A stretch of 64,000 bases of DNA from Pseudogemmobacter lacusdianii (GTDB lineage Bacteria; Pseudomonadota; Alphaproteobacteria; Rhodobacterales; Rhodobacteraceae). The stretch spans positions 1-64,000 of the forward strand of contig NZ_JAVDBT010000016.1 of NCBI RefSeq assembly GCF_030848395.1. The letters are read 5' to 3'. Position numbers and translations under genes: made by a program. Numbering within the stretch: position 1 is the stretch's first letter; every line of letters starts with the position of its first letter. Under the pieces are notes generated by a model. It did not search any database and was not told the origin of the DNA. It saw nothing but the letters and a program-made list of their open reading frames with translations. Shown here one piece after another: positions 1 through 64,000 of the stretch.

Positions 1-2
1 CC

Positions 3-41
3 GTCGTCGCCCTCGCCGCAACCGTCATCTTCTGGCTATGA
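3..41 (+). CDS. C-terminal tail of an unidentified protein, cut by the window edge
   Basis: An open frame entering from the left ends at a TGA at 39-41. The 12 visible residues (VVALAATVIFWL) are hydrophobic and look like the end of a membrane segment. This is probably the last piece of a chromosomal membrane protein next to the mobile-element remnant. Too little remains to name a family, and chance cannot be excluded. Confidence 0.25.
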   Translation, partial: VVALAATVIFWL

Positions 42-61
42 CACAAGAACGAGTCCTGACC

Positions 62-172
62 CTAGATCGGCTGCGGAAACCCTAAACTGGGGTCACGGAG
101 CCATCGCCAGATAGACATATCGGTCACGCCGAAGCGGTCGCGAACGTTTTTTGCAGAAACAAGTGTAGCCAT
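62..172 (-). pseudogene. Truncated AlpA/excisionase-like HTH protein
   Basis: An ATG at 172 is preceded by a good ribosome site (AAAGGA, 7 nt upstream). It opens a 36-residue frame containing VRDRFGVTDMSIWRWL and then GFPQPI. This is the pattern of the winged-helix AlpA/excisionase family, where such a segment is normally followed by a basic strand and 20-40 more residues. Here a TAG follows directly after QPI, and the downstream frame does not continue the family pattern, so the gene looks truncated. It lies just downstream of the integrase on the same strand, the usual place for a recombination directionality factor. The family call is by eye from a short stretch. Confidence 0.5.
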
Positions 173-232
173 CGAGCAGTCCTTTCTTTGTGCTAATGGC
201 TTACAATATCACAGTGTCTAACAGCGCCCTAA

Positions 233-1591
233 TCACCCGCGAAAGCCTTGAGGGTGTCGATCTATATAATTCAATGACTTACCGGACTTATCTAACACAT
301 TTTTGGCGGATAAGTCGGCGCTTTCCAATATAAATCCAACCCATCTTTCCATCATTATTCGGCGCTTTTCGATCATATCTGACCGGGCATAGGCGCGTTC
401 GACCTTGTTGCCTACGGCATGCCAGAGCGCGGCCTCGGATAGATTCCATTCAAAGTCCTCGCGCTCGGTCGCCCACCCCTTGAACGTGCTCCGAGTGCCG
501 TGAGGAACGACACGCTCCCCGGTTTTCGCATCGAGAAACCCCTTGCCGCCTGCCTTCACGTCCGCGTCGTGGATCATGTGCATTAGCTTGCCGAGTGTTG
601 CGTCAGACAACGGCCCACCGCGAGGTGCCCAGAAAACGTAGTCACAACCGTCGAGGCGCGGCAATTCTTTCAGCAGTGCAACCATCTCACCCGTCAGAGG
701 CACCCGCTTAGGGGATTCCCGCTTCGGGATTTTTGACGAAACGCGACCCGGCTGAACCGTCCAGACCGCATTCTCAAAATCAACTTCGTCCCAAGACATG
801 AACCGGATTGCCCCGGTCCGGGTGGCGGTCATGGTTTGAAACCGCAGCGCCGCAGCGCCCATCCCGTCGCGGCGGTTGAGAGCGTGCCAGAACCGCCCCA
901 CATCCCGCAGTTGCAAGGCCGGATAGTGTTCCGCCGCAGCCGCTGCGGCACCTTGCATCAGCTTATCTTCGGTCGAGGATTTGGACGGGATCGGGTTGTC
1001 GCTAATCCGATAACCCCTCGATATGCAGTAGTCAAAAATTTCCCGAAGCCGCAACCTTAGCTTTGAACGCGTCTCATGCTTGCCGTTGGTGCTTAGAATG
1101 TTGAGCACGCCCTGAACCTCGTCGAAGGTTATATCAGCCACGGACTTATCACCTAGCGCGTAGGTATAGCGTGAGACGCTGTTCTCCCACTGATCGCGAT
1201 ATTTGCCTGGTGATAGGGTTTGCTGCTTGATAGGCACAAATTCCTTGAGGGCCTGTGAGAAACTAATGGACGCCAGATCGGCCACACGGGCCTCGTTCCT
1301 TGCATCGTCACGCGCCTTAATCGGGTCTTTGCCGGAACGCGCCATTTCGTGCGCTTCTCGGGCCAGCTCCTTCGCTTTGGCCAGAAGAACGCTGCCTGCC
1401 GAACCCAGCCCCATCTCCCGACGCTTGCCGTTCACCATCAACCTCAACACCCACGATCTGGCACCGGAGGGCGTGACCTGAAGATGTAAGCCGGGGACAC
1501 CCCCAACCGCATGAAGCGTTGGCCTGTCAGGATACTTTGAACCGCACCTGTTTATTTCAAGCTGTCGTAACTCCCTCGCAACCTTCGGCAT
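233..1591 (-). CDS. P4-type tyrosine recombinase (phage/island integrase)
   Basis: A 452-residue site-specific recombinase that would catalyse integration or excision of a mobile element. The N-terminal ~100 residues match the DUF4102 arm-binding domain (GLHLQVTPSGARSW, GLGSAGSVLLAKAKELA). A SAM-like core-binding domain spans about 105-215 and the catalytic domain about 225-430. The visible catalytic set is R258 (ATRTGAIR), H364-x-x-R367 (PHGTR), H391 (HAVGNK) and Tyr401 (ERAYAR), so the enzyme looks intact. The usual family HDLR box is HGTR here. The ATG at 1591 gives the full family length. The neighbour on the same strand is a truncated excisionase-like gene, and no tRNA target is visible, so this is probably a decayed element whose integrase survived. 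Confidence 0.9.
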   Translation of the reverse strand: MPKVARELRQLEINRCGSKYPDRPTLHAVGGVPGLHLQVTPSGARSWVLRLMVNGKRREMGLGSAGSVLLAKAKELAREAHEMARSGKDPIKARDDARNEARVADLASISFSQALKEFVPIKQQTLSPGKYRDQWENSVSRYTYALGDKSVADITFDEVQGVLNILSTNGKHETRSKLRLRLREIFDYCISRGYRISDNPIPSKSSTEDKLMQGAAAAAAEHYPALQLRDVGRFWHALNRRDGMGAAALRFQTMTATRTGAIRFMSWDEVDFENAVWTVQPGRVSSKIPKRESPKRVPLTGEMVALLKELPRLDGCDYVFWAPRGGPLSDATLGKLMHMIHDADVKAGGKGFLDAKTGERVVPHGTRSTFKGWATEREDFEWNLSEAALWHAVGNKVERAYARSDMIEKRRIMMERWVGFILESADLSAKNVLDKSGKSLNYIDRHPQGFRG

Positions 1592-1988
1592 CTATCCACC
1601 ATCCTATCCGCCAAAAATACTGTTCTGCGGATATAGGAAATGTTAGATATTCCGGCAAGTCACCCGAACAAAATGCTTTAAAATAAGTATTTTACGTTAT
1701 CGCCTGTGAGATGCAGTTAGGGAATATTGGAGGCGGTACCCGCCTCCAAATCTTTTCAATGATCTATTGAGCAGTGCTCTTGTTGCAGCCCGATCTGGCA
1801 GCGGCTGGCAGAGCAATTTCGGCCGGGATAGATCACTCATTTGGCAACCGTGCCGTCTCACGCTCCATCGCCAAAGAGCGGCTTATGGCTCAGCTAGCCC
1901 TCGACCTTATCGACTGCTACGCGCATGAAAAAAGGGCGGCTTGCGCCGCCCCTGTCCATCATACTTGGGCAAAAAGAGCCCGCGCTGA
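1592..1988. other. Intergenic stretch with one strong palindrome
   Basis: No credible gene is seen. A perfect 9-bp inverted repeat (TTGGAGGCG, spacer GTACC, CGCCTCCAA) occupies 1727-1749 and is followed by a weak T-rich stretch. It could be a terminator or part of an old attachment site for the adjacent integrase. The rest is AT-richer than the flanking genes. Confidence 0.4.
1927..1951 (-). terminator. Rho-independent terminator of the porin-like gene
   Basis: Stem GGGCGGC (1934-1940), loop TTGC, stem GCCGCCC (1945-1951). Seven A's at 1927-1933 give the U-tract when read on the minus strand. It lies about 40 nt beyond the stop codon of the minus-strand gene. Confidence 0.8.
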
Positions 1989-2936
1989 TTAGAAGTTCAT
2001 AAAGGTCTGGCTGATCACCGTATGCGACGGGTTCAGGATCGCATCTGCAGTGCTGTTCAGCGGTGCCTTAACCGAACCGCGGCCCAAAGGCATGGTCAGA
2101 CCCAGACGGATCGATTCCACGGTCGGCTCAAAGCCCCCGCCTGCGATGTCCAAAGTGGTGCGAGCCAATTCCAGCGAAGCGATCAGCGGCATGCCAGCCC
2201 GTTCGGAAAGGTCATAGGCACCGCCCACAGCAAGCGTGCTCAGCGCGATGTCCAAATCACCCTGGCTGGTCTTCGACCAACCGCCAAAGAGGCTGGTGCT
2301 GTCATTCACGCTATAGACCGCCGCAAGGCCCACATAGTCGAGATCAAAGCTCATGCCGCCGCCGGGCGCTTCGACGGTCGTGCGCATGAAGCTGCCGCCG
2401 ACGGTAAAGGCAGCGCTCGCGTTATACTGCGCAGAGAGGCCGAAGTGCGACATATCCGTTCCGGCGAGGAGCATAGCAGCCAAGCCGCCCGGGGTGCTGG
2501 TCGCATAGAAGGCGCCAAATTCCAGGTTGCCGCTCGTGTAATGTCCTTCGATACCGACGGTCTTCGAGGCTGCAAGGCTAGACACCTTAACGCCGCCCAA
2601 CTCACCGCCGATTTCAGCCTGCTCCAAGAACACACCCGCCGAGAAGGCGTCGCTGATCGCGTATTTCACATCCAGCCCGATAAGGCTGCCGTTGATATCC
2701 AGATCGAAACCGGCAACGTCCAAGCTAAAAGAGTTGTAACGGGCGCCGAAGGTCAGCCCATTACCCAAGGCAAAATCAGCCCGGCCATCAAGGGTAAGTC
2801 CGTTCAGCGAAACCTCGAGGTCCGATTGCTTCGTATGCGAGTATCCCAGCGTCACCGCGCCAGAGAAGTCTTGCGCCAATGCGCCCGTCGCACAAAAAGC
2901 CAATGATACAGCAGCTGCCGAAATCTTATTAATCAT
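1989..2936 (-). CDS. Outer-membrane porin-like beta-barrel protein
   Basis: A 315-residue exported protein. It starts with MINKISAAAVSLAFCATGALAQ, a signal peptide with cleavage after ALA. The body alternates short hydrophobic and polar strands rich in Gly, Phe and Tyr (GARYNSF, GLDVKYAIS, GVFLEQAEIGG) and ends in a C-terminal Phe (QTFMNF), the usual BAM recognition signal. It should form a barrel in the outer membrane, resembling alphaproteobacterial porins of the OmpA-beta/Porin_4 type, but no substrate can be inferred. The ATG at 2936 is preferred over the upstream start at 2957 because AGGAG lies 7 nt before it and the signal peptide starts there. The gene is monocistronic with its own terminator. 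Confidence 0.75.
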   Translation of the reverse strand: MINKISAAAVSLAFCATGALAQDFSGAVTLGYSHTKQSDLEVSLNGLTLDGRADFALGNGLTFGARYNSFSLDVAGFDLDINGSLIGLDVKYAISDAFSAGVFLEQAEIGGELGGVKVSSLAASKTVGIEGHYTSGNLEFGAFYATSTPGGLAAMLLAGTDMSHFGLSAQYNASAAFTVGGSFMRTTVEAPGGGMSFDLDYVGLAAVYSVNDSTSLFGGWSKTSQGDLDIALSTLAVGGAYDLSERAGMPLIASLELARTTLDIAGGGFEPTVESIRLGLTMPLGRGSVKAPLNSTADAILNPSHTVISQTFMNF

Positions 2937-4032
2937 AGTAATTCTCCTAACAAGCATCCATAGAACCAGCCAAAATAAGCGGGCCAGAGGCGATGCGCGG
3001 AATGATTAACACTTTATGACCAACATGCATCAATCATTAACACACTCCGCCACAGCGCGTGCCCCAAAAGCAACAGCCAGAGCGCCAGCGAGGGGAAATC
3101 GCCCCCCCAGCACAACCAGCAATTGAAATCCATAAATACAGGCAACTAACGGAATTATTTTGAAAATTTCAACAAAAACTAAAGAGATACGCCAATCATG
3201 CACACCTAGAGGTTGCACCCCATCACCCCCGCCTGGATCGGCTTGTTTAGAAAATATTGGCCGCGCCGAAACAATCTTTGCGAGAGTTTACGCAGCGACT
3301 AGCTGCGCCAAGGCGTATACATCGACAGACACATGCAGCATGAAGCCTCGCCGCGCGAGCCGCACCGCCAAACGCCAAGGAAAAGCGGGAACAGAGCAGC
3401 TGACGGATATCACAATGGTGCGGAACTGGGCGGAGCGTCGCGCTTTCCGAAAAAGGTTGCAGTCACTATAATTAAAAATTATCTCACCCCATCAAAACGA
3501 TAAGCAAGACTTACGATAGAAATACCCATAGCGATAATGGCAAGGATACCTGCCAGAATAGCGCGCCTTTTTTTCAAGACGTCGCAACAGCGCCCACGAA
3601 CAAGGTGATGAATGTCGCGCCCTGCTCTTACCCCGGTGAAACGCTTGCGAACCGAGCTAAGAATTAATCTCCGCAGCGAGCAAGATAAATTAAAAGAGGC
3701 TCGAAAATCTATTTACCCTCAACATCTTCACGACAGATGAATTAGATCAAAAATCTTCGCCCCTTACCTTTTGCATCATCTGTGAAGATCAATCGCACAG
3801 CGATATTTCACGGCCTGCGGAGTGAGAGGATGACTGGATTCGGCTTTCGCGAAATGGCAGATACCTGACCAACCATGGAGTCACCGCCTTGCGTGCCAAC
3901 CCACAGTCGGATCCCCCGGATCAAGAGGTGTCCCCAGCTTGACCTTTAGACAAAAGTTGCAGCCCGGATCAAAAGCCGCAGGGCTTTACAGATCCATTCA
4001 CGGCACAACGCTAGGCTCGCAACGCAGGAAGA
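2937..4032. other. Long AT-rich intergenic region without a convincing gene
   Basis: About 1.1 kb with lower GC than its surroundings. It should carry the porin promoter at its left end. Open frames here show no family pattern or ribosome site. The only coding-like hint is a 32-residue hydrophobic frame on the minus strand at 3479-3577 (TTG start overlapping the TGA of another short hydrophobic frame). It looks more like a relic of a membrane protein than a working gene. Confidence 0.5.
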
Positions 4033-4629
4033 TCAGGCCCCCTCACCCTGCCGCTGGCCCGCGCCATCGATCCACCAGCAGATCACCGCGTCCTCGCCGC
4101 GCAAGCCGTCTTGTGCCACGGCATTGATGCGCTCGCGGTGGCACAAACGCCCCGCAATTTCCATCGTGCCGAAATAGCCATGCCCGAGCCGAGCCGCGAT
4201 CACCCGGTCGATCAATCGAGGCGTTAATTCATCTTCCCGCGCAACGCTGGGATCAGCGATGATCTCAGCAAGTCGGTCGCGCGCAGCCTCATCCGCCGCA
4301 ATGATCCGCGCCACTTCGGCCCGAAACGCCGGCTCGGTCGCAATATAGGCGTTCAGCGCGGGCAGCACTTTCTGGGGCGGTTTTTTCAGCTTCAAATGCC
4401 CGCCCTGATACAGAGCCAGCAAAATCCGCGCCCCAATGGGCGAGGTCAGAACGACCTTTGCCTCATAAAACGCCAAATCCCGCTCATCGCGGCTAAGCTT
4501 TAGGGTCGTGGGGCGGCCATCGATCACCGCGCGGCGCAAGGCTGTCAAAGCCGCCGTGCGGTGCACATTGGGGATCATATCGATCACCGAAAGCGCGGGC
4601 TTCATCAGCGCCCGGATATCCCAAAGCAT
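4033..4629 (-). CDS. Uncharacterised protein divergent from rsgA
   Basis: A 198-residue, probably cytosolic protein with no signal peptide. It is mostly helical by composition, with charged helices such as EAARDRLAEIIADPSV and PAFRAEVARIIAADEAARD, and a C-terminal part with GHGYFGTMEIAGRLCHRERINAV and paired Trp. I do not recognise the family. The start is taken at the ATG at 4629 (MLWDIRALMKP). The frame stays open further upstream but there its sequence is only the antisense of the rsgA 5' region. An ATG at 4605 is also possible. It is transcribed divergently from rsgA with about 150 bp between them. The coding call rests on the length and alphaproteobacterial codon use. Confidence 0.55.
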   Translation of the reverse strand: MLWDIRALMKPALSVIDMIPNVHRTAALTALRRAVIDGRPTTLKLSRDERDLAFYEAKVVLTSPIGARILLALYQGGHLKLKKPPQKVLPALNAYIATEPAFRAEVARIIAADEAARDRLAEIIADPSVAREDELTPRLIDRVIAARLGHGYFGTMEIAGRLCHRERINAVAQDGLRGEDAVICWWIDGAGQRQGEGA

Positions 4630-4779
4630 GGCCAAGCCCCGCTGATTAACTCTTGCCTTGCTCCTACCCTTGCAGACCGCTGCAGCGCAACCCATCCGCC
4701 ACGCCTTGCAAAAGCCGTGGGCGCTTTGGTGCAGATGGGCTTGCACTGCGCGCGCAAGCGCAGCATTCAGAGCCTTGTG

Positions 4780-5811
4780 ATGGTTGCAGATGATCAGATC
4801 CCGCAAAAGTTGCTGGCCCTCGGCTGGTCCCCCTTCTTCGCCGATCAATTGACGGAGGAGGATGCCGGGCTGGTGCCGATGCGCATTGCCACCGTGCACC
4901 GCGCGAAGATGAGCGCGCTTGGCGCCAGCGGCACGGTCCGCTTGATGCTGCCTCCCCTTTGCAACACCGGCGCCTATGCCGTCGGAGATTGGGTGCTGGT
5001 CGATCCTGACACCGCCGATCTCGGCCGCCGTCTGGATCGCCGCACGCTCTTACAGCGCCGGACCGAGGGCGCTCATCAGCAGCAACTTATTGCAGCCAAT
5101 GTCGATACGCTTTTCATCGTCAGCTCCTGCAATGACGATCTGAACCCGGCCCGGCTTGAGCGTTATCTGGCCTTGGCCAACGAGGTTGGCACCACACCGG
5201 TGGTGGTCCTGACCAAGGCCGATCAGGTCGCCGACGTCGCCCCCTACCGCGATCAGGTCACCGGGCTGCAACGCGGGCTGGAAGTTGTGACGCTGAATGG
5301 CAACAGTCCCGAGGCCGCGCAGATCTTGGCTCCTTGGTGTGGCATCGGCCAGACTGTGGCCTTGGTCGGATCTTCCGGAGTTGGAAAGTCGTCGCTTCTC
5401 AACACCTTGACCGAGAAGTCTGAGGAAGAAGCGCAGCTCACCGGCTCTATTCGGGAATCCGATGCTAAGGGCCGCCACACCACCACCTCGCGGTCCTTGC
5501 ATGCAATTGCGGGCGGGGCTTTGGTCATCGACACGCCCGGCATCCGCACCTTACATGTCTCGGATATCACCTCGGGGCTGGACCAGCTTTTTGCCGAGAT
5601 CTCAGAGCTGGCGCCTGACTGTAAGTTTCGCAATTGCACCCATGTGCATGAGCCGGGCTGCGCCGTGCGCGCAGCCGTTGCGGCGGGCAGTTTAGACGCC
5701 GCGCGGTTGGAGCGTTGGCACAAGTTGCAAGAAGAAAACGCCGCCAATACCCCCGTGGTCACTGGCGCGCGCGGCAATAAGGTGACCCGCCCGGCAGGTT
5801 CACGCCGCTGA
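4780..5811 (+). CDS. rsgA: Small ribosomal subunit biogenesis GTPase RsgA
   Basis: A circularly permuted GTPase that binds the 30S subunit late in assembly and releases RbfA-type factors on GTP hydrolysis. An N-terminal OB-fold (to about residue 100) is followed by the G4 motif LTKAD (~143), the P-loop GSSGVGKSS (~197) and the G3 motif DTPG (~251). This order is diagnostic of the YjeQ/RsgA family. The C-terminal zinc finger is visible as C-x5-C-x-H with EPGCAV (~282-297). The chosen ATG gives 343 residues, normal for the family. The frame remains open upstream to 4561 but that part lacks family sequence. The ribosome site before 4780 is weak, and a GTG at 4777 directly abuts this ATG. Confidence 0.92.
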   Translation: MVADDQIPQKLLALGWSPFFADQLTEEDAGLVPMRIATVHRAKMSALGASGTVRLMLPPLCNTGAYAVGDWVLVDPDTADLGRRLDRRTLLQRRTEGAHQQQLIAANVDTLFIVSSCNDDLNPARLERYLALANEVGTTPVVVLTKADQVADVAPYRDQVTGLQRGLEVVTLNGNSPEAAQILAPWCGIGQTVALVGSSGVGKSSLLNTLTEKSEEEAQLTGSIRESDAKGRHTTTSRSLHAIAGGALVIDTPGIRTLHVSDITSGLDQLFAEISELAPDCKFRNCTHVHEPGCAVRAAVAAGSLDAARLERWHKLQEENAANTPVVTGARGNKVTRPAGSRR

Positions 5812-5972
5812 ACCTCGGAAGCGGGGGCTGCAAAGGGTCTTTGGATATAGCTTCGGGCAAGCGCGGCGATAATGCCGCCATGCCCCCATTCTGCCAAGGC
5901 AGCGATGATCCCGTGCAGGCGCGCGTCAAACCCTATAGGATGCGCGAAGCGACTTTATGGAAAGACAGTCCT

Positions 5973-6452
5973 TTGAAGATCACCGCCCTCCTTGCCGCCA
6001 GCCTGCTCTGCCTTCCCAGTCTTGCCAGCGCCCAGATCGATGACCGCACCGCATGCGATTTCGAGGATATCCAAGACTTCGTCGCTTGGTTCAAAGGCTC
6101 GGAATCCAATCAGAAATCCGCCACCGCCGAGCCGCTGGATGCCGCTTTTGATGATTATGATGAGGACGGCAAGAAGTTGGAGATGGTCTATGAGCCGCAC
6201 AGCCATGATGAGCTGGGTTGGCCGATCCTGCCGCATCTGGGCGGGGATTGGAAAGAGACCTACATCCTGCATGACGCCGATACGGAGGAATATAACACTG
6301 CCGGTGGAATGGCTTACAGCCACAGCTACCTGTTCAAGCTGGACGCTTGTGAAGTTCACGCACGATCGGCTTTGAAGATCACTCATCGCCCTTCAGCTGG
6401 ACCGATGTCGGATGCTCTGGCATCGGGCCAGTTGCTCTTGTCGTTCGACTGA
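5973..6452 (+). CDS. Small exported protein of unknown function, possibly 3'-frameshifted
   Basis: A TTG at 5973 opens a frame whose first ~21 residues are a signal peptide (KITALLAASLLCLP, cleavage after ASA). The mature part is acidic, with a Asp/Tyr-rich segment (AFDDYDEDGKKLEMVYEPH) and YSHSYLFKLDAC. The likely location is the periplasm. The last ~35 residues look unlike the rest, while neighbouring frames there read WTLVKFTHD and GFEDHSSPFSWTDVGCSGIG. That suggests one or two indels near 6345-6370 have replaced the natural C-terminus. No domain is recognised. It lies 160 nt after rsgA on the same strand and is probably independent. Confidence 0.5.
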   Translation: MKITALLAASLLCLPSLASAQIDDRTACDFEDIQDFVAWFKGSESNQKSATAEPLDAAFDDYDEDGKKLEMVYEPHSHDELGWPILPHLGGDWKETYILHDADTEEYNTAGGMAYSHSYLFKLDACEVHARSALKITHRPSAGPMSDALASGQLLLSFD

Positions 6453-6509
6453 TCCCCCTCCTCCATGTCTTCGGCAAATCGTAGCGAGAACAGGTAGGTG
6501 GAGCTTTCC

Positions 6510-6537
6510 AATTATCGATTGTCAATCATCGATAATT
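6510..6537. promoter_or_regulatory. Operator-like palindrome upstream of the amidohydrolase (site A)
   Basis: Perfect inverted repeat AATTATCGAT (6510-6519), 8-nt spacer, ATCGATAATT (6528-6537), with a nested GATTG-T-CAATC. The core ATCGATTGTCAA recurs at 11446-11466, and its close relative ATCGATTGTTGACAAT at 13731-13748 lies beside the GntR gene. It is the probable binding site of that regulator. Confidence 0.6.
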
Positions 6538-6635
6538 AACATTGATGCCCTTAATCGCTCGGGCTAACCTAGCCGAGGTAACGCAGTGGCAAGGGGCCGC
6601 CTGCGCGGGGTGAACCCGATCTCGAAGGACAAAAA

Positions 6636-7837
6636 ATGCAGACCAACAAGGACTTAGCCGAGCGCATTGCGCAGCTGCCGGTCTTCGACAACCACTGCCA
6701 TATGATGGATCCCGCTAAGGCGCAGATGACGCCTTTGGAGCTGGCGCAGTGCTTTTATCACGGGGCGGGCGACATCCCATTTGGTGAGGATGGCGAATAT
6801 TTCTGGCACAAGAGCCCGGAGCTGATGGCGCGCCTGCCCGGCCTTGGGATCGTACAGACCTTGGTGCATCGCCTGTCGCAGCGCTTTGGCTGCGAAGAAA
6901 CGCTTGAGGCGGTGGCAGCAGAGCGCAACCGCCGCACTGCTGTGTCTTATCCCAAATATATCAATGAGATGTACGATGAGGCAAAGATCTTCGCCACGAT
7001 GGTCGATGCCGCTGGTGCCGATGATGATCCGGGCATGTTGCTCTTTCCCGGCGTGACGCTGAAGACGTTTCAGTTCGACAATGCCTTTGATGCCGGCCTT
7101 GCGGCATGCGACAGCTTTGATGCGCTGAAGCTGTATTATGCAGATGAGCTGCACCGCGATTACAAGATCAACCGGGCGGCGGCGGTGAAATGCCACCTGG
7201 CCGAGCGCTTTGGTCTGAACTCTCCCGTCGTCACGGACGATGATGCGCGCAATGCTTTCGCGGCGGCAAAAGCGAGCGATTACAATGCGATGCAGGTCGT
7301 CTATGTCGGCCTTTTGCAAGAGGCGCTGCTGCTTTGTGCGGAGCTGGATATCTCGATCCACTTCCATACGGGGATGACGGGGGGGCCTATACGGGGCCTT
7401 TGATGAACTGTGATCCCTATGCTTTGGCGGAGATTATTCGCCAACCGGCTTATATCAAAACCAAGGTGGTGCTTTTGCATGCGGGGCATCCTTGGTCGCA
7501 AAGTGCGGCGTCTTTGACCCATGCTTTGCCGAATGTTTGGATGGATTTCAGCTGGACTTGCCCTTGGGTTTCCTTGCGGATGGCGGAAACTTTCAAGGAT
7601 GTTCTAGGGGTTGCCAATCTTGACAAGCTGATGCTGGGCAGCGGCGGGCATGACACGCCTGAGATGGCTTGGCTGTGCTCAAGCCTTGCCAAGGGCGCTT
7701 TGGCGGAAGTGTCGGACTCCTTCATCAGCCGTGATGTGCTGAGTGCGGCGCAATGCCTCAACATCTCCAAAAACCTGTTGGCGGACAATGCCTTGCGGCT
7801 TTATGCGCGGCAGATGGATGGCCAAAAAGCGGGCTGA
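6636..7837 (+). pseudogene. Amidohydrolase-family enzyme split by a frameshift
   Basis: Two frames together give one ~400-residue TIM-barrel amidohydrolase (Amidohydro_2 type). The first part (6636-7403) carries the metal-binding DNHCH at residues 17-21 and ends at LDISIHFHTGMTGG. The second (from about 7385) continues with AYTGPLMNCDPYALAEII, LLHAGHPW, MDFSW and GSGGHDTPE, the usual later strands. The break is at a run of seven G's (7379-7385). One extra G would restore the frame, so it is either a real inactivating indel, a homopolymer sequencing error, or -1 slippage. GAAGGA precedes the ATG. The operator-like palindrome at 6510-6537 ties it to the GntR regulon to the right. Substrate unknown. 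Confidence 0.8.
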
Positions 7838-7859
7838 TCCCGCAAAGGATCGACAAGGG

Positions 7860-7888
7860 GGAAGGCTGCATCGCGGCCTTCCTTTTTT
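7860..7888 (+). terminator. Terminator after the amidohydrolase
   Basis: Stem GGAAGGC (7860-7866) pairs with GCCTTCC (7876-7882), followed by TTTTTT. It lies 23 nt after the stop codon of the second amidohydrolase frame. Confidence 0.8.
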
Positions 7889-7908
7889 CATGCCGTTTGG
7901 GCAGGGGC

Positions 7909-7944
7909 AAAAATGAAAATGCCCCATGCTGGGGGCATGGGGCA
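7909..7944 (-). terminator. Terminator of the peptide-transporter operon
   Basis: Stem TGCCCCATGC (7920-7929), 5-nt loop, GCATGGGGCA (7935-7944). On the minus strand it is followed by an ATTTTCATTTTT tract. It lies just past the end of the last permease gene. Confidence 0.8.
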
Positions 7945-7980
7945 GCGTATGGTAAAGGTATGGCTTTGGTATGGCTTACG

Positions 7981-8817
7981 TCATCTTTGCGTACGGCTGC
8001 GCACCAGCCAGTCGACCACCAGATTGACGCTGATTGAAAGCGTGGCAATCGCCCCTGCGGGCAAGAGCGGGGTGATGTCGCCGTAAGCGATCAGGGCGGA
8101 ATATTCCTTCACCATCGAGCCCCAATCCGCCGCTGGCGGTTGGATGCCAAGCCCAAGGAAGGAAAGCCCGCTGATCAAAAGGAAGATGAAGCAAAAGCGC
8201 AAACCAAGCTCGGCAAAGAGCGAGATGCGGATATTGGGCAGCACCTCGGACCAGAGGATCCAAAGAAGCCCCTCGCCGCGCACCCGCGCCACCTCGACAT
8301 AATCCGAGACCATGACGTTCATCGCCACCGCCCGCACCACACGGTAGACGCGGGTCGCTTCCAGCAAAGCCACGATGACGACCAGAGAGACGAGCGAGGT
8401 GCCAAACAAAGCCAGCAGCAAAAGTGCGAAGATCAAAAGCGGGATCGACATGAAGACGTTGACGGCGGTCGAGAGGAACCGATCCACCGCACCACCCTTC
8501 CCCGCCGCCCAAAGCCCAAAGCCGGTGCCGATGACAAAGGCAAGGAAGGTCGCCGTCAGCGTGATGCCAATGGTGTTGCGCGCGCCATAGATCAACCGGC
8601 TGAGGACATCGCGGCCAAGGTTGTCGGTGCCAAGGGGGAAAGCCTCGCTCCAGAGTTCAAACTGGCTGCCGACGATCTCGGCCTCGCCATAAGGCGCGAG
8701 TTGCGGGGCGAAGACGGCCAGCACGGCGTAGAAGAGAATGATCGCCACCCCAAGCGCTGCACTGGGAGTGAGCCGGAACGGCAAGCGGCGGCGACGGGGC
8801 AAAAGCAAAGTTGTCAT
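7981..8817 (-). CDS. Peptide/nickel-type ABC transporter permease, DppC-like
   Basis: A 278-residue inner-membrane permease of the BPD_transp_1 family with an N-terminal OppC-type segment (residues ~10-70), one membrane helix at about 20-40 and five more in the core. The family hallmarks PLGTDNLGRDVLSRLIYGAR (62-81) and the cytoplasmic EAA loop (VEVARVRGEGLLWILWSEVLPN region, ~173-195) are present, as is GLGIQPPAADWG near the C-terminus. It would pair with the DppB-like permease encoded 10 nt upstream. Substrates of this class range from peptides to opines and glutathione-like compounds, and sequence alone does not decide. Confidence 0.9.
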   Translation of the reverse strand: MTTLLLPRRRRLPFRLTPSAALGVAIILFYAVLAVFAPQLAPYGEAEIVGSQFELWSEAFPLGTDNLGRDVLSRLIYGARNTIGITLTATFLAFVIGTGFGLWAAGKGGAVDRFLSTAVNVFMSIPLLIFALLLLALFGTSLVSLVVIVALLEATRVYRVVRAVAMNVMVSDYVEVARVRGEGLLWILWSEVLPNIRISLFAELGLRFCFIFLLISGLSFLGLGIQPPAADWGSMVKEYSALIAYGDITPLLPAGAIATLSISVNLVVDWLVRSRTQR

Positions 8818-8827
8818 AATGCCGATC

Positions 8828-9784
8828 TCACTTTGGGTGCAGCAAACGGGGGTTGGTCGCGGTCGAGATCACATCCGCCGCAAGGTTCACCAGCACATAG
8901 GCCACGGCAAAGATCAGCGCGCAGCTTTGCACCACGGGGATATCGCGGACCTGCACGGCATCGACCATCAACTGGCCCATGCCGGGATAGACGAAGACCG
9001 CCTCGACCACGACAACGCCGGTGATGAGATAGGCAAGGTTCAGCGCCACCACATTGGCGACGGGAGCCCAAGCGTTGGGCAAAGCATGCCGGGCCAAAAC
9101 CCGCAGCTCTGAATTGCCCTTGAGCCGGGCGGTTTCGATATATTCGTTCTCAAGCAGGCTCACGAGCGAGATTTTGGTCATCCGCACCATATGGGCCAAG
9201 ACGCCCAAGGTGAGGGTCAGCGCGGGCAGGATTGAGAGGTAAATCCGCTCCGACAGCGTGCTGTTGATGTCGACATCTGAGAGCACCGGCAAGAGGCCTG
9301 CGTTCACGGCCAGCCAGAGCATCAGCACGTAAGCCACGAAAAATTCGGGGAAAGAGATTGAGGCAAGGGTGACGAAATTCACCGCGCGGTCAAACCAGCT
9401 GTCGCGGTAGACGGCGCAGATGAGGCCAAGGGCCAAAGCCACAGGCACGGCGATCATCGCCGTCAGACCGGCAAGAAAGACGGTGTTCCAAAGGCGCGGG
9501 CCAATCAACTCGGCCACGTCACGGCCCGAGGAAAAGGCGGTGCCGAAATCGCCGGTTAGAAGGTCTCCGACCCAAGCGAAATAGCGTTGATGGGCGGGCA
9601 AATCGAGACCAAGGCTTTCGCGGATCGCGGCCACGGCCTCGGCTGTGGCGGCTTGGCCCAGAATTTCGGTGGCGAAATCGCCCGGCAACATCTGCACCCC
9701 GGTGAAGATGATCAGCGAGACGGCAAAGAGGGTCAGGACGCCGAGCGCCACCTTCCACAGGATCAGATTGATTAAATTCTTCAT
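8828..9784 (-). CDS. Peptide/nickel-type ABC transporter permease, DppB-like
   Basis: A 318-residue permease with an N-terminal helix, a periplasmic part containing LGLDLPAHQRYFAWVGDLLTGDFG (split family box GLDxPxxxRYxxW and GDFGxS), and the EAA loop ETARLKGNSELRVLARHALPNA (~220-240). It ends with VFVYPGMGQLMVDAV and VNLAADVI, typical of DppB/GsiC. It sits in the operon SBP-dppB-dppC. The matching ATPases are not in this operon but in a fused protein at 16515-18179 on the other side of the regulon. Confidence 0.9.
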   Translation of the reverse strand: MKNLINLILWKVALGVLTLFAVSLIIFTGVQMLPGDFATEILGQAATAEAVAAIRESLGLDLPAHQRYFAWVGDLLTGDFGTAFSSGRDVAELIGPRLWNTVFLAGLTAMIAVPVALALGLICAVYRDSWFDRAVNFVTLASISFPEFFVAYVLMLWLAVNAGLLPVLSDVDINSTLSERIYLSILPALTLTLGVLAHMVRMTKISLVSLLENEYIETARLKGNSELRVLARHALPNAWAPVANVVALNLAYLITGVVVVEAVFVYPGMGQLMVDAVQVRDIPVVQSCALIFAVAYVLVNLAADVISTATNPRLLHPK

Positions 9785-9846
9785 CAGCTTACCAAAGGTG
9801 ACTGCCGCCCCATTGCGGGACGGCAGGGAAAGTCATTCGGGGACGC

Positions 9847-11397
9847 TCACGCCTCTTCGGCGAACCACCAACGCTCGGTGCTGCGGTAGCCGTCCAAGGC
9901 CCAGCTGGTGCCGATGGTGCCGTGGCCGATTTTGCGCGACATGGCGCCGACATAGTTGGCAAAGACCGGCACCACGACGCCGCCGTCTTCGTGCACGATG
10001 CCTTGCATTTCGGCATACATCTCGCCGCGCAGGTTTTCGTCCAACTCGGCGCGGGCTTTGAGCAGAAGCTCATCAAAGCGCTCATTGCCCCAGCGGGTGT
10101 CGTTCCATTCGGTGCCGCTGGCGTAGACTTGCGAGAACATCCAATCCTCGGTGGCGCGGCCCGACCAGAAGGCGGTGCACCACGGCTTTTTGGTCCAGAC
10201 ATTGTCCCAATAGCCGTCATTCGGCTCGCGCAGCACGTCGATCTCGATCCCGGCGGCGGCAAGGTTTTGCTGGTAGAGGACGGCGGCATCGACGGCGCCT
10301 GGGAAGGCGGCTTCGGCGGTGGAAAGCGAGAGCTTGGTGCCGCTGAGACCGGCTTTCTCGAAGTGGAACTTGGCGCGATCGGGGTCATAGGCGCGCTGCG
10401 GCAGGTCTTTCGCCGCATAGCGCATGGCGGGCGAGATCGGGTGGTCATTGCCGATCTGGCCATAGCCGCGCAGGATGGTGTCCAAGAATTGCTGGCGGTC
10501 GATGCCGTATTTCAGCGCCAGACGCAGGTCTTTGTTCGAATAAGGCGCCTGATCGACCAGCATCGGCATGGTGTAGTGCTGCGTGCCGGCGATCGACGTG
10601 ATTTCAATGCCTTGGTTGCGCTCAAGCATATGGATGGTCTTGAGATCGGCGCGGTCCATCGCATGAATTTGACCGGTCAAAAGCGCATTGGTGCGGGCGG
10701 TGGCGTCGTGGATCGCCAGCACCTCGATCGAGTCGAACCAAGCGGCGTTCGGCTTCCAGTAGTTGGCAAAGCGCGTGGCCGAGGCTTTGACGCCGAAGTC
10801 CGTCATCTCAAGCACATAGCCGCCCAGACCCACGCCCGAGGTATCGGCCAAGCCGTCTTTGGCGGGCATCATCGGCAGGTGGTAGTCGTCAAGGAGATAG
10901 GGGAAGTCGGCATTGCCGGTGGCCAGTTCGACCACGACGACATCGGGGCCATCGGCGCGGATATCGACCACGGAGGCGAGGATGGCCTTGGCGGCGGATT
11001 TGCTGCCCTCGCCGCGGTGGTGGTTCAGCGAGGCGATAACGTCTTCTGCGCTGAGGCTTTTGCCGTTGTGGAACTCAAGCCCCGCGCGGAGTTTGAAGGT
11101 CCAAATCTTGGCGTCGGGGCTGGCCTCCCAACTTTCCGCCACCTCGCCGCGCAGCACGCCATCGGCGCCAACCTCGGTCAGATAGCCATGCAGAGCATGA
11201 CCATAGCTGGTCATGAAGGGCTTCCAGTTCGCCGGGTCGAGCGTGTCGGTGGTGGCCCCGCCCCCTACGCCAAGCCGGAAGTGCCCGCCGCGTTTCGGCC
11301 CGGTTTGCGCGCGCAAAGGCGCGCCCATCAGGCCCAAGGTTGCGGCGGCGGAGACGCCAAGGAAGTGCCGTCTGCTGAGTTCAGGACGCCATTGCAT
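9847..11397 (-). CDS. ABC transporter substrate-binding protein, family 5 (peptide type), Tat-exported
   Basis: A 516-residue periplasmic binding protein. The N-terminus has a twin-arginine motif (LSRRHFLG) followed by a hydrophobic stretch and APLRAQ, so it is probably exported folded by Tat. Family-5 features include RGGHFRLG at the mature start, LRAGLEFHNGKSLSAEDVIASLNHH (split), DNKDL/SNKDLRLALKYGIDRQQFLD and the C-terminal lobe. It should deliver the regulon's substrate to the DppB/DppC permeases encoded downstream. It starts at an ATG at 11397 preceded by AGGGAA. The operator-like palindrome at 11446-11466 lies 50 nt upstream. Substrate unknown. Confidence 0.9.
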   Translation of the reverse strand: MQWRPELSRRHFLGVSAAATLGLMGAPLRAQTGPKRGGHFRLGVGGGATTDTLDPANWKPFMTSYGHALHGYLTEVGADGVLRGEVAESWEASPDAKIWTFKLRAGLEFHNGKSLSAEDVIASLNHHRGEGSKSAAKAILASVVDIRADGPDVVVVELATGNADFPYLLDDYHLPMMPAKDGLADTSGVGLGGYVLEMTDFGVKASATRFANYWKPNAAWFDSIEVLAIHDATARTNALLTGQIHAMDRADLKTIHMLERNQGIEITSIAGTQHYTMPMLVDQAPYSNKDLRLALKYGIDRQQFLDTILRGYGQIGNDHPISPAMRYAAKDLPQRAYDPDRAKFHFEKAGLSGTKLSLSTAEAAFPGAVDAAVLYQQNLAAAGIEIDVLREPNDGYWDNVWTKKPWCTAFWSGRATEDWMFSQVYASGTEWNDTRWGNERFDELLLKARAELDENLRGEMYAEMQGIVHEDGGVVVPVFANYVGAMSRKIGHGTIGTSWALDGYRSTERWWFAEEA

Positions 11398-11445
11398 CGA
11401 TCGTATTCCCTGTTGGATTGACTTTTGTTATGGGTGTATCCTTCA

Positions 11446-11466
11446 TTGACAATAATCGATTGTCAA
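11446..11466. promoter_or_regulatory. Operator-like palindrome between the divergent transporter and SDR operons (site B)
   Basis: TTGACAAT (11446-11453), spacer AATCG, ATTGTCAA (11459-11466), a perfect 8-bp inverted repeat. It contains ATCGATTGTCAA, the core also present at 6515-6525, and is related to the site beside the GntR gene. It lies in the 86-bp gap between the divergent starts at 11397 and 11484, so one site could control both operons. Confidence 0.6.
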
Positions 11467-11483
11467 CAATGATGGGGGCTTGA

Positions 11484-12170
11484 ATGGCAGTATTGGTGAT
11501 AGGCGCAGGCCCGGGCTTGGGCGCCTCTTTGGTCGAGCGGTTTAGCCGCGACGGTGAGAGGCTTGCCTATGTCGCCCGCAGCGCGGATACGCTGGAAGGC
11601 ATTGCGCGGACTGAACGCCTTCAAGGGCGGAATATCAAGGCATTTCAGGCAGATGCGGCCGATTTCTCATCCCTTTCGCGCGCCCTTTCGCAAGCCTCCG
11701 ACTGGGCGGGCCCCTTCTCGGTGCTGGTCTATAATGCCGTCACTTTCAACGAAGAATCCGCTGCGACGCTAAGCGCGGATCAGCTGAAAGACGACCTTGG
11801 CGCCACGCTTTTTGGCGCCGCGCAATGCGTGCAACATGTGCTGCCAGAGATGCTGGCGCAGGGCAAAGGCACGATTCTTACCACCGGCGGCGGGCTTTCG
11901 TTGAACCCTGTGGAGCCTTGGGCCTCGGTCGCGGTGGGCAAGGCTGGGCTGCGCGCCTATACCACGGCTTTGGCCAAGGCGGTCGGCGCAAAGGGCGTGC
12001 ATGCGGCAAGCGTGACGATCTGCGGCCATATCGCGCCGGGCGGGGATTTTGACCCGGACCGCATCGCGCAAAGCTATTGGGATTTGCATATGCAACAGCC
12101 CGGAGCATTTTCCTCAGAGCTGATCTACAGCCCCGAAGGCTCTGACAAAAATTACAACGAACGCGATTGA
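11484..12170 (+). CDS. Short-chain dehydrogenase/reductase-like protein with an altered active site
   Basis: A 228-residue Rossmann-fold protein of the SDR superfamily. The nucleotide-binding GAGPGLG (7-13) and the NAV segment replacing NAG (84-86) are visible. The catalytic region is unusual: the Lys of YxxxK is at 153 (VGKAGL) but the Tyr four residues before it is Val149, and the usual Ser is in a TTGGGLS context. It may therefore use a different mechanism or bind rather than reduce. It is the first gene of a + strand operon continuing with the crotonase 18 nt later. GGGGGC lies before the ATG. It is near the short end of SDR length. Confidence 0.75.
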   Translation: MAVLVIGAGPGLGASLVERFSRDGERLAYVARSADTLEGIARTERLQGRNIKAFQADAADFSSLSRALSQASDWAGPFSVLVYNAVTFNEESAATLSADQLKDDLGATLFGAAQCVQHVLPEMLAQGKGTILTTGGGLSLNPVEPWASVAVGKAGLRAYTTALAKAVGAKGVHAASVTICGHIAPGGDFDPDRIAQSYWDLHMQQPGAFSSELIYSPEGSDKNYNERD

Positions 12171-12188
12171 GCGGCGAGACCGGATTGA

Positions 12189-12956
12189 ATGATGATGCCT
12201 GCCCCATTTGACAGACTGACCGACATCACGGTCGAGACGCGCGGCGCTGCCCGTCTTGTCACCTTGAACCGCCCCACCAAGGCCAATGCGCTGACCAAAG
12301 CGATGTTGGCCGATCTGCAGGCGGTGATCTCGGCCACGGCCGAGGATGAGAGCATCCGGCTCTTCGCGCTAACCGGGGCGGGAGAGCGGATCTTTTGCGC
12401 CGGGGCCGATCTGAGCGAGGCGGGCAATGAGACCGGCTCGGCCGCTCAAGCCCGCGCCTATGATGCGCAATGGGACGGCTTGACGGCCAGCATCGCCCGG
12501 CTGCCTTGCGTCACGCTGGCGCTGCTGAATGGCGGCTGCATCGGCGGCGGCATGAGCGTGGCGCTGGCTTTTGATCTGCGCTACGCCCAAGCGCAGGGTT
12601 ATTTCAGTTATCCTGCGGCCCGGCATGGCTTCATGCCCTCGCCTATGGATGTAGAACGTTTGACCAAAGCAGGCGGGCAATCCACCGCCCGCCGCATCTT
12701 TTTGGCTTGTGAAAAGCTGCCCGTGCCCGAGGCGCTCCGCGCCGGTCTGGTCGATGGGCTGATGCAGGAGGCAGAGCCTTGGGCGGCGATGGCGGATCTG
12801 ATGGCGCGGCTTGAAACGGCGCATCCGATCTCGCTTCTTGCGGCGAAGCGGTTGATCGACCGCGACGCCGAAGCGGCGCGGCTGGAAGATCTTTGCTACC
12901 GTGCGGTTTACGACAAAGATCCATCCGCCGCTGCGCTTTTGCAGACGGGCCCCTGA
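12189..12956 (+). CDS. Crotonase-fold protein (enoyl-CoA hydratase/isomerase family) lacking both hydratase glutamates
   Basis: A 255-residue crotonase. The oxyanion-hole motifs are intact: CAGADLSE (70-77) and GGCIGGGMSVALAFD (115-129). When aligned by these landmarks with rat enoyl-CoA hydratase, the two catalytic glutamates (144 and 164) correspond to Ser123 and Ala143 (FSYPAARHG), so ordinary hydration of an enoyl-CoA is unlikely. The crotonase fold also supports isomerases, decarboxylases, dehalogenases and hydrolases, one of which is more probable. It is in the operon with the SDR and near a CoA-transferase and CoA-ligase, which fits an acyl-CoA substrate. Three in-frame ATGs occur at 12189-12197 and the first is used. 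Confidence 0.85.
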   Translation: MMMPAPFDRLTDITVETRGAARLVTLNRPTKANALTKAMLADLQAVISATAEDESIRLFALTGAGERIFCAGADLSEAGNETGSAAQARAYDAQWDGLTASIARLPCVTLALLNGGCIGGGMSVALAFDLRYAQAQGYFSYPAARHGFMPSPMDVERLTKAGGQSTARRIFLACEKLPVPEALRAGLVDGLMQEAEPWAAMADLMARLETAHPISLLAAKRLIDRDAEAARLEDLCYRAVYDKDPSAAALLQTGP

Positions 12957-12962
12957 CCGATC

Positions 12963-12992
12963 CGGGGCTTTAGAGCGAAGTCTAGAGCCCCG
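12963..12992. terminator. Hairpin between the convergent crotonase and GntR genes
   Basis: An imperfect 12-bp stem built from CGGGGCTTTAGA (12963-12974) and TCTAGAGCCCCG (12981-12992) lies exactly at the convergence point and overlaps the end of the GntR gene. There is no U-tract, so it may be only a weak bidirectional terminator. Confidence 0.4.
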
Positions 12993-13659
12993 TCTCCTCG
13001 GCCACGGTGGCCTGCTGCTTATCAAGCTCAAGCGTCACGGCGTAATTGTTGAGGTTCGCCGCAACCGCCGCCGCGGGATCGCCCGAAAGGATGCCATCGT
13101 AGATCGGTCGGTGCCAATCGGAGAGGTGGATCGAGGTCGGCCGCTGCCGCTCGGACCAACGATAAACCCATTCCACCTGCAGCAGCAGCGATTCATAGGT
13201 CTTAATCAGCTTCTTATGATTGCTGAGCTGCACGATGGTGCGGTGGAAGTTCAGATCGGCATCGGTGCGCTGCTCCGTGAGCCCTTTGCGCTGCACTTTA
13301 TCTAAGAGGTCAAAGGCTTCCGCGAGCTTGGCCCGCCCCTCTTCAGTCAAAGACTCGGTCGCCAGTTTGATGGCAAGCTCTTCCAGAGCCCCGCGCAATG
13401 TGTAAATTTCCCAGATCTTGATCGGCGAAATATCCGCCACGGCCCAAGCACTGTAAGGCTTGCGCACCACCAGCTCGTCTTTCTCCAGCTCCAACAGCGC
13501 GGTGCGCACCGTGCTGCGCCCGATGCCCAAGGCAGCCGAGAGCTCCATCTCTGTGATGCGCTCTCCGGGCTGCATATGCCCGTGAATAACGCCTTGCCGC
13601 AGTTGATCAACCACGGCGTCAACGCTGCTGCGGCGTTCAACTATAGACAATTTCACCAT
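12982..13659 (-). CDS. GntR-family transcriptional regulator, FadR/FCD subfamily
   Basis: A 225-residue regulator. The N-terminal winged helix carries VDQLRQGVIHGHMQPGERI and ELSAALGIGRSTVRTAL (about 15-60). The C-terminal FCD domain carries LRGALEELAIKLA, DADLNFHRTIVQLSNHKKL and the metal- and ligand-binding His residues (H in NFHR and in SDWHRPIYDGI). Such proteins usually repress nearby catabolic genes and release DNA when they bind an organic acid or acyl ligand. The ATG at 13659 is chosen because GGAGGT lies 8 nt upstream. An in-frame start at 13695 lacks this. The palindrome at 13733-13748 lies in the divergent promoter region, and related palindromes lie at two other promoters of the block, suggesting a local regulon. 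Confidence 0.9.
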   Translation of the reverse strand: MVKLSIVERRSSVDAVVDQLRQGVIHGHMQPGERITEMELSAALGIGRSTVRTALLELEKDELVVRKPYSAWAVADISPIKIWEIYTLRGALEELAIKLATESLTEEGRAKLAEAFDLLDKVQRKGLTEQRTDADLNFHRTIVQLSNHKKLIKTYESLLLQVEWVYRWSERQRPTSIHLSDWHRPIYDGILSGDPAAAVAANLNNYAVTLELDKQQATVAEETGL

Positions 13660-13732
13660 TTCGGACCTCCGACCGCCAATTGAGGCGATCCGCATTGAAC
13701 TGTCAATCGGGACAAGCAGTTAACTCGATGAT

Positions 13733-13748
13733 CGATTGTTGACAATCG
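13733..13748. promoter_or_regulatory. Operator-like palindrome between gntR and the CoA-transferase operon (site C)
   Basis: CGATTGT (13733-13739), spacer TG, ACAATCG (13742-13748). It shares ATCGATTGT with sites A and B. The TTGTTGACAA centre resembles the TTGTnnACAA type of FadR/FCD operator. It lies 47 nt before the CoA-transferase start and 74 nt before the gntR start, so it could control both and provide autoregulation. Confidence 0.65.
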
Positions 13749-13794
13749 ACGATTCGCTGCTAGGCTTTGCTCATTCCTGAGCCAAAGGTGCGCC

Positions 13795-14967
13795 TTGAAA
13801 CATGTCCGCGTTGTCGATCTGACCCAACATCTCTCGGGCCCCTATTGCACCTGGACTCTCGCCAGTCTGGGCGCCGAGGTCATCAAGGTTGAAGCCATTC
13901 ACAAGGGCGACAGCGCGCGAGAGACTTCTCCCTTTGTTAACGGAAAAAGCATATATTTCGAAAGCGTTAATCGCTGCAAGAAAAGTCTTGCGGTTGATCT
14001 GAAGACGGAAGCGGGAAAGCAGATCCTGACCGAACTTCTGAAGACCGCTGACGTCTTGGTCGAGAACTTCCGCCCCGGGGTGCGTGCCCGGCTGGGATTT
14101 TCGGATGAGGCGCTGGCGGCGATCAACCCGCGGCTCATCACCGCCTCGATCAGCGGGTTCGGGCAGACCGGATCGCATGCGGAATATCCCGCCTATGACA
14201 TCATTGCGCAGGCGATGAGCGGGGTGATCAGTGTGAATGGTGAAGAGAACACCAAAGGCGTGCGGGTGGGGTTTTCCATCGGCGATATCGCGGCCGGGAT
14301 GTTCGCCACCATCGGCATTCTGCACCGCCTTTACGAGCGGGATGCGGCAGGGCAAGCCCCCGGCGCGCCTTTGGATATTTCGATGGTGGGCTGTCAGGTG
14401 GCGCTGTTGGAAAACGCCTATGCGCGGCATTTGAATGCGGGCGACCGCCCTGCCCCGATGGGTTCGCGCCACCCATCGATTGCGCCCTTTGAAAGCTATG
14501 CCGCCGCCGATGGGCATATGGTGATCGCCTTGGGCAGCAATGCCGATTGGCCGCGCTTTTGCAGCGCGATTGGGGCAGATGCGCTGACCGATCACCCGCA
14601 GTTCCTAAGCACCGAGTTACGGCTTGAGCACCGCGATGCTTTGAGCGCGGTGCTGGAGCGGCATTTTGCGACCGGACCGGTGGATCATTGGCTTGAGCGG
14701 ATGCGGCTGGCCAAGATCGCTTGTGCTCCCCTGATGGATGTGGCGGGTTTTGCCGCCAGCGCATTTGCACAAGAAAGCGGTGCTTTTGTGGGCCTGACGA
14801 CGGATGCGACGCGCCGGTTCAGCAAACACCCGCTGGCTGAGGCTGTCCCGACGCCACCGGCACCGCTTTTGGGCGAACATTCTCGGCAGGTTCTGATCAA
14901 TCTCGGCTATGAGGCTGAACAGATTAACGTGCTGGAAGCGGCAGGCGTCGTGCAAAGCGCCGCCTGA
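13795..14967 (+). CDS. Class III CoA-transferase (CaiB/BaiF family)
   Basis: A 390-residue enzyme of the formyl-CoA transferase/CaiB/BaiF family, which moves CoA between carboxylic acids through an aspartyl-CoA anhydride. Family boxes visible: DLTQHLSGPYCTWTLASLGAEVIKVE at the N-terminus (split family pattern), VLVENFRPGV, SISGFGQTG, YDIIAQAMSG, and LDISMVG with the probable catalytic Asp (~196). It ends with PLLGEHSRQVL. The start is a TTG at 13795 behind an AAAGGTG ribosome site. The frame has no ATG nearby. It opens a three-gene + strand operon (CoA-transferase, CoA-ligase, dual ABC ATPase). Acceptor and donor acids are unknown. Confidence 0.88.
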   Translation: MKHVRVVDLTQHLSGPYCTWTLASLGAEVIKVEAIHKGDSARETSPFVNGKSIYFESVNRCKKSLAVDLKTEAGKQILTELLKTADVLVENFRPGVRARLGFSDEALAAINPRLITASISGFGQTGSHAEYPAYDIIAQAMSGVISVNGEENTKGVRVGFSIGDIAAGMFATIGILHRLYERDAAGQAPGAPLDISMVGCQVALLENAYARHLNAGDRPAPMGSRHPSIAPFESYAAADGHMVIALGSNADWPRFCSAIGADALTDHPQFLSTELRLEHRDALSAVLERHFATGPVDHWLERMRLAKIACAPLMDVAGFAASAFAQESGAFVGLTTDATRRFSKHPLAEAVPTPPAPLLGEHSRQVLINLGYEAEQINVLEAAGVVQSAA

Positions 14968-14983
14968 GATTGGGAATAAAGCG

Positions 14984-16480
14984 ATGACGAACCACCTTTT
15001 TGACGGGCTGAGCCGTGGCCAAACCTCTGATAACGCATTGTTTTTGGAGCATCAGGGGCAAAGCTTAAGCTATGCGGAGGCCTGGGCGCGCTCTGCCCAA
15101 TTGGCGCGGGCGCTGGTGTCTTTGGGGGTGGAGCCCGATGATCGGGTGGCCGTGCAGGCCGAGAAATCGGTCGAGATGGTGCTGCTCTATCTGGCTTGCC
15201 TGCGGGCTGGCGCGATCTTTTTGCCACTGAACACCGCCTATACCAGCGCGGAAATGGCCTATTTCATCGATGATGCCGAGGCAGCCGTTTTGGTGAATGA
15301 CAGCGGCGCTTTGCCGGATGGTGCGGGGGGCGCGGGGAAAAAGCCGCCCGTTGCGCTGACGATGGCGCAGCTTTCGGTGCTGGCCGACGGCATGGCTGCG
15401 GATTTTGCGACGGTGGCACGCGGGCCAGATGATCTTGCCGCGATCCTTTACACCTCGGGCACCACGGGGCGGTCAAAAGGCGCGATGCTGAGCCATGACA
15501 ATCTGCTGTCGAACGCAAGGGCGCTGAAGGCGCATTGGCGCTTTACGGATGCGGACCGGCTGGTCCATGCCTTGCCCATCTTCCATGCGCATGGCTTGTT
15601 CGTGGCGATCAACGTGACGATGGTTGCCGGTGGATCGTTGATTTTCCATAAGAAATTCGACGCAGATGCCGTGCTGGCCGATCTGCCGCGTGCGACCTCT
15701 TTCATGGGGGTGCCGACCTTTTACACCCGGCTTTTGCAGCATGAGGGGCTGACGAAAGCGGCCTGCGCGCAGATCCGGCTTTTCGTCTCAGGCTCGGCCC
15801 CGCTGCTGGCCGAGACCCATCGCGCCTTTGAAGAACGCACTGGCCATAGGATCCTTGAGCGCTATGGCATGACCGAGACAACGATGATCGCCTCGAACCC
15901 CTATGAGGGCGAGCGGCGGGCGGGCACGGTGGGGCAGGCCTTGCCGGGGATCACGCTGCGGGTTGCGGATCCGGAAAGCCACGCGCCGCTGGCGCAAGGC
16001 GAGACCGGGATGGTCGAATTGCGCGGGCCGAATGTGTTCAAGGGCTATTGGCGGATGCCGGAAAAGACCGCCTCGGAATTCACCAAGGATGGGTTTTTCA
16101 TCACTGGCGATCTGGGGAAGTTTGATGCGGATGGCTATTTGCACATCGTTGGCCGCGACAAAGATCTTGTGATTTCGGGTGGTTACAACGTCTACCCGAT
16201 TGAGGTTGAGACGTTGATCGACGCGATTGATGGCGTCTTGGAAAGCGCCGTCATCGGTGTGCCGCATCCCGATTTTGGCGAGGCGGTCACGGCCGTGGTC
16301 GTCGCCAAGCCCGGCGCAGCGCTGGAGGGCGCCGCGATCCTTGCTGGGCTGGCGACGCAACTGGCACGCTTCAAACAGCCCAAAGAGGTTATTTTCATGG
16401 ACGAATTGCCGCGCAACACGATGGGCAAGGTCCAAAAAAGCGAGCTGCGCCGCCGCTTCCAAGACCTTTACCGCGCCTAA
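14984..16480 (+). CDS. matB: Malonyl-CoA synthetase-like AMP-forming ligase
   Basis: A 498-residue acyl-adenylate-forming ligase. The opening NHLFDGLSRGQ, the phosphate loop YTSGTTGRSKG (~156-166), HALPIFHAHGLFVA, the adenine motif ERYGMTETT, the hinge TGDLGKFDADGYLHIVGRDKD and the C-terminal acylation Lys (NTMGKVQK) match the malonate/methylmalonate-CoA ligase MatB more closely than acetyl- or long-chain ligases. It probably activates malonate or a related small dicarboxylate. The ATG at 14984 follows GGGAATAAAGCG. An in-frame upstream start at 14909 lies inside the CoA-transferase gene. It is 16 nt downstream of the CoA-transferase. Specificity is inferred from overall resemblance. Confidence 0.82.
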   Translation: MTNHLFDGLSRGQTSDNALFLEHQGQSLSYAEAWARSAQLARALVSLGVEPDDRVAVQAEKSVEMVLLYLACLRAGAIFLPLNTAYTSAEMAYFIDDAEAAVLVNDSGALPDGAGGAGKKPPVALTMAQLSVLADGMAADFATVARGPDDLAAILYTSGTTGRSKGAMLSHDNLLSNARALKAHWRFTDADRLVHALPIFHAHGLFVAINVTMVAGGSLIFHKKFDADAVLADLPRATSFMGVPTFYTRLLQHEGLTKAACAQIRLFVSGSAPLLAETHRAFEERTGHRILERYGMTETTMIASNPYEGERRAGTVGQALPGITLRVADPESHAPLAQGETGMVELRGPNVFKGYWRMPEKTASEFTKDGFFITGDLGKFDADGYLHIVGRDKDLVISGGYNVYPIEVETLIDAIDGVLESAVIGVPHPDFGEAVTAVVVAKPGAALEGAAILAGLATQLARFKQPKEVIFMDELPRNTMGKVQKSELRRRFQDLYRA

Positions 16481-16514
16481 GCCCCCCTTTTACGCCCGAC
16501 CTCAAGGAGTGATG

Positions 16515-18179
16515 ATGACCGATCTTCAGACGCTGGCGCCCGAAAGCGACGTGGACCGCCCTGCCCTTTTGCAGATCGATCAGATCGAGATCGTGGCCGA
16601 TGTCGAGACGCCCGAGGGCGGGCTGCGACGGCAGGTCATTGTCGACAAGGTCTCATTGACGCTGCGCAAGGGCGAAGTCCTTGGGTTGATTGGGGAATCA
16701 GGGGCCGGGAAATCGACCTTGGGTCTCTCGTCGATGGGATTTGGGCGTGGACGGCTGCAGATCATCGGCGGGCAGATCTTGCTGGATGGCACCGATTTGC
16801 GCGGCGCACGGCGGCAAGAGCTGAACGATATTCGCGGCCGTAAGGTCTGTTATGTCGCGCAATCGGCAGCCTCGGCCTTTAATCCGGCGCAAAAGCTGAT
16901 CGATCAGGTGATCGAGAGCTGTCTGTTGCACGGGCTGATGGATCGTAAAACCGCCGAGGCGCGGGCGCGCGAGCTGTTCGCGCTTTTGGGCCTGCCCAAC
17001 CCAGACACGATTGGCGAGCGCTACCCGCATCAGGTCTCGGGCGGGCAGTTGCAGCGGGTGATGACGGCGATGGCTTTGTGCCCGAAGCCCGATCTGATCG
17101 TCTTTGACGAGCCGACCACGGCGCTGGATGTGACCACGCAGATCGAGGTTCTGGCCGCGATCAAGGCCGCGATCCGCGACACCGGGGTGGCTGCGCTTTA
17201 TGTGACACATGATCTCGCGGTCGTGGCGCAAATTGCCACGCGGATCATGGTCTTGCGCCATGGCAAGCTGGTGGAATTGGGCGAGACGCGGCAGATCATT
17301 GATGCGCCGCAGCAAGATTACACCCGGGCCTTGGTGGCCGCGCATGAGGTGCTGCGCGAGGGCCAAGCGACTGCCACGAAACCGGTGCTTTCGGTGCAAG
17401 CCTTGAACGCGTTTTATGGCGACTTTCAGGTGTTGAAAGAGATCAACTTCACCCTGCGCGCGGGCGAGACACTTTCAATTGTGGGTGAATCCGGCTCGGG
17501 CAAGTCAACCTTGGCACGCTGCATTGCCGGTCTTTTGCCGATCAGAACTGGAGAAATCCGCTTTCAGGACCGGCGGTTTGACCCCGATTACCGCGCGCGC
17601 AGCCGGCAGGATTTGCGCGATGTGCAAATCGTTTTCCAGATGGCCGATATGGCGATGAACCCGCAGCACCGGGTGGGCGAGATCATCGGGCGACCGTTAA
17701 CCTTTTACCTTGGTTTGACGGGCGAAAAGCGGCGGCAGCGGGTGTTAGAGCTGCTGGATGCGATCGAGTTGGACCGCAGTCTGATCGATCGCTTCCCGTC
17801 CGAGCTTTCGGGCGGACAGAAGCAAAGGGTCTGTATCGCGCGGGCCTTGGCAGCGGAACCTCGGGTCATCATTTGCGATGAGGTGACGAGTGCGCTGGAT
17901 CCTTTGGTGACCAACAGCATTTTGAAACTTCTGATGAAGCTGAAGAAGAGCCATGATCTGAGCTATCTTTTCATCACGCATGATATTGAAACGGTTCGGC
18001 AAATATCGGACAGCATCTTGGTGCTGCATAAGGGGGTCTCGGTGCGGCAAGGTCCGGCGGAAGAGGTGCTGACCGGCCCCTATGACGCCTATACCGCGAC
18101 GCTGCTTGCCTCGGTCCCGACAATGGAGGTGGGTTGGCTCGAGCAAGCGATGGCGCAAAGGCAGGCGGCGCGGGCTTGA
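16515..18179 (+). CDS. Fused dual ATPase of a peptide-type ABC transporter (DppD-DppF/GsiA-like)
   Basis: A 554-residue protein with two complete ABC domains. Domain 1 has GESGAGKST (~65), VSGGQLQRV and IVFDEPTTALD. Domain 2 has GESGSGKST (~323), LSGGQKQRV and IICDEVTSALD. The fusion corresponds to DppD plus DppF and would energise the DppB/DppC permeases encoded at 7981-9784, which lack a local ATPase. The transporter is thus split between two operons sharing operator-like sites. Two adjacent ATGs exist at 16512 and 16515. The second has the better spacing (5 nt) from AAGGAG. The domain 2 Walker B has EV instead of EP, an acceptable variation. A strong terminator follows. Confidence 0.9.
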   Translation: MTDLQTLAPESDVDRPALLQIDQIEIVADVETPEGGLRRQVIVDKVSLTLRKGEVLGLIGESGAGKSTLGLSSMGFGRGRLQIIGGQILLDGTDLRGARRQELNDIRGRKVCYVAQSAASAFNPAQKLIDQVIESCLLHGLMDRKTAEARARELFALLGLPNPDTIGERYPHQVSGGQLQRVMTAMALCPKPDLIVFDEPTTALDVTTQIEVLAAIKAAIRDTGVAALYVTHDLAVVAQIATRIMVLRHGKLVELGETRQIIDAPQQDYTRALVAAHEVLREGQATATKPVLSVQALNAFYGDFQVLKEINFTLRAGETLSIVGESGSGKSTLARCIAGLLPIRTGEIRFQDRRFDPDYRARSRQDLRDVQIVFQMADMAMNPQHRVGEIIGRPLTFYLGLTGEKRRQRVLELLDAIELDRSLIDRFPSELSGGQKQRVCIARALAAEPRVIICDEVTSALDPLVTNSILKLLMKLKKSHDLSYLFITHDIETVRQISDSILVLHKGVSVRQGPAEEVLTGPYDAYTATLLASVPTMEVGWLEQAMAQRQAARA

Positions 18180-18188
18180 AGAGCGATG

Positions 18189-18219
18189 AAAAAAGGGCAG
18201 CCCATCGGCTGCCCTTTTT
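18189..18219. terminator. Bidirectional terminator
   Basis: GGGCAGCC (18195-18202), loop CATC, GGCTGCCC (18207-18214), flanked by A6 on the left and T5 on the right. It can stop both the + strand ABC ATPase operon and the - strand amino-acid transporter operon. Confidence 0.85.
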
Positions 18220-18242
18220 CCGTTAACCCTTAACGCTGCGGC

Positions 18243-19013
18243 TTAGGGTTTCGGCATGCCGTACACGTCGAAATCGAAGTATTTATTGGCGATTTCGTCA
18301 TAGGTGCCGTTTTGCAGAACGGTCTTCAGGCCTTCGTTAAACTTGGCGATATTGGCATCGCCCTTGCGGAAGGCGGCACCGATCTTCAGCGGCGGATAGG
18401 TTTCATCCTCGACCATCGCCAGTGCTTTGAAATCCTTACCCTCTTCCGACGACAGGAAGGCGAGCGAGCCCATGCGGCCCGACAGGACCACATCGATACG
18501 GCCCGCGACCAGATCGGCCAGCTGCTCGTCTTGCGCTTGGTAGATTTTCAGATCGACCTGCCCGTCGAATTTGCGGGTCAGGTAATCCTCATGCGAGGTG
18601 CCCGTTTGCACGGCGAGACGGGTGTTTTTGATGATCTCAGGATCGTTCGGATCGAAAACAAAATCCTTATGTCCGATGTAGATCGCATTCGAGGAGACAT
18701 AGGGATCGGAGAATTCCACGACCTCTTGGCGCTTGGGCGTGATCGTCATCGAGGACACGATCATATCGATCTTATTGGTCTCCAAAGCCGGGATGATGCC
18801 GTTCCAAGCCACGCCTTCATGGGTGCAATTCAGCGCCGCTGCGGCGCAGACGGCCATGGCGAGTTCGACCTCAAAACCATGGAAGCTGCCGTCGGCCTCT
18901 TGCCAACTCATCGGCGGATAGGGGGCGGAATCGATGCCGATTTTCAGATCTTGCGCCAGTGCGGGGGCGGCAAGGCCGAAAGCCAAGGCCAAAGTCAGTG
19001 CGGTCTTTTTCAT
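18243..19013 (-). CDS. Polar amino-acid ABC transporter substrate-binding protein (family 3)
   Basis: A 256-residue periplasmic protein with signal peptide MKKTALTLALAFGLAAPALAQ cleaved after ALA. Family-3 hallmarks: KIGIDSAPYPPMSW, GFEVELAMAVCAA, WNGIIPALETNKIDMIVSSMTITPKR (split), VVEFSDPY, AVQTGTSHEDYL. The amino-acid contact motif MTITPKR is intact. The Cys pair in the first lobe (CAAAALNC) is typical of His/Arg/Orn-type binding proteins. It is the last gene of the minus-strand operon ATPase-permease-permease-SBP. The adjacent kdd gene hints at a basic amino acid as substrate, but this is only inference. Confidence 0.88.
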   Translation of the reverse strand: MKKTALTLALAFGLAAPALAQDLKIGIDSAPYPPMSWQEADGSFHGFEVELAMAVCAAAALNCTHEGVAWNGIIPALETNKIDMIVSSMTITPKRQEVVEFSDPYVSSNAIYIGHKDFVFDPNDPEIIKNTRLAVQTGTSHEDYLTRKFDGQVDLKIYQAQDEQLADLVAGRIDVVLSGRMGSLAFLSSEEGKDFKALAMVEDETYPPLKIGAAFRKGDANIAKFNEGLKTVLQNGTYDEIANKYFDFDVYGMPKP

Positions 19014-19101
19014 GGTATAATCCTCCGTGTTGTTTTGTATTTGTGGTTTTAAATCGTTACCTTATCGCGGGTTCTTCACCCGTTTTTGTGGCCTGCCAAC
19101 G

Positions 19102-19905
19102 CTATCGTTTGGCAAGGCTGAACCGTCTTTCCACCGCAGCCAGCGCCTGCACCAAGAGGAAGGTGAGCGAGAGGTAAATCCCCGCGATCAGCAAAAGCGG
19201 CTCATAGGTGAGCAAGGTGTCATGGCGCGATTGGCTGATCACGGCATACATCTCGGGCACGGTGACGGTGGCCACCAGCGGGATGGCTTTGAGCTGCATC
19301 ACCGTCTCACCTGCGAGGGTCGGCAAGGCCTGCCGCAGGGCCAAGGGCAGCCAGATGCGGAAGAAGACCTTGGTGCTGGACATGCCGAAAGCCTTGCCCG
19401 CCTCGATCTCGCCCCGTCCCACGCCGGCGAAGGCGCCGCGCATGATCTCGCCCGCATAGGCGGCGAAGTTGAGCGATAGAGCGAGGACGGCAAAGGGCCA
19501 AGCCTCGCGCAGATAGGGCCAAAGGACGGTGCTGCGGATGCCCGGGATCTGGGTCATCATCGCGCCAAGGCCATAGTAGAAAAGCCAAAGCTGCATCAGA
19601 AGCGGCGTGCCGCGCAGGGTGGTGCAATAGGCGACCGAGAGCCAGCGCAAAGGCCCACGGCTCAGCACCTGCGCCAGACCCAAGGGCAAGGCGATCAGGA
19701 AGCCAAAGATCACCGAGGCCGCCCAGATCGCCAGCGAGATTTGAAAGCCTGTCCAAAGCTTTGGCAGGTATTTCGGCAGCCAATCCCAGCTGAGGCCGGT
19801 GACGATCAGATAAAGCGTGGCAAGGCCGATGGCGATATAGATCATCCGGTAAACCGGCATCACTTTGCGCAGGCGGCGGCGGGTGGGAAGTGCAAGAGCG
19901 GTCAT
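19102..19905 (-). CDS. Amino-acid ABC transporter permease (HisM-like)
   Basis: A 267-residue permease of the His/Glu/Gln/Arg class with about five membrane helices. Landmarks are TLRGTPLLMQLWLFYYG (~105-121), NFAAYAGEIMRGAFAGV and the cytoplasmic EAA loop GEIEAGKAFGMSSTKVFFRIWLP (split pattern EAxxxxG). Its start overlaps the stop of the preceding permease gene by 4 nt (ATGA), indicating translational coupling. It would form the heterodimeric channel with the product of 19902-20627. Confidence 0.88.
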   Translation of the reverse strand: MTALALPTRRRLRKVMPVYRMIYIAIGLATLYLIVTGLSWDWLPKYLPKLWTGFQISLAIWAASVIFGFLIALPLGLAQVLSRGPLRWLSVAYCTTLRGTPLLMQLWLFYYGLGAMMTQIPGIRSTVLWPYLREAWPFAVLALSLNFAAYAGEIMRGAFAGVGRGEIEAGKAFGMSSTKVFFRIWLPLALRQALPTLAGETVMQLKAIPLVATVTVPEMYAVISQSRHDTLLTYEPLLLIAGIYLSLTFLLVQALAAVERRFSLAKR

Positions 19906-20627
19906 TTGTGTTTCACCATGCCGCGGCTGAAGCGCGCCTCAACCTGATTGAAAAACACCCGCGAGATCAAAGTGATCGTCAGGTAAATGGCGCAGGCGGC
20001 AAGGAAGAAGGTCATGTAATATTTGGTGCTGCCAGCGGCTTGTTTGGCAACCAAGGCCAGCTCGGAAAAGCCGACGACCGACAAAAGCGCTGTCTCTTTG
20101 GTGGCGATCACCCAAAGGTTCGACATCCCCGGCAGCGCGCGCGGCACCAGCAAGGGCAAGGTCACCCGTTTGAAGGTGGTCCATTTCGACATGCCGTAAG
20201 CCGCAGCCGCCTCATGGCAGCCCGAGGGGATCGATTGGATCGCGGCGCGGATCACCTCGGTGCTATAGGCGCCTTGGACGGTTGAGATCACCAAGACCCC
20301 GGCCAAAGCGCCGTTCACATCGATCGGCCCCATGCCGATCTTGGCCGCCAGAGTGTTCAGCGCGGCGGTGCCGGCGTAGAAAAGGATCAAGATCAAGATC
20401 AGCTCGGGCACGGCGCGGATCAGCGTGGTGTAGATCGCCAAAAGCTCTTTCAGCCAAGGCGGGCCATAGACTTTGCCCATCGCTCCGCAGACCCCGATGA
20501 TCTGGCCGATGATATAGCCGCCCAGCGCGATCTGCACGGTTTTGACCGCGCCCCAGAGCAGCGCCCCGCCCCAGCCGGGCGAGTTGAGGGCCAAAAGGCT
20601 CCAATCGGTGATGTTGAGAAAATCCAT
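19902..20627 (-). CDS. Amino-acid ABC transporter permease (HisQ-like)
   Basis: A 241-residue permease with landmarks TLIRAVPELILILILFYAG (~65-83), GAYSTEVIRAAIQSIPSG and EAAAAYGMSKWTTFKRVTLP (EAA loop). The ATG at 20627 (MDFLNITDW) is chosen. The longer frame to 20696 lies inside the ATPase gene and has no family sequence. It sits 10 nt after the ATPase stop, so the order ATPase, HisQ-like, HisM-like, SBP forms one operon. Confidence 0.88.
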   Translation of the reverse strand: MDFLNITDWSLLALNSPGWGGALLWGAVKTVQIALGGYIIGQIIGVCGAMGKVYGPPWLKELLAIYTTLIRAVPELILILILFYAGTAALNTLAAKIGMGPIDVNGALAGVLVISTVQGAYSTEVIRAAIQSIPSGCHEAAAAYGMSKWTTFKRVTLPLLVPRALPGMSNLWVIATKETALLSVVGFSELALVAKQAAGSTKYYMTFFLAACAIYLTITLISRVFFNQVEARFSRGMVKHK

Positions 20628-20637
20628 CCCGTGCGCC

Positions 20638-21411
20638 TTAGTATTTCGGCGCCAAGAAGGCGCGCAGGGCTTCGGATTTCGGATTGTCGAAAACATCCGA
20701 GGGCTTGCCCTGCTCTTCGATCAAACCATTGCGCAGGAAGATGATTTCGCTGGCGACATTGCGGGCAAATTGCATCTCATGCGTCACAAGGATCATGGTG
20801 CGGCCTTCGCGGGCAAGGTCAGCGATGACCGAGAGAACCTCGCCCACCAGCTCGGGGTCTAGGGCCGAGGTCGGCTCATCAAAGAGCATCGCATGGGGGT
20901 CAACGGCCAAGGCGCGGGCGATGGCGGCGCGCTGCTTTTGCCCGCCCGACAGCATCTCAGGGTAGACATCGCGCTTTGCCAAGAGACCCACTCGATCCAA
21001 GAGACGTTCGGCATTGGCAATGGCGGCGTCGCGGTTTTGCCCCAAGACATGCACCGGAGCCTCGATCACATTCTCTAAAACCGTGCGATGCGGCCAAAGG
21101 TTGAAGCTTTGAAACACCATGCCAAGCCGCGCCCGAAGCCGGTTCAACTGAGCTGGATCGGCGGCGCGAAAGCCGCCCTCGCCATCGGGCTTCATCGCCA
21201 CCAATTCGCCGTGCAGGCGCACTTCGCCCGCGGTTGGGGTTTCCAGAAAGTTGATGCAGCGCAGCAAGGTGGATTTGCCCGAGCCTGAGCCGCCGATGAT
21301 GGCAATCACATCGCCGGAATGGGCGGTCAGCGAGACGCCTTTCAGCACCTCAAGATCGCCAAAGCGTTTGCGCAGGCCAGTCAGTTGGACCGCTACCTTC
21401 CTGTCCGCCAT
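20638..21411 (-). CDS. Amino-acid ABC transporter ATP-binding protein (HisP/GlnQ-like)
   Basis: A 257-residue cytosolic ATPase. The Walker A is IIGGSGSGKST (38-48), Q-loop VFQSFNLWPH, signature LSGGQKQR, Walker B MLFDEPTSALDPE and H-loop VTHEM. The NLWPH box after the Q-loop and the length are typical for the polar amino-acid uptake class. First gene of the four-gene minus-strand operon. A 16-nt palindrome (TTCTAC-ACTT-GTAGAA, 21715-21730) lies about 300 nt upstream but has no known partner. Confidence 0.9.
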   Translation of the reverse strand: MADRKVAVQLTGLRKRFGDLEVLKGVSLTAHSGDVIAIIGGSGSGKSTLLRCINFLETPTAGEVRLHGELVAMKPDGEGGFRAADPAQLNRLRARLGMVFQSFNLWPHRTVLENVIEAPVHVLGQNRDAAIANAERLLDRVGLLAKRDVYPEMLSGGQKQRAAIARALAVDPHAMLFDEPTSALDPELVGEVLSVIADLAREGRTMILVTHEMQFARNVASEIIFLRNGLIEEQGKPSDVFDNPKSEALRAFLAPKY

Positions 21412-21800
21412 CGTTATTCGTCTCCTGTCGTCATGTAGGTTGCGGTCAGGCGCTTGGGCTTAGGCATCGCAGAGGCCAGCGGCATCGACGCTGTGCTGAG
21501 CCACACAAAAGGGCCGAGGGGTCGCGCATCTTCATCTCATCGGCCAATCGTCAAGCGACCAACTCCTGGCCGGAAGGGAGCGCCCGTCGCTCAGCGCTTG
21601 CGGCAAAGCCGGTCAGGTGGCGCGGAAGACGGACGGCGGTGACGGCTCAACATTCACTCAAGACCAAAGGTGCAACATGAGTCCGTTGCCCCATATCGCC
21701 AATTTAAGCCTGCGTTCTACACTTGTAGAATTCAACAAAAATCCAACGCCGGGCGATTATTTTCGTGTCGGAGAGGCGGGTTATGGGCCGCCTCTTCTGT
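21412..21800. other. Intergenic region upstream of the amino-acid transporter operon
   Basis: No gene is supported. It must contain the promoter of the minus-strand transporter operon. Visible structures are a perfect 6-4-6 palindrome TTCTAC/GTAGAA at 21715-21730, which could be an operator, and a hairpin at 21772-21795 past the end of the kdd gene. Confidence 0.5.
21772..21795 (-). terminator. Hairpin downstream of kdd
   Basis: AGAGGCGG (21772-21779), 8-nt loop, CCGCCTCT (21788-21795), just past the kdd stop on the minus strand. No long U-tract follows, so it may be only a weak terminator. Confidence 0.45.
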
Positions 21801-22832
21801 CTAAGCCTGCAACCTGCGGCTGAGAATGGCGCGCAAGGTCGGCTCTTGGCGGACCAGATCGAAGCCGTAATCGATGCAGCCCTCGGCATAGCCATTGCCG
21901 ATCAGCATATCGATGTCTTTGCCCGCCCCTTCCGCGCTAAGGGCCGAGGCGGTGAAGGAGGTTGCCATGCCAAAGAAGAACACGGTGGCGCGCGGGCGGG
22001 CGCAAAGGATTGCGGCGGTCTCGGTGCCGCCGACATTGGTCATCGAGACGACATAGTCGAACAAGGCGCCATCGCTGGCGGTCTTAGCCAGCCGCAAGGT
22101 CGCCAAAGGGTCGGTCAGATCGACGGCATGGCAATGATCGGCCACGCCCAGCGCGCGCATATCGCTGAGGGCCTCTTCAGAGCGGTCAAAGGCGACCAGC
22201 AGGCCTTGCGGGCCAATCGCCCGCCGTGCTGCGACGGCGCTGATGAGCCCGGCCTTGCCCGCGCCAAGGATTGCCACCTTTTGCCCCGGGCTCAGCGCGC
22301 GAAAGACGGTGGTCGGCGCGCCGCAAACATCGAGCACGCCGACGGCCAACGGTTGTTCCAGATCATCCGGCAAAAGGCCGATGTTGGCACTGGCGAAAAG
22401 CACCGCTTGGCCCTGCGCCATGACTTGGGTGGTGGCGATGTTCACCTCTCCGACTGAGGTCAGCCGCATCGGGATCAAGGAGAGCGAGACGCAGGGGCAG
22501 ATCAGATCGCCGATCTTCAGGTCTTGCCGAGGGTGCGCCGGGCCGATCTGGCGCACCCGTCCGACCACCACCCCGCCCGATCCGGTCACCGGGTTTTGCA
22601 TCTTGCCGCGTGCCGCGACGATCCCGGCAATGGCGCGGCCAACGGCTTGTGGGTCTTGGTCATTCGCTTCGGCCAATTGCCTCATCGAGGAGGAATCGAG
22701 GTTTAGAAAGGTCACATCAAGCAACAACTCATTGTCCCAGATCTGCATATCGGCATCGAGACGCTCTGCCGGTTGCGGCATCCGCCCCCCGGCCCGATGC
22801 GAGCCATAGGCACAGCCCAAACCCTTTGTCAT
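21801..22832 (-). CDS. kdd: L-erythro-3,5-diaminohexanoate dehydrogenase
   Basis: A 343-residue NAD(P)-dependent dehydrogenase that deaminates 3,5-diaminohexanoate to 3-keto-5-aminohexanoate, a step of lysine breakdown through beta-lysine. Characteristic Kdd segments are WDNELLLDVTFLNLDSSS, GKMQNPVTGSGG (95-106 region), VSLSLIPM, LDVCGAP, the Rossmann motif GAGKAG, and FFFGMATSFTASALSAEGAGKD (split) with MLIGNGYAEG near the end. The ATG at 22832 has a GGGAG nearby. The open frame runs far upstream only as antisense of ggt. The usual partners (aminomutases, Kce) are absent from the window. Its neighbours are an amino-acid ABC transporter, gamma-glutamyltransferase and an M20 peptidase. Confidence 0.85.
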   Translation of the reverse strand: MTKGLGCAYGSHRAGGRMPQPAERLDADMQIWDNELLLDVTFLNLDSSSMRQLAEANDQDPQAVGRAIAGIVAARGKMQNPVTGSGGVVVGRVRQIGPAHPRQDLKIGDLICPCVSLSLIPMRLTSVGEVNIATTQVMAQGQAVLFASANIGLLPDDLEQPLAVGVLDVCGAPTTVFRALSPGQKVAILGAGKAGLISAVAARRAIGPQGLLVAFDRSEEALSDMRALGVADHCHAVDLTDPLATLRLAKTASDGALFDYVVSMTNVGGTETAAILCARPRATVFFFGMATSFTASALSAEGAGKDIDMLIGNGYAEGCIDYGFDLVRQEPTLRAILSRRLQA

Positions 22833-23036
22833 TCCGCGCTCCCTTTTGGTCTTTTGGGCGCGGCCATTCGGGGGACGCACCATCATTTGACCTATAGGGC
22901 TAGCATGAAAGGCCGCAGCCAGCCGTCCATTTGCGATCTGATGATGCCGTTTTAGGGGGATGGGCCGCAAAGTCCCATTGCCCGTGGGCCGCTTTGCGGG
23001 AAGGATCGCGCCACGCCCCTGCTTGAAAGTGCCGCC

Positions 23037-24686
23037 ATGACCCTCGCCCTGCCGTTCCTTTGCAAAAAGGCCCCTGCCACCAGCCGTGAGGCGATGGTGA
23101 CGGCGAACCAGCCTTTGGCCAGCCTTGCCGGGGCCGAGATCTTGGCGGCGGGCGGCAATGCCTTTGACGCTGCTTTGGCGGTGCTGACCACGCTGAGCGT
23201 GACCGAGCCGATGATGGTGGGCGTTTTGGGCGCGGGGTTGATCCAGATCCGCCTGCCCTCGGGCCAGCATCTGGCCTTGGACGCTTTGGCCAATGCGCCA
23301 AGCGCTGCGCGGGCGGATATGTTCACTCCGGCAGGTCCGGGGGCCGAGGATCCCTTTGACACTTTGGGTCAGGCCAATCTCAACGGTCCGCAAGCGGTGG
23401 CGGTGCCGGGCAGCCTGCTGGCTTGGACCGAGATGCACCGGCTTTATGGCCGCCTGCCCCGCGCCGATTGCCTTGATCCTGCGATCCGCTGGGCGCGGCG
23501 GGGATTTGAGATCTCGCCCTATCTGGCGGGGGCGATCCGCGACTGCGCGCCTGAGATGAGCAAGGATGCGGCTGCCCGCAAGGTCTATCTGCCGGGTGGT
23601 GAGCCGCTGCCGCCGGGGGCGCGTCTTGTGCAAAGCGATATGGCGCAGAGCCTGCAACTCATTGCGAAAGAAGGGGCGGCGGCGCTTTACGGCGGGCAGA
23701 TCGGGCAAAAGCTGATTGAGCGGCTGCAAAGCGCCCCCGCGCCTGCGGGGATTATGCAGATGCAGGATCTGCTGGATTATGCGCTGATCTGGGATCAACC
23801 GCTTGAGGCGGAATTCCGAGGCTTCACCGTGCATTGCCCGCCGCCCCCCGCCTCGGGCGGGGTGGCGATGGCGCAGATGCTGGCGCGCTATGCTCAGCAT
23901 GCCGATCTGCGGCAGGGGTTTGACGATCCCGAGCGGTTGCAACTGTTGATCGACATCCAGCACGAGGCCTTTGCCGATCGGGCGGGTTTTGGCACCGAGG
24001 GCGCGGCGCAGATCCTGTCTGAGGCCAATTTGACAAAGCCCTTGGCCCGCCCTGCCCCGCACAGCCCCGCCAAGGGCCGCGACACCACCCATATGAGTGT
24101 GGTGGACCGCGATGGCACGATGATCTCGGCCACCTCGACGCTTTATTGCATGTTCGGCGCGCAGATCATGCTGCCCGAGACCGGGCTGATGCCGAACAAT
24201 TACATGCGCACCTTTGATCCAGTGCCGGGCCGGGCAATGTCGATCGCTCCGGGCAAACGCACGCCGGCCTCGATGGCGCCGGTGATCGTGACCAAGGCTG
24301 GCACGCCTGCCTATGCGATTGGCATGCCCGGCGGCACGCGGATTTTTCCGTCGATCTTTCAGACGCTTGTGAACCTGATCGATCTGAAGATGGATCTGCA
24401 ATCGGCCGTTGAGGCCCCAAGGGTCTGGAGCGAGGGCGGCTTGGTCGAGGTGGAACCGGGGCTAAGCCACCGCCTGCCCGATCTGCAAAAGCGCAACGCT
24501 GATCTGCGCCCGGTGCCGCATATCGGCGGCGGTATGGCGGCGATTGCAATGGGCGATGGCCTTGGACAAGCGCGGCTGACCGGCGCGACCTGTTGGCGCG
24601 CCGATGGCCATGCGGTGGGCATCTCAGGCGAGAATGCCGCGCCCGAGGTGCGGTTTTGGCCCCGCGCCTCAACCGAGACGCCCTAA
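23037..24686 (+). CDS. ggt: Gamma-glutamyltransferase (Ntn hydrolase)
   Basis: A 549-residue GGT-family proenzyme that cleaves or transfers gamma-glutamyl groups from glutathione or gamma-glutamyl amides. N-terminal boxes: VTANQPLASLAGAEIL, GGNAFDAALA, GGLxQ-like GAGLIQIRL. The autoprocessing nucleophile is the first Thr of DTTHMSVVD (T350), and MGVAMP-like CMFGAQIMLPETGLMPNN and GKRTPASMAP follow. No signal peptide is seen, unlike the secreted E. coli enzyme, so it may act in the cytosol. The PGG oxyanion pair is visible in GMPGGTRIF. It is convergent with the M20 peptidase gene (10 nt apart), and amino-acid transporter genes lie nearby. Confidence 0.88.
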   Translation: MTLALPFLCKKAPATSREAMVTANQPLASLAGAEILAAGGNAFDAALAVLTTLSVTEPMMVGVLGAGLIQIRLPSGQHLALDALANAPSAARADMFTPAGPGAEDPFDTLGQANLNGPQAVAVPGSLLAWTEMHRLYGRLPRADCLDPAIRWARRGFEISPYLAGAIRDCAPEMSKDAAARKVYLPGGEPLPPGARLVQSDMAQSLQLIAKEGAAALYGGQIGQKLIERLQSAPAPAGIMQMQDLLDYALIWDQPLEAEFRGFTVHCPPPPASGGVAMAQMLARYAQHADLRQGFDDPERLQLLIDIQHEAFADRAGFGTEGAAQILSEANLTKPLARPAPHSPAKGRDTTHMSVVDRDGTMISATSTLYCMFGAQIMLPETGLMPNNYMRTFDPVPGRAMSIAPGKRTPASMAPVIVTKAGTPAYAIGMPGGTRIFPSIFQTLVNLIDLKMDLQSAVEAPRVWSEGGLVEVEPGLSHRLPDLQKRNADLRPVPHIGGGMAAIAMGDGLGQARLTGATCWRADGHAVGISGENAAPEVRFWPRASTETP

Positions 24687-24696
24687 CCGAGACGCC

Positions 24697-26097
24697 TCAA
24701 GCCCGCGCTGGGGCCAGACCTGGCGTGCCGATGTCCCAGAAAAGGCCGGTCATCGCGATCAGCCCCTGCCGCAGGATCGGGGCCAAAGCATGCTCATCCG
24801 GCGCATGTTGGTTGCATCCGGCATAGCTGTGCGGCACCCAAATCGTTGGCAGGCCTAGGATATCGGCAAAACAATCATTGGGCAGCGAGCCGCCGAGATT
24901 GGGCAGAAGATGCGGCGCGATCCCGGTGCTTTGCTCGATCGAGCGGGCCGAGAACTGCACCCAAGGATGGTCAGGATCAAGCCGTGTGGCGGGGAAATAG
25001 CCGCTGTCGCAAAGGGTGATCTGCACCTCATGGAAGCCCGCACGGTCCAAATGACTGCGCAATGCCGGGATGATTTCGGTGGGTTCCGTGCCGACCACAT
25101 AGCGCAGCTGGCAGGTGGCTTTGGCATGGCCCGAGATCGCATTGACCGGCGCCTCGGGCCGACCGGATTTCATCGCCAGCACCGCAAAACTGTTCCAACC
25201 AAAGACCCGCTCTTGCTGGCTGAGCCCCGCTTCGCCCCATTCCGGATCCAGCGCAAAGCCCGGATCCGGCACCGGCACCTGTGCCAGCACCTCGCGGATG
25301 CGCGGGGTCAACGTCTCGGGCCGCCATTCCGGCACCAGAATTTGGCCGCGCCGGTCTGTGATCGCGGCCAAAGCATGGGCCAGGATCATCGCCGGATCGG
25401 CAATCAGCCCGCCGAAATTGCCCGAATGATGCGCCCCTTCGCGCAAATCCACGCTGATCTCAAAGTTCAGCGAGCTGCGAGAGCCGGTGAAGATGAGCGG
25501 GCGCTCAGCATCGATCCGCGGCCCGTCCGAGGCGATCAGCACATCAGCTTGCAGCAAGGCGGCTTGGTTGCGGCAAAAGTCTTGCAGCCCCGGAGAGCCT
25601 GCCTCCTCCCCCATTTCAATCAAGATCTTGGCGTTGAAACCTAAAGTACCGCGCTGGCCGATCACTTGCGCCAAAGCGGCGATATTGATCAGGTGCTGGC
25701 CCTTATTATCCGCCGTACCGCGGCCATAGATCCGGTCGCCTTCCTGCTGCAAAGTGAAGGGCGCGAAACCGGGTCGCCAGTCCTCGGCCTGACCATGCAC
25801 CACATCGCCATGGCCATAGATGAGGACCACTGGCAAGGCCGGATCCTCGATACGGCTTGCCAGAAGAAAGGGCGCGCCCGCCGGGTCTGGGTTGGGCAGG
25901 ATCTGGATCTGAAAGCCCAAGGCTTGCAGCATGGGCTGCATATCCTCGGTCAGATAGGCGCCCAGAGCGGCTCCAGCGGCGGGGTTTAGGCTTTCGCTGG
26001 GACGCGCAACAAGGGCGGCGAGATCTTTGAGAAAAGCGCCGCTGTCAAAATGCTGGGCAGCTGCTTGAATGGCGCCAGCGCGTGAGGAGAATGTCAT
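24697..26097 (-). CDS. M20-family metallopeptidase (dipeptidase/deacylase)
   Basis: A 466-residue zinc hydrolase of the M20/M25/M40 family. Metal ligands and catalytic residues are visible: YGHGDVV (~96; the family D next to the zinc His), GRGTADNKGQ (~127; bridging Asp), EMGEEAGSPG (~161; catalytic Glu pair), SDGPR (~193) and QHAPDEH near the C-terminus (last His ligand). A dimerisation lid domain lies between about 215 and 370. The long M20 form suggests dipeptide or N-acyl amino-acid cleavage. Start ATG at 26097, with a weak ribosome site. Transcribed toward ggt. Its cytosolic location is inferred from the absence of a signal peptide. Confidence 0.87.
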   Translation of the reverse strand: MTFSSRAGAIQAAAQHFDSGAFLKDLAALVARPSESLNPAAGAALGAYLTEDMQPMLQALGFQIQILPNPDPAGAPFLLASRIEDPALPVVLIYGHGDVVHGQAEDWRPGFAPFTLQQEGDRIYGRGTADNKGQHLINIAALAQVIGQRGTLGFNAKILIEMGEEAGSPGLQDFCRNQAALLQADVLIASDGPRIDAERPLIFTGSRSSLNFEISVDLREGAHHSGNFGGLIADPAMILAHALAAITDRRGQILVPEWRPETLTPRIREVLAQVPVPDPGFALDPEWGEAGLSQQERVFGWNSFAVLAMKSGRPEAPVNAISGHAKATCQLRYVVGTEPTEIIPALRSHLDRAGFHEVQITLCDSGYFPATRLDPDHPWVQFSARSIEQSTGIAPHLLPNLGGSLPNDCFADILGLPTIWVPHSYAGCNQHAPDEHALAPILRQGLIAMTGLFWDIGTPGLAPARA

Positions 26098-26683
26098 GAT
26101 ATCTCACAAGTTTACCCCGAAATCGCCTTGGGGTTTGGGCACGGCCGGAGCCGTGACACGGCGGCTGCAAGGCGCAGGTTAGGCCAAGCCATTCCACCGC
26201 GATAGACCCATCTTTCTTGATTTTTCTCGGGCCTGCTTGCGGCGCTCGCTGATCCAAGCACAATCGGACCTCTCCTTCGACGAGACGGACGTTCTGCTGG
26301 AATATCCTGACGTTATATCTTCAATCCGTGCGACAACTTTCTTGCCCGACTGCAACCTTTGCCCAGTCTGAGGCAGCCAATTCAGACAACATTTCAGCAA
26401 TGCTGCGCAGGATTATAAATTGGCTCTGCAATGTCACACGCGCGCAACCCCGCAAATACATTCAAGATTTCCGATACATCAAGTGCTCTGAGTGACAAAT
26501 ACCAAACCACTCAACCCTATTAGACGTTCGATTATCGCTGCCCCCAGACGGGTGCTCATTTATCAAGTAACTTGCAAATGAGCACATACTGGTTAATGCG
26601 TTAATGTGTTAGAGCGGTAGACTGTTTCCAAATAGTGGATATTTCTCCAAATTTCATCAACATTACAGACAGGAATAGGCATT
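26098..26683. other. Intergenic region, no gene seen
   Basis: Short frames on either strand have no family sequence or ribosome sites. GC content drops toward the right end, where the promoter of the Lys/Asp-repeat gene should lie. An AGGAATAG ribosome site immediately precedes that gene. Confidence 0.5.
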
Positions 26684-27325
26684 ATGAAGATCGCCTCTTA
26701 CATCCTGAGCGCAGCGATCGTTATCGCAGGCGCGCTAGGAACAACGGCATCGATGGCCCATGCGGCCCCCGGAGACGGCCCTAAAGAGAAATGCACCTTT
26801 GCGTCCATTTTCTCCTGCCTGAGCCAATACGAGAACGACGCGCCGCTGGCTCGTGAAGATAACAGCCGCACCCAGCAACTCGGAGACGAGCCTGATGATG
26901 GGGTCGCCCCTGAAGGCCCCAAGAAGGACCGTAAGAAGGCTAAGAAGAAAGACAAGCACAAGGACGACAAGAAGAAAAAGCCCAAGGACGGCAAGGGCCG
27001 TAAGGACGACAAGGGCCGCGAGGACCGCAAAGACGACAAGAAGAAAAAGCCCAAGGACCGCGAGGACGGCAAGGACGACAAGAAGAAAAAGCCCCAGGAC
27101 CGCGAGGACGGCAAGGACGACAAGAAGAAAAAGCCTAAGGACGGCAAGGACGACAAGGACGACAAGGACGACAAGGACGACAAGGACGACAAGGACGACA
27201 AGGACGAAAAGAACGAAAAGAACGAAAAGAACGAAAAGAACGAAAAGAACGAAAAGAACGAAAAACTTAGCCCCACCGAGGAAGACAACCGCGGCAAGGT
27301 GAAAAAACAGAAGGGCAAGCCGTAA
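26684..27325 (+). CDS. Exported low-complexity Lys/Asp repeat protein
   Basis: A 213-residue protein with a signal peptide (MKIASYILSAAIVIAGALG, cleavage near HAA). A short folded-looking part has two Cys (CTFASIFSC, 39-47 region). From about residue 82 the protein is almost only Lys, Asp, Glu, Gly, Pro and Asn: 14-residue units of KDDKKKKPKDREDG type, then six KDD, one KDE and six KNE triplets. This is a strongly zwitterionic, probably disordered periplasmic or surface chain. No family is recognised. Roles such as polyelectrolyte, metal or phosphate buffering, or cell-surface spacer are only guesses. The 9-bp DNA repeats are in frame, so copy number can change without frameshift. A terminator follows. 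Confidence 0.75.
   Translation: MKIASYILSAAIVIAGALGTTASMAHAAPGDGPKEKCTFASIFSCLSQYENDAPLAREDNSRTQQLGDEPDDGVAPEGPKKDRKKAKKKDKHKDDKKKKPKDGKGRKDDKGREDRKDDKKKKPKDREDGKDDKKKKPQDREDGKDDKKKKPKDGKDDKDDKDDKDDKDDKDDKDEKNEKNEKNEKNEKNEKNEKLSPTEEDNRGKVKKQKGKP
27146..27262 (+). repeat. Thirteen tandem 9-bp units inside the Lys/Asp-repeat gene
   Basis: Six copies of AAGGACGAC, one AAGGACGAA and six AAGAACGAA in direct succession encode KDD, KDE and KNE triplets. The block is preceded (about 26950-27145) by longer, imperfect 42-bp units that share AAGGACGACAAGAAG. Unit homogeneity suggests recent expansion by slippage. Confidence 0.95.
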
Positions 27326-27381
27326 AATAGCGCTTTCAATTAAAGGGTTTGCGTGCAAGCGCCTTTCACGTATCGACAGTC

Positions 27382-27417
27382 TGGACGCTCCTTTCGAGGG
27401 GGCGTCCATTTTATTTT
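27382..27417 (+). terminator. Terminator of the Lys/Asp-repeat gene
   Basis: Stem TGGACGC (27382-27388) pairs with GCGTCCA (27402-27408), extended by inner C-G pairs, followed by ATTTTATTTT. It lies 56 nt after the stop codon. Confidence 0.75.
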
Positions 27418-27892
27418 AACTTTGGAAAGTTGTTCAGGGATCGCGACAGCTTCAACGCCACCGCCCTGTCGGTCGGGACTTGTTTCAATCGTCTCGCGCT
27501 GCATGGGCGCAATCAGGACAGTGCGAAGGATTGGAAAGATGGGAGCAGCCATCATCGGGCTGAGGCCCATCAACCCAAACGCAAGGGCAGTTTTGCACGC
27601 CGCCTTGATGACAGAACAATTAACCAATTAGCGATACAAAATCTATCGCCCATCCAATGGGTTGCGGCAGACAGAGACTTAGGAGATTGCATATCGAGGC
27701 TTAGGATCTCAGCAATTTCAATGTCACCATGACCCGCCCAGAATCAAATATGCATAATCAGATCTGCACCAGCCTGCTCATATATGCGCGCCGTTGCACC
27801 TCAGGTATCGCGCAACCAGGGGCGATAAACCAGAAGATCAAAAGCAGGGCCAAATGGGCGCGACCGATGTTCAGATCCATGGCCTCAGCATC

Positions 27893-27924
27893 AAAACCCG
27901 CCCAAGCATGCATGGGCGGGTTTT
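27893..27924. terminator. Bidirectional terminator of the phosphonate operon
   Basis: A perfect 12-bp stem, AAAACCCGCCCA (27893-27904) and TGGGCGGGTTTT (27913-27924), with an 8-nt loop. It lies 13 nt past the stop of the last minus-strand gene of the operon. Confidence 0.85.
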
Positions 27925-27937
27925 CAGTTTGTGCAGC

Positions 27938-29497
27938 TCAGTCTTCGCGCAGCGTGTAAAGATCGCGCCGGTTCTGTGCCCGCCAATCCCAAAGCTGGCC
28001 ATCCGAGGCTTCTACCGCGGAGAGCTCTTCCGCCTCATGCTGCAAACGCAGCTCCAAAAGCCCCTCGAGACCGGCCATGTGCAGATCCCGGCAGGCCGGG
28101 TCGCCGATCCGGTTGAGCTTTTGATCCGGGTCATCGCGCAGATCAAAGAGCAGCGGCGGCAAGCCAGTCGAATGCACATATTTGAAATCGCGCCCGCGCA
28201 TAACCTGCAGGTTGCACCTTCCCGGCGGGATTTTCAGCGCCGCCCCCGCGCCCTGTCCTGCAAGGCTGCGGAAATCATGGCTCCAAAAAGCTGCTTGGCG
28301 CCAATCAGCGGGAGCTTTGCCTTGCAAGAATGGCGACAGGCTGTTGCCGTCTAGGTTCACATCATCGCGCAGGCCCAAAAGCTCGACCAAGGTGGCGAAG
28401 ATATCGATCGATTGGGTGAAATCCTCGACAATGTGGCCTTGGGCCCCGCCCGGCATGCGGAAGATCAGCGGCACATGCGCGGATTCGTCGAACCAGCCGA
28501 CTTTACCCAAAAGACCGCGATCAAACAGCATCTCGCCATGATCGCCTGAGAGGATGAAAATGGTGTTCTCCCACCTTCCCATCGCTTTCAACTGGGCGAT
28601 CAAGCGCCCAATGTGGTGATCAACCTCGGCTGCCAATGCGGCATAGGCGTGGCGGATGGTGGCCATAACCTCGGCCGAGGCTGCGGCGGCTGGCCCCGAC
28701 AAGCCCGGAACGAAGCGCGACAGATCGGCATTGGCCAAGAGATGGTCCAAAAGCGGATGCTGCGGGCTTGCATCGGGACCAAGCCGCGGCGCTGGCACAT
28801 CCTTTGGGTTGATCCGGTTCAGCCATTCGGCCGTTGCGGCAAAGGGCGGATGCGGAGCGATATAGGAAATATGCAAGAAAAGCGGATCATCTGCGGCCGT
28901 CGCCATATGACCCAAGACTTGATCGGTCAGGAAGGCGGTCTCGGAATCCTCAGGACCGTAAAGCGCAGGCGCCCCGAAAGCGCGCTGCGCAAAGACGCCG
29001 TCACGGCCCTTTTGCGGGGCATCGATTTGGTAGCCGCGCGCCATAAGATGGGCGATCCAAGGCCGGGCGTCTTCGTCAAGCAGGCAGCCCACCTCAAGCC
29101 CCGCAGCGACACCGGCATAATTCAGCCGTGCCGGATCGCGTGGCGAGAGGCTACGCGGATCAGGCGTGGTGTCGGTATAGCCAAAAAGCACCGGCGCGTA
29201 ACCGCGATCGCGTGCTGCCTCAAAGACCGTGCGGTGGCGCCGATCGAGCGGCGTCCCGTTCGAGATCGAGCGGTGTTTATGGGCGTATAGCCCGGTCAGC
29301 AAACCCGCGCGCGCCGGTCCGCAAGGATAGGCTTGGGTGTAATGGCTGCGGAAACTGGTCGCCTCACGCGCAAGGGCGCTGAGGTTTGGCGTGGGGATGA
29401 AGCTGCCCGGCACGCCGGGGGCCAGATCACCGCGCCATTGATCGACGGTGATGAAGACCACATCGGGGCGGCGCGGGGCGTCAAGCGGCAAAGACAT
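27938..29497 (-). CDS. Sulfatase-family phosphonate monoester hydrolase-like enzyme
   Basis: A 519-residue alkaline-phosphatase-superfamily hydrolase. The N-terminal VVFITVDQWRGDL carries the first metal Asp. PCGPARAGLLTG (~58-69) contains the CxPxR site whose Cys becomes formylglycine. NGTPLDRRH, GYTDTTPDPR and SGDHGEMLFDRGLLGK follow the pattern of Rhizobium/Burkholderia phosphonate monoester hydrolases rather than of plain arylsulfatases. It would split phosphonate or phosphate diesters. Next to PhnX and an aminophosphonate transporter it may free 2-aminoethylphosphonate from esters, which is inference. The ATG at 29497 has AGGAG upstream and overlaps the ATPase gene by 17 nt. Last gene of the seven-gene operon. 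Confidence 0.85.
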   Translation of the reverse strand: MSLPLDAPRRPDVVFITVDQWRGDLAPGVPGSFIPTPNLSALAREATSFRSHYTQAYPCGPARAGLLTGLYAHKHRSISNGTPLDRRHRTVFEAARDRGYAPVLFGYTDTTPDPRSLSPRDPARLNYAGVAAGLEVGCLLDEDARPWIAHLMARGYQIDAPQKGRDGVFAQRAFGAPALYGPEDSETAFLTDQVLGHMATAADDPLFLHISYIAPHPPFAATAEWLNRINPKDVPAPRLGPDASPQHPLLDHLLANADLSRFVPGLSGPAAAASAEVMATIRHAYAALAAEVDHHIGRLIAQLKAMGRWENTIFILSGDHGEMLFDRGLLGKVGWFDESAHVPLIFRMPGGAQGHIVEDFTQSIDIFATLVELLGLRDDVNLDGNSLSPFLQGKAPADWRQAAFWSHDFRSLAGQGAGAALKIPPGRCNLQVMRGRDFKYVHSTGLPPLLFDLRDDPDQKLNRIGDPACRDLHMAGLEGLLELRLQHEAEELSAVEASDGQLWDWRAQNRRDLYTLRED

Positions 29498-30518
29498 CGG
29501 CGCTCTCCTGATCAAAGGTGACATGCAAAGATTGACCGGGCTCAACCCCGCGCAGGCCCTCACTTGGGGCGTCAAGCTTCAAGGTTTGCGACAGGCCATC
29601 AGCATGGCAAGTCAGATAAAGCCGGGTGATCGGACCCTGGAAGAGCTTGGCCTCGACCGTCACGGCTAGGCCCTGCCCTGCCGGAACGATCCGCAGCGCC
29701 TCGGCGCGGACCCAGACCTGATGCGCGGCGCTATTGGCCGCGGCCTGCCGGAAAAAGCCGCCAATCCGCAGCTCGCCGCCCTGAGGCGATACGTCAAAGC
29801 GGTTGCGGGTGCCGATGAAGCTGGCCGTGTAGCCCGAGGCAGGCATCTCATAAAGCGCTTCGGGGCGCGAGGCTTGCTCGACGCGGCCTTCATGCATGAT
29901 CACCACGCGGTCGGCGATGGCCATAGCCTCGGCCTGATCATGGGTCACCAGAACCGTGGTGGTTCCCACCGTCTTTTGGATGCGAGCAATCTCATCGCGC
30001 AGATGGTCGCGCACCTGCGCATCCAGCGCCGAGAGCGGCTCGTCCAACAAAAGCACATCCGGGCGCGGCGCCAAGGCGCGGGCCAAAGCGGTGCGCTGTT
30101 GCTGACCACCCGAAAGCTGGTTCGGGTGGTGATCGCCGCGCGGGCCAAGCCCGGTCATCTCCAAAAGCTCGTTCACGCGGGCGGTGATGGCAGAGGCGCT
30201 TTCCCCTGCAATCTTCAGCGGAAAGCCGATGTTTTGGCGCACGGTCATATTGGGAAACAGGGCATAGCCTTGGAACACCATGCCAATGCGGCGCGCTTGC
30301 ACCGACAGATCGGTGACATCGCGCGTGCCAAAGTGGATCTGGCCGCTGCTTGGTTGCTCAAGCCCCGCGATGATCCGCAAAAGCGTGGTCTTACCGCAGC
30401 CCGAGGCGCCAAGCAGCGCGATCATCTCGCCTTGGGCGATATCAAGGTCGATGCCGCTGAGCGCGGGTTTGCCGTTGAAGCTTTTGGTGATGGCACCAAG
30501 ATGGATGGGCGTACTCAT
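29481..30518 (-). CDS. ABC transporter ATPase, 2-aminoethylphosphonate/iron/putrescine type (PhnT-like)
   Basis: A 345-residue ATPase. Walker A GASGCGKTT (36-44), Q-loop VFQGYALFPNMTV, signature LSGGQQQRT, Walker B LLLDEPLSALD and VTHDQAEAMA. A C-terminal TOBE-like regulatory domain (about 240-345, with RNRFDV and WVRAEALRIVPAG) is of the spermidine/AEP transporter class. It couples to the two permeases and the Tat-exported binding protein encoded upstream. Its start overlaps the neighbouring permease stop by 4 nt. The assignment to aminophosphonate uptake rests on the operon context with phnX. Confidence 0.88.
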   Translation of the reverse strand: MSTPIHLGAITKSFNGKPALSGIDLDIAQGEMIALLGASGCGKTTLLRIIAGLEQPSSGQIHFGTRDVTDLSVQARRIGMVFQGYALFPNMTVRQNIGFPLKIAGESASAITARVNELLEMTGLGPRGDHHPNQLSGGQQQRTALARALAPRPDVLLLDEPLSALDAQVRDHLRDEIARIQKTVGTTTVLVTHDQAEAMAIADRVVIMHEGRVEQASRPEALYEMPASGYTASFIGTRNRFDVSPQGGELRIGGFFRQAAANSAAHQVWVRAEALRIVPAGQGLAVTVEAKLFQGPITRLYLTCHADGLSQTLKLDAPSEGLRGVEPGQSLHVTFDQESADVFAA

Positions 30519-31342
30519 GATTTTGCCTTTTTCGGCAGGCTGGCGTTGGCGGTGCGGCCGTTCAGGCTCACCATCGCAATCGACAGGACAAGCGTAATTG
30601 TGAAGTTGATCACCGTCATCACGGCAAGAAGGTTGTAGTCCGCATCCGCACCTTTGAGCATGTTGAGCGCGTAAAGCTGCACCGTCTCATAGCGCGAGCC
30701 GACCAAGAGCTGGGTCAGGACCAACTCGTTAAACGAGGTGCCAAAGGCCATAATGCCCGCCATAGCGATGCCGGGGCCGACATTGGGCAAGATCACCCGG
30801 ATCAGCGTCGCAAAGGGGCTGGCACCACAGGTGCTTGCGGCCTCGGACAAGGCGCGGACATTGGCCGCCGCCATCGCATTATCCAGCGCCCAATAGGCAA
30901 AGGGGAAAGCCAAGGCGACATGGCCCAGACCCAGCAACCATACCGTGCCTTGCGCTTGCGGCAGGTAGTCTCCGGTCAGGGTCAAAAGCCCAAGACCGAT
31001 GATCAAAGTGGGCAAGGCGAAGGGCACCGCCGCCAGCATTTGCAGCGCGATACCGATCTTCGGATTGCGCACCCTTTGCCACCAGACCGCCGGCAACAGC
31101 AGCGCCAGAGTGACAAAGGAGACCACAACCGCCAGACCAAGGGTGCGCAGCAAGACGCTGACAAAGCGCTGATCGATGAAGGACTTGGCCCAGTGGCTGA
31201 GCGTATAGCCTTCGGGCAGCATCTCGGATCGCCAGACGGTGGCCAAAGAGTAAAGCAGCGTGGCGGCAACCGGCAGAAGGATATAGGCGGCCACGAAGGC
31301 CAGCAGAATCCGGCCGGGCAAGACTGAACTTTTCACAGCCAT
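30515..31342 (-). CDS. ABC transporter permease, aminophosphonate operon
   Basis: A 275-residue inner-membrane permease with six probable helices, the first at about 10-32. The EAA loop is visible as LSEAASTCGASPFATLIRVILPN (~165-187). GIMAFGTSFNELVLTQLL follows, as in PotC/PhnV-type permeases. It overlaps the genes on both sides (4 nt with the ATPase gene, 10 nt with the preceding permease gene), so tight translational coupling is likely. Confidence 0.87.
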   Translation of the reverse strand: MAVKSSVLPGRILLAFVAAYILLPVAATLLYSLATVWRSEMLPEGYTLSHWAKSFIDQRFVSVLLRTLGLAVVVSFVTLALLLPAVWWQRVRNPKIGIALQMLAAVPFALPTLIIGLGLLTLTGDYLPQAQGTVWLLGLGHVALAFPFAYWALDNAMAAANVRALSEAASTCGASPFATLIRVILPNVGPGIAMAGIMAFGTSFNELVLTQLLVGSRYETVQLYALNMLKGADADYNLLAVMTVINFTITLVLSIAMVSLNGRTANASLPKKAKS

Positions 31343-32238
31343 TTCGCCCCCCGTTTAAGAAGCTGACGGTAAGCCAAAAGGCTGACGATCGCGAAAATCA
31401 TCAAGATCACCGCCATGACCGGCATCCTCTGGCTGCCAAAGAGCGAGCCCAGCATATTGCGGCTCATGTCAAGCGTGATCAGCGGATAGGCAGGCATTGA
31501 GGAATTCGACAGCGCCAAGGGCAGCGCGTATTGGCCGATGGCCGAGGTAAAGGTCAGGATCCAACCTGCACCCAGATAGGGCAGCAGCATCGGAAGACCG
31601 ACATAGCGCCAAAACTCGGGACGCGAGGCGCCACAGCATTGGCAGGCCTCCCACCAGTCCTGCCGTACCAGCCCCATCGCGGGCAGTGTCAGCAGCACAT
31701 ACATCGGCACGAAACCGTAGCTATAGGCGATGACAAGGCCGACAAAGCCACTTGGCACCGGCGGGGTGAAGTCAAACCCCATCGAGCGCAGGCCCAGCGT
31801 GATCATGCCGTACGTCCCCAGCGCTGCCATGAAACCAAAGGCCAGACCAATGCCGGAGAAATTGTTGGCGACCGTCAGAAGGCCCATATGCAGGGTTCTC
31901 CAGCCGCGGGTCATGCGGGTTAGCATCCAGCACAAAGGCCCGCCCACCAAGGTCGCCACCGTGGCGACAGTGGCGGCCAGCATCACCGTATTGCCAATGG
32001 CGCGCCAAGCAGAGGCACTTGCAAGCACGCTTTGCCAGTTATCCAGCGTAAAGCCGGTGCCCTCGGGCCCGGCAAAGCTTCTGCGCACCATAATCAGGCA
32101 GGGCAGGATCAGAAGGGTTGCACTGATGACAATGATCGGCAGCGCCGGACCCCAGTCCGACAGCCACCGAACGAACGGATTGCGCCCGGCTATTCGCCGG
32201 GACGCAACAGGCGCAGCATCGCCAAGGGCGCGCTGCAT
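31333..32238 (-). CDS. ABC transporter permease, aminophosphonate operon
   Basis: A 301-residue permease of the PotB/PhnU type. The N-terminus has a membrane helix (LPIIVISATLLILPCLIMV). The EAA-like loop is WEACQCCGASRPEFWRYVGLPMLLPY, unusually rich in Cys (CQCC). SAIGQYALPLAL follows. It lies 2 nt after the binding-protein gene. Paired with the 30515-31342 product it would form the channel. Confidence 0.87.
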   Translation of the reverse strand: MQRALGDAAPVASRRIAGRNPFVRWLSDWGPALPIIVISATLLILPCLIMVRRSFAGPEGTGFTLDNWQSVLASASAWRAIGNTVMLAATVATVATLVGGPLCWMLTRMTRGWRTLHMGLLTVANNFSGIGLAFGFMAALGTYGMITLGLRSMGFDFTPPVPSGFVGLVIAYSYGFVPMYVLLTLPAMGLVRQDWWEACQCCGASRPEFWRYVGLPMLLPYLGAGWILTFTSAIGQYALPLALSNSSMPAYPLITLDMSRNMLGSLFGSQRMPVMAVILMIFAIVSLLAYRQLLKRGAKWL

Positions 32239-32240
32239 GA

Positions 32241-33344
32241 TCAGCCGTTCACAACGTTGTCGACCCAGTATTGGGCGAGCGCGCTGACATCGATGGCCGA
32301 CCAGTCTTCGACTTGGATGACGTCTTTGTACAGCTCATCCGGCAGCCAGGAGGTGCGAGCCTCGGCCGGAAGCTCCAGATCGCCAAGCACCCAGCGGATC
32401 GGGCGTGCGCCGAATTTTGCGAAGGCGATCTGCGCCTCATCCGAAAGAACGAAGTCAAGCATCAGCTTGGCAATGTTCATCTTTTCCAAGTTGTAGCGGT
32501 TCACTTGGATGGCCGAAGGCGCGTAGATCGTGCCTTGCGGGATGATGACTTCGCAGTTGATGCCCTTTTCTTTCAACGCAGCGGCCTGAGCGATGCAGTT
32601 GAAGTCGTATTTGATCTGGATCGGCACTTCGCCGCGTTCCATGGTCAGCGAGGTCGAAGAACCGCCCGCCATTTGCGGCACAAGTTTGCGCGCGAATTCA
32701 GCGCCCGGCGCAAGATCGGTGGCCGAGCCGCCGAAGGCATAGGCCCAAGCGATGAAGGTTGCCATCTGCGTGCCGCCCATGCCCGAGGCATCAACCGCGC
32801 TGATCAGGCCGGTGTATTCGGGCTTCAAGAGGTCTTCCCACGAGCGCGGCACGTTCTTGACCACGTCGGTGTTGACGATGATCGCCGGAACGCCGGTGAA
32901 GGTTGCAACCCAGCCCCCCGTTGCCGACTTCAGGCTTGCGGGCAGTTTGTCGGCATTCGGCGGCAGGTAGTTCGGCACCACGCCGCGCGCTTCAGCGACC
33001 GGCCCGAAGAGAATGCCGATATCGCCCGAGATGCCCACCGGGTTGTTACGCTCGGCGTCGAACTTCAGGATCTCTTCCATCGAGGACATGTCGGTGTCGT
33101 GATGGGTGTAGGTGAAGTTATAGGTCGCGGCCATGCGCTCCATGACTTCGCCGTAATTGGCCCAAGTCGCCGGCATACCGTAGGAGGTGTAGACCTCAGC
33201 CTCAAGCCGTGCAGCCTCGATATCGACCGGAAGCGCCCAGTCTTCCATCGTTGCGGCAAAGGAGATGGACGGCAGCAAAGTAGCCGCCGAACCAAGCAAG
33301 GAAGCCTGCAGCAAAGCACGGCGCGAGAGGGAGAACGTGGTCAT
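32241..33344 (-). CDS. ABC transporter substrate-binding protein, aminophosphonate operon, Tat-exported
   Basis: A 367-residue periplasmic binding protein of the SBP_bac/AfuA type. The N-terminus LSRRALLQASLLGSAATLLP has a twin-arginine motif, then cleavage near SFA-A. Segments such as VYTSYGMPATWANYGEVM, GISGDIGILFG, GVPAIIVNTDVVKNVPRSWEDLL and GMGGTQMATFIAWAYAFGG are typical for spermidine/AEP-type binding proteins. It lies downstream of phnX (62-nt gap) and ahead of the permease genes. It corresponds in position to PhnS of enteric AEP transporters, though the sequence class is not identical as far as can be judged by eye. Confidence 0.85.
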   Translation of the reverse strand: MTTFSLSRRALLQASLLGSAATLLPSISFAATMEDWALPVDIEAARLEAEVYTSYGMPATWANYGEVMERMAATYNFTYTHHDTDMSSMEEILKFDAERNNPVGISGDIGILFGPVAEARGVVPNYLPPNADKLPASLKSATGGWVATFTGVPAIIVNTDVVKNVPRSWEDLLKPEYTGLISAVDASGMGGTQMATFIAWAYAFGGSATDLAPGAEFARKLVPQMAGGSSTSLTMERGEVPIQIKYDFNCIAQAAALKEKGINCEVIIPQGTIYAPSAIQVNRYNLEKMNIAKLMLDFVLSDEAQIAFAKFGARPIRWVLGDLELPAEARTSWLPDELYKDVIQVEDWSAIDVSALAQYWVDNVVNG

Positions 33345-33406
33345 CTTTTAAGAACCCTTCTGGGAGTTAGTCATCTTGGTAGTAAGCAATCGCCGTAAGG
33401 CAGGCG

Positions 33407-34210
33407 TCAGGGACGCTGACCTGCGGCGAGGCGGTCTTCGATCTCGGCCAGCACGGCGGGAAGATCGTTGATGGTGTCGATCACGAAATGCGCCCCAACC
33501 GCGGTGAAGCGTGCGGTGGCGCGGTCGCGGGCGGTCGAGCGCTCCTCTGCGGAAAGCGCGTCAAGCTCGGCCTCGCTCAGCCCGGTTTCATTGCCCGAAA
33601 GCGTCAGGCCAACGGTCCAAGCGCCAGCATTGCGGCCCTCTTCAATGCCCACCGGGGTGTCATCGACTTTGACGACATGGGCGGCATTGGCGATTTCCAG
33701 TTTCAGCATATTGGCAAACATGCCCGCCGCATGGGGGCGACCTGCGCAAAGCTCGTCCGAGCAGAACAGCAGATCCGTCGCCACACCGCCCTCGGCCGCG
33801 ACGGGCAGGACGCGGGTCATGATCGAGCGGGTATACCCGGTGGTCGATCCGATCTTCAGACCCCGCGCGCGCAGATCGGCCAGAACCTTTGCGGCGCCGG
33901 GAATGGGCGTCGAATAATGGGCTGCCGTTTCGGTGTTGAGCGGCAGGAAAACCTCATAAAGCGCGTCGATGGCCGCGTCGTCAGGGGCTTTGCCGTGCTG
34001 CGCCTGCCATGCGGCGGCGACGCGCGGCGTGGCGAAGACCGCCGCGATATGGTCACGCTTGCCGCGCCCCATCGGCGCGCGGGCCTCATCCAAAGTGATC
34101 TCCACGTCAAAGGCGGCAAAGGCCTTTACGAAAGCGCCCATCGGCGCGCGCGATCCGAAATCGACCAGCGTTCCGGCCCAATCGAAGATAACGGCTTCCA
34201 GCTTGTTCAT
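33407..34210 (-). CDS. phnX: Phosphonoacetaldehyde hydrolase (phosphonatase)
   Basis: A 267-residue HAD-superfamily enzyme that hydrolyses phosphonoacetaldehyde to acetaldehyde and phosphate through a Schiff base. The HAD motif I is FDWAGTLVDFGS with nucleophile D10 and D/A12, and the PhnX-specific DWAG signature is present. The Schiff-base Lys is K51 in APMGRGKRDH, equivalent to Lys53 of the Bacillus enzyme. Motif II lies at GSTTGYTRSIM and motif IV at VKVDDTPVGIEEG. It overlaps the FAD-oxidase gene by 4 nt. No PhnW transaminase is encoded in the window, so the aldehyde is probably supplied by the oxidase upstream. Confidence 0.93.
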   Translation of the reverse strand: MNKLEAVIFDWAGTLVDFGSRAPMGAFVKAFAAFDVEITLDEARAPMGRGKRDHIAAVFATPRVAAAWQAQHGKAPDDAAIDALYEVFLPLNTETAAHYSTPIPGAAKVLADLRARGLKIGSTTGYTRSIMTRVLPVAAEGGVATDLLFCSDELCAGRPHAAGMFANMLKLEIANAAHVVKVDDTPVGIEEGRNAGAWTVGLTLSGNETGLSEAELDALSAEERSTARDRATARFTAVGAHFVIDTINDLPAVLAEIEDRLAAGQRP

Positions 34211-35364
34211 TGCAGATCCTCGGGCAAATGGGTGGAGGTGCCGAAGAGGTCGGCGATGATTTCTTCACCAAAGGCGAAGCTGGTTGAGGCGCCGGTGCCA
34301 CCGGTGATCATAGCGACCCGGACATGCGGTTCGGGCCGAGCCATAAGCACGCGCCGGTCGCTGGCCGAGGCATAGCTGCCCGTCCAATGGCCAATGATGC
34401 GGCGATTGGGTTGGTCGATCACCTCGTCAAAGAGACCCATGATGAGATCATCGAAATCGGCGGTGGCAAAAGGTTCGACCGCCGGGCCATAAACATGGCT
34501 GTCGCCCACGACGAGCGAGCCATCTGCCGATTGCACGACGATCAGATGCACGCCCGCCGCGCGATGGGCGGGGGCCTCGCGCTCAAGCCTTGCGATAAGG
34601 CTCTCGGCACGCGGCAATGCTCTAAATCCGTCATAGCGGGCCAAGGAATGGTCCGACATCACTGCGCTTTGCAGCTTGGGCATGCCATCCGCGGCCACGC
34701 GCAGCATCTGCAGCGTGCATTTTTGCAAAGCCGCCTCGCGGGAGATTTCTGGGTATAGGGTGGCAAAATCGTCACCCGGGCAGACCACAACCGCGCCGGC
34801 CGAGATCTCACCTGCCGAGGTAACGACGCCGCGCGCCGTCACTTCAAGCACGGCCGTGCCAAAGCGGAAGTCGACGCCTTGAGACTTCTCAAGCCAAGCG
34901 GCGAGCTTCGGGAGCGCCTCGCGGCTTTCCACCCGCAGATCGGGGGCGCTGAGCAGCACGTCACGCAGACCATCAATGCGCAGGTTCGGGATGCGGCTCA
35001 GAGCCTCTTCACGCGTAAGAAGCCGGCATTCAGCCCCCATCTCAGGCAGCGCAAGATAATCATGCAGCAGCGTGGCCGCTTCTTCGCGATAGGCGGGAAG
35101 CATTTGGCCTTCTTGGAGAATCGCGATGCCAGCCTGCGGGGCCACCTCGGCCCAGACATCGCGCGAGCGCCGCGCGCGCCGCCAATGCGGACCGGCCATT
35201 TGCCCCGCGACAGTGACAAAGCCAAAATTGCGCACCGAGGCCCCGTTGGCCCGAGCGTCGCGCTCAATCACGCAGACAGACTTGCCTGCCCGGACCCCTG
35301 CCAGCGCGGTGCCAAGCCCTAGGATGCCGGCACCGACAACGACAAGATCGTAAAACTTTAACAT
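34207..35364 (-). CDS. FAD-dependent amine oxidase associated with phosphonatase operons (TIGR03364/HpnW type)
   Basis: A 385-residue DAO-fold flavoprotein. The dinucleotide-binding motif VVGAGILGLGTAL lies at 10-22, followed by CVIERDARANGASVRNFGF, and the C-terminal FAD part is MITGGTGASTSFAFGEE. These are features of the phosphonatase-linked TIGR03364 family. Members of this group are reported to oxidise 2-aminoethylphosphonate or its N-methyl derivative to phosphonoacetaldehyde, replacing PhnW. First gene of the operon, directly coupled to phnX. The start codon sits right behind a hairpin (35365-35395) that has the probable ribosome site in its loop. Confidence 0.85.
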   Translation of the reverse strand: MLKFYDLVVVGAGILGLGTALAGVRAGKSVCVIERDARANGASVRNFGFVTVAGQMAGPHWRRARRSRDVWAEVAPQAGIAILQEGQMLPAYREEAATLLHDYLALPEMGAECRLLTREEALSRIPNLRIDGLRDVLLSAPDLRVESREALPKLAAWLEKSQGVDFRFGTAVLEVTARGVVTSAGEISAGAVVVCPGDDFATLYPEISREAALQKCTLQMLRVAADGMPKLQSAVMSDHSLARYDGFRALPRAESLIARLEREAPAHRAAGVHLIVVQSADGSLVVGDSHVYGPAVEPFATADFDDLIMGLFDEVIDQPNRRIIGHWTGSYASASDRRVLMARPEPHVRVAMITGGTGASTSFAFGEEIIADLFGTSTHLPEDLQ

Positions 35365-35395
35365 GTAGCAGCCCTTCTTCTTGGGGGACTGCTAC
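35365..35395 (-). promoter_or_regulatory. Hairpin abutting the start codon of the phosphonatase operon
   Basis: GTAGCAG (35365-35371) and CTGCTAC (35389-35395) form a perfect 7-bp stem. On the mRNA the loop holds AAGAAGAAGGG, the only ribosome-binding candidate, and the ATG follows immediately. Translation could be modulated by folding or by a loop-binding factor. Confidence 0.5.
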
Positions 35396-35818
35396 GGGGC
35401 CTCTGAATCAACCATGTGGAGAAAATGTATCAGAAGCATGAAATCGTAAGGCGACGGCGAGAAACATAAAAACTTCAATCGCCCCTGATGACTTTCTAAG
35501 TTAATCAGATACTTGGACTGAGCCCCCCTGCATTTCGCACGCTCCTACGGATCTCTGACCGCCAAGCTTAGCGAGGGCGGGAGTAGGATCGGCGCGGCAA
35601 AGCCCGGCTGCTCCCATCTGCTGGCCTGCCAGGAGGCCTTGCAGGGTGTAAAACAACCACCCAAGAGAAGCACACGCTTAAATATTAAGCACACAACCTA
35701 AAGGTTAGGCTGATGACAACTGTTTTACTTGCGCTCGGCTCTCATTGCCCTAAGTGTTAAGTATCTACTGTTACGCAACTGGTAGTATTGATTATTTTGC
35801 CTTCTTGACGTGCCTTCA
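35396..35818. other. Divergent promoter region between the phosphonatase operon and the AraC gene
   Basis: About 420 bp without a gene, AT-rich near the right end. It holds two short palindromes, GCTTAA-ATA-TTAAGC (35676-35690) and CCTAA-AGG-TTAGG (35697-35709), seven nucleotides apart and 110-140 nt upstream of the AraC start. They are candidate operators. No Pho-box-like element was found here by eye. Confidence 0.5.
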
Positions 35819-36817
35819 ATGTTCCTTTCTGAGTTTGACACTTCGCGCCTGCCAAGGCGGTCAAGGCTTAAGGCCTGGCGAGAGGCTGCGACTGCAGTCT
35901 GGGACATTTCACAAGCCGATGAGCAAGATTTCAGCGCCAAGGTGAAAGCCTGGCATGGGCATGAGCTGATCTTCGGCACGATCGAAAGCACCAGCCAAAC
36001 CACCAATCGGACCGAAGACTGGATCGCTCAAGACGGCTTCGATTATTACATGCTGCAGTTCTACAACCGCGGTTTTCGCCGAATCTTGGACCGATTCGAG
36101 GATCGCACGGCCCGCGGCGGCGATCTTGTCACCTTGGACATGACCCAGACGGTCAGTACGATGTCGTCAAGTTACCTCAGCAATGATCTGGTCATCCCCC
36201 GCCGCAAGCTGGCGCCTTTGCTGGTCTATCCCGATGCGCATGGCGGCCGGGTGCATGATGCAAGACTGCCGCTCGTGTCGCTTTTGCGCAGCCATCTTGC
36301 AGCGCTGACCGAGGCCGCACCAAAGCTCACCGATCTGCAAATGGCCGATCTTCAGCCCGCCACAATCGCATTGGTTGCGGCCACGCTAAATGGTGTGGTC
36401 AGCGAGGATATCGCCCCCGAGGTTCGCAGCTCCCTTCTCCTGCCCATTCGCAAATTTGTTGATGCCCATTTGCGATCGCCCGACCTTGGTTTGCCGCATA
36501 TAGCCGCGCAATTTGGCCTGTCGCGGTCGACCGTCTACCGGATCATGAAACCGGTCGGCGGGGTCAGCGCCTTCATTCTTGAGCGGCGGTTGCGCGCCTG
36601 CCGTGCTGACCTCAGACGGCCTGAGTTGCGTCACAAGACGATCTCCGAGATCATGCTGGGATGGGGGTTTAGCAATCCGCAATCCTTCAGCAGCATGTTC
36701 CGCCGCGCCTTTGGCATGTCTCCGCGCGCGTTCCGACAACAAAGTGCAGTTCAGAAATCTGTGGCTGCCACCGAGATCGACAGCAACTGGAGTCGCTGGA
36801 TCAAGGAGCTGAGCTGA
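35819..36817 (+). CDS. AraC-family transcriptional regulator
   Basis: A 332-residue regulator. The N-terminal ~190 residues resemble the AraC_binding_2 (cupin-like) sensor (RLKAWREAATAVWDI, GFDYYMLQFYNRGFRRILD). The C-terminal double helix-turn-helix has GLPHIAAQFGLSRSTVYRIMK and KTISEIMLGWGFSNPQSFSSMFRRAFGMSPRAFR, the classical second AraC HTH. The ATG at 35819 is chosen. A GTG at 35810 is equally possible and the ribosome site is poor in both cases. It is divergent from the phosphonatase operon and directly upstream of the adhesin gene, so it could regulate either. Confidence 0.88.
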   Translation: MFLSEFDTSRLPRRSRLKAWREAATAVWDISQADEQDFSAKVKAWHGHELIFGTIESTSQTTNRTEDWIAQDGFDYYMLQFYNRGFRRILDRFEDRTARGGDLVTLDMTQTVSTMSSSYLSNDLVIPRRKLAPLLVYPDAHGGRVHDARLPLVSLLRSHLAALTEAAPKLTDLQMADLQPATIALVAATLNGVVSEDIAPEVRSSLLLPIRKFVDAHLRSPDLGLPHIAAQFGLSRSTVYRIMKPVGGVSAFILERRLRACRADLRRPELRHKTISEIMLGWGFSNPQSFSSMFRRAFGMSPRAFRQQSAVQKSVAATEIDSNWSRWIKELS

Positions 36818-37407
36818 GCTCGGCCCCAGAGGCTTTGGCGCCAGAGGATGACATGCGTCGCTCGGCTCCGTTGCCGCTTGAAGAGAGGCCCTCAAGCGCC
36901 TCACACCGCACCCGTGAGGTCGCCACACCGTCCCATCTGCGACCACGGGAACGGGCAAATTCCGTGAGGGTTTTGCGGGACAGCCCTGCGTCAAGACGGG
37001 ACGCAGAATGAAGTCTTGGCGTAAAGCTTGGACCCAGAATGAAGTCCCATCACTTAGCACCCCAGCGATCATCGCAAGCGGTTGACACAGCCACAAGGCA
37101 CATGGGATGCGACTAGCAGTTGTAGAAATTTGCCGATCACAAACCATATGACGTATCGAATAGAGTAAGCCTAAGCCCCTATCTGACGATGCCGAATTCT
37201 CAATTCTCATCGTCGCGATAACGTCGCCTGTCGCCCCATTCACGGCGGTCCTGCGACTGAGACATGACCAAACATTGCTAAGCCCGTCTGCTTTCAGGCG
37301 CCCATTCCGGCGTCTGGATCGAAGCCTTGCGCCATAATTTTGGCCCTCACCAAGGACGCGAGAAAAGCATGCAGGCAAGGCGCGACCTAAGTGAGAGGAA
37401 AGAGATC
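36818..37407. other. Region upstream of the adhesin gene with direct repeats
   Basis: About 590 bp without a credible gene. The one clear structure is a pair of 17-nt direct repeats at 36999-37015 and 37030-37046. The rest may hold the adhesin promoter. AGAGGAAAGA precedes the adhesin ATG. Confidence 0.5.
36999..37046. repeat. Two 17-nt direct repeats spaced 31 bp apart
   Basis: GGACGCAGAATGAAGTC (36999-37015) and GGACCCAGAATGAAGTC (37030-37046) differ at one position and are offset by 31 bp, three helical turns. Such an arrangement suits an AraC-type activator, whose gene lies just upstream, but a relic of an insertion-sequence end is also possible. Confidence 0.7.
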
Positions 37408-39237
37408 ATGATGAAAACTCAGATGAGGGGCGGACGCCTGACCATTTGGAAAGGCCGCGTCGCCAGCATTGCTCCGGCGATGGCGGGCTTGGTGCTGGTG
37501 TCCTTTGCGGGCGTCGCGCAAGCTCAAGACGCAACTTACGACAACCTGACGGTCAACGAAAACCTCACCGTTACCGGCACGATCGATGCCACGAACGTAG
37601 TTGCCGGCACGGTCGATGCCACAAACGTACTTGCCGACACGATCGATGCCACAAACGTACTCGCCGGCACGGTCGATGCCACAAACGTACTTGCCGACAC
37701 CATCGATGCTACAAACGTACTTGCCGACACGATCGATGCCGGCAACGTTATAGCAGATAACGTTATTGTTGACGGCATCGTATCGGCAGACACCGTATCG
37801 GCAGACAACGTGGTGGCCGACAATGTGTTGGCTGACACGGTGGATGCCGATCTCGTGGATGCCGTTTTGGTGGAAGCCGAAACCGTGGAAGCTGACTTGG
37901 TCAATGCAGACACCGTCAATGCAGACACCGTCAATGCAGACGTGGTGGACGCCGGCGTTGTCTATGCAGACACCGTAGATGCTGACGTCGTGGAGGCCGG
38001 TGTTGTTTATGCAGACACCGTAGATGCAGACGTCGTGGAGGCCGGCGTTGTCTATGCAGACACCGTCGATGCTGACGTTGTCGAGGCCGGTGTTGTCTAT
38101 GCAGACACCGTCGATGCCGACGTTGTCGAGGCTGGCATCGTCAATGCAGACACCGTCAATGCCGACGTTGTGGAGGCCGACACCGTCAATGCCGACGTCG
38201 TGGAGGCCGGCGCTGTCAATGCAGACACCGTCAATGCAGACGTTGTCGAGGCAGGTGTCGTCTACGCGGACACCGTAGATGCCGACGTTGTGGAGGCCGG
38301 TGTCGTCTATGCAGACACCGTAGATGCTGACGTTGTCGAGGCCGGCGTTGTCTATGCAGACACGGTAGATGCCGACGTTGTCGACGCCGACGTTGTCTAT
38401 GCAGACACCGTAGATGCTGACGTCGTGGAGGCGGGCATCGTCTATGCTGACAACGCTATTATCGACGAAAACTTGAACGTGGGTAACGACCTGACTGTCG
38501 ACGGTCATAGCACCATGAACGATGGCCAGACCGTCCGCGGCGGCCAAGACGTGCGCGGTGGTCAAACTGTGCGCGGCGGCCAAGAAGTTCGTGGCGGCCA
38601 AGATGTCTACGGTGGCTCGACCATCAATGGTGGTCAAACGATCAACGGCAAGACCACCCTCAACGGCAACCTGTCGATGACCTCGGGCAATGAAAACACG
38701 ACCTTTGACGTGAACGGCCGCGGTATGACCGTCACCGTGGGCGGCGCAGGCGATGGCCTTGTTGTTCGCGAAAACCGGGTCAGCTTGCTGACTGCGGACG
38801 GTAAGAACGGCATTGAGTCGAAAAAGGGCCATACCAGTGTGACCGGCGAGAAGTCCTCGACGGTCTCGGGTGGCGGCACCAGCATGGTCGTGTCTTCGTC
38901 GGGCGTTGCCTTGGATGACGGCGCCGGTGGCCCGGTCCGCATGAGCGGTGTGGCCGATGGTATCGCCCCGACCGACGCTGTGAACCGCCGTCAGCTGGAT
39001 GCTGTGGCTGACAAGATCAACGGTGGCGTGGCGATGGCAATGGCGATGACCCAGATGCCCGTCCCGACCGGCGATGAGAAGTTCTCGCTGGGCTTTGCAG
39101 CGGGCCACTTCGATGGTGCGAATGCTTTCGCCATCGGCGGTGCTGCGCGTCTGGGCGAAAACTGGCTGCTGCGCGGCTCGGTGAGCAACTCTTCGGGTGA
39201 AACCGGCGCCGGCATCGGCATCGGCTACAGCTGGTAA
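37408..39237 (+). CDS. Trimeric autotransporter adhesin (YadA-like) with pentad and hexad repeats
   Basis: A 609-residue surface protein. It has a long signal peptide (hydrophobic APAMAGLVLVSFAGVAQA). About 295 residues follow that are nearly pure pentads (ADTVD, ADVVE, AGVVY; also DATNV, LADTI), then seven glycine-framed hexads (GQTVRG type). The head/stalk part ends in a HIM-like motif GIAPTDAVNRRQLDA, and the C-terminal ~75 residues form the YadA membrane anchor, ending in GIGYSW. The protein should trimerise in the outer membrane and export its own passenger. The pentads probably form a beta-solenoid stalk. The ATG at 37408 follows AGAGGAAAGA. An upstream start at 37327 lacks a signal-peptide logic. 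It is followed by a hairpin and a small secreted-protein gene. Confidence 0.88.
   Translation: MMKTQMRGGRLTIWKGRVASIAPAMAGLVLVSFAGVAQAQDATYDNLTVNENLTVTGTIDATNVVAGTVDATNVLADTIDATNVLAGTVDATNVLADTIDATNVLADTIDAGNVIADNVIVDGIVSADTVSADNVVADNVLADTVDADLVDAVLVEAETVEADLVNADTVNADTVNADVVDAGVVYADTVDADVVEAGVVYADTVDADVVEAGVVYADTVDADVVEAGVVYADTVDADVVEAGIVNADTVNADVVEADTVNADVVEAGAVNADTVNADVVEAGVVYADTVDADVVEAGVVYADTVDADVVEAGVVYADTVDADVVDADVVYADTVDADVVEAGIVYADNAIIDENLNVGNDLTVDGHSTMNDGQTVRGGQDVRGGQTVRGGQEVRGGQDVYGGSTINGGQTINGKTTLNGNLSMTSGNENTTFDVNGRGMTVTVGGAGDGLVVRENRVSLLTADGKNGIESKKGHTSVTGEKSSTVSGGGTSMVVSSSGVALDDGAGGPVRMSGVADGIAPTDAVNRRQLDAVADKINGGVAMAMAMTQMPVPTGDEKFSLGFAAGHFDGANAFAIGGAARLGENWLLRGSVSNSSGETGAGIGIGYSW
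37576..38466 (+). repeat. Pentapeptide-type tandem repeats in the adhesin gene
   Basis: The DNA shows first 30-bp periodicity (units coding GTVDATNVLA/DTIDATNVLA), then a 45-bp period coding the 15-residue unit YADTVDADVVEAGVV with NADTV variants. Five-residue spacing of A-[DN/G]-x-V is kept throughout. Wobble positions vary between units (gacgtt/gacgtc), so the repeats are maintained by selection at protein level as well as by recombination. Confidence 0.9.
38524..38649 (+). repeat. Seven glycine-framed hexapeptide repeats in the adhesin gene
   Basis: Seven in-frame 18-bp units encode G-Q/S-x-V/I-x-G: GQTVRG, GQDVRG, GQTVRG, GQEVRG, GQDVYG, GSTING, GQTING. This short block separates the pentad stalk from the more ordinary passenger end. 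Confidence 0.9.
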
Positions 39238-39256
39238 GGCCAGCCCTTTCTAACGG

Positions 39257-39294
39257 ATGCCCCCGGAAGCTCTGTTGAAGACTTCCGGGGGCAT
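39257..39294 (+). terminator. Strong hairpin after the adhesin gene
   Basis: ATGCCCCCGGAAG (39257-39269) pairs perfectly with CTTCCGGGGGCAT (39282-39294). The following bases (CTCTATTC) are only moderately T-rich, but stem strength and location 20 nt past the stop support a terminator. Confidence 0.7.
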
Positions 39295-39349
39295 CTCTAT
39301 TCAGTTGGTGACCAAGCGAAATCTTTTACCGACCTTGTGAGCAAGCCTC

Positions 39350-39946
39350 GTGAATAAAATTCTGTCTCTGTGCTGCACTGTCGCTCTTTTGATGCCAGGG
39401 CTTGCCTTTGCTCAGGACAATGACAAGCCGGTTACAGTGAAAGGTGCAGGCGGTGCGCCCTGCGCCGAAGCGATCCGGGTTTTCGGGCCAACGGGCACCG
39501 ACCATGATCGTGGCTTCTATCTTCAATGGGTGAACGGATTTTCGGTTGGCGTGGCGCTGGCCCATGAGGTTGTCGATGTCTCGCCGACCGGAGACCCGGG
39601 TGACTTGGTGAAGATCGCGCTTCTGATCTGCGAAGAGGCCAATTTCGCCGAAGGGATCTGGCACAGCGCCGTGGCGACCGCCATTGGCCGGATGCGCCCC
39701 TATTGGTCGAACGATCCGACACGGGTGAGTGTCACCTATGAAAGCAACAGCTACTGGTTCTATCAAGATGTCGTCATGCAGCTGCAGACGGATCTGAATC
39801 TTCTGGGCTATAATTTGACAGTCGACGGCAACTTTGGCGGTCAAACTGGCGCGGCAATTGCCGACATTCAAAGCCAGATCAACATCCCGAATATGCCAGT
39901 GCCGACCGGCCCCCTCTTTTACGCTATGACCCGCCCCCCGCTTTAA
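39350..39946 (+). CDS. Exported protein with a PG_binding_1-like C-terminus
   Basis: A 198-residue protein with signal peptide (NKILSLCCTVALLMPGLAFAQ, cleavage after AFA). The N-terminal domain (PCAEAIRVFG, FYLQWVNGFSVGVALAH, ICEEANFAEGIWHSAVATAIGRMR) resembles small periplasmic Rap1a/HdeA-like helical proteins only by general pattern. The C-terminal VMQLQTDLNLLGYNLTVDGNFGGQTGAAIADIQ fits the peptidoglycan-binding type 1 repeat. The start is a GTG at 39350. It lies 112 nt after the adhesin gene and may assist envelope anchoring of the adhesin, which is inference. Confidence 0.65.
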   Translation: MNKILSLCCTVALLMPGLAFAQDNDKPVTVKGAGGAPCAEAIRVFGPTGTDHDRGFYLQWVNGFSVGVALAHEVVDVSPTGDPGDLVKIALLICEEANFAEGIWHSAVATAIGRMRPYWSNDPTRVSVTYESNSYWFYQDVVMQLQTDLNLLGYNLTVDGNFGGQTGAAIADIQSQINIPNMPVPTGPLFYAMTRPPL

Positions 39947-40016
39947 GGCAGGGACGGGTCAGCTTTGGTAAGGGCCGCAGGAGCGGCCGGTTCGGGTGGC
40001 TGGAGGTCAGCGGGAC

Positions 40017-41156
40017 TTATGCCACCCGCTCACCGCCGACCCAGACGCCGCGCACCAGCGTCGCCGGACCGGATCTTTGCACCCGGATCACATCGCCGCG
40101 CAAACCAAGGGCCAAGCTGCCACGATCGGCCAGAGCGGTGGCCTTTGCCGGTGCCTCGGTCACAGTGCGGACACCGCGCGCGGTGTCGCCCCAAAGATCA
40201 CCCAGCATCAGCGCCGCCGAGAGGAGGCCCGAGGGCACATAATCCGACGAAAGGATGTCCAAGAGACCAAGTTCGGCCAAATGCGCCGCCGCGACATTGC
40301 CCGAGTGCGAGCCGCCCCGCACCAAGTTCGGCGCGCCCATCATCACCGCAATGCCCTGATCGCGGCAGGCCTGCGCGGCCTCTTCGGTGGTGGGGAATTC
40401 GGCGAAACAGGCGCCATGCGCTTTGGAAGCTGCCACCTGCTCGGCCGTCGTGTCATCATGGCTGGCAAGGACCGCCCCCAAACGCCGCGCCTCTTGCACG
40501 GCCGCCGCCTCATGCACGGCGCCAAGCCGCTCGGCAATGGCCTGCTGGGTGGCGACATGGTCGCGGAAACCCTCATCCGACATGCCGTGTTTGCCGACCA
40601 TGTATTCCTTCAACTTCGACAGATCACGAAACTGCCGTGCGCCGGGGGTATGGTCCATCAGGCTGACGATGCCGACGGTGTCTTCGGGGCCGAACTTTGC
40701 CAGTTCTTCGACCAAGGTCTCCGAGCAGACCTCGGCGCGCAGGTGCAAAAGATGGTTGATCCGCAAGGCCCCTTTGCCGCGCAAAGCGATGATCTCATCG
40801 GCCAAAGCGCGGGCATATTCGCCGTAATTGGTGTTGGAATTGGTGATCGAACCGACGCGAAGCGCGTCGAACACCGTGGTGATACCAACGCTGGCAAGCT
40901 CTCCATCATGGGCCAGAATGGCGGCATGATGCGGCCAATGCACTTTGGGGCGCGGCTGGATATGGCGCTCAAGATTGTCGGTGTGCAGCTCAATCAGCCC
41001 CGGCAACACCAGATCGCCGTCGCAATCCAAAGCCCCCGAAGGCACCGAGGATCCGCTGGCGATATCGGCAATCTTGCCCTCTTCGATGCGCAGGCTGCCG
41101 CGGATCACCTCATGCGGTAACACAAGGGTGGCATTGGCAAAAATCGTATCCGTCAT
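40017..41156 (-). CDS. phnM: Alpha-D-ribose 1-methylphosphonate 5-triphosphate diphosphatase
   Basis: A 379-residue amidohydrolase-superfamily enzyme that removes pyrophosphate from the ribose-phosphonate triphosphate made by PhnGHIL, giving the substrate of the radical enzyme PhnJ. Family segments: GLIELHTDNLERH (metal-binding H-x-D variant typical for PhnM), FDALRVGS, SLMDHTPGARQF, LASHDDTT and SSDYVPSGLL. It is separated from the phnGHIJKLN operon by the oppositely oriented DUF1045 gene, so it has its own promoter in the 95-bp gap with the Pho-box-like palindrome. Confidence 0.93.
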   Translation of the reverse strand: MTDTIFANATLVLPHEVIRGSLRIEEGKIADIASGSSVPSGALDCDGDLVLPGLIELHTDNLERHIQPRPKVHWPHHAAILAHDGELASVGITTVFDALRVGSITNSNTNYGEYARALADEIIALRGKGALRINHLLHLRAEVCSETLVEELAKFGPEDTVGIVSLMDHTPGARQFRDLSKLKEYMVGKHGMSDEGFRDHVATQQAIAERLGAVHEAAAVQEARRLGAVLASHDDTTAEQVAASKAHGACFAEFPTTEEAAQACRDQGIAVMMGAPNLVRGGSHSGNVAAAHLAELGLLDILSSDYVPSGLLSAALMLGDLWGDTARGVRTVTEAPAKATALADRGSLALGLRGDVIRVQRSGPATLVRGVWVGGERVA

Positions 41157-41210
41157 CTTACTTTATCCTGTCTTGCCGAAGCACGCGCTTAGCCGTTGAA
41201 TGGCACACAG

Positions 41211-41230
41211 CTGTCACAGCGATGTGACAT
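41211..41230 (+). promoter_or_regulatory. Pho-box-like palindrome between phnM and the DUF1045 gene
   Basis: CTGTCACAGCGATGTGACAT fits the CTGTCAT-4-CTGTCAC Pho-box scheme partly. It also contains a perfect palindrome TGTCACA-GCGA-TGTGACA (41212-41229). Located 21 nt upstream of the DUF1045 start and 55 nt upstream of phnM. PhoB control under phosphate limitation is plausible. An alternative is a palindromic repressor site. Confidence 0.5.
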
Positions 41231-41251
41231 CTGGCCGCTAAAGGGCAGCGC

Positions 41252-41932
41252 ATGAACATCAGACGCTACGCCGTGTATTACGCCCCGCCGGCCGGGGCCT
41301 TCGCCGATCTGGCCAATCATTGGCTGGGCTGGGATGCCGAACAGGGGCTGGCGATAGCCCAGCCCGAATGGGGCCTGCCCGCCGCCGAGATCACCCGCGA
41401 GCCGCGCCGTTACGGCTTTCACGGCACCATCAAACCGCCCTTCCGTTTGGCCACCGATCAAAGCGTTGAGGCTTTGCAAGGGTCGGTGCAGGCGCTGGCG
41501 GCCAGCCTTGCGCCGGTCACGCTGCCCGGGTTGCGGCTTAAGAACCTCGACGGGTTTCTGGCTTTGGTGCCGCAAGGCGATGAGGGGCCTTTGCGCGATT
41601 TGTCCAGCGCGGTGGTGCGCGGGTTGGAGCCCTTCCGTGCGCCCCTGAACGAGGCCGAGATCGCCCGCCGTCGCCCCGAAAGCCTGAGCCCGCGGCAGCG
41701 CGAGTTGCTGGCGGAATTTGGCTATCCCTATGTGATGGAAGAGTTTCGCTTCCACCTCACCCTGACCGACCGTTTGGCCCCAGAGATCGCCACTGAAGCC
41801 GCAGACATCTTGCAGCGCCAATTCGCCCCGGTGCTGCCGCAGCCCTTCGCCATCGCTGAGCTTTGCCTTTTTGGCGAAGACAGCGACAGCGGCCAGTTTC
41901 ACTTGCTGCACCGCGCGCCTCTAAGCGGTTGA
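41252..41932 (+). CDS. DUF1045 2H-phosphoesterase-like protein of phosphonate operons
   Basis: A 226-residue protein of the phosphonate-linked DUF1045 family. It has two H-x-T motifs typical of 2H phosphoesterases: H57-G-T59 (YGFHGTIKPPF) and H168-L-T170 (FRFHLTLTDRL). These enzymes open cyclic phosphates. Since phnP, the cyclic ribose phosphodiesterase of the E. coli pathway, is not in the window, this protein is a good candidate to process the 1,2-cyclic phosphate released by PhnJ. That is inference. Its 3' end overlaps the 3' end of convergent phnN by 34 bp. A Pho-box-like site lies upstream. Confidence 0.85.
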   Translation: MNIRRYAVYYAPPAGAFADLANHWLGWDAEQGLAIAQPEWGLPAAEITREPRRYGFHGTIKPPFRLATDQSVEALQGSVQALAASLAPVTLPGLRLKNLDGFLALVPQGDEGPLRDLSSAVVRGLEPFRAPLNEAEIARRRPESLSPRQRELLAEFGYPYVMEEFRFHLTLTDRLAPEIATEAADILQRQFAPVLPQPFAIAELCLFGEDSDSGQFHLLHRAPLSG

Positions 41933-42444
41933 AGCGCTGCCAAAAACCGGGCGATGCCCTCTTGCGGGGTGGTGTCATTCACCACCTCATGCAGCTCTAG
42001 CCCCTCGGGCATGGCCAGAGAGGCGCGGGCCAGACGGGCGGCGAGATCCGCCCCGGACTCGCGCCCCCGCGCCGCCAGCCGTTGCGCGATGATCTCGGGC
42101 GGGGCGGTGACATGGATCACCGCCAGATCCGGGAATTGCGCCTGCGCCGCGCCCAGCATCTGGCGCGAGCAGTTGAAGAGCAAAACCCCCTCGCCCGCCA
42201 GCTCGGCCTTGGGGATCGCATAGCCAAGACCATGCGCGCGCCAGTGCAACGCAAATTCGCCCCGCGCCTCGCGCGCGGCGAATTCATCCTCGCTGACGCC
42301 CTCGAAATCCTCGCTGCCTGCGGCGGAAGGACGGGTGATCACCCGCCGTGCCAGCCGCACATCGGCCGCCGATTGCGCCGCCGCTGCCATCAGAAGATCC
42401 TTGCCGGCCCCCGAGGGGCCGACGACGGCGACCAGCCGGATCAT
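41899..42444 (-). CDS. phnN: Ribose 1,5-bisphosphate phosphokinase
   Basis: A 181-residue kinase of the guanylate-kinase-like fold that phosphorylates ribose 1,5-bisphosphate to PRPP, returning the ribose from the C-P lyase pathway to central metabolism. P-loop GPSGAGKD (9-16), RVITRPS (substrate-binding box typical of GMK-like enzymes), [15 protein letters not shown] and [20 protein letters not shown] (lid) are visible. It overlaps phnL by 4 nt. Last gene of the phnGHI-x-JKLN operon. Confidence 0.9.
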
Positions 42445-43130
42445 GCCGAAAGACCCGGCGTGAAGCTGGTCACATCCACCAGCCGGTCACAGACCCGCTC
42501 ACGCGCTGGTTCGTCATGGAAGATGCCAAGGATCGCGGCACCACGGGCTTTGGCCTCTTCGATCAGCGACAAAACCACTTCGCGGTTCACGGCATCAAGG
42601 CTGGCAGTCGGTTCATCGAGCAACAGTGCCGGGTAGTCATGCGCAAAGCCGCGCGCGATGTTCACCCTTTGCTGCTCACCGCCGGAAAAGGTGGTGGGCG
42701 ACAGCGCCCACAGCCGCTGCGGGATGTTCAACCGCTCCAGCAAAGCCGCCGCTTTGGCGCGGGCGGCGTCCACCGGGGTGCCAAGCACCAAAAGCGGCTC
42801 GGCGACCACATCGATCGTCGGGACGCGCGGCAAAACCCGCAAGAACTGGCTGACATAGCCCAGCGTATGGCGGCGCAAAGCCACGATGTCGCGCGGCAAG
42901 GCCGTGACCACATCCACATCGCCGATACGGATCGAGCCGCCTGCGGCAAGGTAATTGCCATAGACCATCCGCATCATGGTGGATTTGCCCGAACCCGACT
43001 GGCCAATCAGCCCGACGCATTCGCCAGCCGCCACATCAAGATGCCCCCCCACCATCACCGGCAGCACGGTGCCGCCTTGATTGTGCAGGGTGAAGTTTTT
43101 GGAAAGATTACGAACTTCGATCATCATCAC
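42441..43130 (-). CDS. phnL: C-P lyase pathway ABC-type protein PhnL
   Basis: A 229-residue ABC ATPase-like subunit required with PhnG, PhnH and PhnI for attaching phosphonate to the ribose of ATP. Walker [10 protein letters not shown] (~44-52), [21 protein letters not shown], signature FSGGEQQRV and Walker [12 protein letters not shown] are intact. Segment [15 protein letters not shown] is specific for PhnL. Three consecutive ATGs start the gene. Overlaps phnK by 4 nt. Confidence 0.92.
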
Positions 43131-43918
43131 ACCTGCAAGACCGAGGAGACAAGAAGCTGGGTATAGGCATGCTGCGGATCATCCAGCACCTGATCGGTCA
43201 GGCCCGCCTCAACCACATGCCCGGATTTCATCACCATCAGCCGGTCGGCCAAAAGCCGCACCACCGCCAGATCATGGGTCACGATCACCACCGACAGGCC
43301 CAGATCGCGCACCAAGCCGCGCAAGAGATCCAAAAGCCGCGCTTGGACCGAGACATCAAGGCCCCCTGTCGGCTCATCCATAAAGACCAGCTTCGGCGCG
43401 GTGACCAGATTGCGCGCGATCTGCAAGCGCTGCTGCATCCCGCCCGAGAAGGCCGAGGGACGATCATCGATCCGCTCGGCGGCGATCTCGACCCGGCCAA
43501 GCCAATCGGTCGCGGTGTCGCGGATCTGCCCGTAATGCCGGGCCCCCACGGCCATCAGCCGCTCGCCCACGTTGCCGCCAGCGCTGACGCCCATCCGCAA
43601 CCCATCGCGCGGGTTTTGGTGCACATAGGCCCAATCGCTGCGCAACAGACGGCGACGCTCGGCCTCGCTTAAGGCCAGCACATCCACACCATTGTAGGAC
43701 AGCCCCCCGGCATCGGGGCGTTGATGCCCTGCCAAGCAGGACAAAAGCGTCGATTTGCCCGACCCGCTTTCGCCCACGATCCCCATCACCTCGCCGGGAT
43801 AAAGATCAAAGCTCACGTCTTTGCAGCCGATGCGCGCCCCGTAATAGCGGCTCAGACCCTGCACCGAGAGCAAGGGTGCGGCGGCCTGCGCCGAGAGTTG
43901 TCGCTCCATCATGACCAT
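43127..43918 (-). CDS. phnK: C-P lyase complex ABC-type subunit PhnK
   Basis: A 263-residue ABC protein that binds the PhnGHIJ core complex. Walker [10 protein letters not shown], the PhnK-typical [27 protein letters not shown] (split), signature [16 protein letters not shown], Walker [16 protein letters not shown] and the H-loop [11 protein letters not shown]. The start ATG overlaps the phnJ stop (TAATG). Confidence 0.93.
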
Positions 43919-44784
43919 TATGCGGCCTCCGGGGAAAGGCGCCCGCGATGGCCTTCGGCCTGCCGCGTGGCGCAGAAATCGGTGTCCGAGCAGACGAACA
44001 TCCGGCTGCCCTGATCGTCGGTGATCACCTCATCGAGATAGCTGGTGCCGCAGCCACAAAGGTCGCAGTTATGCTCGGCTTTTGAGGCTTGGAACGGGTG
44101 ATCGTCGAAATCGAGGCTGACGACCTTGGTGAAGGGCGGCAGAGCGTAGATCCGGCATTCGCGACCGGCCCCAAAAAGCTGGATGGCGGGACTGTCATTC
44201 AGTTTGGGGTTGTCGAATTTCGGGATCGGAGAAGGGTCCATCACATAGCGGCCCTCGACCTTGACCGGATAGGCATAGGCGGTCGAGACCTCGCCGTGGC
44301 GGGCGATGTCTTCGTAAAGCTTCACATGCATCAGCCCGTATTCTTCCAGCTCATGCATCTTGCGCGTCTCGGTCTCGCGCGGTTCAAGGAAGCGCAAAGG
44401 CTCTGGGATCGGCACTTGATAGACTAGGATCTGGCCCTCGCTCAGCGGCTGTTCGGGGATGCGGTGGCGGGTCTGGATGATCGTCGCCTCAGCCGTTGCC
44501 TCGGTCACCGCCACGCCCGAGGTGCGCTGGAAGAAGCGCCGGATCGAGACTGCGTTGGTGGTGTCATCCGCGCCTTGGTCGATCACCTTCAACCGGTCGA
44601 CCGGCGTCAGGCAGGCTGCCGTCACCTGCACCCCGCCGGTGCCCCAGCCATAAGGCATCGGCATCTCACGGCTGGCAAAGGGCACTTGGTAGCCGGGCAC
44701 CGCCAAGGCTTTCAACAAGGCCCGGCGCAGCATTCTTTTCGTCTGTTCGTCCAGATAGGCGAAATTATAAGCCTGATCGGTCAT
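43918..44784 (-). CDS. phnJ: Carbon-phosphorus lyase core subunit (radical SAM) PhnJ
   Basis: A 288-residue catalytic subunit that cleaves the C-P bond by radical chemistry, releasing an alkane such as methane and a 1,2-cyclic ribose phosphate. It has the PhnJ arrangement of cysteines: C240 and C243 (NCDLC), C265 and C271 (VCSDTDFC), matching E. coli 241/244/266/272. The first three would ligate the cluster and the last form the thiyl radical. G31 in PGYQVPFASRE matches the glycyl radical Gly32. An extra Cys245 lies next to C243. The ATG at 44784 overlaps the stop of the preceding micro-ORF. The longer frame upstream is antisense-like. Confidence 0.95.
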   Translation of the reverse strand: MTDQAYNFAYLDEQTKRMLRRALLKALAVPGYQVPFASREMPMPYGWGTGGVQVTAACLTPVDRLKVIDQGADDTTNAVSIRRFFQRTSGVAVTEATAEATIIQTRHRIPEQPLSEGQILVYQVPIPEPLRFLEPRETETRKMHELEEYGLMHVKLYEDIARHGEVSTAYAYPVKVEGRYVMDPSPIPKFDNPKLNDSPAIQLFGAGRECRIYALPPFTKVVSLDFDDHPFQASKAEHNCDLCGCGTSYLDEVITDDQGSRMFVCSDTDFCATRQAEGHRGRLSPEAA

Positions 44785-44855
44785 CGGGTTTTGACCTTTT
44801 TCGGGGCCGCAGGGCGGCCGGATTTCAGGAAGGCAAGGACAAGGAAATGCGGCAT
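44781..44855 (-). CDS. 24-residue micro-ORF coupled between phnI and phnJ
   Basis: An ATG at 44855 shares its A with the phnI stop (TGATG). The frame of 24 residues (MPHFLVLAFLKSG, then a basic tail RPAAPKKVKTR) ends in a TGA that overlaps the phnJ ATG (ATGA). The gap between phnI and phnJ is thus filled exactly by a coupled frame with a hydrophobic start and a cationic end. It may be a real microprotein or only a translational bridge to phnJ. I know no family. Confidence 0.45.
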   Translation of the reverse strand: MPHFLVLAFLKSGRPAAPKKVKTR

Positions 44856-45943
44856 CACGCTGCATCCTCGGGCTTTTGCGCAGCGATCGCCTCGGCGCGC
44901 AGGCGGCGGACAAGCTCCAGCTCGGCTTGGAAATCGACGTAATGCGGCAGTTTGATATGTTCGAGGAAGCCAGTGGCTTGGATGTTGTCGCAATGCGACA
45001 GCACAAACTCCTCATCCTGCGCCGGGGCGCCGATGTTATCCTCGCCCAGCTCTTTCCAGCGCAAAGCCCGGTCGACAAGGCTCATCGAGATCGACTTGCG
45101 TTCGGACTGGCCAAGCACAAGGCCGTAACCACGGGTGAATTGCGGCGGCTCGATTTTAGAGCCTTTGAACTGGTTCACAGACTCGCATTCGGTCAGCTCG
45201 ATCTCGCCAATCTCGACGGCAAAGCCCAACTCGGGCAGTTCCACCTCAACCGCGACGCGGCCAATGCGCAACTCGCCCACGAAAGCATGGGTGCGCCCGT
45301 AGCCGCGCTGGGTGGAATAGGCCAGCGCAAGGGTGAAGCCCTCATCCGCCCGCGCCAAGGCCTGCAAGCGCAACGCCCGGTCGGCGGGCAATTCCAGCGG
45401 CTCACGGGTCAAGTCGCGCGGGGTGAGATCGCTGAAAGGCTCGGCCTCGATCAGACCGTCTTGGTCCAAAAGCTCAGTCACATGCGGGACCGCCTCGCCG
45501 ATTGCGGGGCTGCGCGGCGCGGCGGGGGCCTCGCCTTCCGCCATCAGAGCAAAGTCCAAAAGCCGGTGGGTATAGTCGAAGGTCGGCCCAAGGATTTGGC
45601 CACCGGGGAGGTCCTTGAAAGTCGCCGAGACGCGGCGGTCCACGGTCATTGACGCAGTATCAACCGGGGTTGAGGCGGTGAAACGCGGCAAAGTGGTGCG
45701 ATAGGCGCGGATCAAGAACACCGCTTCAATCAGATCGCCCCGCGCCTGTTTGATCGCCAAAGCGGCGAGATCAGGGTCGTAAAGCGAGCCTTCGGCCATC
45801 ACCCGGTTCACCGCCAGCGCCAGCTGTTCGCGGATCTGCGCGATGCTCAACTCGGCAATGGCAAGATCGCCGCGCCGCTCTTCGGCAAGCCAGGCATGGG
45901 CGGCATCGATGGCACGCTCGCCGCCTTTGACAGCAACATACAT
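44855..45943 (-). CDS. phnI: Alpha-D-ribose 1-methylphosphonate 5-triphosphate synthase subunit PhnI
   Basis: A 362-residue core subunit with nucleosidase/phosphonate-ribose transferase activity. Family segments: MYVAVKGGERAIDAAHAWL, RVMAEGSLYDPDLAALAIKQA, GDLIEAVFLIRAYRTTLPRF, LALAYSTQRGYGRTHAFVGELR and FLEHIKLPHYVDFQAELELVRRLR (several short boxes shown whole in the C-terminus). Starts by TGATG-type overlap with phnH. Co-complex with PhnG, PhnH and PhnJ. Confidence 0.93.
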   Translation of the reverse strand: MYVAVKGGERAIDAAHAWLAEERRGDLAIAELSIAQIREQLALAVNRVMAEGSLYDPDLAALAIKQARGDLIEAVFLIRAYRTTLPRFTASTPVDTASMTVDRRVSATFKDLPGGQILGPTFDYTHRLLDFALMAEGEAPAAPRSPAIGEAVPHVTELLDQDGLIEAEPFSDLTPRDLTREPLELPADRALRLQALARADEGFTLALAYSTQRGYGRTHAFVGELRIGRVAVEVELPELGFAVEIGEIELTECESVNQFKGSKIEPPQFTRGYGLVLGQSERKSISMSLVDRALRWKELGEDNIGAPAQDEEFVLSHCDNIQATGFLEHIKLPHYVDFQAELELVRRLRAEAIAAQKPEDAA

Positions 45944-46509
45944 CAGTTGGCCTCCACTTTGGTGCTGCGCGGCAAGGCGGCAAGGCGCTTGTCGCAGGTC
46001 AGGATCACGTCAAAGCCCAAGGGGAAAAGCTTGCGATTGGCTTGGAAGGCGGCCGTCTCGGGCAGCGAAAGCCGCGCCTCCGCCGCGATCCCCGGCCCGG
46101 TCAATCTGGCCCCGGTCGCCGTCAGTTCCGGCATCTCGACGATCAGCGTGGCTGAGCGGTCGGGATAGGCAGGATCGCCGATTTTGAACTGGGTGACGGG
46201 GTGCAGATCCTCCCAAGCGCCAAGGGCGAACTGCGCCTCTTGTGCTGAGACCAGCGGCGCGCCGCAGTGAAAGGCGATCCAACTGCGCAGATCAGCACAA
46301 TCGTAGGCTCCGGCCAGATGCAGAGGGGTCGTCGCATCGGTCAGCGTCAAAAGCGTGACACCGGCGGCGACGGACAAGGGCGCAGGCGGCTCGGCGCCTA
46401 GCACGGTATGGATGCGACCCGGCCGCGCCATCGCTTCAAGCAAAGCGCGGAACGCATGGGCAGATTGCGGGGCGGGATCGGCGAAACCGCCGGTCAAGAT
46501 TGCGGTCAT
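45943..46509 (-). CDS. phnH: C-P lyase core subunit PhnH
   Basis: A 188-residue non-catalytic core subunit. PhnH segments: GGFADPAPQSAHAFRALLEAMARPG at the N-terminus, LTLTDATTPLHL, FHCGAPLV, PAYPDRSATLIVEMPEL and LTGPGIAAEARL (LxGPGI is a strong PhnH signature), with FPLGFDVILTC near the end. Overlaps phnG by 4 nt. Confidence 0.92.
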   Translation of the reverse strand: MTAILTGGFADPAPQSAHAFRALLEAMARPGRIHTVLGAEPPAPLSVAAGVTLLTLTDATTPLHLAGAYDCADLRSWIAFHCGAPLVSAQEAQFALGAWEDLHPVTQFKIGDPAYPDRSATLIVEMPELTATGARLTGPGIAAEARLSLPETAAFQANRKLFPLGFDVILTCDKRLAALPRSTKVEAN

Positions 46510-46985
46510 TTATCCTCTCCGCGCATCAGGGTGAAGAATTCCACACGGGTCGCGGCGGCCTTTTCAGCCCGCAGATCGCGACGGGCCTTGGCCTCTTGGC
46601 GCAAGGGGGCCAACACCTCGGCCTCCAGCGCCGCAGCGCCTGTCGCTTGCAGCATCGCATCCAGAAGGGCGGCGCGCAAAGCGTGGGATTTGTCGCGGCC
46701 TTGCACGAAAGCATGGCCGACAGAGCCCGCCGCCAGCTTCACCGAGCAACGGGTCACGGTCATCTCGCCAAGGTTAAAGGGCGCGCCGGTGCCACCCACC
46801 CTGCCCCGCACCATCACCGCGCCAATCTCAGGCGCGCGCAAAAGTTCATGGGCGGGAAGCTTGGGCAGCAGTTCGGCCAGCCGCGCCGGCGAGGCCTTGG
46901 CCAGAACGGCCATCCACTCTTGCCGCGCGGCTTGAGCGGGGTCCGCAAGCGCGACCGTGTCAGGGGAGTTTTGCATCTGAGACAT
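46506..46985 (-). CDS. phnG: C-P lyase core subunit PhnG
   Basis: A 159-residue subunit and first gene of the operon phnGHI-x-JKLN. The characteristic PhnG stretch VMVRGRVGGTGAPFNLGEMTVTRC (about 57-80) and GHAFVQGRDKSHALRAALLDAM are clear. It is transcribed divergently from phnF, with an inverted repeat operator candidate 24-43 nt before the start. Confidence 0.93.
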   Translation of the reverse strand: MSQMQNSPDTVALADPAQAARQEWMAVLAKASPARLAELLPKLPAHELLRAPEIGAVMVRGRVGGTGAPFNLGEMTVTRCSVKLAAGSVGHAFVQGRDKSHALRAALLDAMLQATGAAALEAEVLAPLRQEAKARRDLRAEKAAATRVEFFTLMRGEDK

Positions 46986-47008
46986 TTGTCCTCGACAAGA
47001 TTTCGGAC

Positions 47009-47028
47009 TTGTCTAGATAACTAGACAA
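47009..47028. promoter_or_regulatory. PhnF operator candidate
   Basis: TTGTCTAG-ATAA-CTAGACAA is a perfect 8-4-8 inverted repeat in the divergent phnG/phnF gap. GTCTAG/CTAGAC half sites fit the GntR/HutC family operators (GTxTAGAC). It could give local repression of phnGHIJKLN and autoregulation of phnF. Confidence 0.7.
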
Positions 47029-47094
47029 CTATACAAATCCATAAAGGCCCGCCGCTTCGGCCTCAACGCTTTTGTTGTGAAATTTTGGTGACAG

Positions 47095-47814
47095 ATGAGT
47101 CGCACTCCGATCTGGCAAAGCATCCATGCCACGCTTTCGGCCGAGATCGCCGAAGGGATCTACCCCCCCGGCACCCGCCTGCCGACCGAGGCCGAACTGG
47201 CCAGCCGCTTTGGCGTCAACCGCCACACCGTGCGCCATGCGCTGGCGGCTCTGGCTGAGGGAGGTTTGGTCAGCAGCCGCCGGGGTGCGGGGGTTTTCGT
47301 CACCGCAAGGCCAACAGATTACCCGCTGGGCCGCCGGGTGCGGTTTCACCAAAACGTGGAAGCCACCGGGCGCACGCCCTCGCGCAGATTGACGCTGCTC
47401 GAGACCCGCCCGGCTTCGACAAAAGAGGCCGAGGCTTTGGCCTTGCCCCCAGCGGCCCCGGTGCATGTGGTTGAGGGCCTGTCGCTGGTTGATGGCCAGC
47501 CCGTCGCGCATTTCCGCTCGGTCCTTGATGCCGGGCGGTTCCCCGAGCTTTTGCGCCATCTGGCGCAGACCCCTTCCCTGACCGCCGCGCTTAAGGCTTG
47601 CGGGTTGGAGGATTACACCCGGAAGGAAACTCGGCTGACGGCGAAACTCGCCACCCCATTGCAAGCGCTGCATTTGCAACTGAAAGAGGGCGCGCCAATC
47701 CTGCGCTCGGTCGCGATCAATGCCGATGCGGCGGGGGTGCCGGTGGAATATGGGTCAACATGGTTTGCGGGGGATCGGGTGACCCTGACCGTCTCGCCCG
47801 AGGGGGCAGGCTGA
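47095..47814 (+). CDS. phnF: GntR/HutC-family phosphonate regulator PhnF
   Basis: A 239-residue regulator. N-terminal winged helix: IWQSIHATLSAEIAEGIYPPG, LPTEAELASRFGVNRHTVRHAL and SRRGAGVFV. C-terminal UTRA ligand domain: SRRLTLLETRPAS, VEGLSLVDGQPVAHF and PVEYGSTWFAGDRVTLTV. The HutC-type with UTRA next to phnG identifies PhnF. It likely represses the divergent operon unless a phosphonate-pathway ligand or free effector is present. Start ATG at 47095 has no strong ribosome site. Confidence 0.92.
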   Translation: MSRTPIWQSIHATLSAEIAEGIYPPGTRLPTEAELASRFGVNRHTVRHALAALAEGGLVSSRRGAGVFVTARPTDYPLGRRVRFHQNVEATGRTPSRRLTLLETRPASTKEAEALALPPAAPVHVVEGLSLVDGQPVAHFRSVLDAGRFPELLRHLAQTPSLTAALKACGLEDYTRKETRLTAKLATPLQALHLQLKEGAPILRSVAINADAAGVPVEYGSTWFAGDRVTLTVSPEGAG

Positions 47815-47833
47815 CGGTCAGGGTGTGGCGGGA

Positions 47834-48451
47834 TTAGCCGCTGTATTTTTCCAAGAAAGCCTCGGCCTTCAGCTGACGGAAATCCGTCAAAGCCGCCTGC
47901 AGGCGGGTGTGATCCCACTCCCACCACGCCAAGGCCAGCATCCGCTCGGCCACGTTGGGGGTAAAGCGCGCCCGGATCGGCACCGCTGGAACGCCTGCCA
48001 TAATCATATAGGGCGGCACATCCTTGGTGACGATCGCGCCCGAGGCAATGACCGCGCCGGTGCCGATGGTGACATCGGGCTTCACGATCACCCCATGCCC
48101 CAGCCAAGTGTCCACGCCAATCACCGTGCGGCGGCTGCTGCGACGGGCGAAGAACTCTGCGTCATCCGCCTCGCCTTCCCAATAATAGGAGGAGCGATAA
48201 AGGAAGTGGTGCAGGCTGGCGTGATCCATCGGATGATCGGTCGGCCCGATCCGGCACATCGAGGCGATATTGGCGAATTTGCCGATATGGCTGTTGGCGA
48301 TATCGCAAAGCCGGCCGCAATAGGCGTAATCGTCAAAGCGGCTGTTCAGGATCACGCTCTGCTCGCCAAGCTCGACCCAAGCGCCGCAGCTGGAATTCTC
48401 CAGCTGCACGCCCGGATGGATCAAGGGCTGATCTGAGGATAATTTGGTCAT
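47834..48451 (-). CDS. Hexapeptide-repeat acetyltransferase of phosphonate operons (TIGR03308 type)
   Basis: A 205-residue left-handed beta-helix acyltransferase, similar to chloramphenicol/virginiamycin acetyltransferases. Segments: NSRFDDYAYCGRLCDIANSHIGKFANIA, RIGPTDHPMDHASLHHF, VIGVDTWLGHGVIVKPDVTIGTGAVIASGAIVTKDVPPY (hexads, shown in part) and IMAGVPAVPIRARF. The catalytic His of the xenobiotic-acetyltransferase type is probably in DHPMDH. Members of this subfamily occur in phn operons but their acceptor is uncertain. PhnO-like aminophosphonate acetylation is one option. Starts at 48451, overlapping the phnE2 stop by 4 nt. Confidence 0.87.
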   Translation of the reverse strand: MTKLSSDQPLIHPGVQLENSSCGAWVELGEQSVILNSRFDDYAYCGRLCDIANSHIGKFANIASMCRIGPTDHPMDHASLHHFLYRSSYYWEGEADDAEFFARRSSRRTVIGVDTWLGHGVIVKPDVTIGTGAVIASGAIVTKDVPPYMIMAGVPAVPIRARFTPNVAERMLALAWWEWDHTRLQAALTDFRQLKAEAFLEKYSG

Positions 48452-49788
48452 GCGTTGCCCTTGATCAATTTGCGGCGCAACCAGCCCGAGAAGCTGTCCA
48501 TCGCCATCACGGTCAGCACGATCAAGACCATGTAATAGGCCACATCTTCCCAATCTTTCTGGGTCTGGATCGCTTGCGTCAGCAAAAGGCCGATGCCGCC
48601 GCCAACGATTGCGCCGATCACGGTGGCGCCACGGGTGTTGGATTCAAGGAAGTACAGCACTTGGCTCAAAAGCACCGGAGCGACCTGCGGCAGCACGCCG
48701 AAGCGGGCACGTTGCACAGTATTGGCGCCGGTAGAGCGGATGCCCTCGACCTGCTTTTCGTCAATGTTTTCCAACGCTTCCGAGAAGGTCTTACCAAAGC
48801 TGCCAGTGTCGGTCAGCAAGATCGCCAAAGCCCCGGTCATCGGCCCCGGACCAAAGGCACGGGCCAGCACGATGGTCCAGATCAAGCCATCAACGCCGCG
48901 GATGAAGTCAAACACCCGGCGCAGCGCAAAGCGCAGGCTGGCAAAGGGCATCATGTTGCGTGCAGCCATAAAGGCCAAAGGCAAGGCCACAAGGGCAGCG
49001 CCAAAGGTGCCAAGGAAGGCCATCAGCACGGTCTCGAACATCGCCCAAGCGACATCCCCGTGCCGCCACATCGAATTGGTCCAGAAGTCGTGCAACACGG
49101 CCGAAATGTTCGACCGCTCCGCCTCGACCCGCTCTCCCCAAAGCACCGAGGCGGCGATCTCAGGCCAGCTCATATAGTGGAACGGGCTTTCGATGCCGAA
49201 GAAGAACAAAGCCCAGCCTGCTTGATACTTGAGGGTCTCGGCCTTGGCGCGGGTGTAGGAGAACCGCCCGGCATCGGTGGTGACGCTGACGCGGGACTCG
49301 CTGGCGCTGATCCACTCGGGCAGCGGCTGCGGCGCATCAAGCGTCACCCCATCCGCCGTCTGGGTGATCACGATATCGCCGTAGCCCGGCACCTCATAGC
49401 GCGCGCCACCGTCGAAATAGGTGATCAAATGGCCATTCCCAAGGTCAACCTTGGTGCCATCGCTGGTCTCGCTGACCCATTCGGGCAGATAGCCCGCCGG
49501 ATAGGTGCCCTTGCCCTCACCATCGATGGCAATGCTTACCACGCCCGAGCGGTTGTTGCGGGTGACATGGGTCTTATGCTGCCAGAAGTCCGACATCAGG
49601 ATGGCGGCATTGTCCATCCGCGCGCGGCTTGCCAGCCCCGGCAGATCAAAGGCCATTGCGCTATAGATCAGATAGGCCAGCACGATCAGCGGCAAGAGCA
49701 TCGCCTTCATCTTGCGCCGGGCAAATTGTGCGGTGACGCTTTGGGCAAGGCTTGGGGAAACCGAAGGGTTCAGGGTGGTGGTGGTCAT
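48448..49788 (-). CDS. phnE: Phosphonate ABC transporter permease PhnE2 with a large periplasmic insert
   Basis: A 446-residue permease, about 160 residues longer than ordinary PhnE. After the first helix (~29-46, LLPLIVLAYLIYSAMAF) a soluble, beta-rich segment of ~140 residues (about 55-195, with WVSETSDGTKVDLGNGHLI and GYGDIVITQTADGVTL) lies outside the membrane. The C-terminal ~240 residues are a standard PhnE core with GALAILLTDTGSFGKTFSEALENID and RSTGANTVQRARFGVLPQVAPV (EAA loop). It probably forms a heterodimer with PhnE1, whose gene is 3 nt upstream. Confidence 0.9.
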   Translation of the reverse strand: MTTTTLNPSVSPSLAQSVTAQFARRKMKAMLLPLIVLAYLIYSAMAFDLPGLASRARMDNAAILMSDFWQHKTHVTRNNRSGVVSIAIDGEGKGTYPAGYLPEWVSETSDGTKVDLGNGHLITYFDGGARYEVPGYGDIVITQTADGVTLDAPQPLPEWISASESRVSVTTDAGRFSYTRAKAETLKYQAGWALFFFGIESPFHYMSWPEIAASVLWGERVEAERSNISAVLHDFWTNSMWRHGDVAWAMFETVLMAFLGTFGAALVALPLAFMAARNMMPFASLRFALRRVFDFIRGVDGLIWTIVLARAFGPGPMTGALAILLTDTGSFGKTFSEALENIDEKQVEGIRSTGANTVQRARFGVLPQVAPVLLSQVLYFLESNTRGATVIGAIVGGGIGLLLTQAIQTQKDWEDVAYYMVLIVLTVMAMDSFSGWLRRKLIKGNA

Positions 49789-49791
49789 GAT

Positions 49792-50667
49792 TTATCCCTT
49801 TACCAGACGCGCGCGGGCATTGTCGGACAGGCGGTCAATCACCGCGATGGCAAGGAAGAGCAGCAAGAAGATCGCAACCACTTGATCGTAGCGGCCAAGG
49901 CCCCATTGCATGGCGATCTTTAGATCATAACCAATGCCGCCCGAACCCACGAAGCCAAGGATCGCCGAGGCGCGGACGTTGATCTCAAGCCGCATCAAGC
50001 CATAGGACAGCCAGTTCGGTGCGACCTGCGGCAAGATGCCAAGCCCCATCCGCTGCATCCAATTGGCCCCGACCGAGGTCAGCCCTTCGACGGGCTTCAT
50101 GTCGGAATTCTCAGCCGCTTCGGAGAAAAGCTTGCCCAAAGCCCCGGTGGTGTGAATGGCAATGGCGATGACCGCAGGCACCGGGCCAGGGCCAAGGATA
50201 TAGATCAAGATCAATGCGATCACGATCTCAGGCACAGCGCGGCTGGCATCCATGATACGGCGCAAAACCGGCGTCAGGCGCGGCCAAGGCGAAAGGCCGG
50301 GCGAGGACAAAAGCGCCATAATCACGGCCAGCGCGCCGCCAATCAGGGTGGATACCGCTGCAATATTCAGCGTCTCGATCAGCGAGGGCAGATAGGACCA
50401 GAAAAGGCCCGGCAGATTGGCGCGCTTTTCCCAAGCCTCGGCCACCACTTCAGAAGGAAAGGCAAAGACCATCGGCAGGCCCGAGAAGAACCCTCCGGCG
50501 TTGCGCTCTTCGGCCAGATGAAAGCCCGAGGCCATCGTGGCGATGAAGAACACCAAAAGGATCGTGCCATAGAGCCGGCGGCGCCGGGTCAATTCCATGT
50601 AATGCGCAGCCGGATCGTCGGCTTTCGGTCTTGGTCCCGGCTCAGGCCCGAAGGCGATATCTACCAT
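49792..50667 (-). CDS. phnE: Phosphonate ABC transporter permease PhnE1
   Basis: A 291-residue permease with first helix at about 35-52 (YGTILLVFFIATMASGF) and the PhnE core: TLIGGALAVIMALLSSPGL, RAVPEIVIALILIYILGPGPVPAVIAIAIHTTGALGKLFSEA (in part) and VEGLTSVGANWMQRMGLGILPQV. AAGGAG lies ahead of the ATG at 50667. A terminator-like hairpin (50705-50738) separates it from phnD, which should lower permease expression relative to the binding protein. Confidence 0.92.
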   Translation of the reverse strand: MVDIAFGPEPGPRPKADDPAAHYMELTRRRRLYGTILLVFFIATMASGFHLAEERNAGGFFSGLPMVFAFPSEVVAEAWEKRANLPGLFWSYLPSLIETLNIAAVSTLIGGALAVIMALLSSPGLSPWPRLTPVLRRIMDASRAVPEIVIALILIYILGPGPVPAVIAIAIHTTGALGKLFSEAAENSDMKPVEGLTSVGANWMQRMGLGILPQVAPNWLSYGLMRLEINVRASAILGFVGSGGIGYDLKIAMQWGLGRYDQVVAIFLLLFLAIAVIDRLSDNARARLVKG

Positions 50668-50704
50668 GAAGGCTCTCCTTGCCCGGCCAGGGCCGTAGGC
50701 ATGT

Positions 50705-50738
50705 AAAAAAGCGCCGCGCCCCTTGGGGACACGGCGCT
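50705..50738 (-). terminator. Partial terminator between phnD and phnE1
   Basis: AGCGCCG (50710-50716) pairs with CGGCGCT (50732-50738), with inner CCC/GGG pairing. On the minus strand it is followed by T6. It lies 15 nt past phnD inside the operon, so it should stop part of the transcripts. Confidence 0.75.
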
Positions 50739-50752
50739 CTTAGGCTGGGAAA

Positions 50753-51652
50753 TTATTGGCTGGCTTCTTGCAGCTTGCGTGCGGCGATCACGCCCAGATA
50801 TTCGTCGTGGCCAACCTCGACGAAGTCCTTGGCTTCACCGGCAGCAACGCTATAGGCGCAGGCCTTGTCGGTCTCGTGCAGGTCAGCGGTCAGTTGGGTG
50901 ACTTTGGCCTTCACGTCTTCCGGAAGTGCCTTGCGGACAACCATCGGGCCTTCCGGGATCAGCTTGGACTTCCAGATCTCTACGAGATCATTCATCTCGA
51001 CCAGACCGGAATCCGCGGCTTTGCGGAAGGCGCCCGAGTTGTAGCCGTCTTCCCAGTTGCCCAGACCATCGGCCCAGCTGACGCCTGCGTCCACATCGCC
51101 ATTGGCGACAGCAACGATGGTCTGCTCATGGCCGCCCGAGAATTTCACTTCCGAGAAGAATTCTTCAAGGTTGCCAAGGGTTTCGGTCAGTTCAGCTGCC
51201 GGCACCAGATAGCCCGAGGTCGAATTCGGCTCGGCGAAGGCAAAGCCTTTGCCTTTGGCCTCTTCGATCGAGGTGATGCCCGAGTCTTTATGGGCAAAGC
51301 CGAAGGCGTAGTAGCCGGTCGAGCCGTCCATGTTTTGCTTGGTCAACTTCACTTCAACGGCTTCAGCGTCGGTCAGGTAGATTTTGGCATAGCCCGAAGC
51401 GCCCAGCCAAGCCATGTCCAAGGTGCCGCCCAAGAGGCCCTGGATCACGCCGTCATAATCGGCGGGGGTGAAGACCTTGACCGGCACACCCAGCTCTTTT
51501 TCAATCGCCACGCGGTAGCATTCGCTCGAGGTCATGCGGTCTTGCGCATTCTCGCCGCCAAGGATGCCGATGTTGAAGCCGGTGATGCCTTGCGCCGAAG
51601 CAGCCGAGGTCAGCGCGGTGGTGGCCGCAAGGGCCAGAACGATCTGTTTCAT
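50753..51652 (-). CDS. phnD: Phosphonate ABC transporter substrate-binding protein PhnD
   Basis: A 299-residue periplasmic binding protein with signal peptide (MKQIVLALAATTALTSAASA-Q). Features: FNIGILGGENAQDRM, YDGVIQGLLGGTLDMAWLGASGYAKIYL (TDMAW-like ligand box), YAFGFAHKDSGI, GKGFAFAEPNSTSGYLVPAAEL (split) and SGGHEQTIVAVANGDVDAGVSWADGL. The STSG ligand segment of PhnD is present. It would capture phosphonates with high affinity for PhnCE. GGAGACGTT precedes the ATG. Confidence 0.93.
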   Translation of the reverse strand: MKQIVLALAATTALTSAASAQGITGFNIGILGGENAQDRMTSSECYRVAIEKELGVPVKVFTPADYDGVIQGLLGGTLDMAWLGASGYAKIYLTDAEAVEVKLTKQNMDGSTGYYAFGFAHKDSGITSIEEAKGKGFAFAEPNSTSGYLVPAAELTETLGNLEEFFSEVKFSGGHEQTIVAVANGDVDAGVSWADGLGNWEDGYNSGAFRKAADSGLVEMNDLVEIWKSKLIPEGPMVVRKALPEDVKAKVTQLTADLHETDKACAYSVAAGEAKDFVEVGHDEYLGVIAARKLQEASQ

Positions 51653-51718
51653 AACGTCTCCGTCGGTGGAAAAAGGCCGCCCCCCCCGTTCCGGGGCAAG
51701 GCGGGCCGGGGGAAAGGG

Positions 51719-52537
51719 TTAAGCCATCATCTGATCGGCATAGGCCTGATCGGGGATGTGATCTTGCGGGATCGAGGTCGAGGTCGCGGCCTCGTTAAAG
51801 CTCTCATCCGCGCCATAGATGTCGCGGGCCACGCCGGTCGAAAGTTGCGACGGCACGCCGTCAAACACGATGCGACCATCGCGCATGCCGATCACCCGGT
51901 CGCAATAGCGCCGCGCAGTGTCCAAAGTGTGCAGGTTGGCGATGACCATCCGCCCGTCTTCGGTGTTGATCCGCTTCAGCGTGTCCATCACCACTTGGGC
52001 GTTCATCGGGTCAAGCGAGGCAATCGGTTCATCAGCAAGGATGATCTTGGGGTCTTGCATCAGCGCCCGCGCAATCGCCACGCGCTGCTGCTGCCCGCCC
52101 GACAGAGCCTCGGCCCGCTTCGGGGCCTGCTCGGCGATGCCCAGCCGGTCAAGGATCTCAAGCGCGCGCAAGATATCGCTGCGGGGCCAGAGGTTGAAGA
52201 AAGTGGTCAAGGTCGAACGGCGATTGAGCAGCCCATGCAGCACGTTCGAGGCCACATCCAAGCGTGGCACCAGATTGAACTGCTGGAAGATCATCGCGCA
52301 TTGGCTTTGCCATTCGCGGCGCTGCGCGCCTTGCAGGGCAAGGATGTTCTGGCCATCCACCTCAATCGCACCCGAGCTGGCATCGGTCAGCCGGTTCATC
52401 ATCCGCAGAACGGTCGACTTGCCCGCACCCGAGCGCCCGATGATCCCGACAAAGGCCGGCCCGTCAATGCGGAAGTTGATCTGATCCACCGCAGTGCGGT
52501 TGCCGAAAATCTTGGTGACGTTCTGAACGCGAAGCAA
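51719..52537 (-). CDS. phnC: Phosphonate ABC transporter ATPase PhnC
   Basis: A 272-residue ATPase. Walker [10 protein letters not shown] (33-41), Q-loop [20 protein letters not shown], signature LSGGQQQRV, Walker [13 protein letters not shown] and [15 protein letters not shown], where the H-loop is of the PhnC type (NLHxL). The frame has only a TTG start (52537) behind GGGAGA. An ATG at 52544 is in another frame. First gene of the phnCDE1E2-acetyltransferase operon, with a Pho-box-like site 63 nt upstream. Confidence 0.93.
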
Positions 52538-52599
52538 AAGCCATCTCCCACAGGTCTAGGTGGGGGATAACGGCGACACATCACAGCCGATGTTCAGTT

Positions 52600-52619
52600 C
52601 GGTGACGTTTTTATGATAA
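52600..52619 (-). promoter_or_regulatory. Pho-box-like element upstream of phnC
   Basis: On the minus strand TTATCATAAAAACGTCACCG lines up with the Pho-box scheme CTGTCATAWAWCTGTCAC: both TCA half sites and the A-rich spacer fit. It lies 63 nt upstream of the phnC start, a normal distance for PhoB activation. Confidence 0.65.
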
Positions 52620-52673
52620 TGCAAGAGGGCTGAGCCATAGCGATCGCCCTGCCCCGCGCCTGCTGTAGCTTGA

Positions 52674-54230
52674 TTATACCCGGTCCGGCGACTTTCGGAT
52701 CACCTTGCCTGAGGCGGAGAACCGGGTCGGAGAGGTCGGCGTCAGCACAATCCGACAGGGCGCGCCGAAGGCTTGGAACACGGCGGCCTCCAAGCCCTTT
52801 ACCTCAGGCTCGGCCGCCGCTGTGCTGTGAAGATAAATCACCAATGCTGCGCGGCCGTCGGGGCCTTCTTCCAGAACCGACACCACGTCTTTGCTTGTGC
52901 AGCCGGTCGTTTCGCGCAGCAATTGGTCGATATCATCAAGGTTGATCATCCGTCCATTCACCTTGGCCGCATGATCGCCTCGACCAACGACGAAGAGCTG
53001 CTGGCTGCGGAGAAACCCGATATCCCCGGTGTCATAGAGCGGCTGGGCGGTTTTCGGATGGGCAAAGGTTGCAAGGCCCGTGGCCAAGCTTGGGGCCGAG
53101 ACGCAGATGCGCCCCGCCTGCCCCTCTGCGCACAGCTGACCTTCAGGGTCGACGATCGAAACATCGACCCCCGGCAAGGGCGCGCCGCAATCAAGATAGC
53201 CGCCCCCATTATCGGTGCAAATGCCTTCCCGGATGCCACTGCCGATGCTGACACCAAGACCCAGCTCGGCCATACCATAGCTTGGGTGGATCACCCCTTC
53301 GCGGCCCCCCAAACCGAAGCGAGCGATAAACTCTTGCAAGACCTGCGCCTTGATAGGCTCGGCCCCAACACCAATGACACGCAGCTTTGCAAGCGCGGGC
53401 AGTGGGCGGTTCTCGGCCTGCTGGCGCCGGCTGCACAGCTCTAGCCCGAAGGGCGGCACATAGGTGATGCTGGCACCAGTCCGCGCGCAAAGGTCTAGCC
53501 AGTCCAGCGGCGCCCGCAGGAAGGCACGTGGCGAAAGCAGATGCAACTCGATCCCGCTATAGACCGAGCAGAGCAGCATCCCCACAAAGCCCATGTCATG
53601 CGCCAACGGCAGCCAAGAAAGGGCGCAATCGGAGGGGCCAACCTGCAAGCGCGTACAAAGGGCGCGGACGGCATGGTCCAGCGCAGAATGCCCAAGCGCG
53701 ATCGCCTTTGGCTGCGAGGTCGTGCCAGAGGTGAACTGGATAACCGCCAGATCAGCGGCTTCGTGTTGGCGCGGTACAAAGGCCGTGGCCTCTGTCTCAT
53801 CCAGAAGGCTTTGCGATGCGACCAGCTGAACCGAGGCTACAAGCGCAGAGCCGCGCACCATCTCAAGAATGTCGTCATCGGCGATCAGAAGATCCGCCTT
53901 GGCCGCCGCAAGATACTGCGCAAGCCGCTGAACCTCGGCCATGCGGTCCTTGCGCGGATGCGGCTCGGCCAGATTACAAGGCGTGCAACCTGCCGCCTGC
54001 ACCGCAAAAAAGAGGGTGACAAAGTCAGCATCATTGCGCGCGATCAGGGCAACCCGCGCCTGCCGCGGCAGATCAAGCGACACCAAGAGATTGGCCGCCT
54101 GCTCAGCTTTACGCTGCAATCTCGCATAGCTGAGCTTCACGCCCGGCTCGGTCGGACGGTCGTAGAAGGTGATCCCCGTCGCGGTCTGCGCCGCACGGCA
54201 AAGCGCCTGAAAGGCGGTTTCGGCCCCCAT
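52674..54230 (-). CDS. Acyl-adenylate-forming ligase, fatty acyl-AMP ligase (FAAL)-like
   Basis: A 518-residue ANL-superfamily enzyme. Phosphate loop QFTSGTTSQPK (165-175), SWLPLAHDMGFVGMLL (205-220) and LLSPRAFLRAPLDWLDL as in fatty acyl-AMP ligases, adenine motif SYGMAE (317-322), TGD (401-403) and terminal Lys509 (SASGKVIRKS). FAALs load acyl groups on carrier proteins rather than CoA, and a carrier-protein gene lies two genes upstream. It therefore probably adenylates a carboxylic acid for the local ACP. FAAL versus acyl-CoA ligase is not certain by eye. The ATG at 54230 lies 2 nt after the P450 stop. Last gene of the operon. Confidence 0.82.
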   Translation of the reverse strand: MGAETAFQALCRAAQTATGITFYDRPTEPGVKLSYARLQRKAEQAANLLVSLDLPRQARVALIARNDADFVTLFFAVQAAGCTPCNLAEPHPRKDRMAEVQRLAQYLAAAKADLLIADDDILEMVRGSALVASVQLVASQSLLDETEATAFVPRQHEAADLAVIQFTSGTTSQPKAIALGHSALDHAVRALCTRLQVGPSDCALSWLPLAHDMGFVGMLLCSVYSGIELHLLSPRAFLRAPLDWLDLCARTGASITYVPPFGLELCSRRQQAENRPLPALAKLRVIGVGAEPIKAQVLQEFIARFGLGGREGVIHPSYGMAELGLGVSIGSGIREGICTDNGGGYLDCGAPLPGVDVSIVDPEGQLCAEGQAGRICVSAPSLATGLATFAHPKTAQPLYDTGDIGFLRSQQLFVVGRGDHAAKVNGRMINLDDIDQLLRETTGCTSKDVVSVLEEGPDGRAALVIYLHSTAAAEPEVKGLEAAVFQAFGAPCRIVLTPTSPTRFSASGKVIRKSPDRV

Positions 54231-54232
54231 CG

Positions 54233-55405
54233 TCAAAACGCCACGCTTGGAAGCTGCTTCAGCGACAGCGAGAGCCGCCAGTCCAGCGCCCCCAAGGGAC
54301 CCGAGACGATCTTCGGCGCGCTCAGCTCGGCAAACCCCTCGACCGCAGCTTTCAGCATCTGCCGCGCGAAGAGTGCACCGGCGCATACCCTTTCGCCCGC
54401 TCCAAAGGCCAAAAGACGACCAAGCTTATCCTCGGCCAAGACACTGTCGCGGATCCTTGCAATCAGCGTATCGGCATCGGTACCATTCACGCCAAGTAGG
54501 TTGGCGATGACCCGATGACCCGGCGCAAGTACCCTCCCATCCGCAAAGCTAAAATCGCAAAGCGCGCGCCGGGCGACCAAGGGAGTTGCAGGCAGAAAAG
54601 TCAGCGCACCCTCAACAAACCGCGCCGCCGCATTGCCGCCCTCGGCGCGGATACCTTCAGCCAATTCAGGGTGAGACGCGAGCGCGAGCACCATCCAATG
54701 CAATGCAGAGCTTGAAGAATCGACGCCCGCGACGATCAGGTTCAACACCTCAAGATCGACGTTCTCGATCTCGCCGCGCGCCTCGGCTTCGGTGAAGCGC
54801 GCAAAGATCGGCTGCGAGGCAGCATGGCCCTGCCGCAAGCGGCGCAAAGCGTCCAAAGCCTGCTCACGCGCGGCTTTGAAAGCGCGCAGCTGGGCCGCGC
54901 GGGCATCAGGCTCAATCGTTTTGAAATAGTGGTTGGAGACAAAGGTGTTGCGCGACGCCGTATCAGAAAGCAGCATGATCGCGCGCGCATCGATCAGGGG
55001 CAGCTGATCCTGTTCGACGCCAAACTGGACCTCTAAAAACACGTCCAACAGCAACTGATAGAGCGCGGAGTGACAAGGAGCCGGGGGATTGCGCCCTGCC
55101 TCGAAGATCATCCGCGCGACACGGGCTTTGGTTGCAGCGGCAAGCGCGGGGGCTGAAAACTCTTTGAAAAACGTGTCGCTGAGCGCGCGCCGTGCCTGCC
55201 AAGCGAGACCGTTTTCCGTAAAGCGCGACGGTCCAAGGATTTGCCGCATCCACTGCAAGTCTTTTTCCAGCACATGCGAGGGCGCGCGCATGACGGCAAA
55301 GATATCGGCAGGCTTTTGGATCAGCAGGATCTGCTCCCCCTGCATTGTCAGCGGGCGGTTTTCCTGCGGATGGCTCTGCGCGATCTGCAGCAGCTGATCA
55401 AACAT
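54233..55405 (-). CDS. Cytochrome P450 lacking the ExxR motif
   Basis: A 390-residue soluble bacterial-type P450. The heme signature FGAGERVCAG is intact with the Cys ligand at 341. The I-helix is AGVDSSSS (226-233), giving the acidic and Ser/Thr proton-relay residues. In the K-helix, where P450s have ExxR (usually E-A-L-R before a P), this protein has G266-A-L-T269, so both Glu and Arg are gone. Only a few families lack this motif. A role in oxidising an ACP-bound substrate is suggested by overlap with the ACP gene (8 nt) and by the downstream ligase. No redox partner is encoded in the window. Confidence 0.87.
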   Translation of the reverse strand: MFDQLLQIAQSHPQENRPLTMQGEQILLIQKPADIFAVMRAPSHVLEKDLQWMRQILGPSRFTENGLAWQARRALSDTFFKEFSAPALAAATKARVARMIFEAGRNPPAPCHSALYQLLLDVFLEVQFGVEQDQLPLIDARAIMLLSDTASRNTFVSNHYFKTIEPDARAAQLRAFKAAREQALDALRRLRQGHAASQPIFARFTEAEARGEIENVDLEVLNLIVAGVDSSSSALHWMVLALASHPELAEGIRAEGGNAAARFVEGALTFLPATPLVARRALCDFSFADGRVLAPGHRVIANLLGVNGTDADTLIARIRDSVLAEDKLGRLLAFGAGERVCAGALFARQMLKAAVEGFAELSAPKIVSGPLGALDWRLSLSLKQLPSVAF

Positions 55406-55676
55406 CCGCGCCTGTCACCAAAGCAAAAATATCGTTCACAGTGGTGCAACGATATAGCGCATCGAGGTTCAGGATCTGCCCGGTCAAATCTTCGATCTCC
55501 AGCGTGATCAACTCGATCGCCAGACTGTCGATCGTTGCCCGGTCGCGCAGATCCTCATCCATCGACAAAGCGCCTTTGGGCAAGGCAAGGCAGCGGCATA
55601 TCGCATCACGCAGCTTCTCGGGCGTGAGAGCTTTGCGTGGGTTGGGCGCGGCAAAATGGATCGGCTGCGAGGTCAT
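55398..55676 (-). CDS. Acyl carrier protein-like
   Basis: A 92-residue carrier protein. The phosphopantetheine Ser is S51 in ATIDSLAIELITLEIED, preceded by a helix (LRDAICRCLALPKG) and followed by a recognition helix and YRCTTVNDIFALV, giving the four-helix ACP/PCP pattern. The D-S-L motif is intact. ATG at 55676; the longer frame upstream is in the antisense of the GNAT gene. It is 7 nt after the GNAT stop and overlaps the P450 gene. No condensing enzymes are nearby, so it looks like a discrete tether for substrate modification, not a polyketide line. Confidence 0.82.
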   Translation of the reverse strand: MTSQPIHFAAPNPRKALTPEKLRDAICRCLALPKGALSMDEDLRDRATIDSLAIELITLEIEDLTGQILNLDALYRCTTVNDIFALVTGADV

Positions 55677-55683
55677 AAATGGC

Positions 55684-56223
55684 TTACTTCGGTTCAGGGA
55701 AAAGCGCGTAAAGCAAGATATCGTCGCGTTTGCCGTTCGGCGTGAGCACCTCACTGCGCAAAACGCCTTCCAATTGGAACTTCGACTGATCGGCGTAAAG
55801 CCGGGCGGCTGCATTCGCGCGATTGATCCGCAGCTTCACCTTTGCCACCCCCATCCGCTTGAAAAGATGGCGCATCAGAACGCGGCTGGCGTTCAGCAAA
55901 AGCTCTGCTCGATCCTGCAAGGCGCGATCCATAGCCAAATCGAAATCGGCCAATTTATGCGTCTTGTCGAACCGGACCTTCAGATAGCAGTTCAGCCCGA
56001 GATTGGCTGCATCCGCGATGGTCAGAAGAAGGAAGCCCTCATCCCGGCATTGCTCGATATGGCGCATATGGTCGAAGAGGGTGAAAGCACGGGTGCTGAT
56101 GTTCAATCCGCGCTTCACATAATCGCTGTTGAACCAAGCAAGATATGCGTCGGTGAGGTCGGAAACCTCCAAGGTTCGAACAACAAATCCACCGGCGAAT
56201 GGGAGCGAAATCTTATGTGTCAT
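55684..56223 (-). CDS. GNAT-family N-acetyltransferase (RimJ/RimL-like)
   Basis: A 179-residue acyltransferase. It starts with VRTLEVSDLTDAYLAWFNSDYVKRG, the RimJ-like opening. The CoA/ACP-binding region is around LNASRVLMRHLFKRMGVAKVKLRINRANAAARLY (family pattern N..A..LY), and FQLEGVLR follows. It could acylate an amine of a substrate, perhaps using acyl-ACP. First gene of the operon GNAT-ACP-P450-ligase. ATG at 56223, weak ribosome site. A TTG at 56235 is the alternative. A 9-bp inverted repeat lies just upstream (56231-56260). Confidence 0.8.
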   Translation of the reverse strand: MTHKISLPFAGGFVVRTLEVSDLTDAYLAWFNSDYVKRGLNISTRAFTLFDHMRHIEQCRDEGFLLLTIADAANLGLNCYLKVRFDKTHKLADFDLAMDRALQDRAELLLNASRVLMRHLFKRMGVAKVKLRINRANAAARLYADQSKFQLEGVLRSEVLTPNGKRDDILLYALFPEPK

Positions 56224-56230
56224 ACGGACG

Positions 56231-56260
56231 GTCAAGCGACAGGAAGCCCCATCGCTTGAC
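56231..56260. promoter_or_regulatory. Inverted repeat upstream of the GNAT-ACP-P450-ligase operon
   Basis: GTCAAGCGA (56231-56239) and TCGCTTGAC (56252-56260) with a 12-nt loop. It lies between the end of the barrel-protein gene and the GNAT start, so it may be a terminator without U-tract, an operator or a 5'-leader hairpin. Confidence 0.5.
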
Positions 56261-56272
56261 CTACCTCTTTCA

Positions 56273-56977
56273 TCAGAAGCGGTAATTCACACCGATCTTG
56301 ACCTGACGAGAGTCGCCAGATTGATCGAATGACGCTTCCTGGGGCACATCTTCGCCGTCCACCCAATGTTCTGTGTAGTGCCCAATACTATCAAAGCTGT
56401 AGCGGTTGATCTCCGCGAAGATCGAAAGGTTCGGTTGCAGATAGTGCTCCACCCCCAGACCAGTAACGGTCGCCTTACCGCTGTTCGAATGCTCCTCCAG
56501 ATCCACATCTTCTTCGTCTAAGACGACCCAGTTTTCACCCAGCTTACCATTCGCACGCCCCACAGAGCCGTAGAAGAGCGTTGTTTCGCCGAGCACGTAG
56601 CCCCCGCGCAATTTCAAAGTTGCGAGGCTTTTCAAGGAATCTTGCGAGTCCGACAGCGTGTCGAAGTCAGCAATGGCGCCGATCACAAAGTTGCCGTAGC
56701 GCTTATCGTAACCGACCCGAACCCCATAGGATTTGCTTTTCACCCCGTAATAGGGTGGCCAGCCCTCATCGCAATCGTCTCCAGGAAAGCAATTCTTGTC
56801 GAAATCGCTGTTGACGTGCGAGAACGTACCACCAGCATAGAAACCATCAAAGGTCACGCCGGAGGCGATGGATGAGGCGCTTCCGACTGGAGCGACAGGC
56901 GTTCCATCTTGGGCAGCGACCAGGCTGGCAGATCCAAAGGTCAGCGCCACTGCCAATGCAGCAAGTTTTGTATTCAT
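56273..56977 (-). CDS. Outer-membrane beta-barrel protein (OMP_b-brl type)
   Basis: A 234-residue exported protein with signal peptide (MNTKLAALAVALTFGSASLVAA). The mature part is eight-strand-barrel like: FYAGGTFSHVNSDF, YGVRVGYDKRYGNFVIGAIADFD, LATLKLRGGYVLGETTLFYGSVG (in part) and QVKIGVNYRF, ending in a C-terminal Phe. A loop with CFPGDDCDEG holds two Cys and many acids. Function is unknown; opacity/OmpW-like proteins are relatives by pattern. Same strand as the GNAT operon and 49 nt upstream of it, so read-through is possible. Confidence 0.8.
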   Translation of the reverse strand: MNTKLAALAVALTFGSASLVAAQDGTPVAPVGSASSIASGVTFDGFYAGGTFSHVNSDFDKNCFPGDDCDEGWPPYYGVKSKSYGVRVGYDKRYGNFVIGAIADFDTLSDSQDSLKSLATLKLRGGYVLGETTLFYGSVGRANGKLGENWVVLDEEDVDLEEHSNSGKATVTGLGVEHYLQPNLSIFAEINRYSFDSIGHYTEHWVDGEDVPQEASFDQSGDSRQVKIGVNYRF

Positions 56978-57589
56978 AGTGTTAGGCTCATATCAGAAGA
57001 GGTTTCTTTGGCAAAAATTCTGCAACAACGGAACGACCAAGATAGGATCTACCCCTAAAAGCTGAACATGAGAAATTCAACTGCTTTCCAAGAAGAAACG
57101 CCCCATTATCAGAGCCTTCTACATGGATCCGCGCGCCTACCTCTCCCCCCCCCGACCATCTAAAGCCCCGCCATGTTTAAGCATATTCGCCGGTTACTTT
57201 TTCCATATTGAAGACAATCTCTAGCAATAGTTGCGCCAGCACGGTTAGCGATACCGCTTTGGGGAGAAGGTTTGGCCACCGAAGCTGACGGGACCGGCGA
57301 CGCCGTATTAAAGCTGAATGCCCCCGCTCGCTGCCGCAGAACCTGCCAAAGCAAGGGCCAGCAGCTATCCGCTGCCATTAAAGAAAACACCGCAGAATCA
57401 AACAGATATCTTCAAACCTCGACGATCTAGGTTTGGCTCAATCAGTGACGAACTGGACAACTCAGTCCAGTACGAGTATCGCGCAGACGAGGCCCAAGGC
57501 GAAAGCGCCCCTTGGGACCGGGTACGAGAATTCTGCATTCGGCGATGGCCCCGCCTTGAGGGGCCAATACCGTCAGTCGAGGGGAAGAT
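56978..57589. other. Divergent intergenic region between the barrel protein and the GlxA-type regulator
   Basis: About 610 bp without a supported gene. It contains a run of nine C's (57145-57153), a CTGGAC/GTCCAG palindrome (57453-57470) and TGGCCCC-GCCTTGA-GGGGCCA (57546-57566) shortly before the regulator start. Promoters for both flanking genes should lie here. Confidence 0.5.
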
Positions 57590-58633
57590 GTGACCATACC
57601 GCTGTCTTTTCCGGTCGCCACCCCGCCCGATCTTTCCGGGGTAGAGCCCGACATGAAGGTGGGCTTCCTGCTCGCCCCACGCTTCACGCTGATCGCCTTG
57701 TCCTCTTTCGTAGATAGCCTGCGCCATGCCGGTGACGAGGCCGATTTCAGCCGTCAAATCTATTGCGCATGGCAGATTTTATCCGAGACCCCGGGCCAGA
57801 GTGTTGCTTCCTCGAGTGGCATCGAGGTTGTACCAAGCACAGCCCTGTCGCAGGCCGGTGACATCACCCATCTGGTGGTCGTTGGCGGGCTTTTACCTGA
57901 TTGCTACCATTTCGATCCGCCGACCCTGCAGTTCATTCGCGATGCCTACGCTCGAGGGGTCAGCATTGTCGGCCTCTGTACCGGCAGCTTCCTTCTGGCT
58001 GAATTGGGTCTGTTAGAGGGACGGCGCTGCGCGGTCCATAATGAGCATATTTCGGCGTTTCGCACGCTTTACCCTAAGGCGCTTGCGACGGCGGATGATC
58101 TCTACGTCTCGGACCGCGGTGTATTCACCTGTCAGGGCGGGACATCGGCCTTGGAGCTGGCCTTTCACCTGATCGATATCCACTGCGGCAAAGCGCGGGC
58201 GACGAAGGCGATCAACTCTCTGTTGATGCAGGGAAAATTCAACCACAGTCACCGCTTTCGCCCGCATGGGCATATGGCTGCATGCGGCAATCGTAAGGTG
58301 GAGCAGGCCGTTGAGATCATGGAGCGCCATTTGATCTCTCCGATGCCGATCACCGATGTGGCCCGCAGCGTTGGCTGCTCGACCCGCGAATTGTCGCGGC
58401 TGTTCCAAAAATATGGGGGGCAGACGCCAAGCGAGACCTGGCGCCGCATGCGCGTTGCGCATGGCCATTGGATGCTCCTGAACACCGAACGGAGCATCAC
58501 TCAGATCGCTTACGAATGCGGTTTTGCCGATTCCGCCCATTTCACGCGCTGTTTTAAAGACATCTATAAGACGCCCCCCAATGCCTATCGCATCATGCGG
58601 CGCGTGACGCCAAACACCACGATTTCTGGCTAA
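57590..58633 (+). CDS. GlxA-type AraC regulator with an N-terminal DJ-1/PfpI domain
   Basis: A 347-residue regulator. The N-terminal DJ-1/PfpI-like sensor (about 20-195) has VGFLLAPRFTLIALSSFVDSLRHA, GLLPDCYHFD and IVGLCTGSFLLAELGLLEGR with the elbow Cys. The C-terminal AraC HTH domain has PITDVARSVGCSTRELSRLFQKYGG and ITQIAYECGFADSAHFTRCFKDIYKTPPNAYR (second HTH). GlxA-type regulators often activate catabolism of choline, carnitine, arginine and related nitrogen compounds. It lies just upstream of an amino-acid ABC transporter operon and near sarcosine oxidase genes. Start is GTG at 57590 behind GGGGAAGAT. Confidence 0.9.
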   Translation: MTIPLSFPVATPPDLSGVEPDMKVGFLLAPRFTLIALSSFVDSLRHAGDEADFSRQIYCAWQILSETPGQSVASSSGIEVVPSTALSQAGDITHLVVVGGLLPDCYHFDPPTLQFIRDAYARGVSIVGLCTGSFLLAELGLLEGRRCAVHNEHISAFRTLYPKALATADDLYVSDRGVFTCQGGTSALELAFHLIDIHCGKARATKAINSLLMQGKFNHSHRFRPHGHMAACGNRKVEQAVEIMERHLISPMPITDVARSVGCSTRELSRLFQKYGGQTPSETWRRMRVAHGHWMLLNTERSITQIAYECGFADSAHFTRCFKDIYKTPPNAYRIMRRVTPNTTISG

Positions 58634-58743
58634 AGCTGGGCCACTTGGTCAGGACCGCAGGTCGCTCAGCCAGGCTGTCAGAAGCCCGCAGAAACGCGAA
58701 CCTGCCATCACACGCCCATAATCATCACGAGAGGATAGCGAGC

Positions 58744-58771
58744 CCCCGACTGGCAAGCCCCGACTGGCAAG
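58744..58771. repeat. Tandem duplication of a 14-nt unit
   Basis: Two head-to-tail copies of CCCCGACTGGCAAG in the leader region ahead of the ABC binding-protein gene. Probably a slippage product; a regulatory role is not shown. Confidence 0.8.
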
Positions 58772-58917
58772 CGCCGAGAGGACGCGATGTGCAGAACCAC
58801 GAAAAAATTGCGCCCCTCCGTTCAAAATTTCATCTGGAACGTTCAAGTCGCCGAACAACCTCTGCGCCAGACTACCTCAAAACCAACACCACACTGATAA
58901 CAATCGGGGAGAATAAA

Positions 58918-59817
58918 ATGCCGATCATGTCCAAAGTCCGCAGCAGCGCAAAGGCTGCAATTCTTGGCGCCGCTGCGCTGAGTTTCGCTCAGGCCGCGGC
59001 CGCAGCTGGCACCTGTGAAGGCGCCGAGCTGGTCGAGGATGGCAAGCTGGTCGTTGCCTATAACGGCGATATGCCCGGCACCGGCACCAAAGACGGCAAA
59101 CTCGTCGGGATCGACGGCGAGATCATGGGCATCGTCGCCGAGCGTCTCGGCCTCGAGATTTCTCCCCAGCTGATGGAATGGGCAGCCGAGATTGAATCGG
59201 TGAAATCGCGCCGCGTCGACATCATGCATGGCATGATGGGCTGGACCCAACCGCGCACCGAAGTCATCACGATGACCGACCCGATCTACTACGCTGGCTC
59301 GCTCATGACCCAGCGCAAAGGCGCAAATATCACCAGCTTCGATCAGCTGAAAGATCTGCGCGTTGCGACGGTACAAGGCTTTGCCCAAGCGACCGAGCTT
59401 GCGATCATCCATCCCGATGTCGTGCTTTACGAAACCGGCGATGCTGCCGTGCGCGATCTGGTCTCTGGCCGCGTGGACGTGATCTTCCTTGATCCGCCGA
59501 TGATGCAATATCTGAAGATCGCTCAGCCCGAGCTTGAGATCGAATCGATCCCCGTCACCGAACCCTTCGATCCCGAACTGGCCGTTATCACTGGCAAATT
59601 CATGGTCGTCTTCGGCATGTCGAAAGAAGCGCCGAAGCTGGAGAAATGCATCAACGACATCATCGCCGATCTGTGGGCGAACTGTGAGAACCTGAAAGTG
59701 GCAGCCACCTACGGCTTTGACGACAAGTTCTGGTTCACCCCGCAAGAGGCGAACCCGCGTCCGGGCGTTGACCGTCCGCAAGACTGGGCCTACCCGGCGC
59801 TTGGCGCCTGCAGCTAA
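58918..59817 (+). CDS. Polar amino-acid ABC transporter substrate-binding protein (family 3)
   Basis: A 299-residue periplasmic protein. Signal peptide: VRSSAKAAILGAAALSFAQAAAAAG. Family-3 segments: LVVAYNGDMPGTGTKDG, GIDGEIMGIVAERLGL, SVKSRRVDIMHGMMGWTQPR, VITMTDPIYYAGSLM, VATVQGFAQATELA and DLVSGRVDVIFLDPPMM. It differs from typical His/Gln proteins by GMMGWT in place of the MTIT box, so the ligand may not be a common amino acid. GGGGAGA lies before the ATG at 58918. First gene of an SBP-ATPase-permease-permease operon. Confidence 0.87.
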   Translation: MPIMSKVRSSAKAAILGAAALSFAQAAAAAGTCEGAELVEDGKLVVAYNGDMPGTGTKDGKLVGIDGEIMGIVAERLGLEISPQLMEWAAEIESVKSRRVDIMHGMMGWTQPRTEVITMTDPIYYAGSLMTQRKGANITSFDQLKDLRVATVQGFAQATELAIIHPDVVLYETGDAAVRDLVSGRVDVIFLDPPMMQYLKIAQPELEIESIPVTEPFDPELAVITGKFMVVFGMSKEAPKLEKCINDIIADLWANCENLKVAATYGFDDKFWFTPQEANPRPGVDRPQDWAYPALGACS

Positions 59818-60003
59818 GCAAATCTGACCCGTACCGGCCAAATCCGGTGCAACGGATCAGGGGCGGCGCGCCCGCGCGCCGCCCTCGCCCATTCGACCCG
59901 ACCGCTGAAAAACGCCTGCAAAAGACTTGGCCAGCGGACGCATGTCTCCCCAATGAATGGGAACGGGCAAATTCACGTCAACAGGTGCGACTTCGGGGTA
60001 AAG

Positions 60004-60777
60004 ATGACCGAGAACAAAGAATTGCTGCGGATTGAGGGCTTGAGGAAAGACTTCGGCACCCTGCAAGTGCTGAAAGACATCAGCCTGTCTGTCGGGCAGA
60101 GCAAGAAAGTGGCCCTGATCGGCCCTTCTGGTTCCGGCAAAACCACGCTTTTGCGCTGCATCAACCATCTCGAAAGCCCCACTGGCGGGCATATCTATCT
60201 CGATGGGGATCTGATTGGCGAAGAGAAGCGCGGCGTTCGCTATGTGCGCAGCTCAGCCGCGCGCTTGGCCCGTCAGCGGTTGGACATGGGGTTCGTGTTC
60301 CAAAACTTCTACCTCTGGCCGCATTTGACCGTGCAAGAGAATGTCGCGCTTTGCCCTTGGAAAGTGCAGGGCAAAAGCCAGAAAGAGGCAATGGATCTGG
60401 CCGAAGCCATGCTGGAAAAGGTCCATATGGCGCATAAGCGCAAAGAATATCCCGAAAGGCTCTCAGGCGGGCAGCAGCAGCGCGTAGGCATTGCCCGCGC
60501 CTTGGCCCAGCAACCCAAGATCATCCTCTTTGATGAGCCGACCTCCGCCTTGGACCCCGAGCTGGTGGGCGAGGTGTTGGGCGTTATCCAAGAGCTCGCC
60601 GCCGAAGGCCGCTCGATGGTTCTGGTGACGCATGAAATCCGCTTTGCGCGTGACGTGGCCGATGAGGTCGTCTTCATGGATGGCGGCCTTGTGGTCGAAA
60701 AGGGCGCGCCGGCTGATGTGATCGACAACCCATCGAATGAGCGCACCATCCGCTTCCTTGGCCAGTTGCGGGGCTGA
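60004..60777 (+). CDS. Polar amino-acid ABC transporter ATP-binding protein
   Basis: A 257-residue ATPase of the GlnQ/HisP class. Walker A IGPSGSGKTT (~38-47), Q-loop VFQNFYLWPHLTV, signature LSGGQQQRV, Walker B ILFDEPTSALDPE and VTHEIRFARDV. The ATG at 60004 is chosen because family sequence (LLRIEGLRKDFG) starts right after it. The frame is open to 59953 without family similarity. It follows the binding-protein gene after a 186-bp gap. Confidence 0.9.
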   Translation: MTENKELLRIEGLRKDFGTLQVLKDISLSVGQSKKVALIGPSGSGKTTLLRCINHLESPTGGHIYLDGDLIGEEKRGVRYVRSSAARLARQRLDMGFVFQNFYLWPHLTVQENVALCPWKVQGKSQKEAMDLAEAMLEKVHMAHKRKEYPERLSGGQQQRVGIARALAQQPKIILFDEPTSALDPELVGEVLGVIQELAAEGRSMVLVTHEIRFARDVADEVVFMDGGLVVEKGAPADVIDNPSNERTIRFLGQLRG

Positions 60778-60780
60778 TCG

Positions 60781-61446
60781 ATGGAACAATTCGGCGATTT
60801 ATTCACGCGCTCTGCAAGCCATCTTGAGGTTTTGCTGCAAGGCGCCGGCGTGACGGTGATGATCACCCTTGGCAGCTTCGTCATGGCGGTGACCATCGGG
60901 CTGGTGCTGGCTGTGGCGCGCACTTGGAAGATCCGGCCGCTGAATGCGTTGATTGCGATCTATGTCGAGGTCTTTCGGGGCCTTCCGACACTGACATTGC
61001 TCTTCATCTGCTATTTCGGCCTGACCTATGTTGGCATCAAGCTGAACCCGCTGCCTGCCGCGATCATCGGCCTTGGCCTTTCGGGTGGCGCCTATTGCAC
61101 CGAGATCTTCCGGTCCGGCATTTCGGCCCTTCACCACGGCCAGCGCGAAGCGGCAGCGGCCATTGGCATGACGCCGATGCGGGCGATGCGGTTCGTGATT
61201 TTGCCACAGGCTTTGCGCATCACCCTGCCCCCCTTGGGCAACTATGCGATCGGATTGATCAAGGACACCGCCGTCGCCTCGGCAGTGGCTGCGCCTGAGA
61301 TCTTGTTCCGCGCCCGGAACCTTTCGACGGAGACCTTCGACACGGCGCTGATCTACCTGCTGGTTGCGGTTCTCTACCTTGTTATGACCTTCCCGCTTGC
61401 GCGCTGGGTCGACCATCTTGAGAAGAAGCGGAAGGCCTGGCAATGA
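60781..61446 (+). CDS. Polar amino-acid ABC transporter permease
   Basis: A 221-residue permease with landmarks TVMITLGSFVMAVTIGLVLA, IAIYVEVFRGLPTLTLLFICYFGLTYVG (in part), GGAYCTEIFRSGISALHHGQREAAAAIGMTP (EAA loop) and the second-half helices. It lies 3 nt after the ATPase stop and overlaps the next permease gene by 4 nt. It would form a heterodimer with that product. Confidence 0.88.
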   Translation: MEQFGDLFTRSASHLEVLLQGAGVTVMITLGSFVMAVTIGLVLAVARTWKIRPLNALIAIYVEVFRGLPTLTLLFICYFGLTYVGIKLNPLPAAIIGLGLSGGAYCTEIFRSGISALHHGQREAAAAIGMTPMRAMRFVILPQALRITLPPLGNYAIGLIKDTAVASAVAAPEILFRARNLSTETFDTALIYLLVAVLYLVMTFPLARWVDHLEKKRKAWQ

Positions 61447-62144
61447 TGGAATATCTCGACCAATTTGCGGCCTTCCTCTCGGTCTATCCGGCGAAACTGC
61501 CGCAATGGGAAGGCGTGCTGATCCGCGCGATCAAGACAACGCTCATCGTGACCGCAGGTTCGTTCGCGGTGGCCCTTGTGATCGGTGTGTTGCTGGCCCT
61601 TGCCCGGCTCAGCAAGAATGCCCTCCTGCGCGGCATTGCGCGCTTTTACATCGAGATCGCCCGCGGCGTGCCAGCGCTGGTGATCCTGTTCTTGCTCTAT
61701 TTCGGACTGCCCCCCTTGGGCATCGTGATGGATGCTGTGCCGACCGCCATTCTTGGCCTTGGCCTGTCAACCGGCGGTTATGTGGCCGAGATCATCCGGG
61801 CTGGTATCGAGGCGACCCATAAAGGCCAGCGCGAGGCCGGCCTGACGATCGGCATGAGCAGCTGGCAGATCAACCGCTACATCATCTTGCCGCAGGCGGC
61901 GCGGATTTCGCTGCCTTCGCTGATGAACACGCTGATCACGGTACTGAAAGACAGCTCCCTCGCCTCGCTGATCACCGCGCCTGAGCTGATGCTGCGGGCC
62001 AAGGCGATCTCTTCGACCGACTTCCTGCCCATGCACATCTTGTTGTTGGTAGGCGCAATTTACCTTTGCCTTGCCATTCCTCTGTCGCAACTGTCGCGCC
62101 TGCTGGAGCGGAGGATGTTCTCGAAGCTCGGAAACCGCATGTAA
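61443..62144 (+). CDS. Polar amino-acid ABC transporter permease
   Basis: A 233-residue permease. TTLIVTAGSFAVALVIGVLLALAR, FYIEIARGVPALVILFLLYFGLPPLG (in part), GGYVAEIIRAGIEATHKGQREAGLTIGMSSWQ (EAA loop) and SSLASLITAPELMLRA. Starts with ATGATG overlapping the previous stop. Ends the operon; a strong terminator follows 9 nt later. Confidence 0.88.
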   Translation: MMEYLDQFAAFLSVYPAKLPQWEGVLIRAIKTTLIVTAGSFAVALVIGVLLALARLSKNALLRGIARFYIEIARGVPALVILFLLYFGLPPLGIVMDAVPTAILGLGLSTGGYVAEIIRAGIEATHKGQREAGLTIGMSSWQINRYIILPQAARISLPSLMNTLITVLKDSSLASLITAPELMLRAKAISSTDFLPMHILLLVGAIYLCLAIPLSQLSRLLERRMFSKLGNRM

Positions 62145-62152
62145 ATGCGCCC

Positions 62153-62185
62153 AAAGCCCCCTGCCGAAAGGTTGGGGGCTTTTTT
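62153..62185 (+). terminator. Terminator of the second amino-acid transporter operon
   Basis: AAAGCCCCC (62153-62161) pairs with GGGGGCTTT (62174-62182) and a T6 tract continues to 62185. It closes the + strand operon. Confidence 0.9.
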
Positions 62186-62387
62186 CGCATCTCTGCGCCT
62201 CGGTCAAAGCGGCGAGTTCACCCCTGCAGACAGATGTGGCCTATACCCGCTGGCCACTGAGTTTAGCGCAGCCCCGGATCGCGGCCCAGCGTCTTTAGCC
62301 CATCCTCTGTGACCCGATCACATCTTTCCCCTGATCCCAGACTGTCCGGTCATCTCCGGCCATCACGCCCAAGCTAAGGACTTTCAC

Positions 62388-63185
62388 ATGACACAAACCG
62401 CACTCCCCCGTGGGCGCTTTGCGCTGAACGATCGCGTGGCCCTCGTGACCGGAGGTGCCAGTGGCATTGGCCGCGCCTGCGCTTGGGCTTTGGTCGAACA
62501 AGGCGCGATGGTGGTGATTGCCGACCGCAACGCTGAGGCGGCTGACGCGGTCACCACCGCGCTGCGCGAAGCTGGTCACCAAGCGCAGTCTTTGGCCCTC
62601 GATGTAACCGATGCTGCAGCCGTTAAGCGTGAAATCGCTGCCCTCCCCGCGCGTTACGGATCACTGGATATCCTTGTCCATAGTGCGGGCGTCGGTGCAG
62701 AGCGGCTCTTTCTTGAGACCACCGCCGAGGATTGGGCCCGCATCACGGATATCAACCTGAACGGCACGTTTCATGTCGCTCAGGCCAGTGCGGCCTGCAT
62801 GGTGCGCCAGTCCTATGGGCGGATCGTGCTGATCTCATCGGTCGCAGGATTGCGCGGCGGCACCGGACGTGCGGCCTATGGCGCGACCAAGGGGGCGATG
62901 CTGGCCCTTGGCAAAGTGATGGCCGTGGAATTGGCCCCCTACGGCGTCACCACGAATATGGTTGCCCCGGGCGCGATCGAAACGGAGTTGGTGGCGCGCA
63001 TGCATGATGCCAAAACCCGTGAGGCCTATCTTTCAGGCATTCCGATGCGCCGCTATGGCACGCCCGAGGAAGTGGCCGATACCATTGCCTTCTTGGTCAG
63101 CGATGCGGCGGCTTATGTGAACGGGGTTGAGCTGGGAATTGACGGCGGTTTCATGGCCGCGGGCGTGATGAAAGAGGCGGGCTGA
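62388..63185 (+). CDS. FabG-like short-chain dehydrogenase/reductase
   Basis: A 265-residue classical SDR. Cofactor motif TGGASGIG (21-28), D47-type acidic/basic switch in IADRNAE, NAG variant HSAGVG, catalytic Ser in LISSVAG (~145) and YGATK (Tyr~158, Lys~162), and a C-terminal NGVELGIDGG. All catalytic residues are present, in contrast to the SDR at 11484. Substrate unknown; the nearby amino-acid transporter and sarcosine oxidase suggest nitrogen-compound catabolism. AAGGA lies before the ATG. Single gene with its own terminator. Confidence 0.9.
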   Translation: MTQTALPRGRFALNDRVALVTGGASGIGRACAWALVEQGAMVVIADRNAEAADAVTTALREAGHQAQSLALDVTDAAAVKREIAALPARYGSLDILVHSAGVGAERLFLETTAEDWARITDINLNGTFHVAQASAACMVRQSYGRIVLISSVAGLRGGTGRAAYGATKGAMLALGKVMAVELAPYGVTTNMVAPGAIETELVARMHDAKTREAYLSGIPMRRYGTPEEVADTIAFLVSDAAAYVNGVELGIDGGFMAAGVMKEAG

Positions 63186-63222
63186 GGGTCATCCCCCCTG
63201 CCCGCCTCGCTCTATCCGAATG

Positions 63223-63254
63223 AAAAAGACGGCGGATTGCTCCGCCGTCTTTTT
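63223..63254. terminator. Bidirectional terminator between the SDR and soxG
   Basis: Perfect 14-bp stem AAAAAGACGGCGGA (63223-63236), loop TTGC, TCCGCCGTCTTTTT (63241-63254). It serves both the + strand SDR gene and the - strand sarcosine oxidase operon. Confidence 0.9.
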
Positions 63255-63832
63255 CAAAATGCAGGGGAAGGCTCTTTGGCCGCTTGCTTCAGCCAATCGA
63301 CAAAATAGCGCGCGCGGCTGCGCTCGACCCCAGCCAGCAGACGACCCGGTTCAATATGGCAAAGGATGACGTTCACCTCTGCCACCAGTGTGCGCTTGGC
63401 ACTGCCCGGTGCGATCCCGCCAGCGTCCAGTGAGACAAAGCCGCCCCGACGCAGCAAGGCTTGCGGATCGGCACCGGAGATCTCGATCCAAGCGAGATGG
63501 TCGCCAAAAAGGCTGGCCGTGATGCGGCGATCGTCGAAGGCAGCATTGATGCGTGCGACCAGAGCCATTTCGGCCTCGGGCGCACATTGGATCACCCACG
63601 AGCGTGGAGAAAGCCAAATGGCCTGCAGGCCATCCTGTGCTACCATCGGACCAGCGCCCGTTGGAACCGTCAGACCAATGCTTGCCAGTTCGGCTGCCGC
63701 ATCATCATCGGTTGCCACAACCAAGACAGCCGCCAGATCGGCCCGGTCATGGATGTCATGGCGATGGACGCTTGCAAGGGCATGGCTGCTGCCATGCAGA
63801 TTGCCAAAGGCAGACTTTGCCAGAATGCTCAT
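63254..63832 (-). CDS. soxG: Sarcosine oxidase gamma subunit
   Basis: A 192-residue small subunit of heterotetrameric sarcosine oxidase, which oxidises sarcosine to glycine with transfer of the methyl carbon to tetrahydrofolate. Segments: AIWLSPRSWVIQ, DHLAWIEISGADPQALLRRG, VSLDAGGIAPGSAKRT and VILCHIEPGRL, with RSRARYFVDWL at the end. The ATG at 63832 overlaps the soxA stop (ATGA). It is the last gene of a soxBDAG-type operon. Confidence 0.88.
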   Translation of the reverse strand: MSILAKSAFGNLHGSSHALASVHRHDIHDRADLAAVLVVATDDDAAAELASIGLTVPTGAGPMVAQDGLQAIWLSPRSWVIQCAPEAEMALVARINAAFDDRRITASLFGDHLAWIEISGADPQALLRRGGFVSLDAGGIAPGSAKRTLVAEVNVILCHIEPGRLLAGVERSRARYFVDWLKQAAKEPSPAF

Positions 63833-64000
63833 TGCCGCAGCCTTTCGTTTTCGGGATCGTAGAAGACAGGCGATGTGATCCGGGCGCGGCTGGTGCGGCC
63901 GTTCGAGTAAAGCGTGACCTCCTCGCCCTGCCGTGCAAAGCCGCGTTCGATCAATGCCAGACCGATCGGATGGCCAAGCGTCGGACTGTCGCAGCCCGAG
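63829..64000 (-). CDS. soxA: Sarcosine oxidase alpha subunit, C-terminal part (cut by window edge)
   Basis: The last 56 residues of a protein ending in a TGA at 63829-63831. SGCDSPTLGHPIGLALIERG, EEVTLYSNG, RARITSPVFYDPENERL fit the aminomethyltransferase-like C-terminus of SoxA and place it directly before soxG. The bulk of the gene lies beyond the window. Confidence 0.85.
   Translation of the reverse strand, partial: SGCDSPTLGHPIGLALIERGFARQGEEVTLYSNGRTSRARITSPVFYDPENERLRQ

What the first reader, a model, noticed from the sequence alone, without database searches (positions are those of the whole stretch)
52674..56223. Compact GNAT-ACP-P450-FAAL-like operon of unknown product
Four genes on one strand with overlaps or gaps under 10 nt encode an acyltransferase, a discrete carrier protein with an intact DSL site, a P450 and an ANL ligase with FAAL-like boxes. 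This is the toolkit for activating an acid onto a carrier, oxidising it there and transferring it to an amine. No ketosynthase, thioesterase or NRPS condensation domain is present, so a known cluster type is not obvious. It lies between phosphonate uptake genes and an outer-membrane protein gene.
Basis: partly seen in the sequence, partly recalled or inferred. Interest (0 to 1): 0.8.

Follow-up and report, generated by a model that had tools for sequence, protein, structure and literature searches.

The report
Acyl-transfer cassette linked to autotransporters
Four tightly packed genes form a rare, recurring cassette that probably loads a fatty acid on a carrier protein, oxidises it and hands it to an amine; elsewhere it sits beside a surface autotransporter protein, hinting at an undescribed way to modify outer-membrane proteins.

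Summary
In detail: GNAT-fold protein, ACP with intact DSL serine, P450 and ANL ligase lie on the minus strand at 52674-56223, with gaps of 7 and 2 nt and an 8-nt overlap. The ligase is FAAL-like (pocket-blocking Trp, Met, Phe and FAAL helix kept; insertion short). The set is not a chance line-up: homologues of all four genes, some cut by contig ends, stand together in 7 of 8 related loci from six organisms of four families; the eighth keeps a FAAL remnant. In 5 of these 8 a classical autotransporter lies beside the cassette; the other three are Budvicia contigs that break at the GNAT. A Pfam scan of 23 other FAAL loci found none. One locus has GNAT copies on both sides of the autotransporter. 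In the window an outer-membrane beta-barrel gene takes that place, 49 nt upstream. Best reading (45%): ACP-dependent acyl modification of an autotransporter or outer-membrane protein, working like HlyC-type acylation. A small-molecule product is the main rival. The window copy is the outlier (23-33% identity) and its P450 has lost ExxR, so oxidation here is doubtful. Acyl group and acceptor are untested.

The parts
55684..56223 (-). GNAT-fold (RimL-like) putative acyltransferase, 179 aa, first gene of the four
   Evidence: Translation; AF2 pLDDT 82.8, nearest folds PA3270, SpeG, RimL; 23-28% identical to the cassette GNATs
55398..55676 (-). Acyl carrier protein, 92 aa; phosphopantetheine site DSL, Ser51 at 55524-55526
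   Evidence: PF00550 29 bits; DSL invariant in the 3 ACPs aligned
54233..55405 (-). Cytochrome P450, 390 aa; heme loop FGAGERVCAG (Cys341, 54383-54385) present
   Evidence: PF00067 over cut-off; best relatives found by full-length similarity are cassette P450s
54599..54610 (-). K-helix position of the P450 ExxR motif, here GALT
   Evidence: Alignment; ExxR in the 7 other rows
52674..54230 (-). FAAL-type fatty acyl-AMP ligase, 518 aa; W206, M213, F261 match EcFAAL pocket-blocking residues
   Evidence: residues named in PMC8460268 (passages)
56230..56261 (-). Strong 14-bp stem-loop between the OMP stop and the GNAT start, no U tail
   Evidence: RNA fold of 56215-56290: -33 kcal/mol, z -4.7, 0 of 200 shuffles as stable
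56273..56977 (-). Outer-membrane beta-barrel protein (OMP_b-brl), 234 aa, 49 nt upstream of GNAT, same strand; candidate partner or acceptor
   Evidence: PF13505 45.3 bits; stands where other cassettes have the autotransporter; that it belongs to the unit is inferred

Best explanation
The four genes are a divergent copy of a rare acyl-transfer cassette. The FAAL adenylates a fatty acid and loads it on the dedicated ACP; in the other cassettes the P450 probably oxidises the acyl chain on the ACP; the GNAT-fold enzyme moves the acyl group from the ACP to an amine. The most likely amine lies on the outer-membrane protein encoded next door: the autotransporter in the other cassettes (a shared, rare lysine is a candidate), the OMP beta-barrel in the window, modified in the cytoplasm before export. 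Shown: the gene set, its recurrence, FAAL-type residues, the ACP site, the autotransporter linkage. Inferred: every reaction, the acyl chain and the acceptor. In the window the oxidation step is doubtful because the P450 lacks ExxR.
For: All four genes (some cut by contig ends) in 7 of 8 loci found with the P450 alignment; the eighth (Budvicia L105) holds a FAAL remnant, and in L108 the P450 match stops at residue 165. GNAT profile and P450 present in the same 2 of 178 family genomes (both queries contain those genomes' own rows). Autotransporter beta-domain beside the cassette in 5 of 8 loci, the other 3 being Budvicia contigs that start at or inside the GNAT; passengers homologous. Control: no PF03797 at E up to 1e-15 in the C-terminal 300 residues of 73 open frames of 500 or more residues from 23 other FAAL loci; the five cassette autotransporters score 1e-29 to 3e-62. 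Second GNAT on the far side of the autotransporter in Stenotrophomonas SY1. A distant GNAT lies 4 nt from an outer-membrane beta-barrel gene in Mesorhizobium AR02. Pocket residues and FAAL helix. GNAT fold near RimL, a protein acetyltransferase. HlyC-type GNAT-fold enzymes lack CoA elements and pass acyl from ACP to lysine (PMC8339906 passages).
Against: No acceptor is shown. The window genome has two autotransporters, neither similar to the linked ones by tblastn. Passengers are lysine-poor, 3-15 per 600-740 aa in the four long ones, and the shared lysine has no control set (plasmid search empty). The CoA-loop argument is weak: the window and SY1 GNATs have no glycine where RimL and SpeG read QGxG, but the Lysobacteraceae one reads LGRGV, and RimL itself fails the exact pattern I used, so CoA use is not excluded. 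Grouping of the window FAAL with cassette FAALs has support only 56/86. EcFAAL loci also carry a gene annotated N-acetyltransferase (YghO-like) beside FAAL and ACP without an autotransporter, though without similarity to these GNATs.
Confidence: 0.45

Rival explanations
1. Small-molecule cassette: FAAL, ACP and P450 make an oxidised acyl-ACP and the GNAT transfers it to a free amine (amino acid, polyamine, amino sugar), giving an N-acyl lipid or signal; the autotransporter binds, displays or senses it.
For: FAAL genes are often found in natural-product clusters (PMC11837247 section 3.1); ten papers hold FAAL, P450 and ACP together, several on natural-product clusters such as polyynes (listing only); GNAT fold hits include SpeG and PseH, which acylate small amines; P450 model nearest to fatty-acid hydroxylases CYP4B1 and BM3, weak model, pLDDT 70, TM about 0.6.
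Against: The neighbour seen again and again is an autotransporter, and a second GNAT flanks it in one genome. Other neighbours were not compared systematically, except that a SapC-family gene recurs in two loci.
Confidence: 0.3
2. The window copy is a drifting or retargeted relic: it came with the cassette lineage, lost its autotransporter and P450 activity, and does little or something else now.
For: ExxR replaced by GALT, unusual A8 region and the shortest post-YGxAE stretch of the FAAL rows, 25 residues, very long branch, 23-33% identity to cassettes that are 37-95% alike, P450 found in 1 of 13 genus genomes, its own.
Against: All four frames are open, with GC3 0.67-0.71 above GC2 0.36-0.49 and tight spacing; heme Cys, DSL Ser and the A10 Lys are kept; P450s without ExxR exist (CYP157; PMC3599690 passages).
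Confidence: 0.2
3. Unrelated genes that happen to be adjacent.
For: Gene order differs between the window, the main form and Ochrobactrum.
Against: Same families together in four bacterial families, and exact co-occurrence of P450 and GNAT in 2 of 178 genomes.
Confidence: 0.03

Closest known systems
EcFAAL locus (FAAL, epimerase, ACP, aminotransferase/AONS, near yghO)
   Same: FAAL of the PRK09192 group with its own small ACP; YghO beside it is annotated N-acetyltransferase in Klebsiella
   Different: YghO-like protein has no similarity to the cassette GNATs (best E 0.43); no cassette-type P450 or GNAT in the 23 FAAL loci compared
HlyC/ApxIC-type toxin-activating lysine acyltransferases
   Same: GNAT fold, acyl-ACP donor, exported protein as target (PMC8339906 passages)
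   Different: Pfam gives no HlyC match to P0004 or P0005; the linked exported protein is type V, not type I; dedicated FAAL, ACP and P450
RimL-type protein N-acetyltransferase and SpeG
   Same: Near solved folds, TM up to 0.83 for RimL
   Different: 14-21% identity; QGxG loop replaced in the window and SY1 GNATs; carried with an ACP and FAAL
Alkyne/polyyne and beta-hydroxylation cassettes with on-carrier oxidation (JamABC, caryoynencin-type, NovI/NikQ; recalled, listing only)
   Same: Acid activated on a carrier and oxidised there
   Different: No desaturase, PKS or NRPS in the four genes; a GNAT-fold protein is the likely transfer step
Autotransporter glycosylation (TibC on TibA; PMC10450907 passages; gene adjacency recalled)
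   Same: A dedicated enzyme modifies an autotransporter
   Different: Glycosylation, not acylation

Membership tests
Fatty acyl-AMP ligase (FAAL) | Pocket-blocking Trp, Met, Phe (EcFAAL W224, M231, F279) | tested here: met
   W206, M213, F261 aligned; residues named in PMC8460268
Fatty acyl-AMP ligase (FAAL) | FAAL-specific helix at the pocket entrance (EcFAAL 252-258) | tested here: met
   Segment aligned without gap in the window and cassette rows; FadD has a 3-residue gap there
Fatty acyl-AMP ligase (FAAL) | FAAL-specific insertion | tested here: inconclusive
   Residues between YGxAE and the next CG (or its equivalent): window 25, cassettes 28-40, EcFAAL 45, FadD and EntE 19
Fatty acyl-AMP ligase (FAAL) | Groups with FAALs, apart from FadD and two own-genome ligases | tested here: met
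   Tree of 45 rows, FACL group one side of a branch, 98* (quick method; long-branch caution for the window row)
Fatty acyl-AMP ligase (FAAL) | Loads holo-ACP and rejects CoA | not testable with these tools
   Needs enzyme assay
Cytochrome P450 | Heme-thiolate loop with Cys | tested here: met
   FGAGERVCAG
Cytochrome P450 | K-helix ExxR (usual, not absolute: CYP157 lacks it) | tested here: not met
   GALT in the window; ExxR in 7 of 7 other cassette P450s
GNAT superfamily | GNAT fold | tested here: met
   AF2 model and Foldseek, 405 PDB matches at E up to 0.001; Pfam score under cut-off
GNAT superfamily | CoA pyrophosphate loop (Q/RxxGxG/A, recalled) | tested here: inconclusive
   0 of 9 GNATs match [QR]..G.[GA], but of two controls SpeG matches and RimL does not; in the alignment the window has no glycine there, Lysobacteraceae has LGRGV
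HlyC-type toxin acyltransferase | Sequence family match | tested here: not met
   No HlyC family among Pfam hits at E up to 1 for P0004 and P0005
HlyC-type toxin acyltransferase | Acyl-ACP to lysine transfer | not testable with these tools
   Needs assay; an ACP gene is adjacent
Acyl carrier protein | DSL serine in a PP-binding domain | tested here: met
   PF00550 over cut-off; DSL in 3 of 3 ACPs aligned
PKS/NRPS biosynthetic cluster | Ketosynthase or condensation domain nearby | tested here: not met
   Not among Pfam hits of the four genes or of ten neighbouring proteins

The most novel reading that the evidence does not exclude
A dedicated protein-acylation system for type V secretion: a FAAL, ACP and P450 make an oxidised fatty acyl group and a GNAT-fold transferase attaches it to a lysine of a neighbouring autotransporter passenger (or, in the window, an outer-membrane barrel) before export, giving lipid-modified surface adhesins.
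Probability: 0.33. Interest if true: 0.85.

Novelty: new variant of a known kind. Interest (0 to 1): 0.62.

Why it matters
FAALs are known mainly as starters of lipopeptide and polyketide assembly. A small FAAL-ACP-P450-GNAT set whose steady partner is an autotransporter would move this chemistry into surface-protein modification. No report of acylated autotransporters was seen in the listings (of the four papers only one was opened, for passages). The work gives named organisms, a short gene list and a clear protein candidate with which the idea can be tested directly.

Tried and rejected
Searches that gave nothing: FAAL 8-mers in genome contigs, P450 8-mers in viral contigs, window GNAT, locus DNA, a cassette ACP and an autotransporter passenger in plasmids, papers with FAAL+P450+ACP+GNAT+cluster. 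Papers with SapC+autotransporter+ACP: two, unrelated by title.

Rejected: a link to phosphonate use (in two of the ten genus loci only 0.9 and 2.7 kb upstream of phnC are held). Rejected as relatives: the six weak GNAT hits of the order (L012-L017), judged RimL-like with ordinary neighbours from their ORF lists only, not by Pfam. Set aside: the P450 of G1183, which lacks the signature; on checking, an ANL ligase domain does lie about 2.4 kb from it (L097 3526-5025, 24-29% to cassette FAALs) with an outer-membrane-type gene between, but no cassette GNAT or ACP was found at E up to 1e-3. OlsB- and FeeM-type N-acyltransferases were considered; neither family is among the Pfam or NCBIfam hits of the GNAT.

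Weak or failed tests: the P450 signature W.RQ.LG.SRF.E.G is in the window and 7 of 7 full cassette P450s, but it is also the stretch from which the scan patterns were made, so for L103-L108 it is shared by construction. My first autotransporter control (tblastn, 0 of 23) and a profile of my own were too blunt: the profile missed 5 of 5 held-out loci. I replaced them by the Pfam scan, which dropped 20 of 93 overlapping frames and would miss autotransporters under 500 aa or weaker than 1e-15. The exact CoA-loop pattern is not diagnostic. The GGK lysine is in 4 of 4 passengers that cover the column, without control passengers.
Full report
What is there. The four genes lie on the minus strand at 52674-56223: GNAT, ACP, P450, ligase in order of transcription, with a 7-nt gap, an 8-nt overlap and a 2-nt gap. 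Upstream, 49 nt before the GNAT start and on the same strand, is an outer-membrane beta-barrel gene; downstream, beyond 136 nt, are phnC, phnD and two phn permease genes. A stem-loop of 14 pairs lies between the OMP stop and the GNAT start, without a U tail.

The ligase. Its best NCBIfam profile is the EcFAAL-type subfamily PRK09192 (316.9 bits, under that model's cut-off of 600) and its best solved relative is EcFAAL 3PBK. The residues that block the CoA pocket in FAALs, named in passages of PMC8460268, are kept, as is the FAAL helix. The stretch that holds the FAAL-specific insertion is short: 25 residues against 28-40 in the cassettes, 45 in EcFAAL and 19 in FadD and EntE. In a quick tree of 45 rows the FACL rows fall apart from the FAALs, the seven cassette FAALs form one group (98*), and the window row is a very long branch among FAALs; with 28 rows the best careful tree puts it with the six cassette rows used, at weak support 56/86.

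The P450. The heme loop and an I-helix AGVDSS are present, but the K-helix ExxR reads GALT. P450s without a full ExxR are known (CYP157; PMC3599690 passages), so it may still fold and bind heme, but oxidation in this genome is not safe to assume. The AF2 model (pLDDT 70.2, 8 sequences) is a P450 fold whose first hits are CYP4B1 and BM3; I use this only as a hint of fatty substrates.

The GNAT. The AF2 model (pLDDT 82.8) is closest to PA3270, SpeG and RimL. Against E. coli RimL and SpeG the CoA loop (QGxG) has no glycine in the window or SY1 protein, but LGRGV in the Lysobacteraceae one. The exact pattern [QR]xxGxG/A is absent in 9 of 9 GNATs, yet RimL lacks it too, so this does not settle the donor. 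An invariant His, Glu, Arg and Asp run through the 9 rows aligned.

Distribution. The P450 is found in 1 of 13 genomes of the genus, 1 of 295 of the family at E up to 1e-10, 1 of 385 of the class at 1e-12 and 3 of 349 of the phylum at 1e-8; in each case one is the window's own genome, and only the best few candidates per genome were scored in the larger searches. The two foreign hits were G973, which carries GNAT, FAAL, ACP and P450 in a row, and G1183, a P450 with an N-terminal extension. The family of G973 gave one more, G1269, with the same four genes. All four genes are found in 7 of 8 (in L106 and L108 the GNAT is cut by the contig edge, in L108 the P450 match ends at residue 165); L105 holds GNAT, ACP and P450 with a FAAL remnant. 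Order is GNAT-FAAL-ACP-P450 except in Ochrobactrum (GNAT-ACP-extra gene-FAAL, P450 divergent) and the window (GNAT-ACP-P450-FAAL). The GNAT profile A7 hits 2 of 178 genomes, the same two that hold the P450; both queries contain those genomes' own rows. The scan uses two short patterns, so six organisms is a lower bound.

The autotransporter. In L101, L102, L103, L104 and L107 a protein with the PF03797 beta-domain is next to the cassette: directly upstream of the GNAT in L101, L102 and L104, upstream with a SapC-family gene between in L103, and beyond the P450 with a SapC-family gene between in L107. The four long ones align with each other at 30-58% identity over their passenger parts; the Lysobacteraceae one lies in two open frames and was compared in pieces. 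The three Budvicia contigs start at or inside the GNAT, so that side is not held; no frame of autotransporter size is listed on their other side, which was not scanned by Pfam. Control: among 23 other FAAL loci (20 from the class, 3 from plasmids; 4-20 kb each) no PF03797 match at E up to 1e-15 was found in the C-terminal 300 residues of 73 of the 93 open frames of 500 or more residues; one TonB-receptor barrel was. Stenotrophomonas SY1 has a second GNAT on the far side of its autotransporter. On a Mesorhizobium AR02 plasmid a distant GNAT (25.9% to P0011) lies next to an outer-membrane beta-barrel gene, convergent and 4 nt apart, and no cassette FAAL or ACP was found in that stretch. The window genome has two autotransporters elsewhere, neither similar to these by tblastn; its cassette stands beside a beta-barrel OMP instead. 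The OMPs of the window and AR02 are only weakly alike (22%).

Mechanism. Shown: gene set, recurrence, FAAL-type residues, carrier site, linkage to autotransporters. Inferred: FAAL loads the ACP, P450 oxidises the chain on it, GNAT transfers the chain to an amine. Why a protein acceptor: the steady neighbour is an exported protein, a second GNAT flanks it in one genome, RimL among the near folds is a protein acetyltransferase, and HlyC-type enzymes show that a GNAT fold can carry acyl from ACP to lysine (PMC8339906 passages). Passengers hold few lysines (3-15 in 600-740 residues in the four long ones) and share one in a VN(I/V)LxGGK stretch in 4 of 4 that cover it; there is no control set. A small-molecule product remains a strong rival.

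The window copy is the outlier. It is 23-28% (GNAT), 23-29% (P450) and 28-33% (FAAL) identical to the others, which are 44-84, 37-92 and 39-95% alike. With the lost ExxR and no linked autotransporter it may be retargeted to the OMP or decaying; open frames and GC3 of 0.67-0.71 speak for coding use.

Known or new. In the held library: FAAL+P450+ACP+GNAT+cluster 0 papers; FAAL+P450+ACP 10, not opened, mostly natural products, reviews or tuberculosis drug targets by title; autotransporter+P450+FAAL 1, unrelated by title; autotransporter+GNAT+ACP+acylation 0; autotransporter+acyltransferase+ACP+fatty acylation 4, one opened for passages; FAAL+autotransporter 4, unrelated by title. The FAAL review PMC11837247 has no mention of P450 or GNAT (term search; section 3.1 read). 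Most subscription papers are not held.

Noticed in passing
window 56230-56261: Very stable 14-bp hairpin between OMP and GNAT without U tail; could be an attenuator, mRNA end or operator.
   Followed up: partly
L105, L106, L108 (Budvicia aquatica): Three cassette copies on three contigs, one with most of the FAAL missing and one with a cut P450; all three contigs start at or inside the GNAT, as repeats upstream would cause.
   Followed up: partly
L103 5454-6452 (+), L107 10343-11008 (-): SapC-family (PF07277) gene beside the autotransporter in both loci (31% identical).
   Followed up: partly
L097 3526-9409: P450 with a long N-terminal extension without Pfam match, near a probable outer-membrane protein gene and an ANL ligase domain in a 743-aa frame.
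   Followed up: partly
L109 9938-11309 (Mesorhizobium sp. AR02 plasmid): Distant cassette-type GNAT convergent with an outer-membrane beta-barrel gene.
   Followed up: yes
window about 40000-52537: C-P lyase and phosphonate uptake genes, 75-79% identical to plasmid-borne phn loci of Paracoccus.
   Followed up: partly
window 15020-16327: Second ANL-type ligase in the window, 30% identical to the FAAL, on the FadD side of the tree.
   Followed up: no
window 57590-62144: DJ-1/AraC-type regulator followed by an ABC transporter operon (solute-binding family 3), divergent from the OMP gene.
   Followed up: no
G000 contig C16 (L112 5163-9977): Large autotransporter with many near-identical repeats, not similar to the cassette passengers.
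   Followed up: no
L107 6837-7760: 307-aa ORF, weak MarR match under cut-off, between ACP and FAAL of the Ochrobactrum cassette.
   Followed up: partly
L009 7087-8211: YghO-like protein annotated N-acetyltransferase beside the EcFAAL-type locus; perhaps an analogous FAAL-ACP-acyltransferase pairing.
   Followed up: partly
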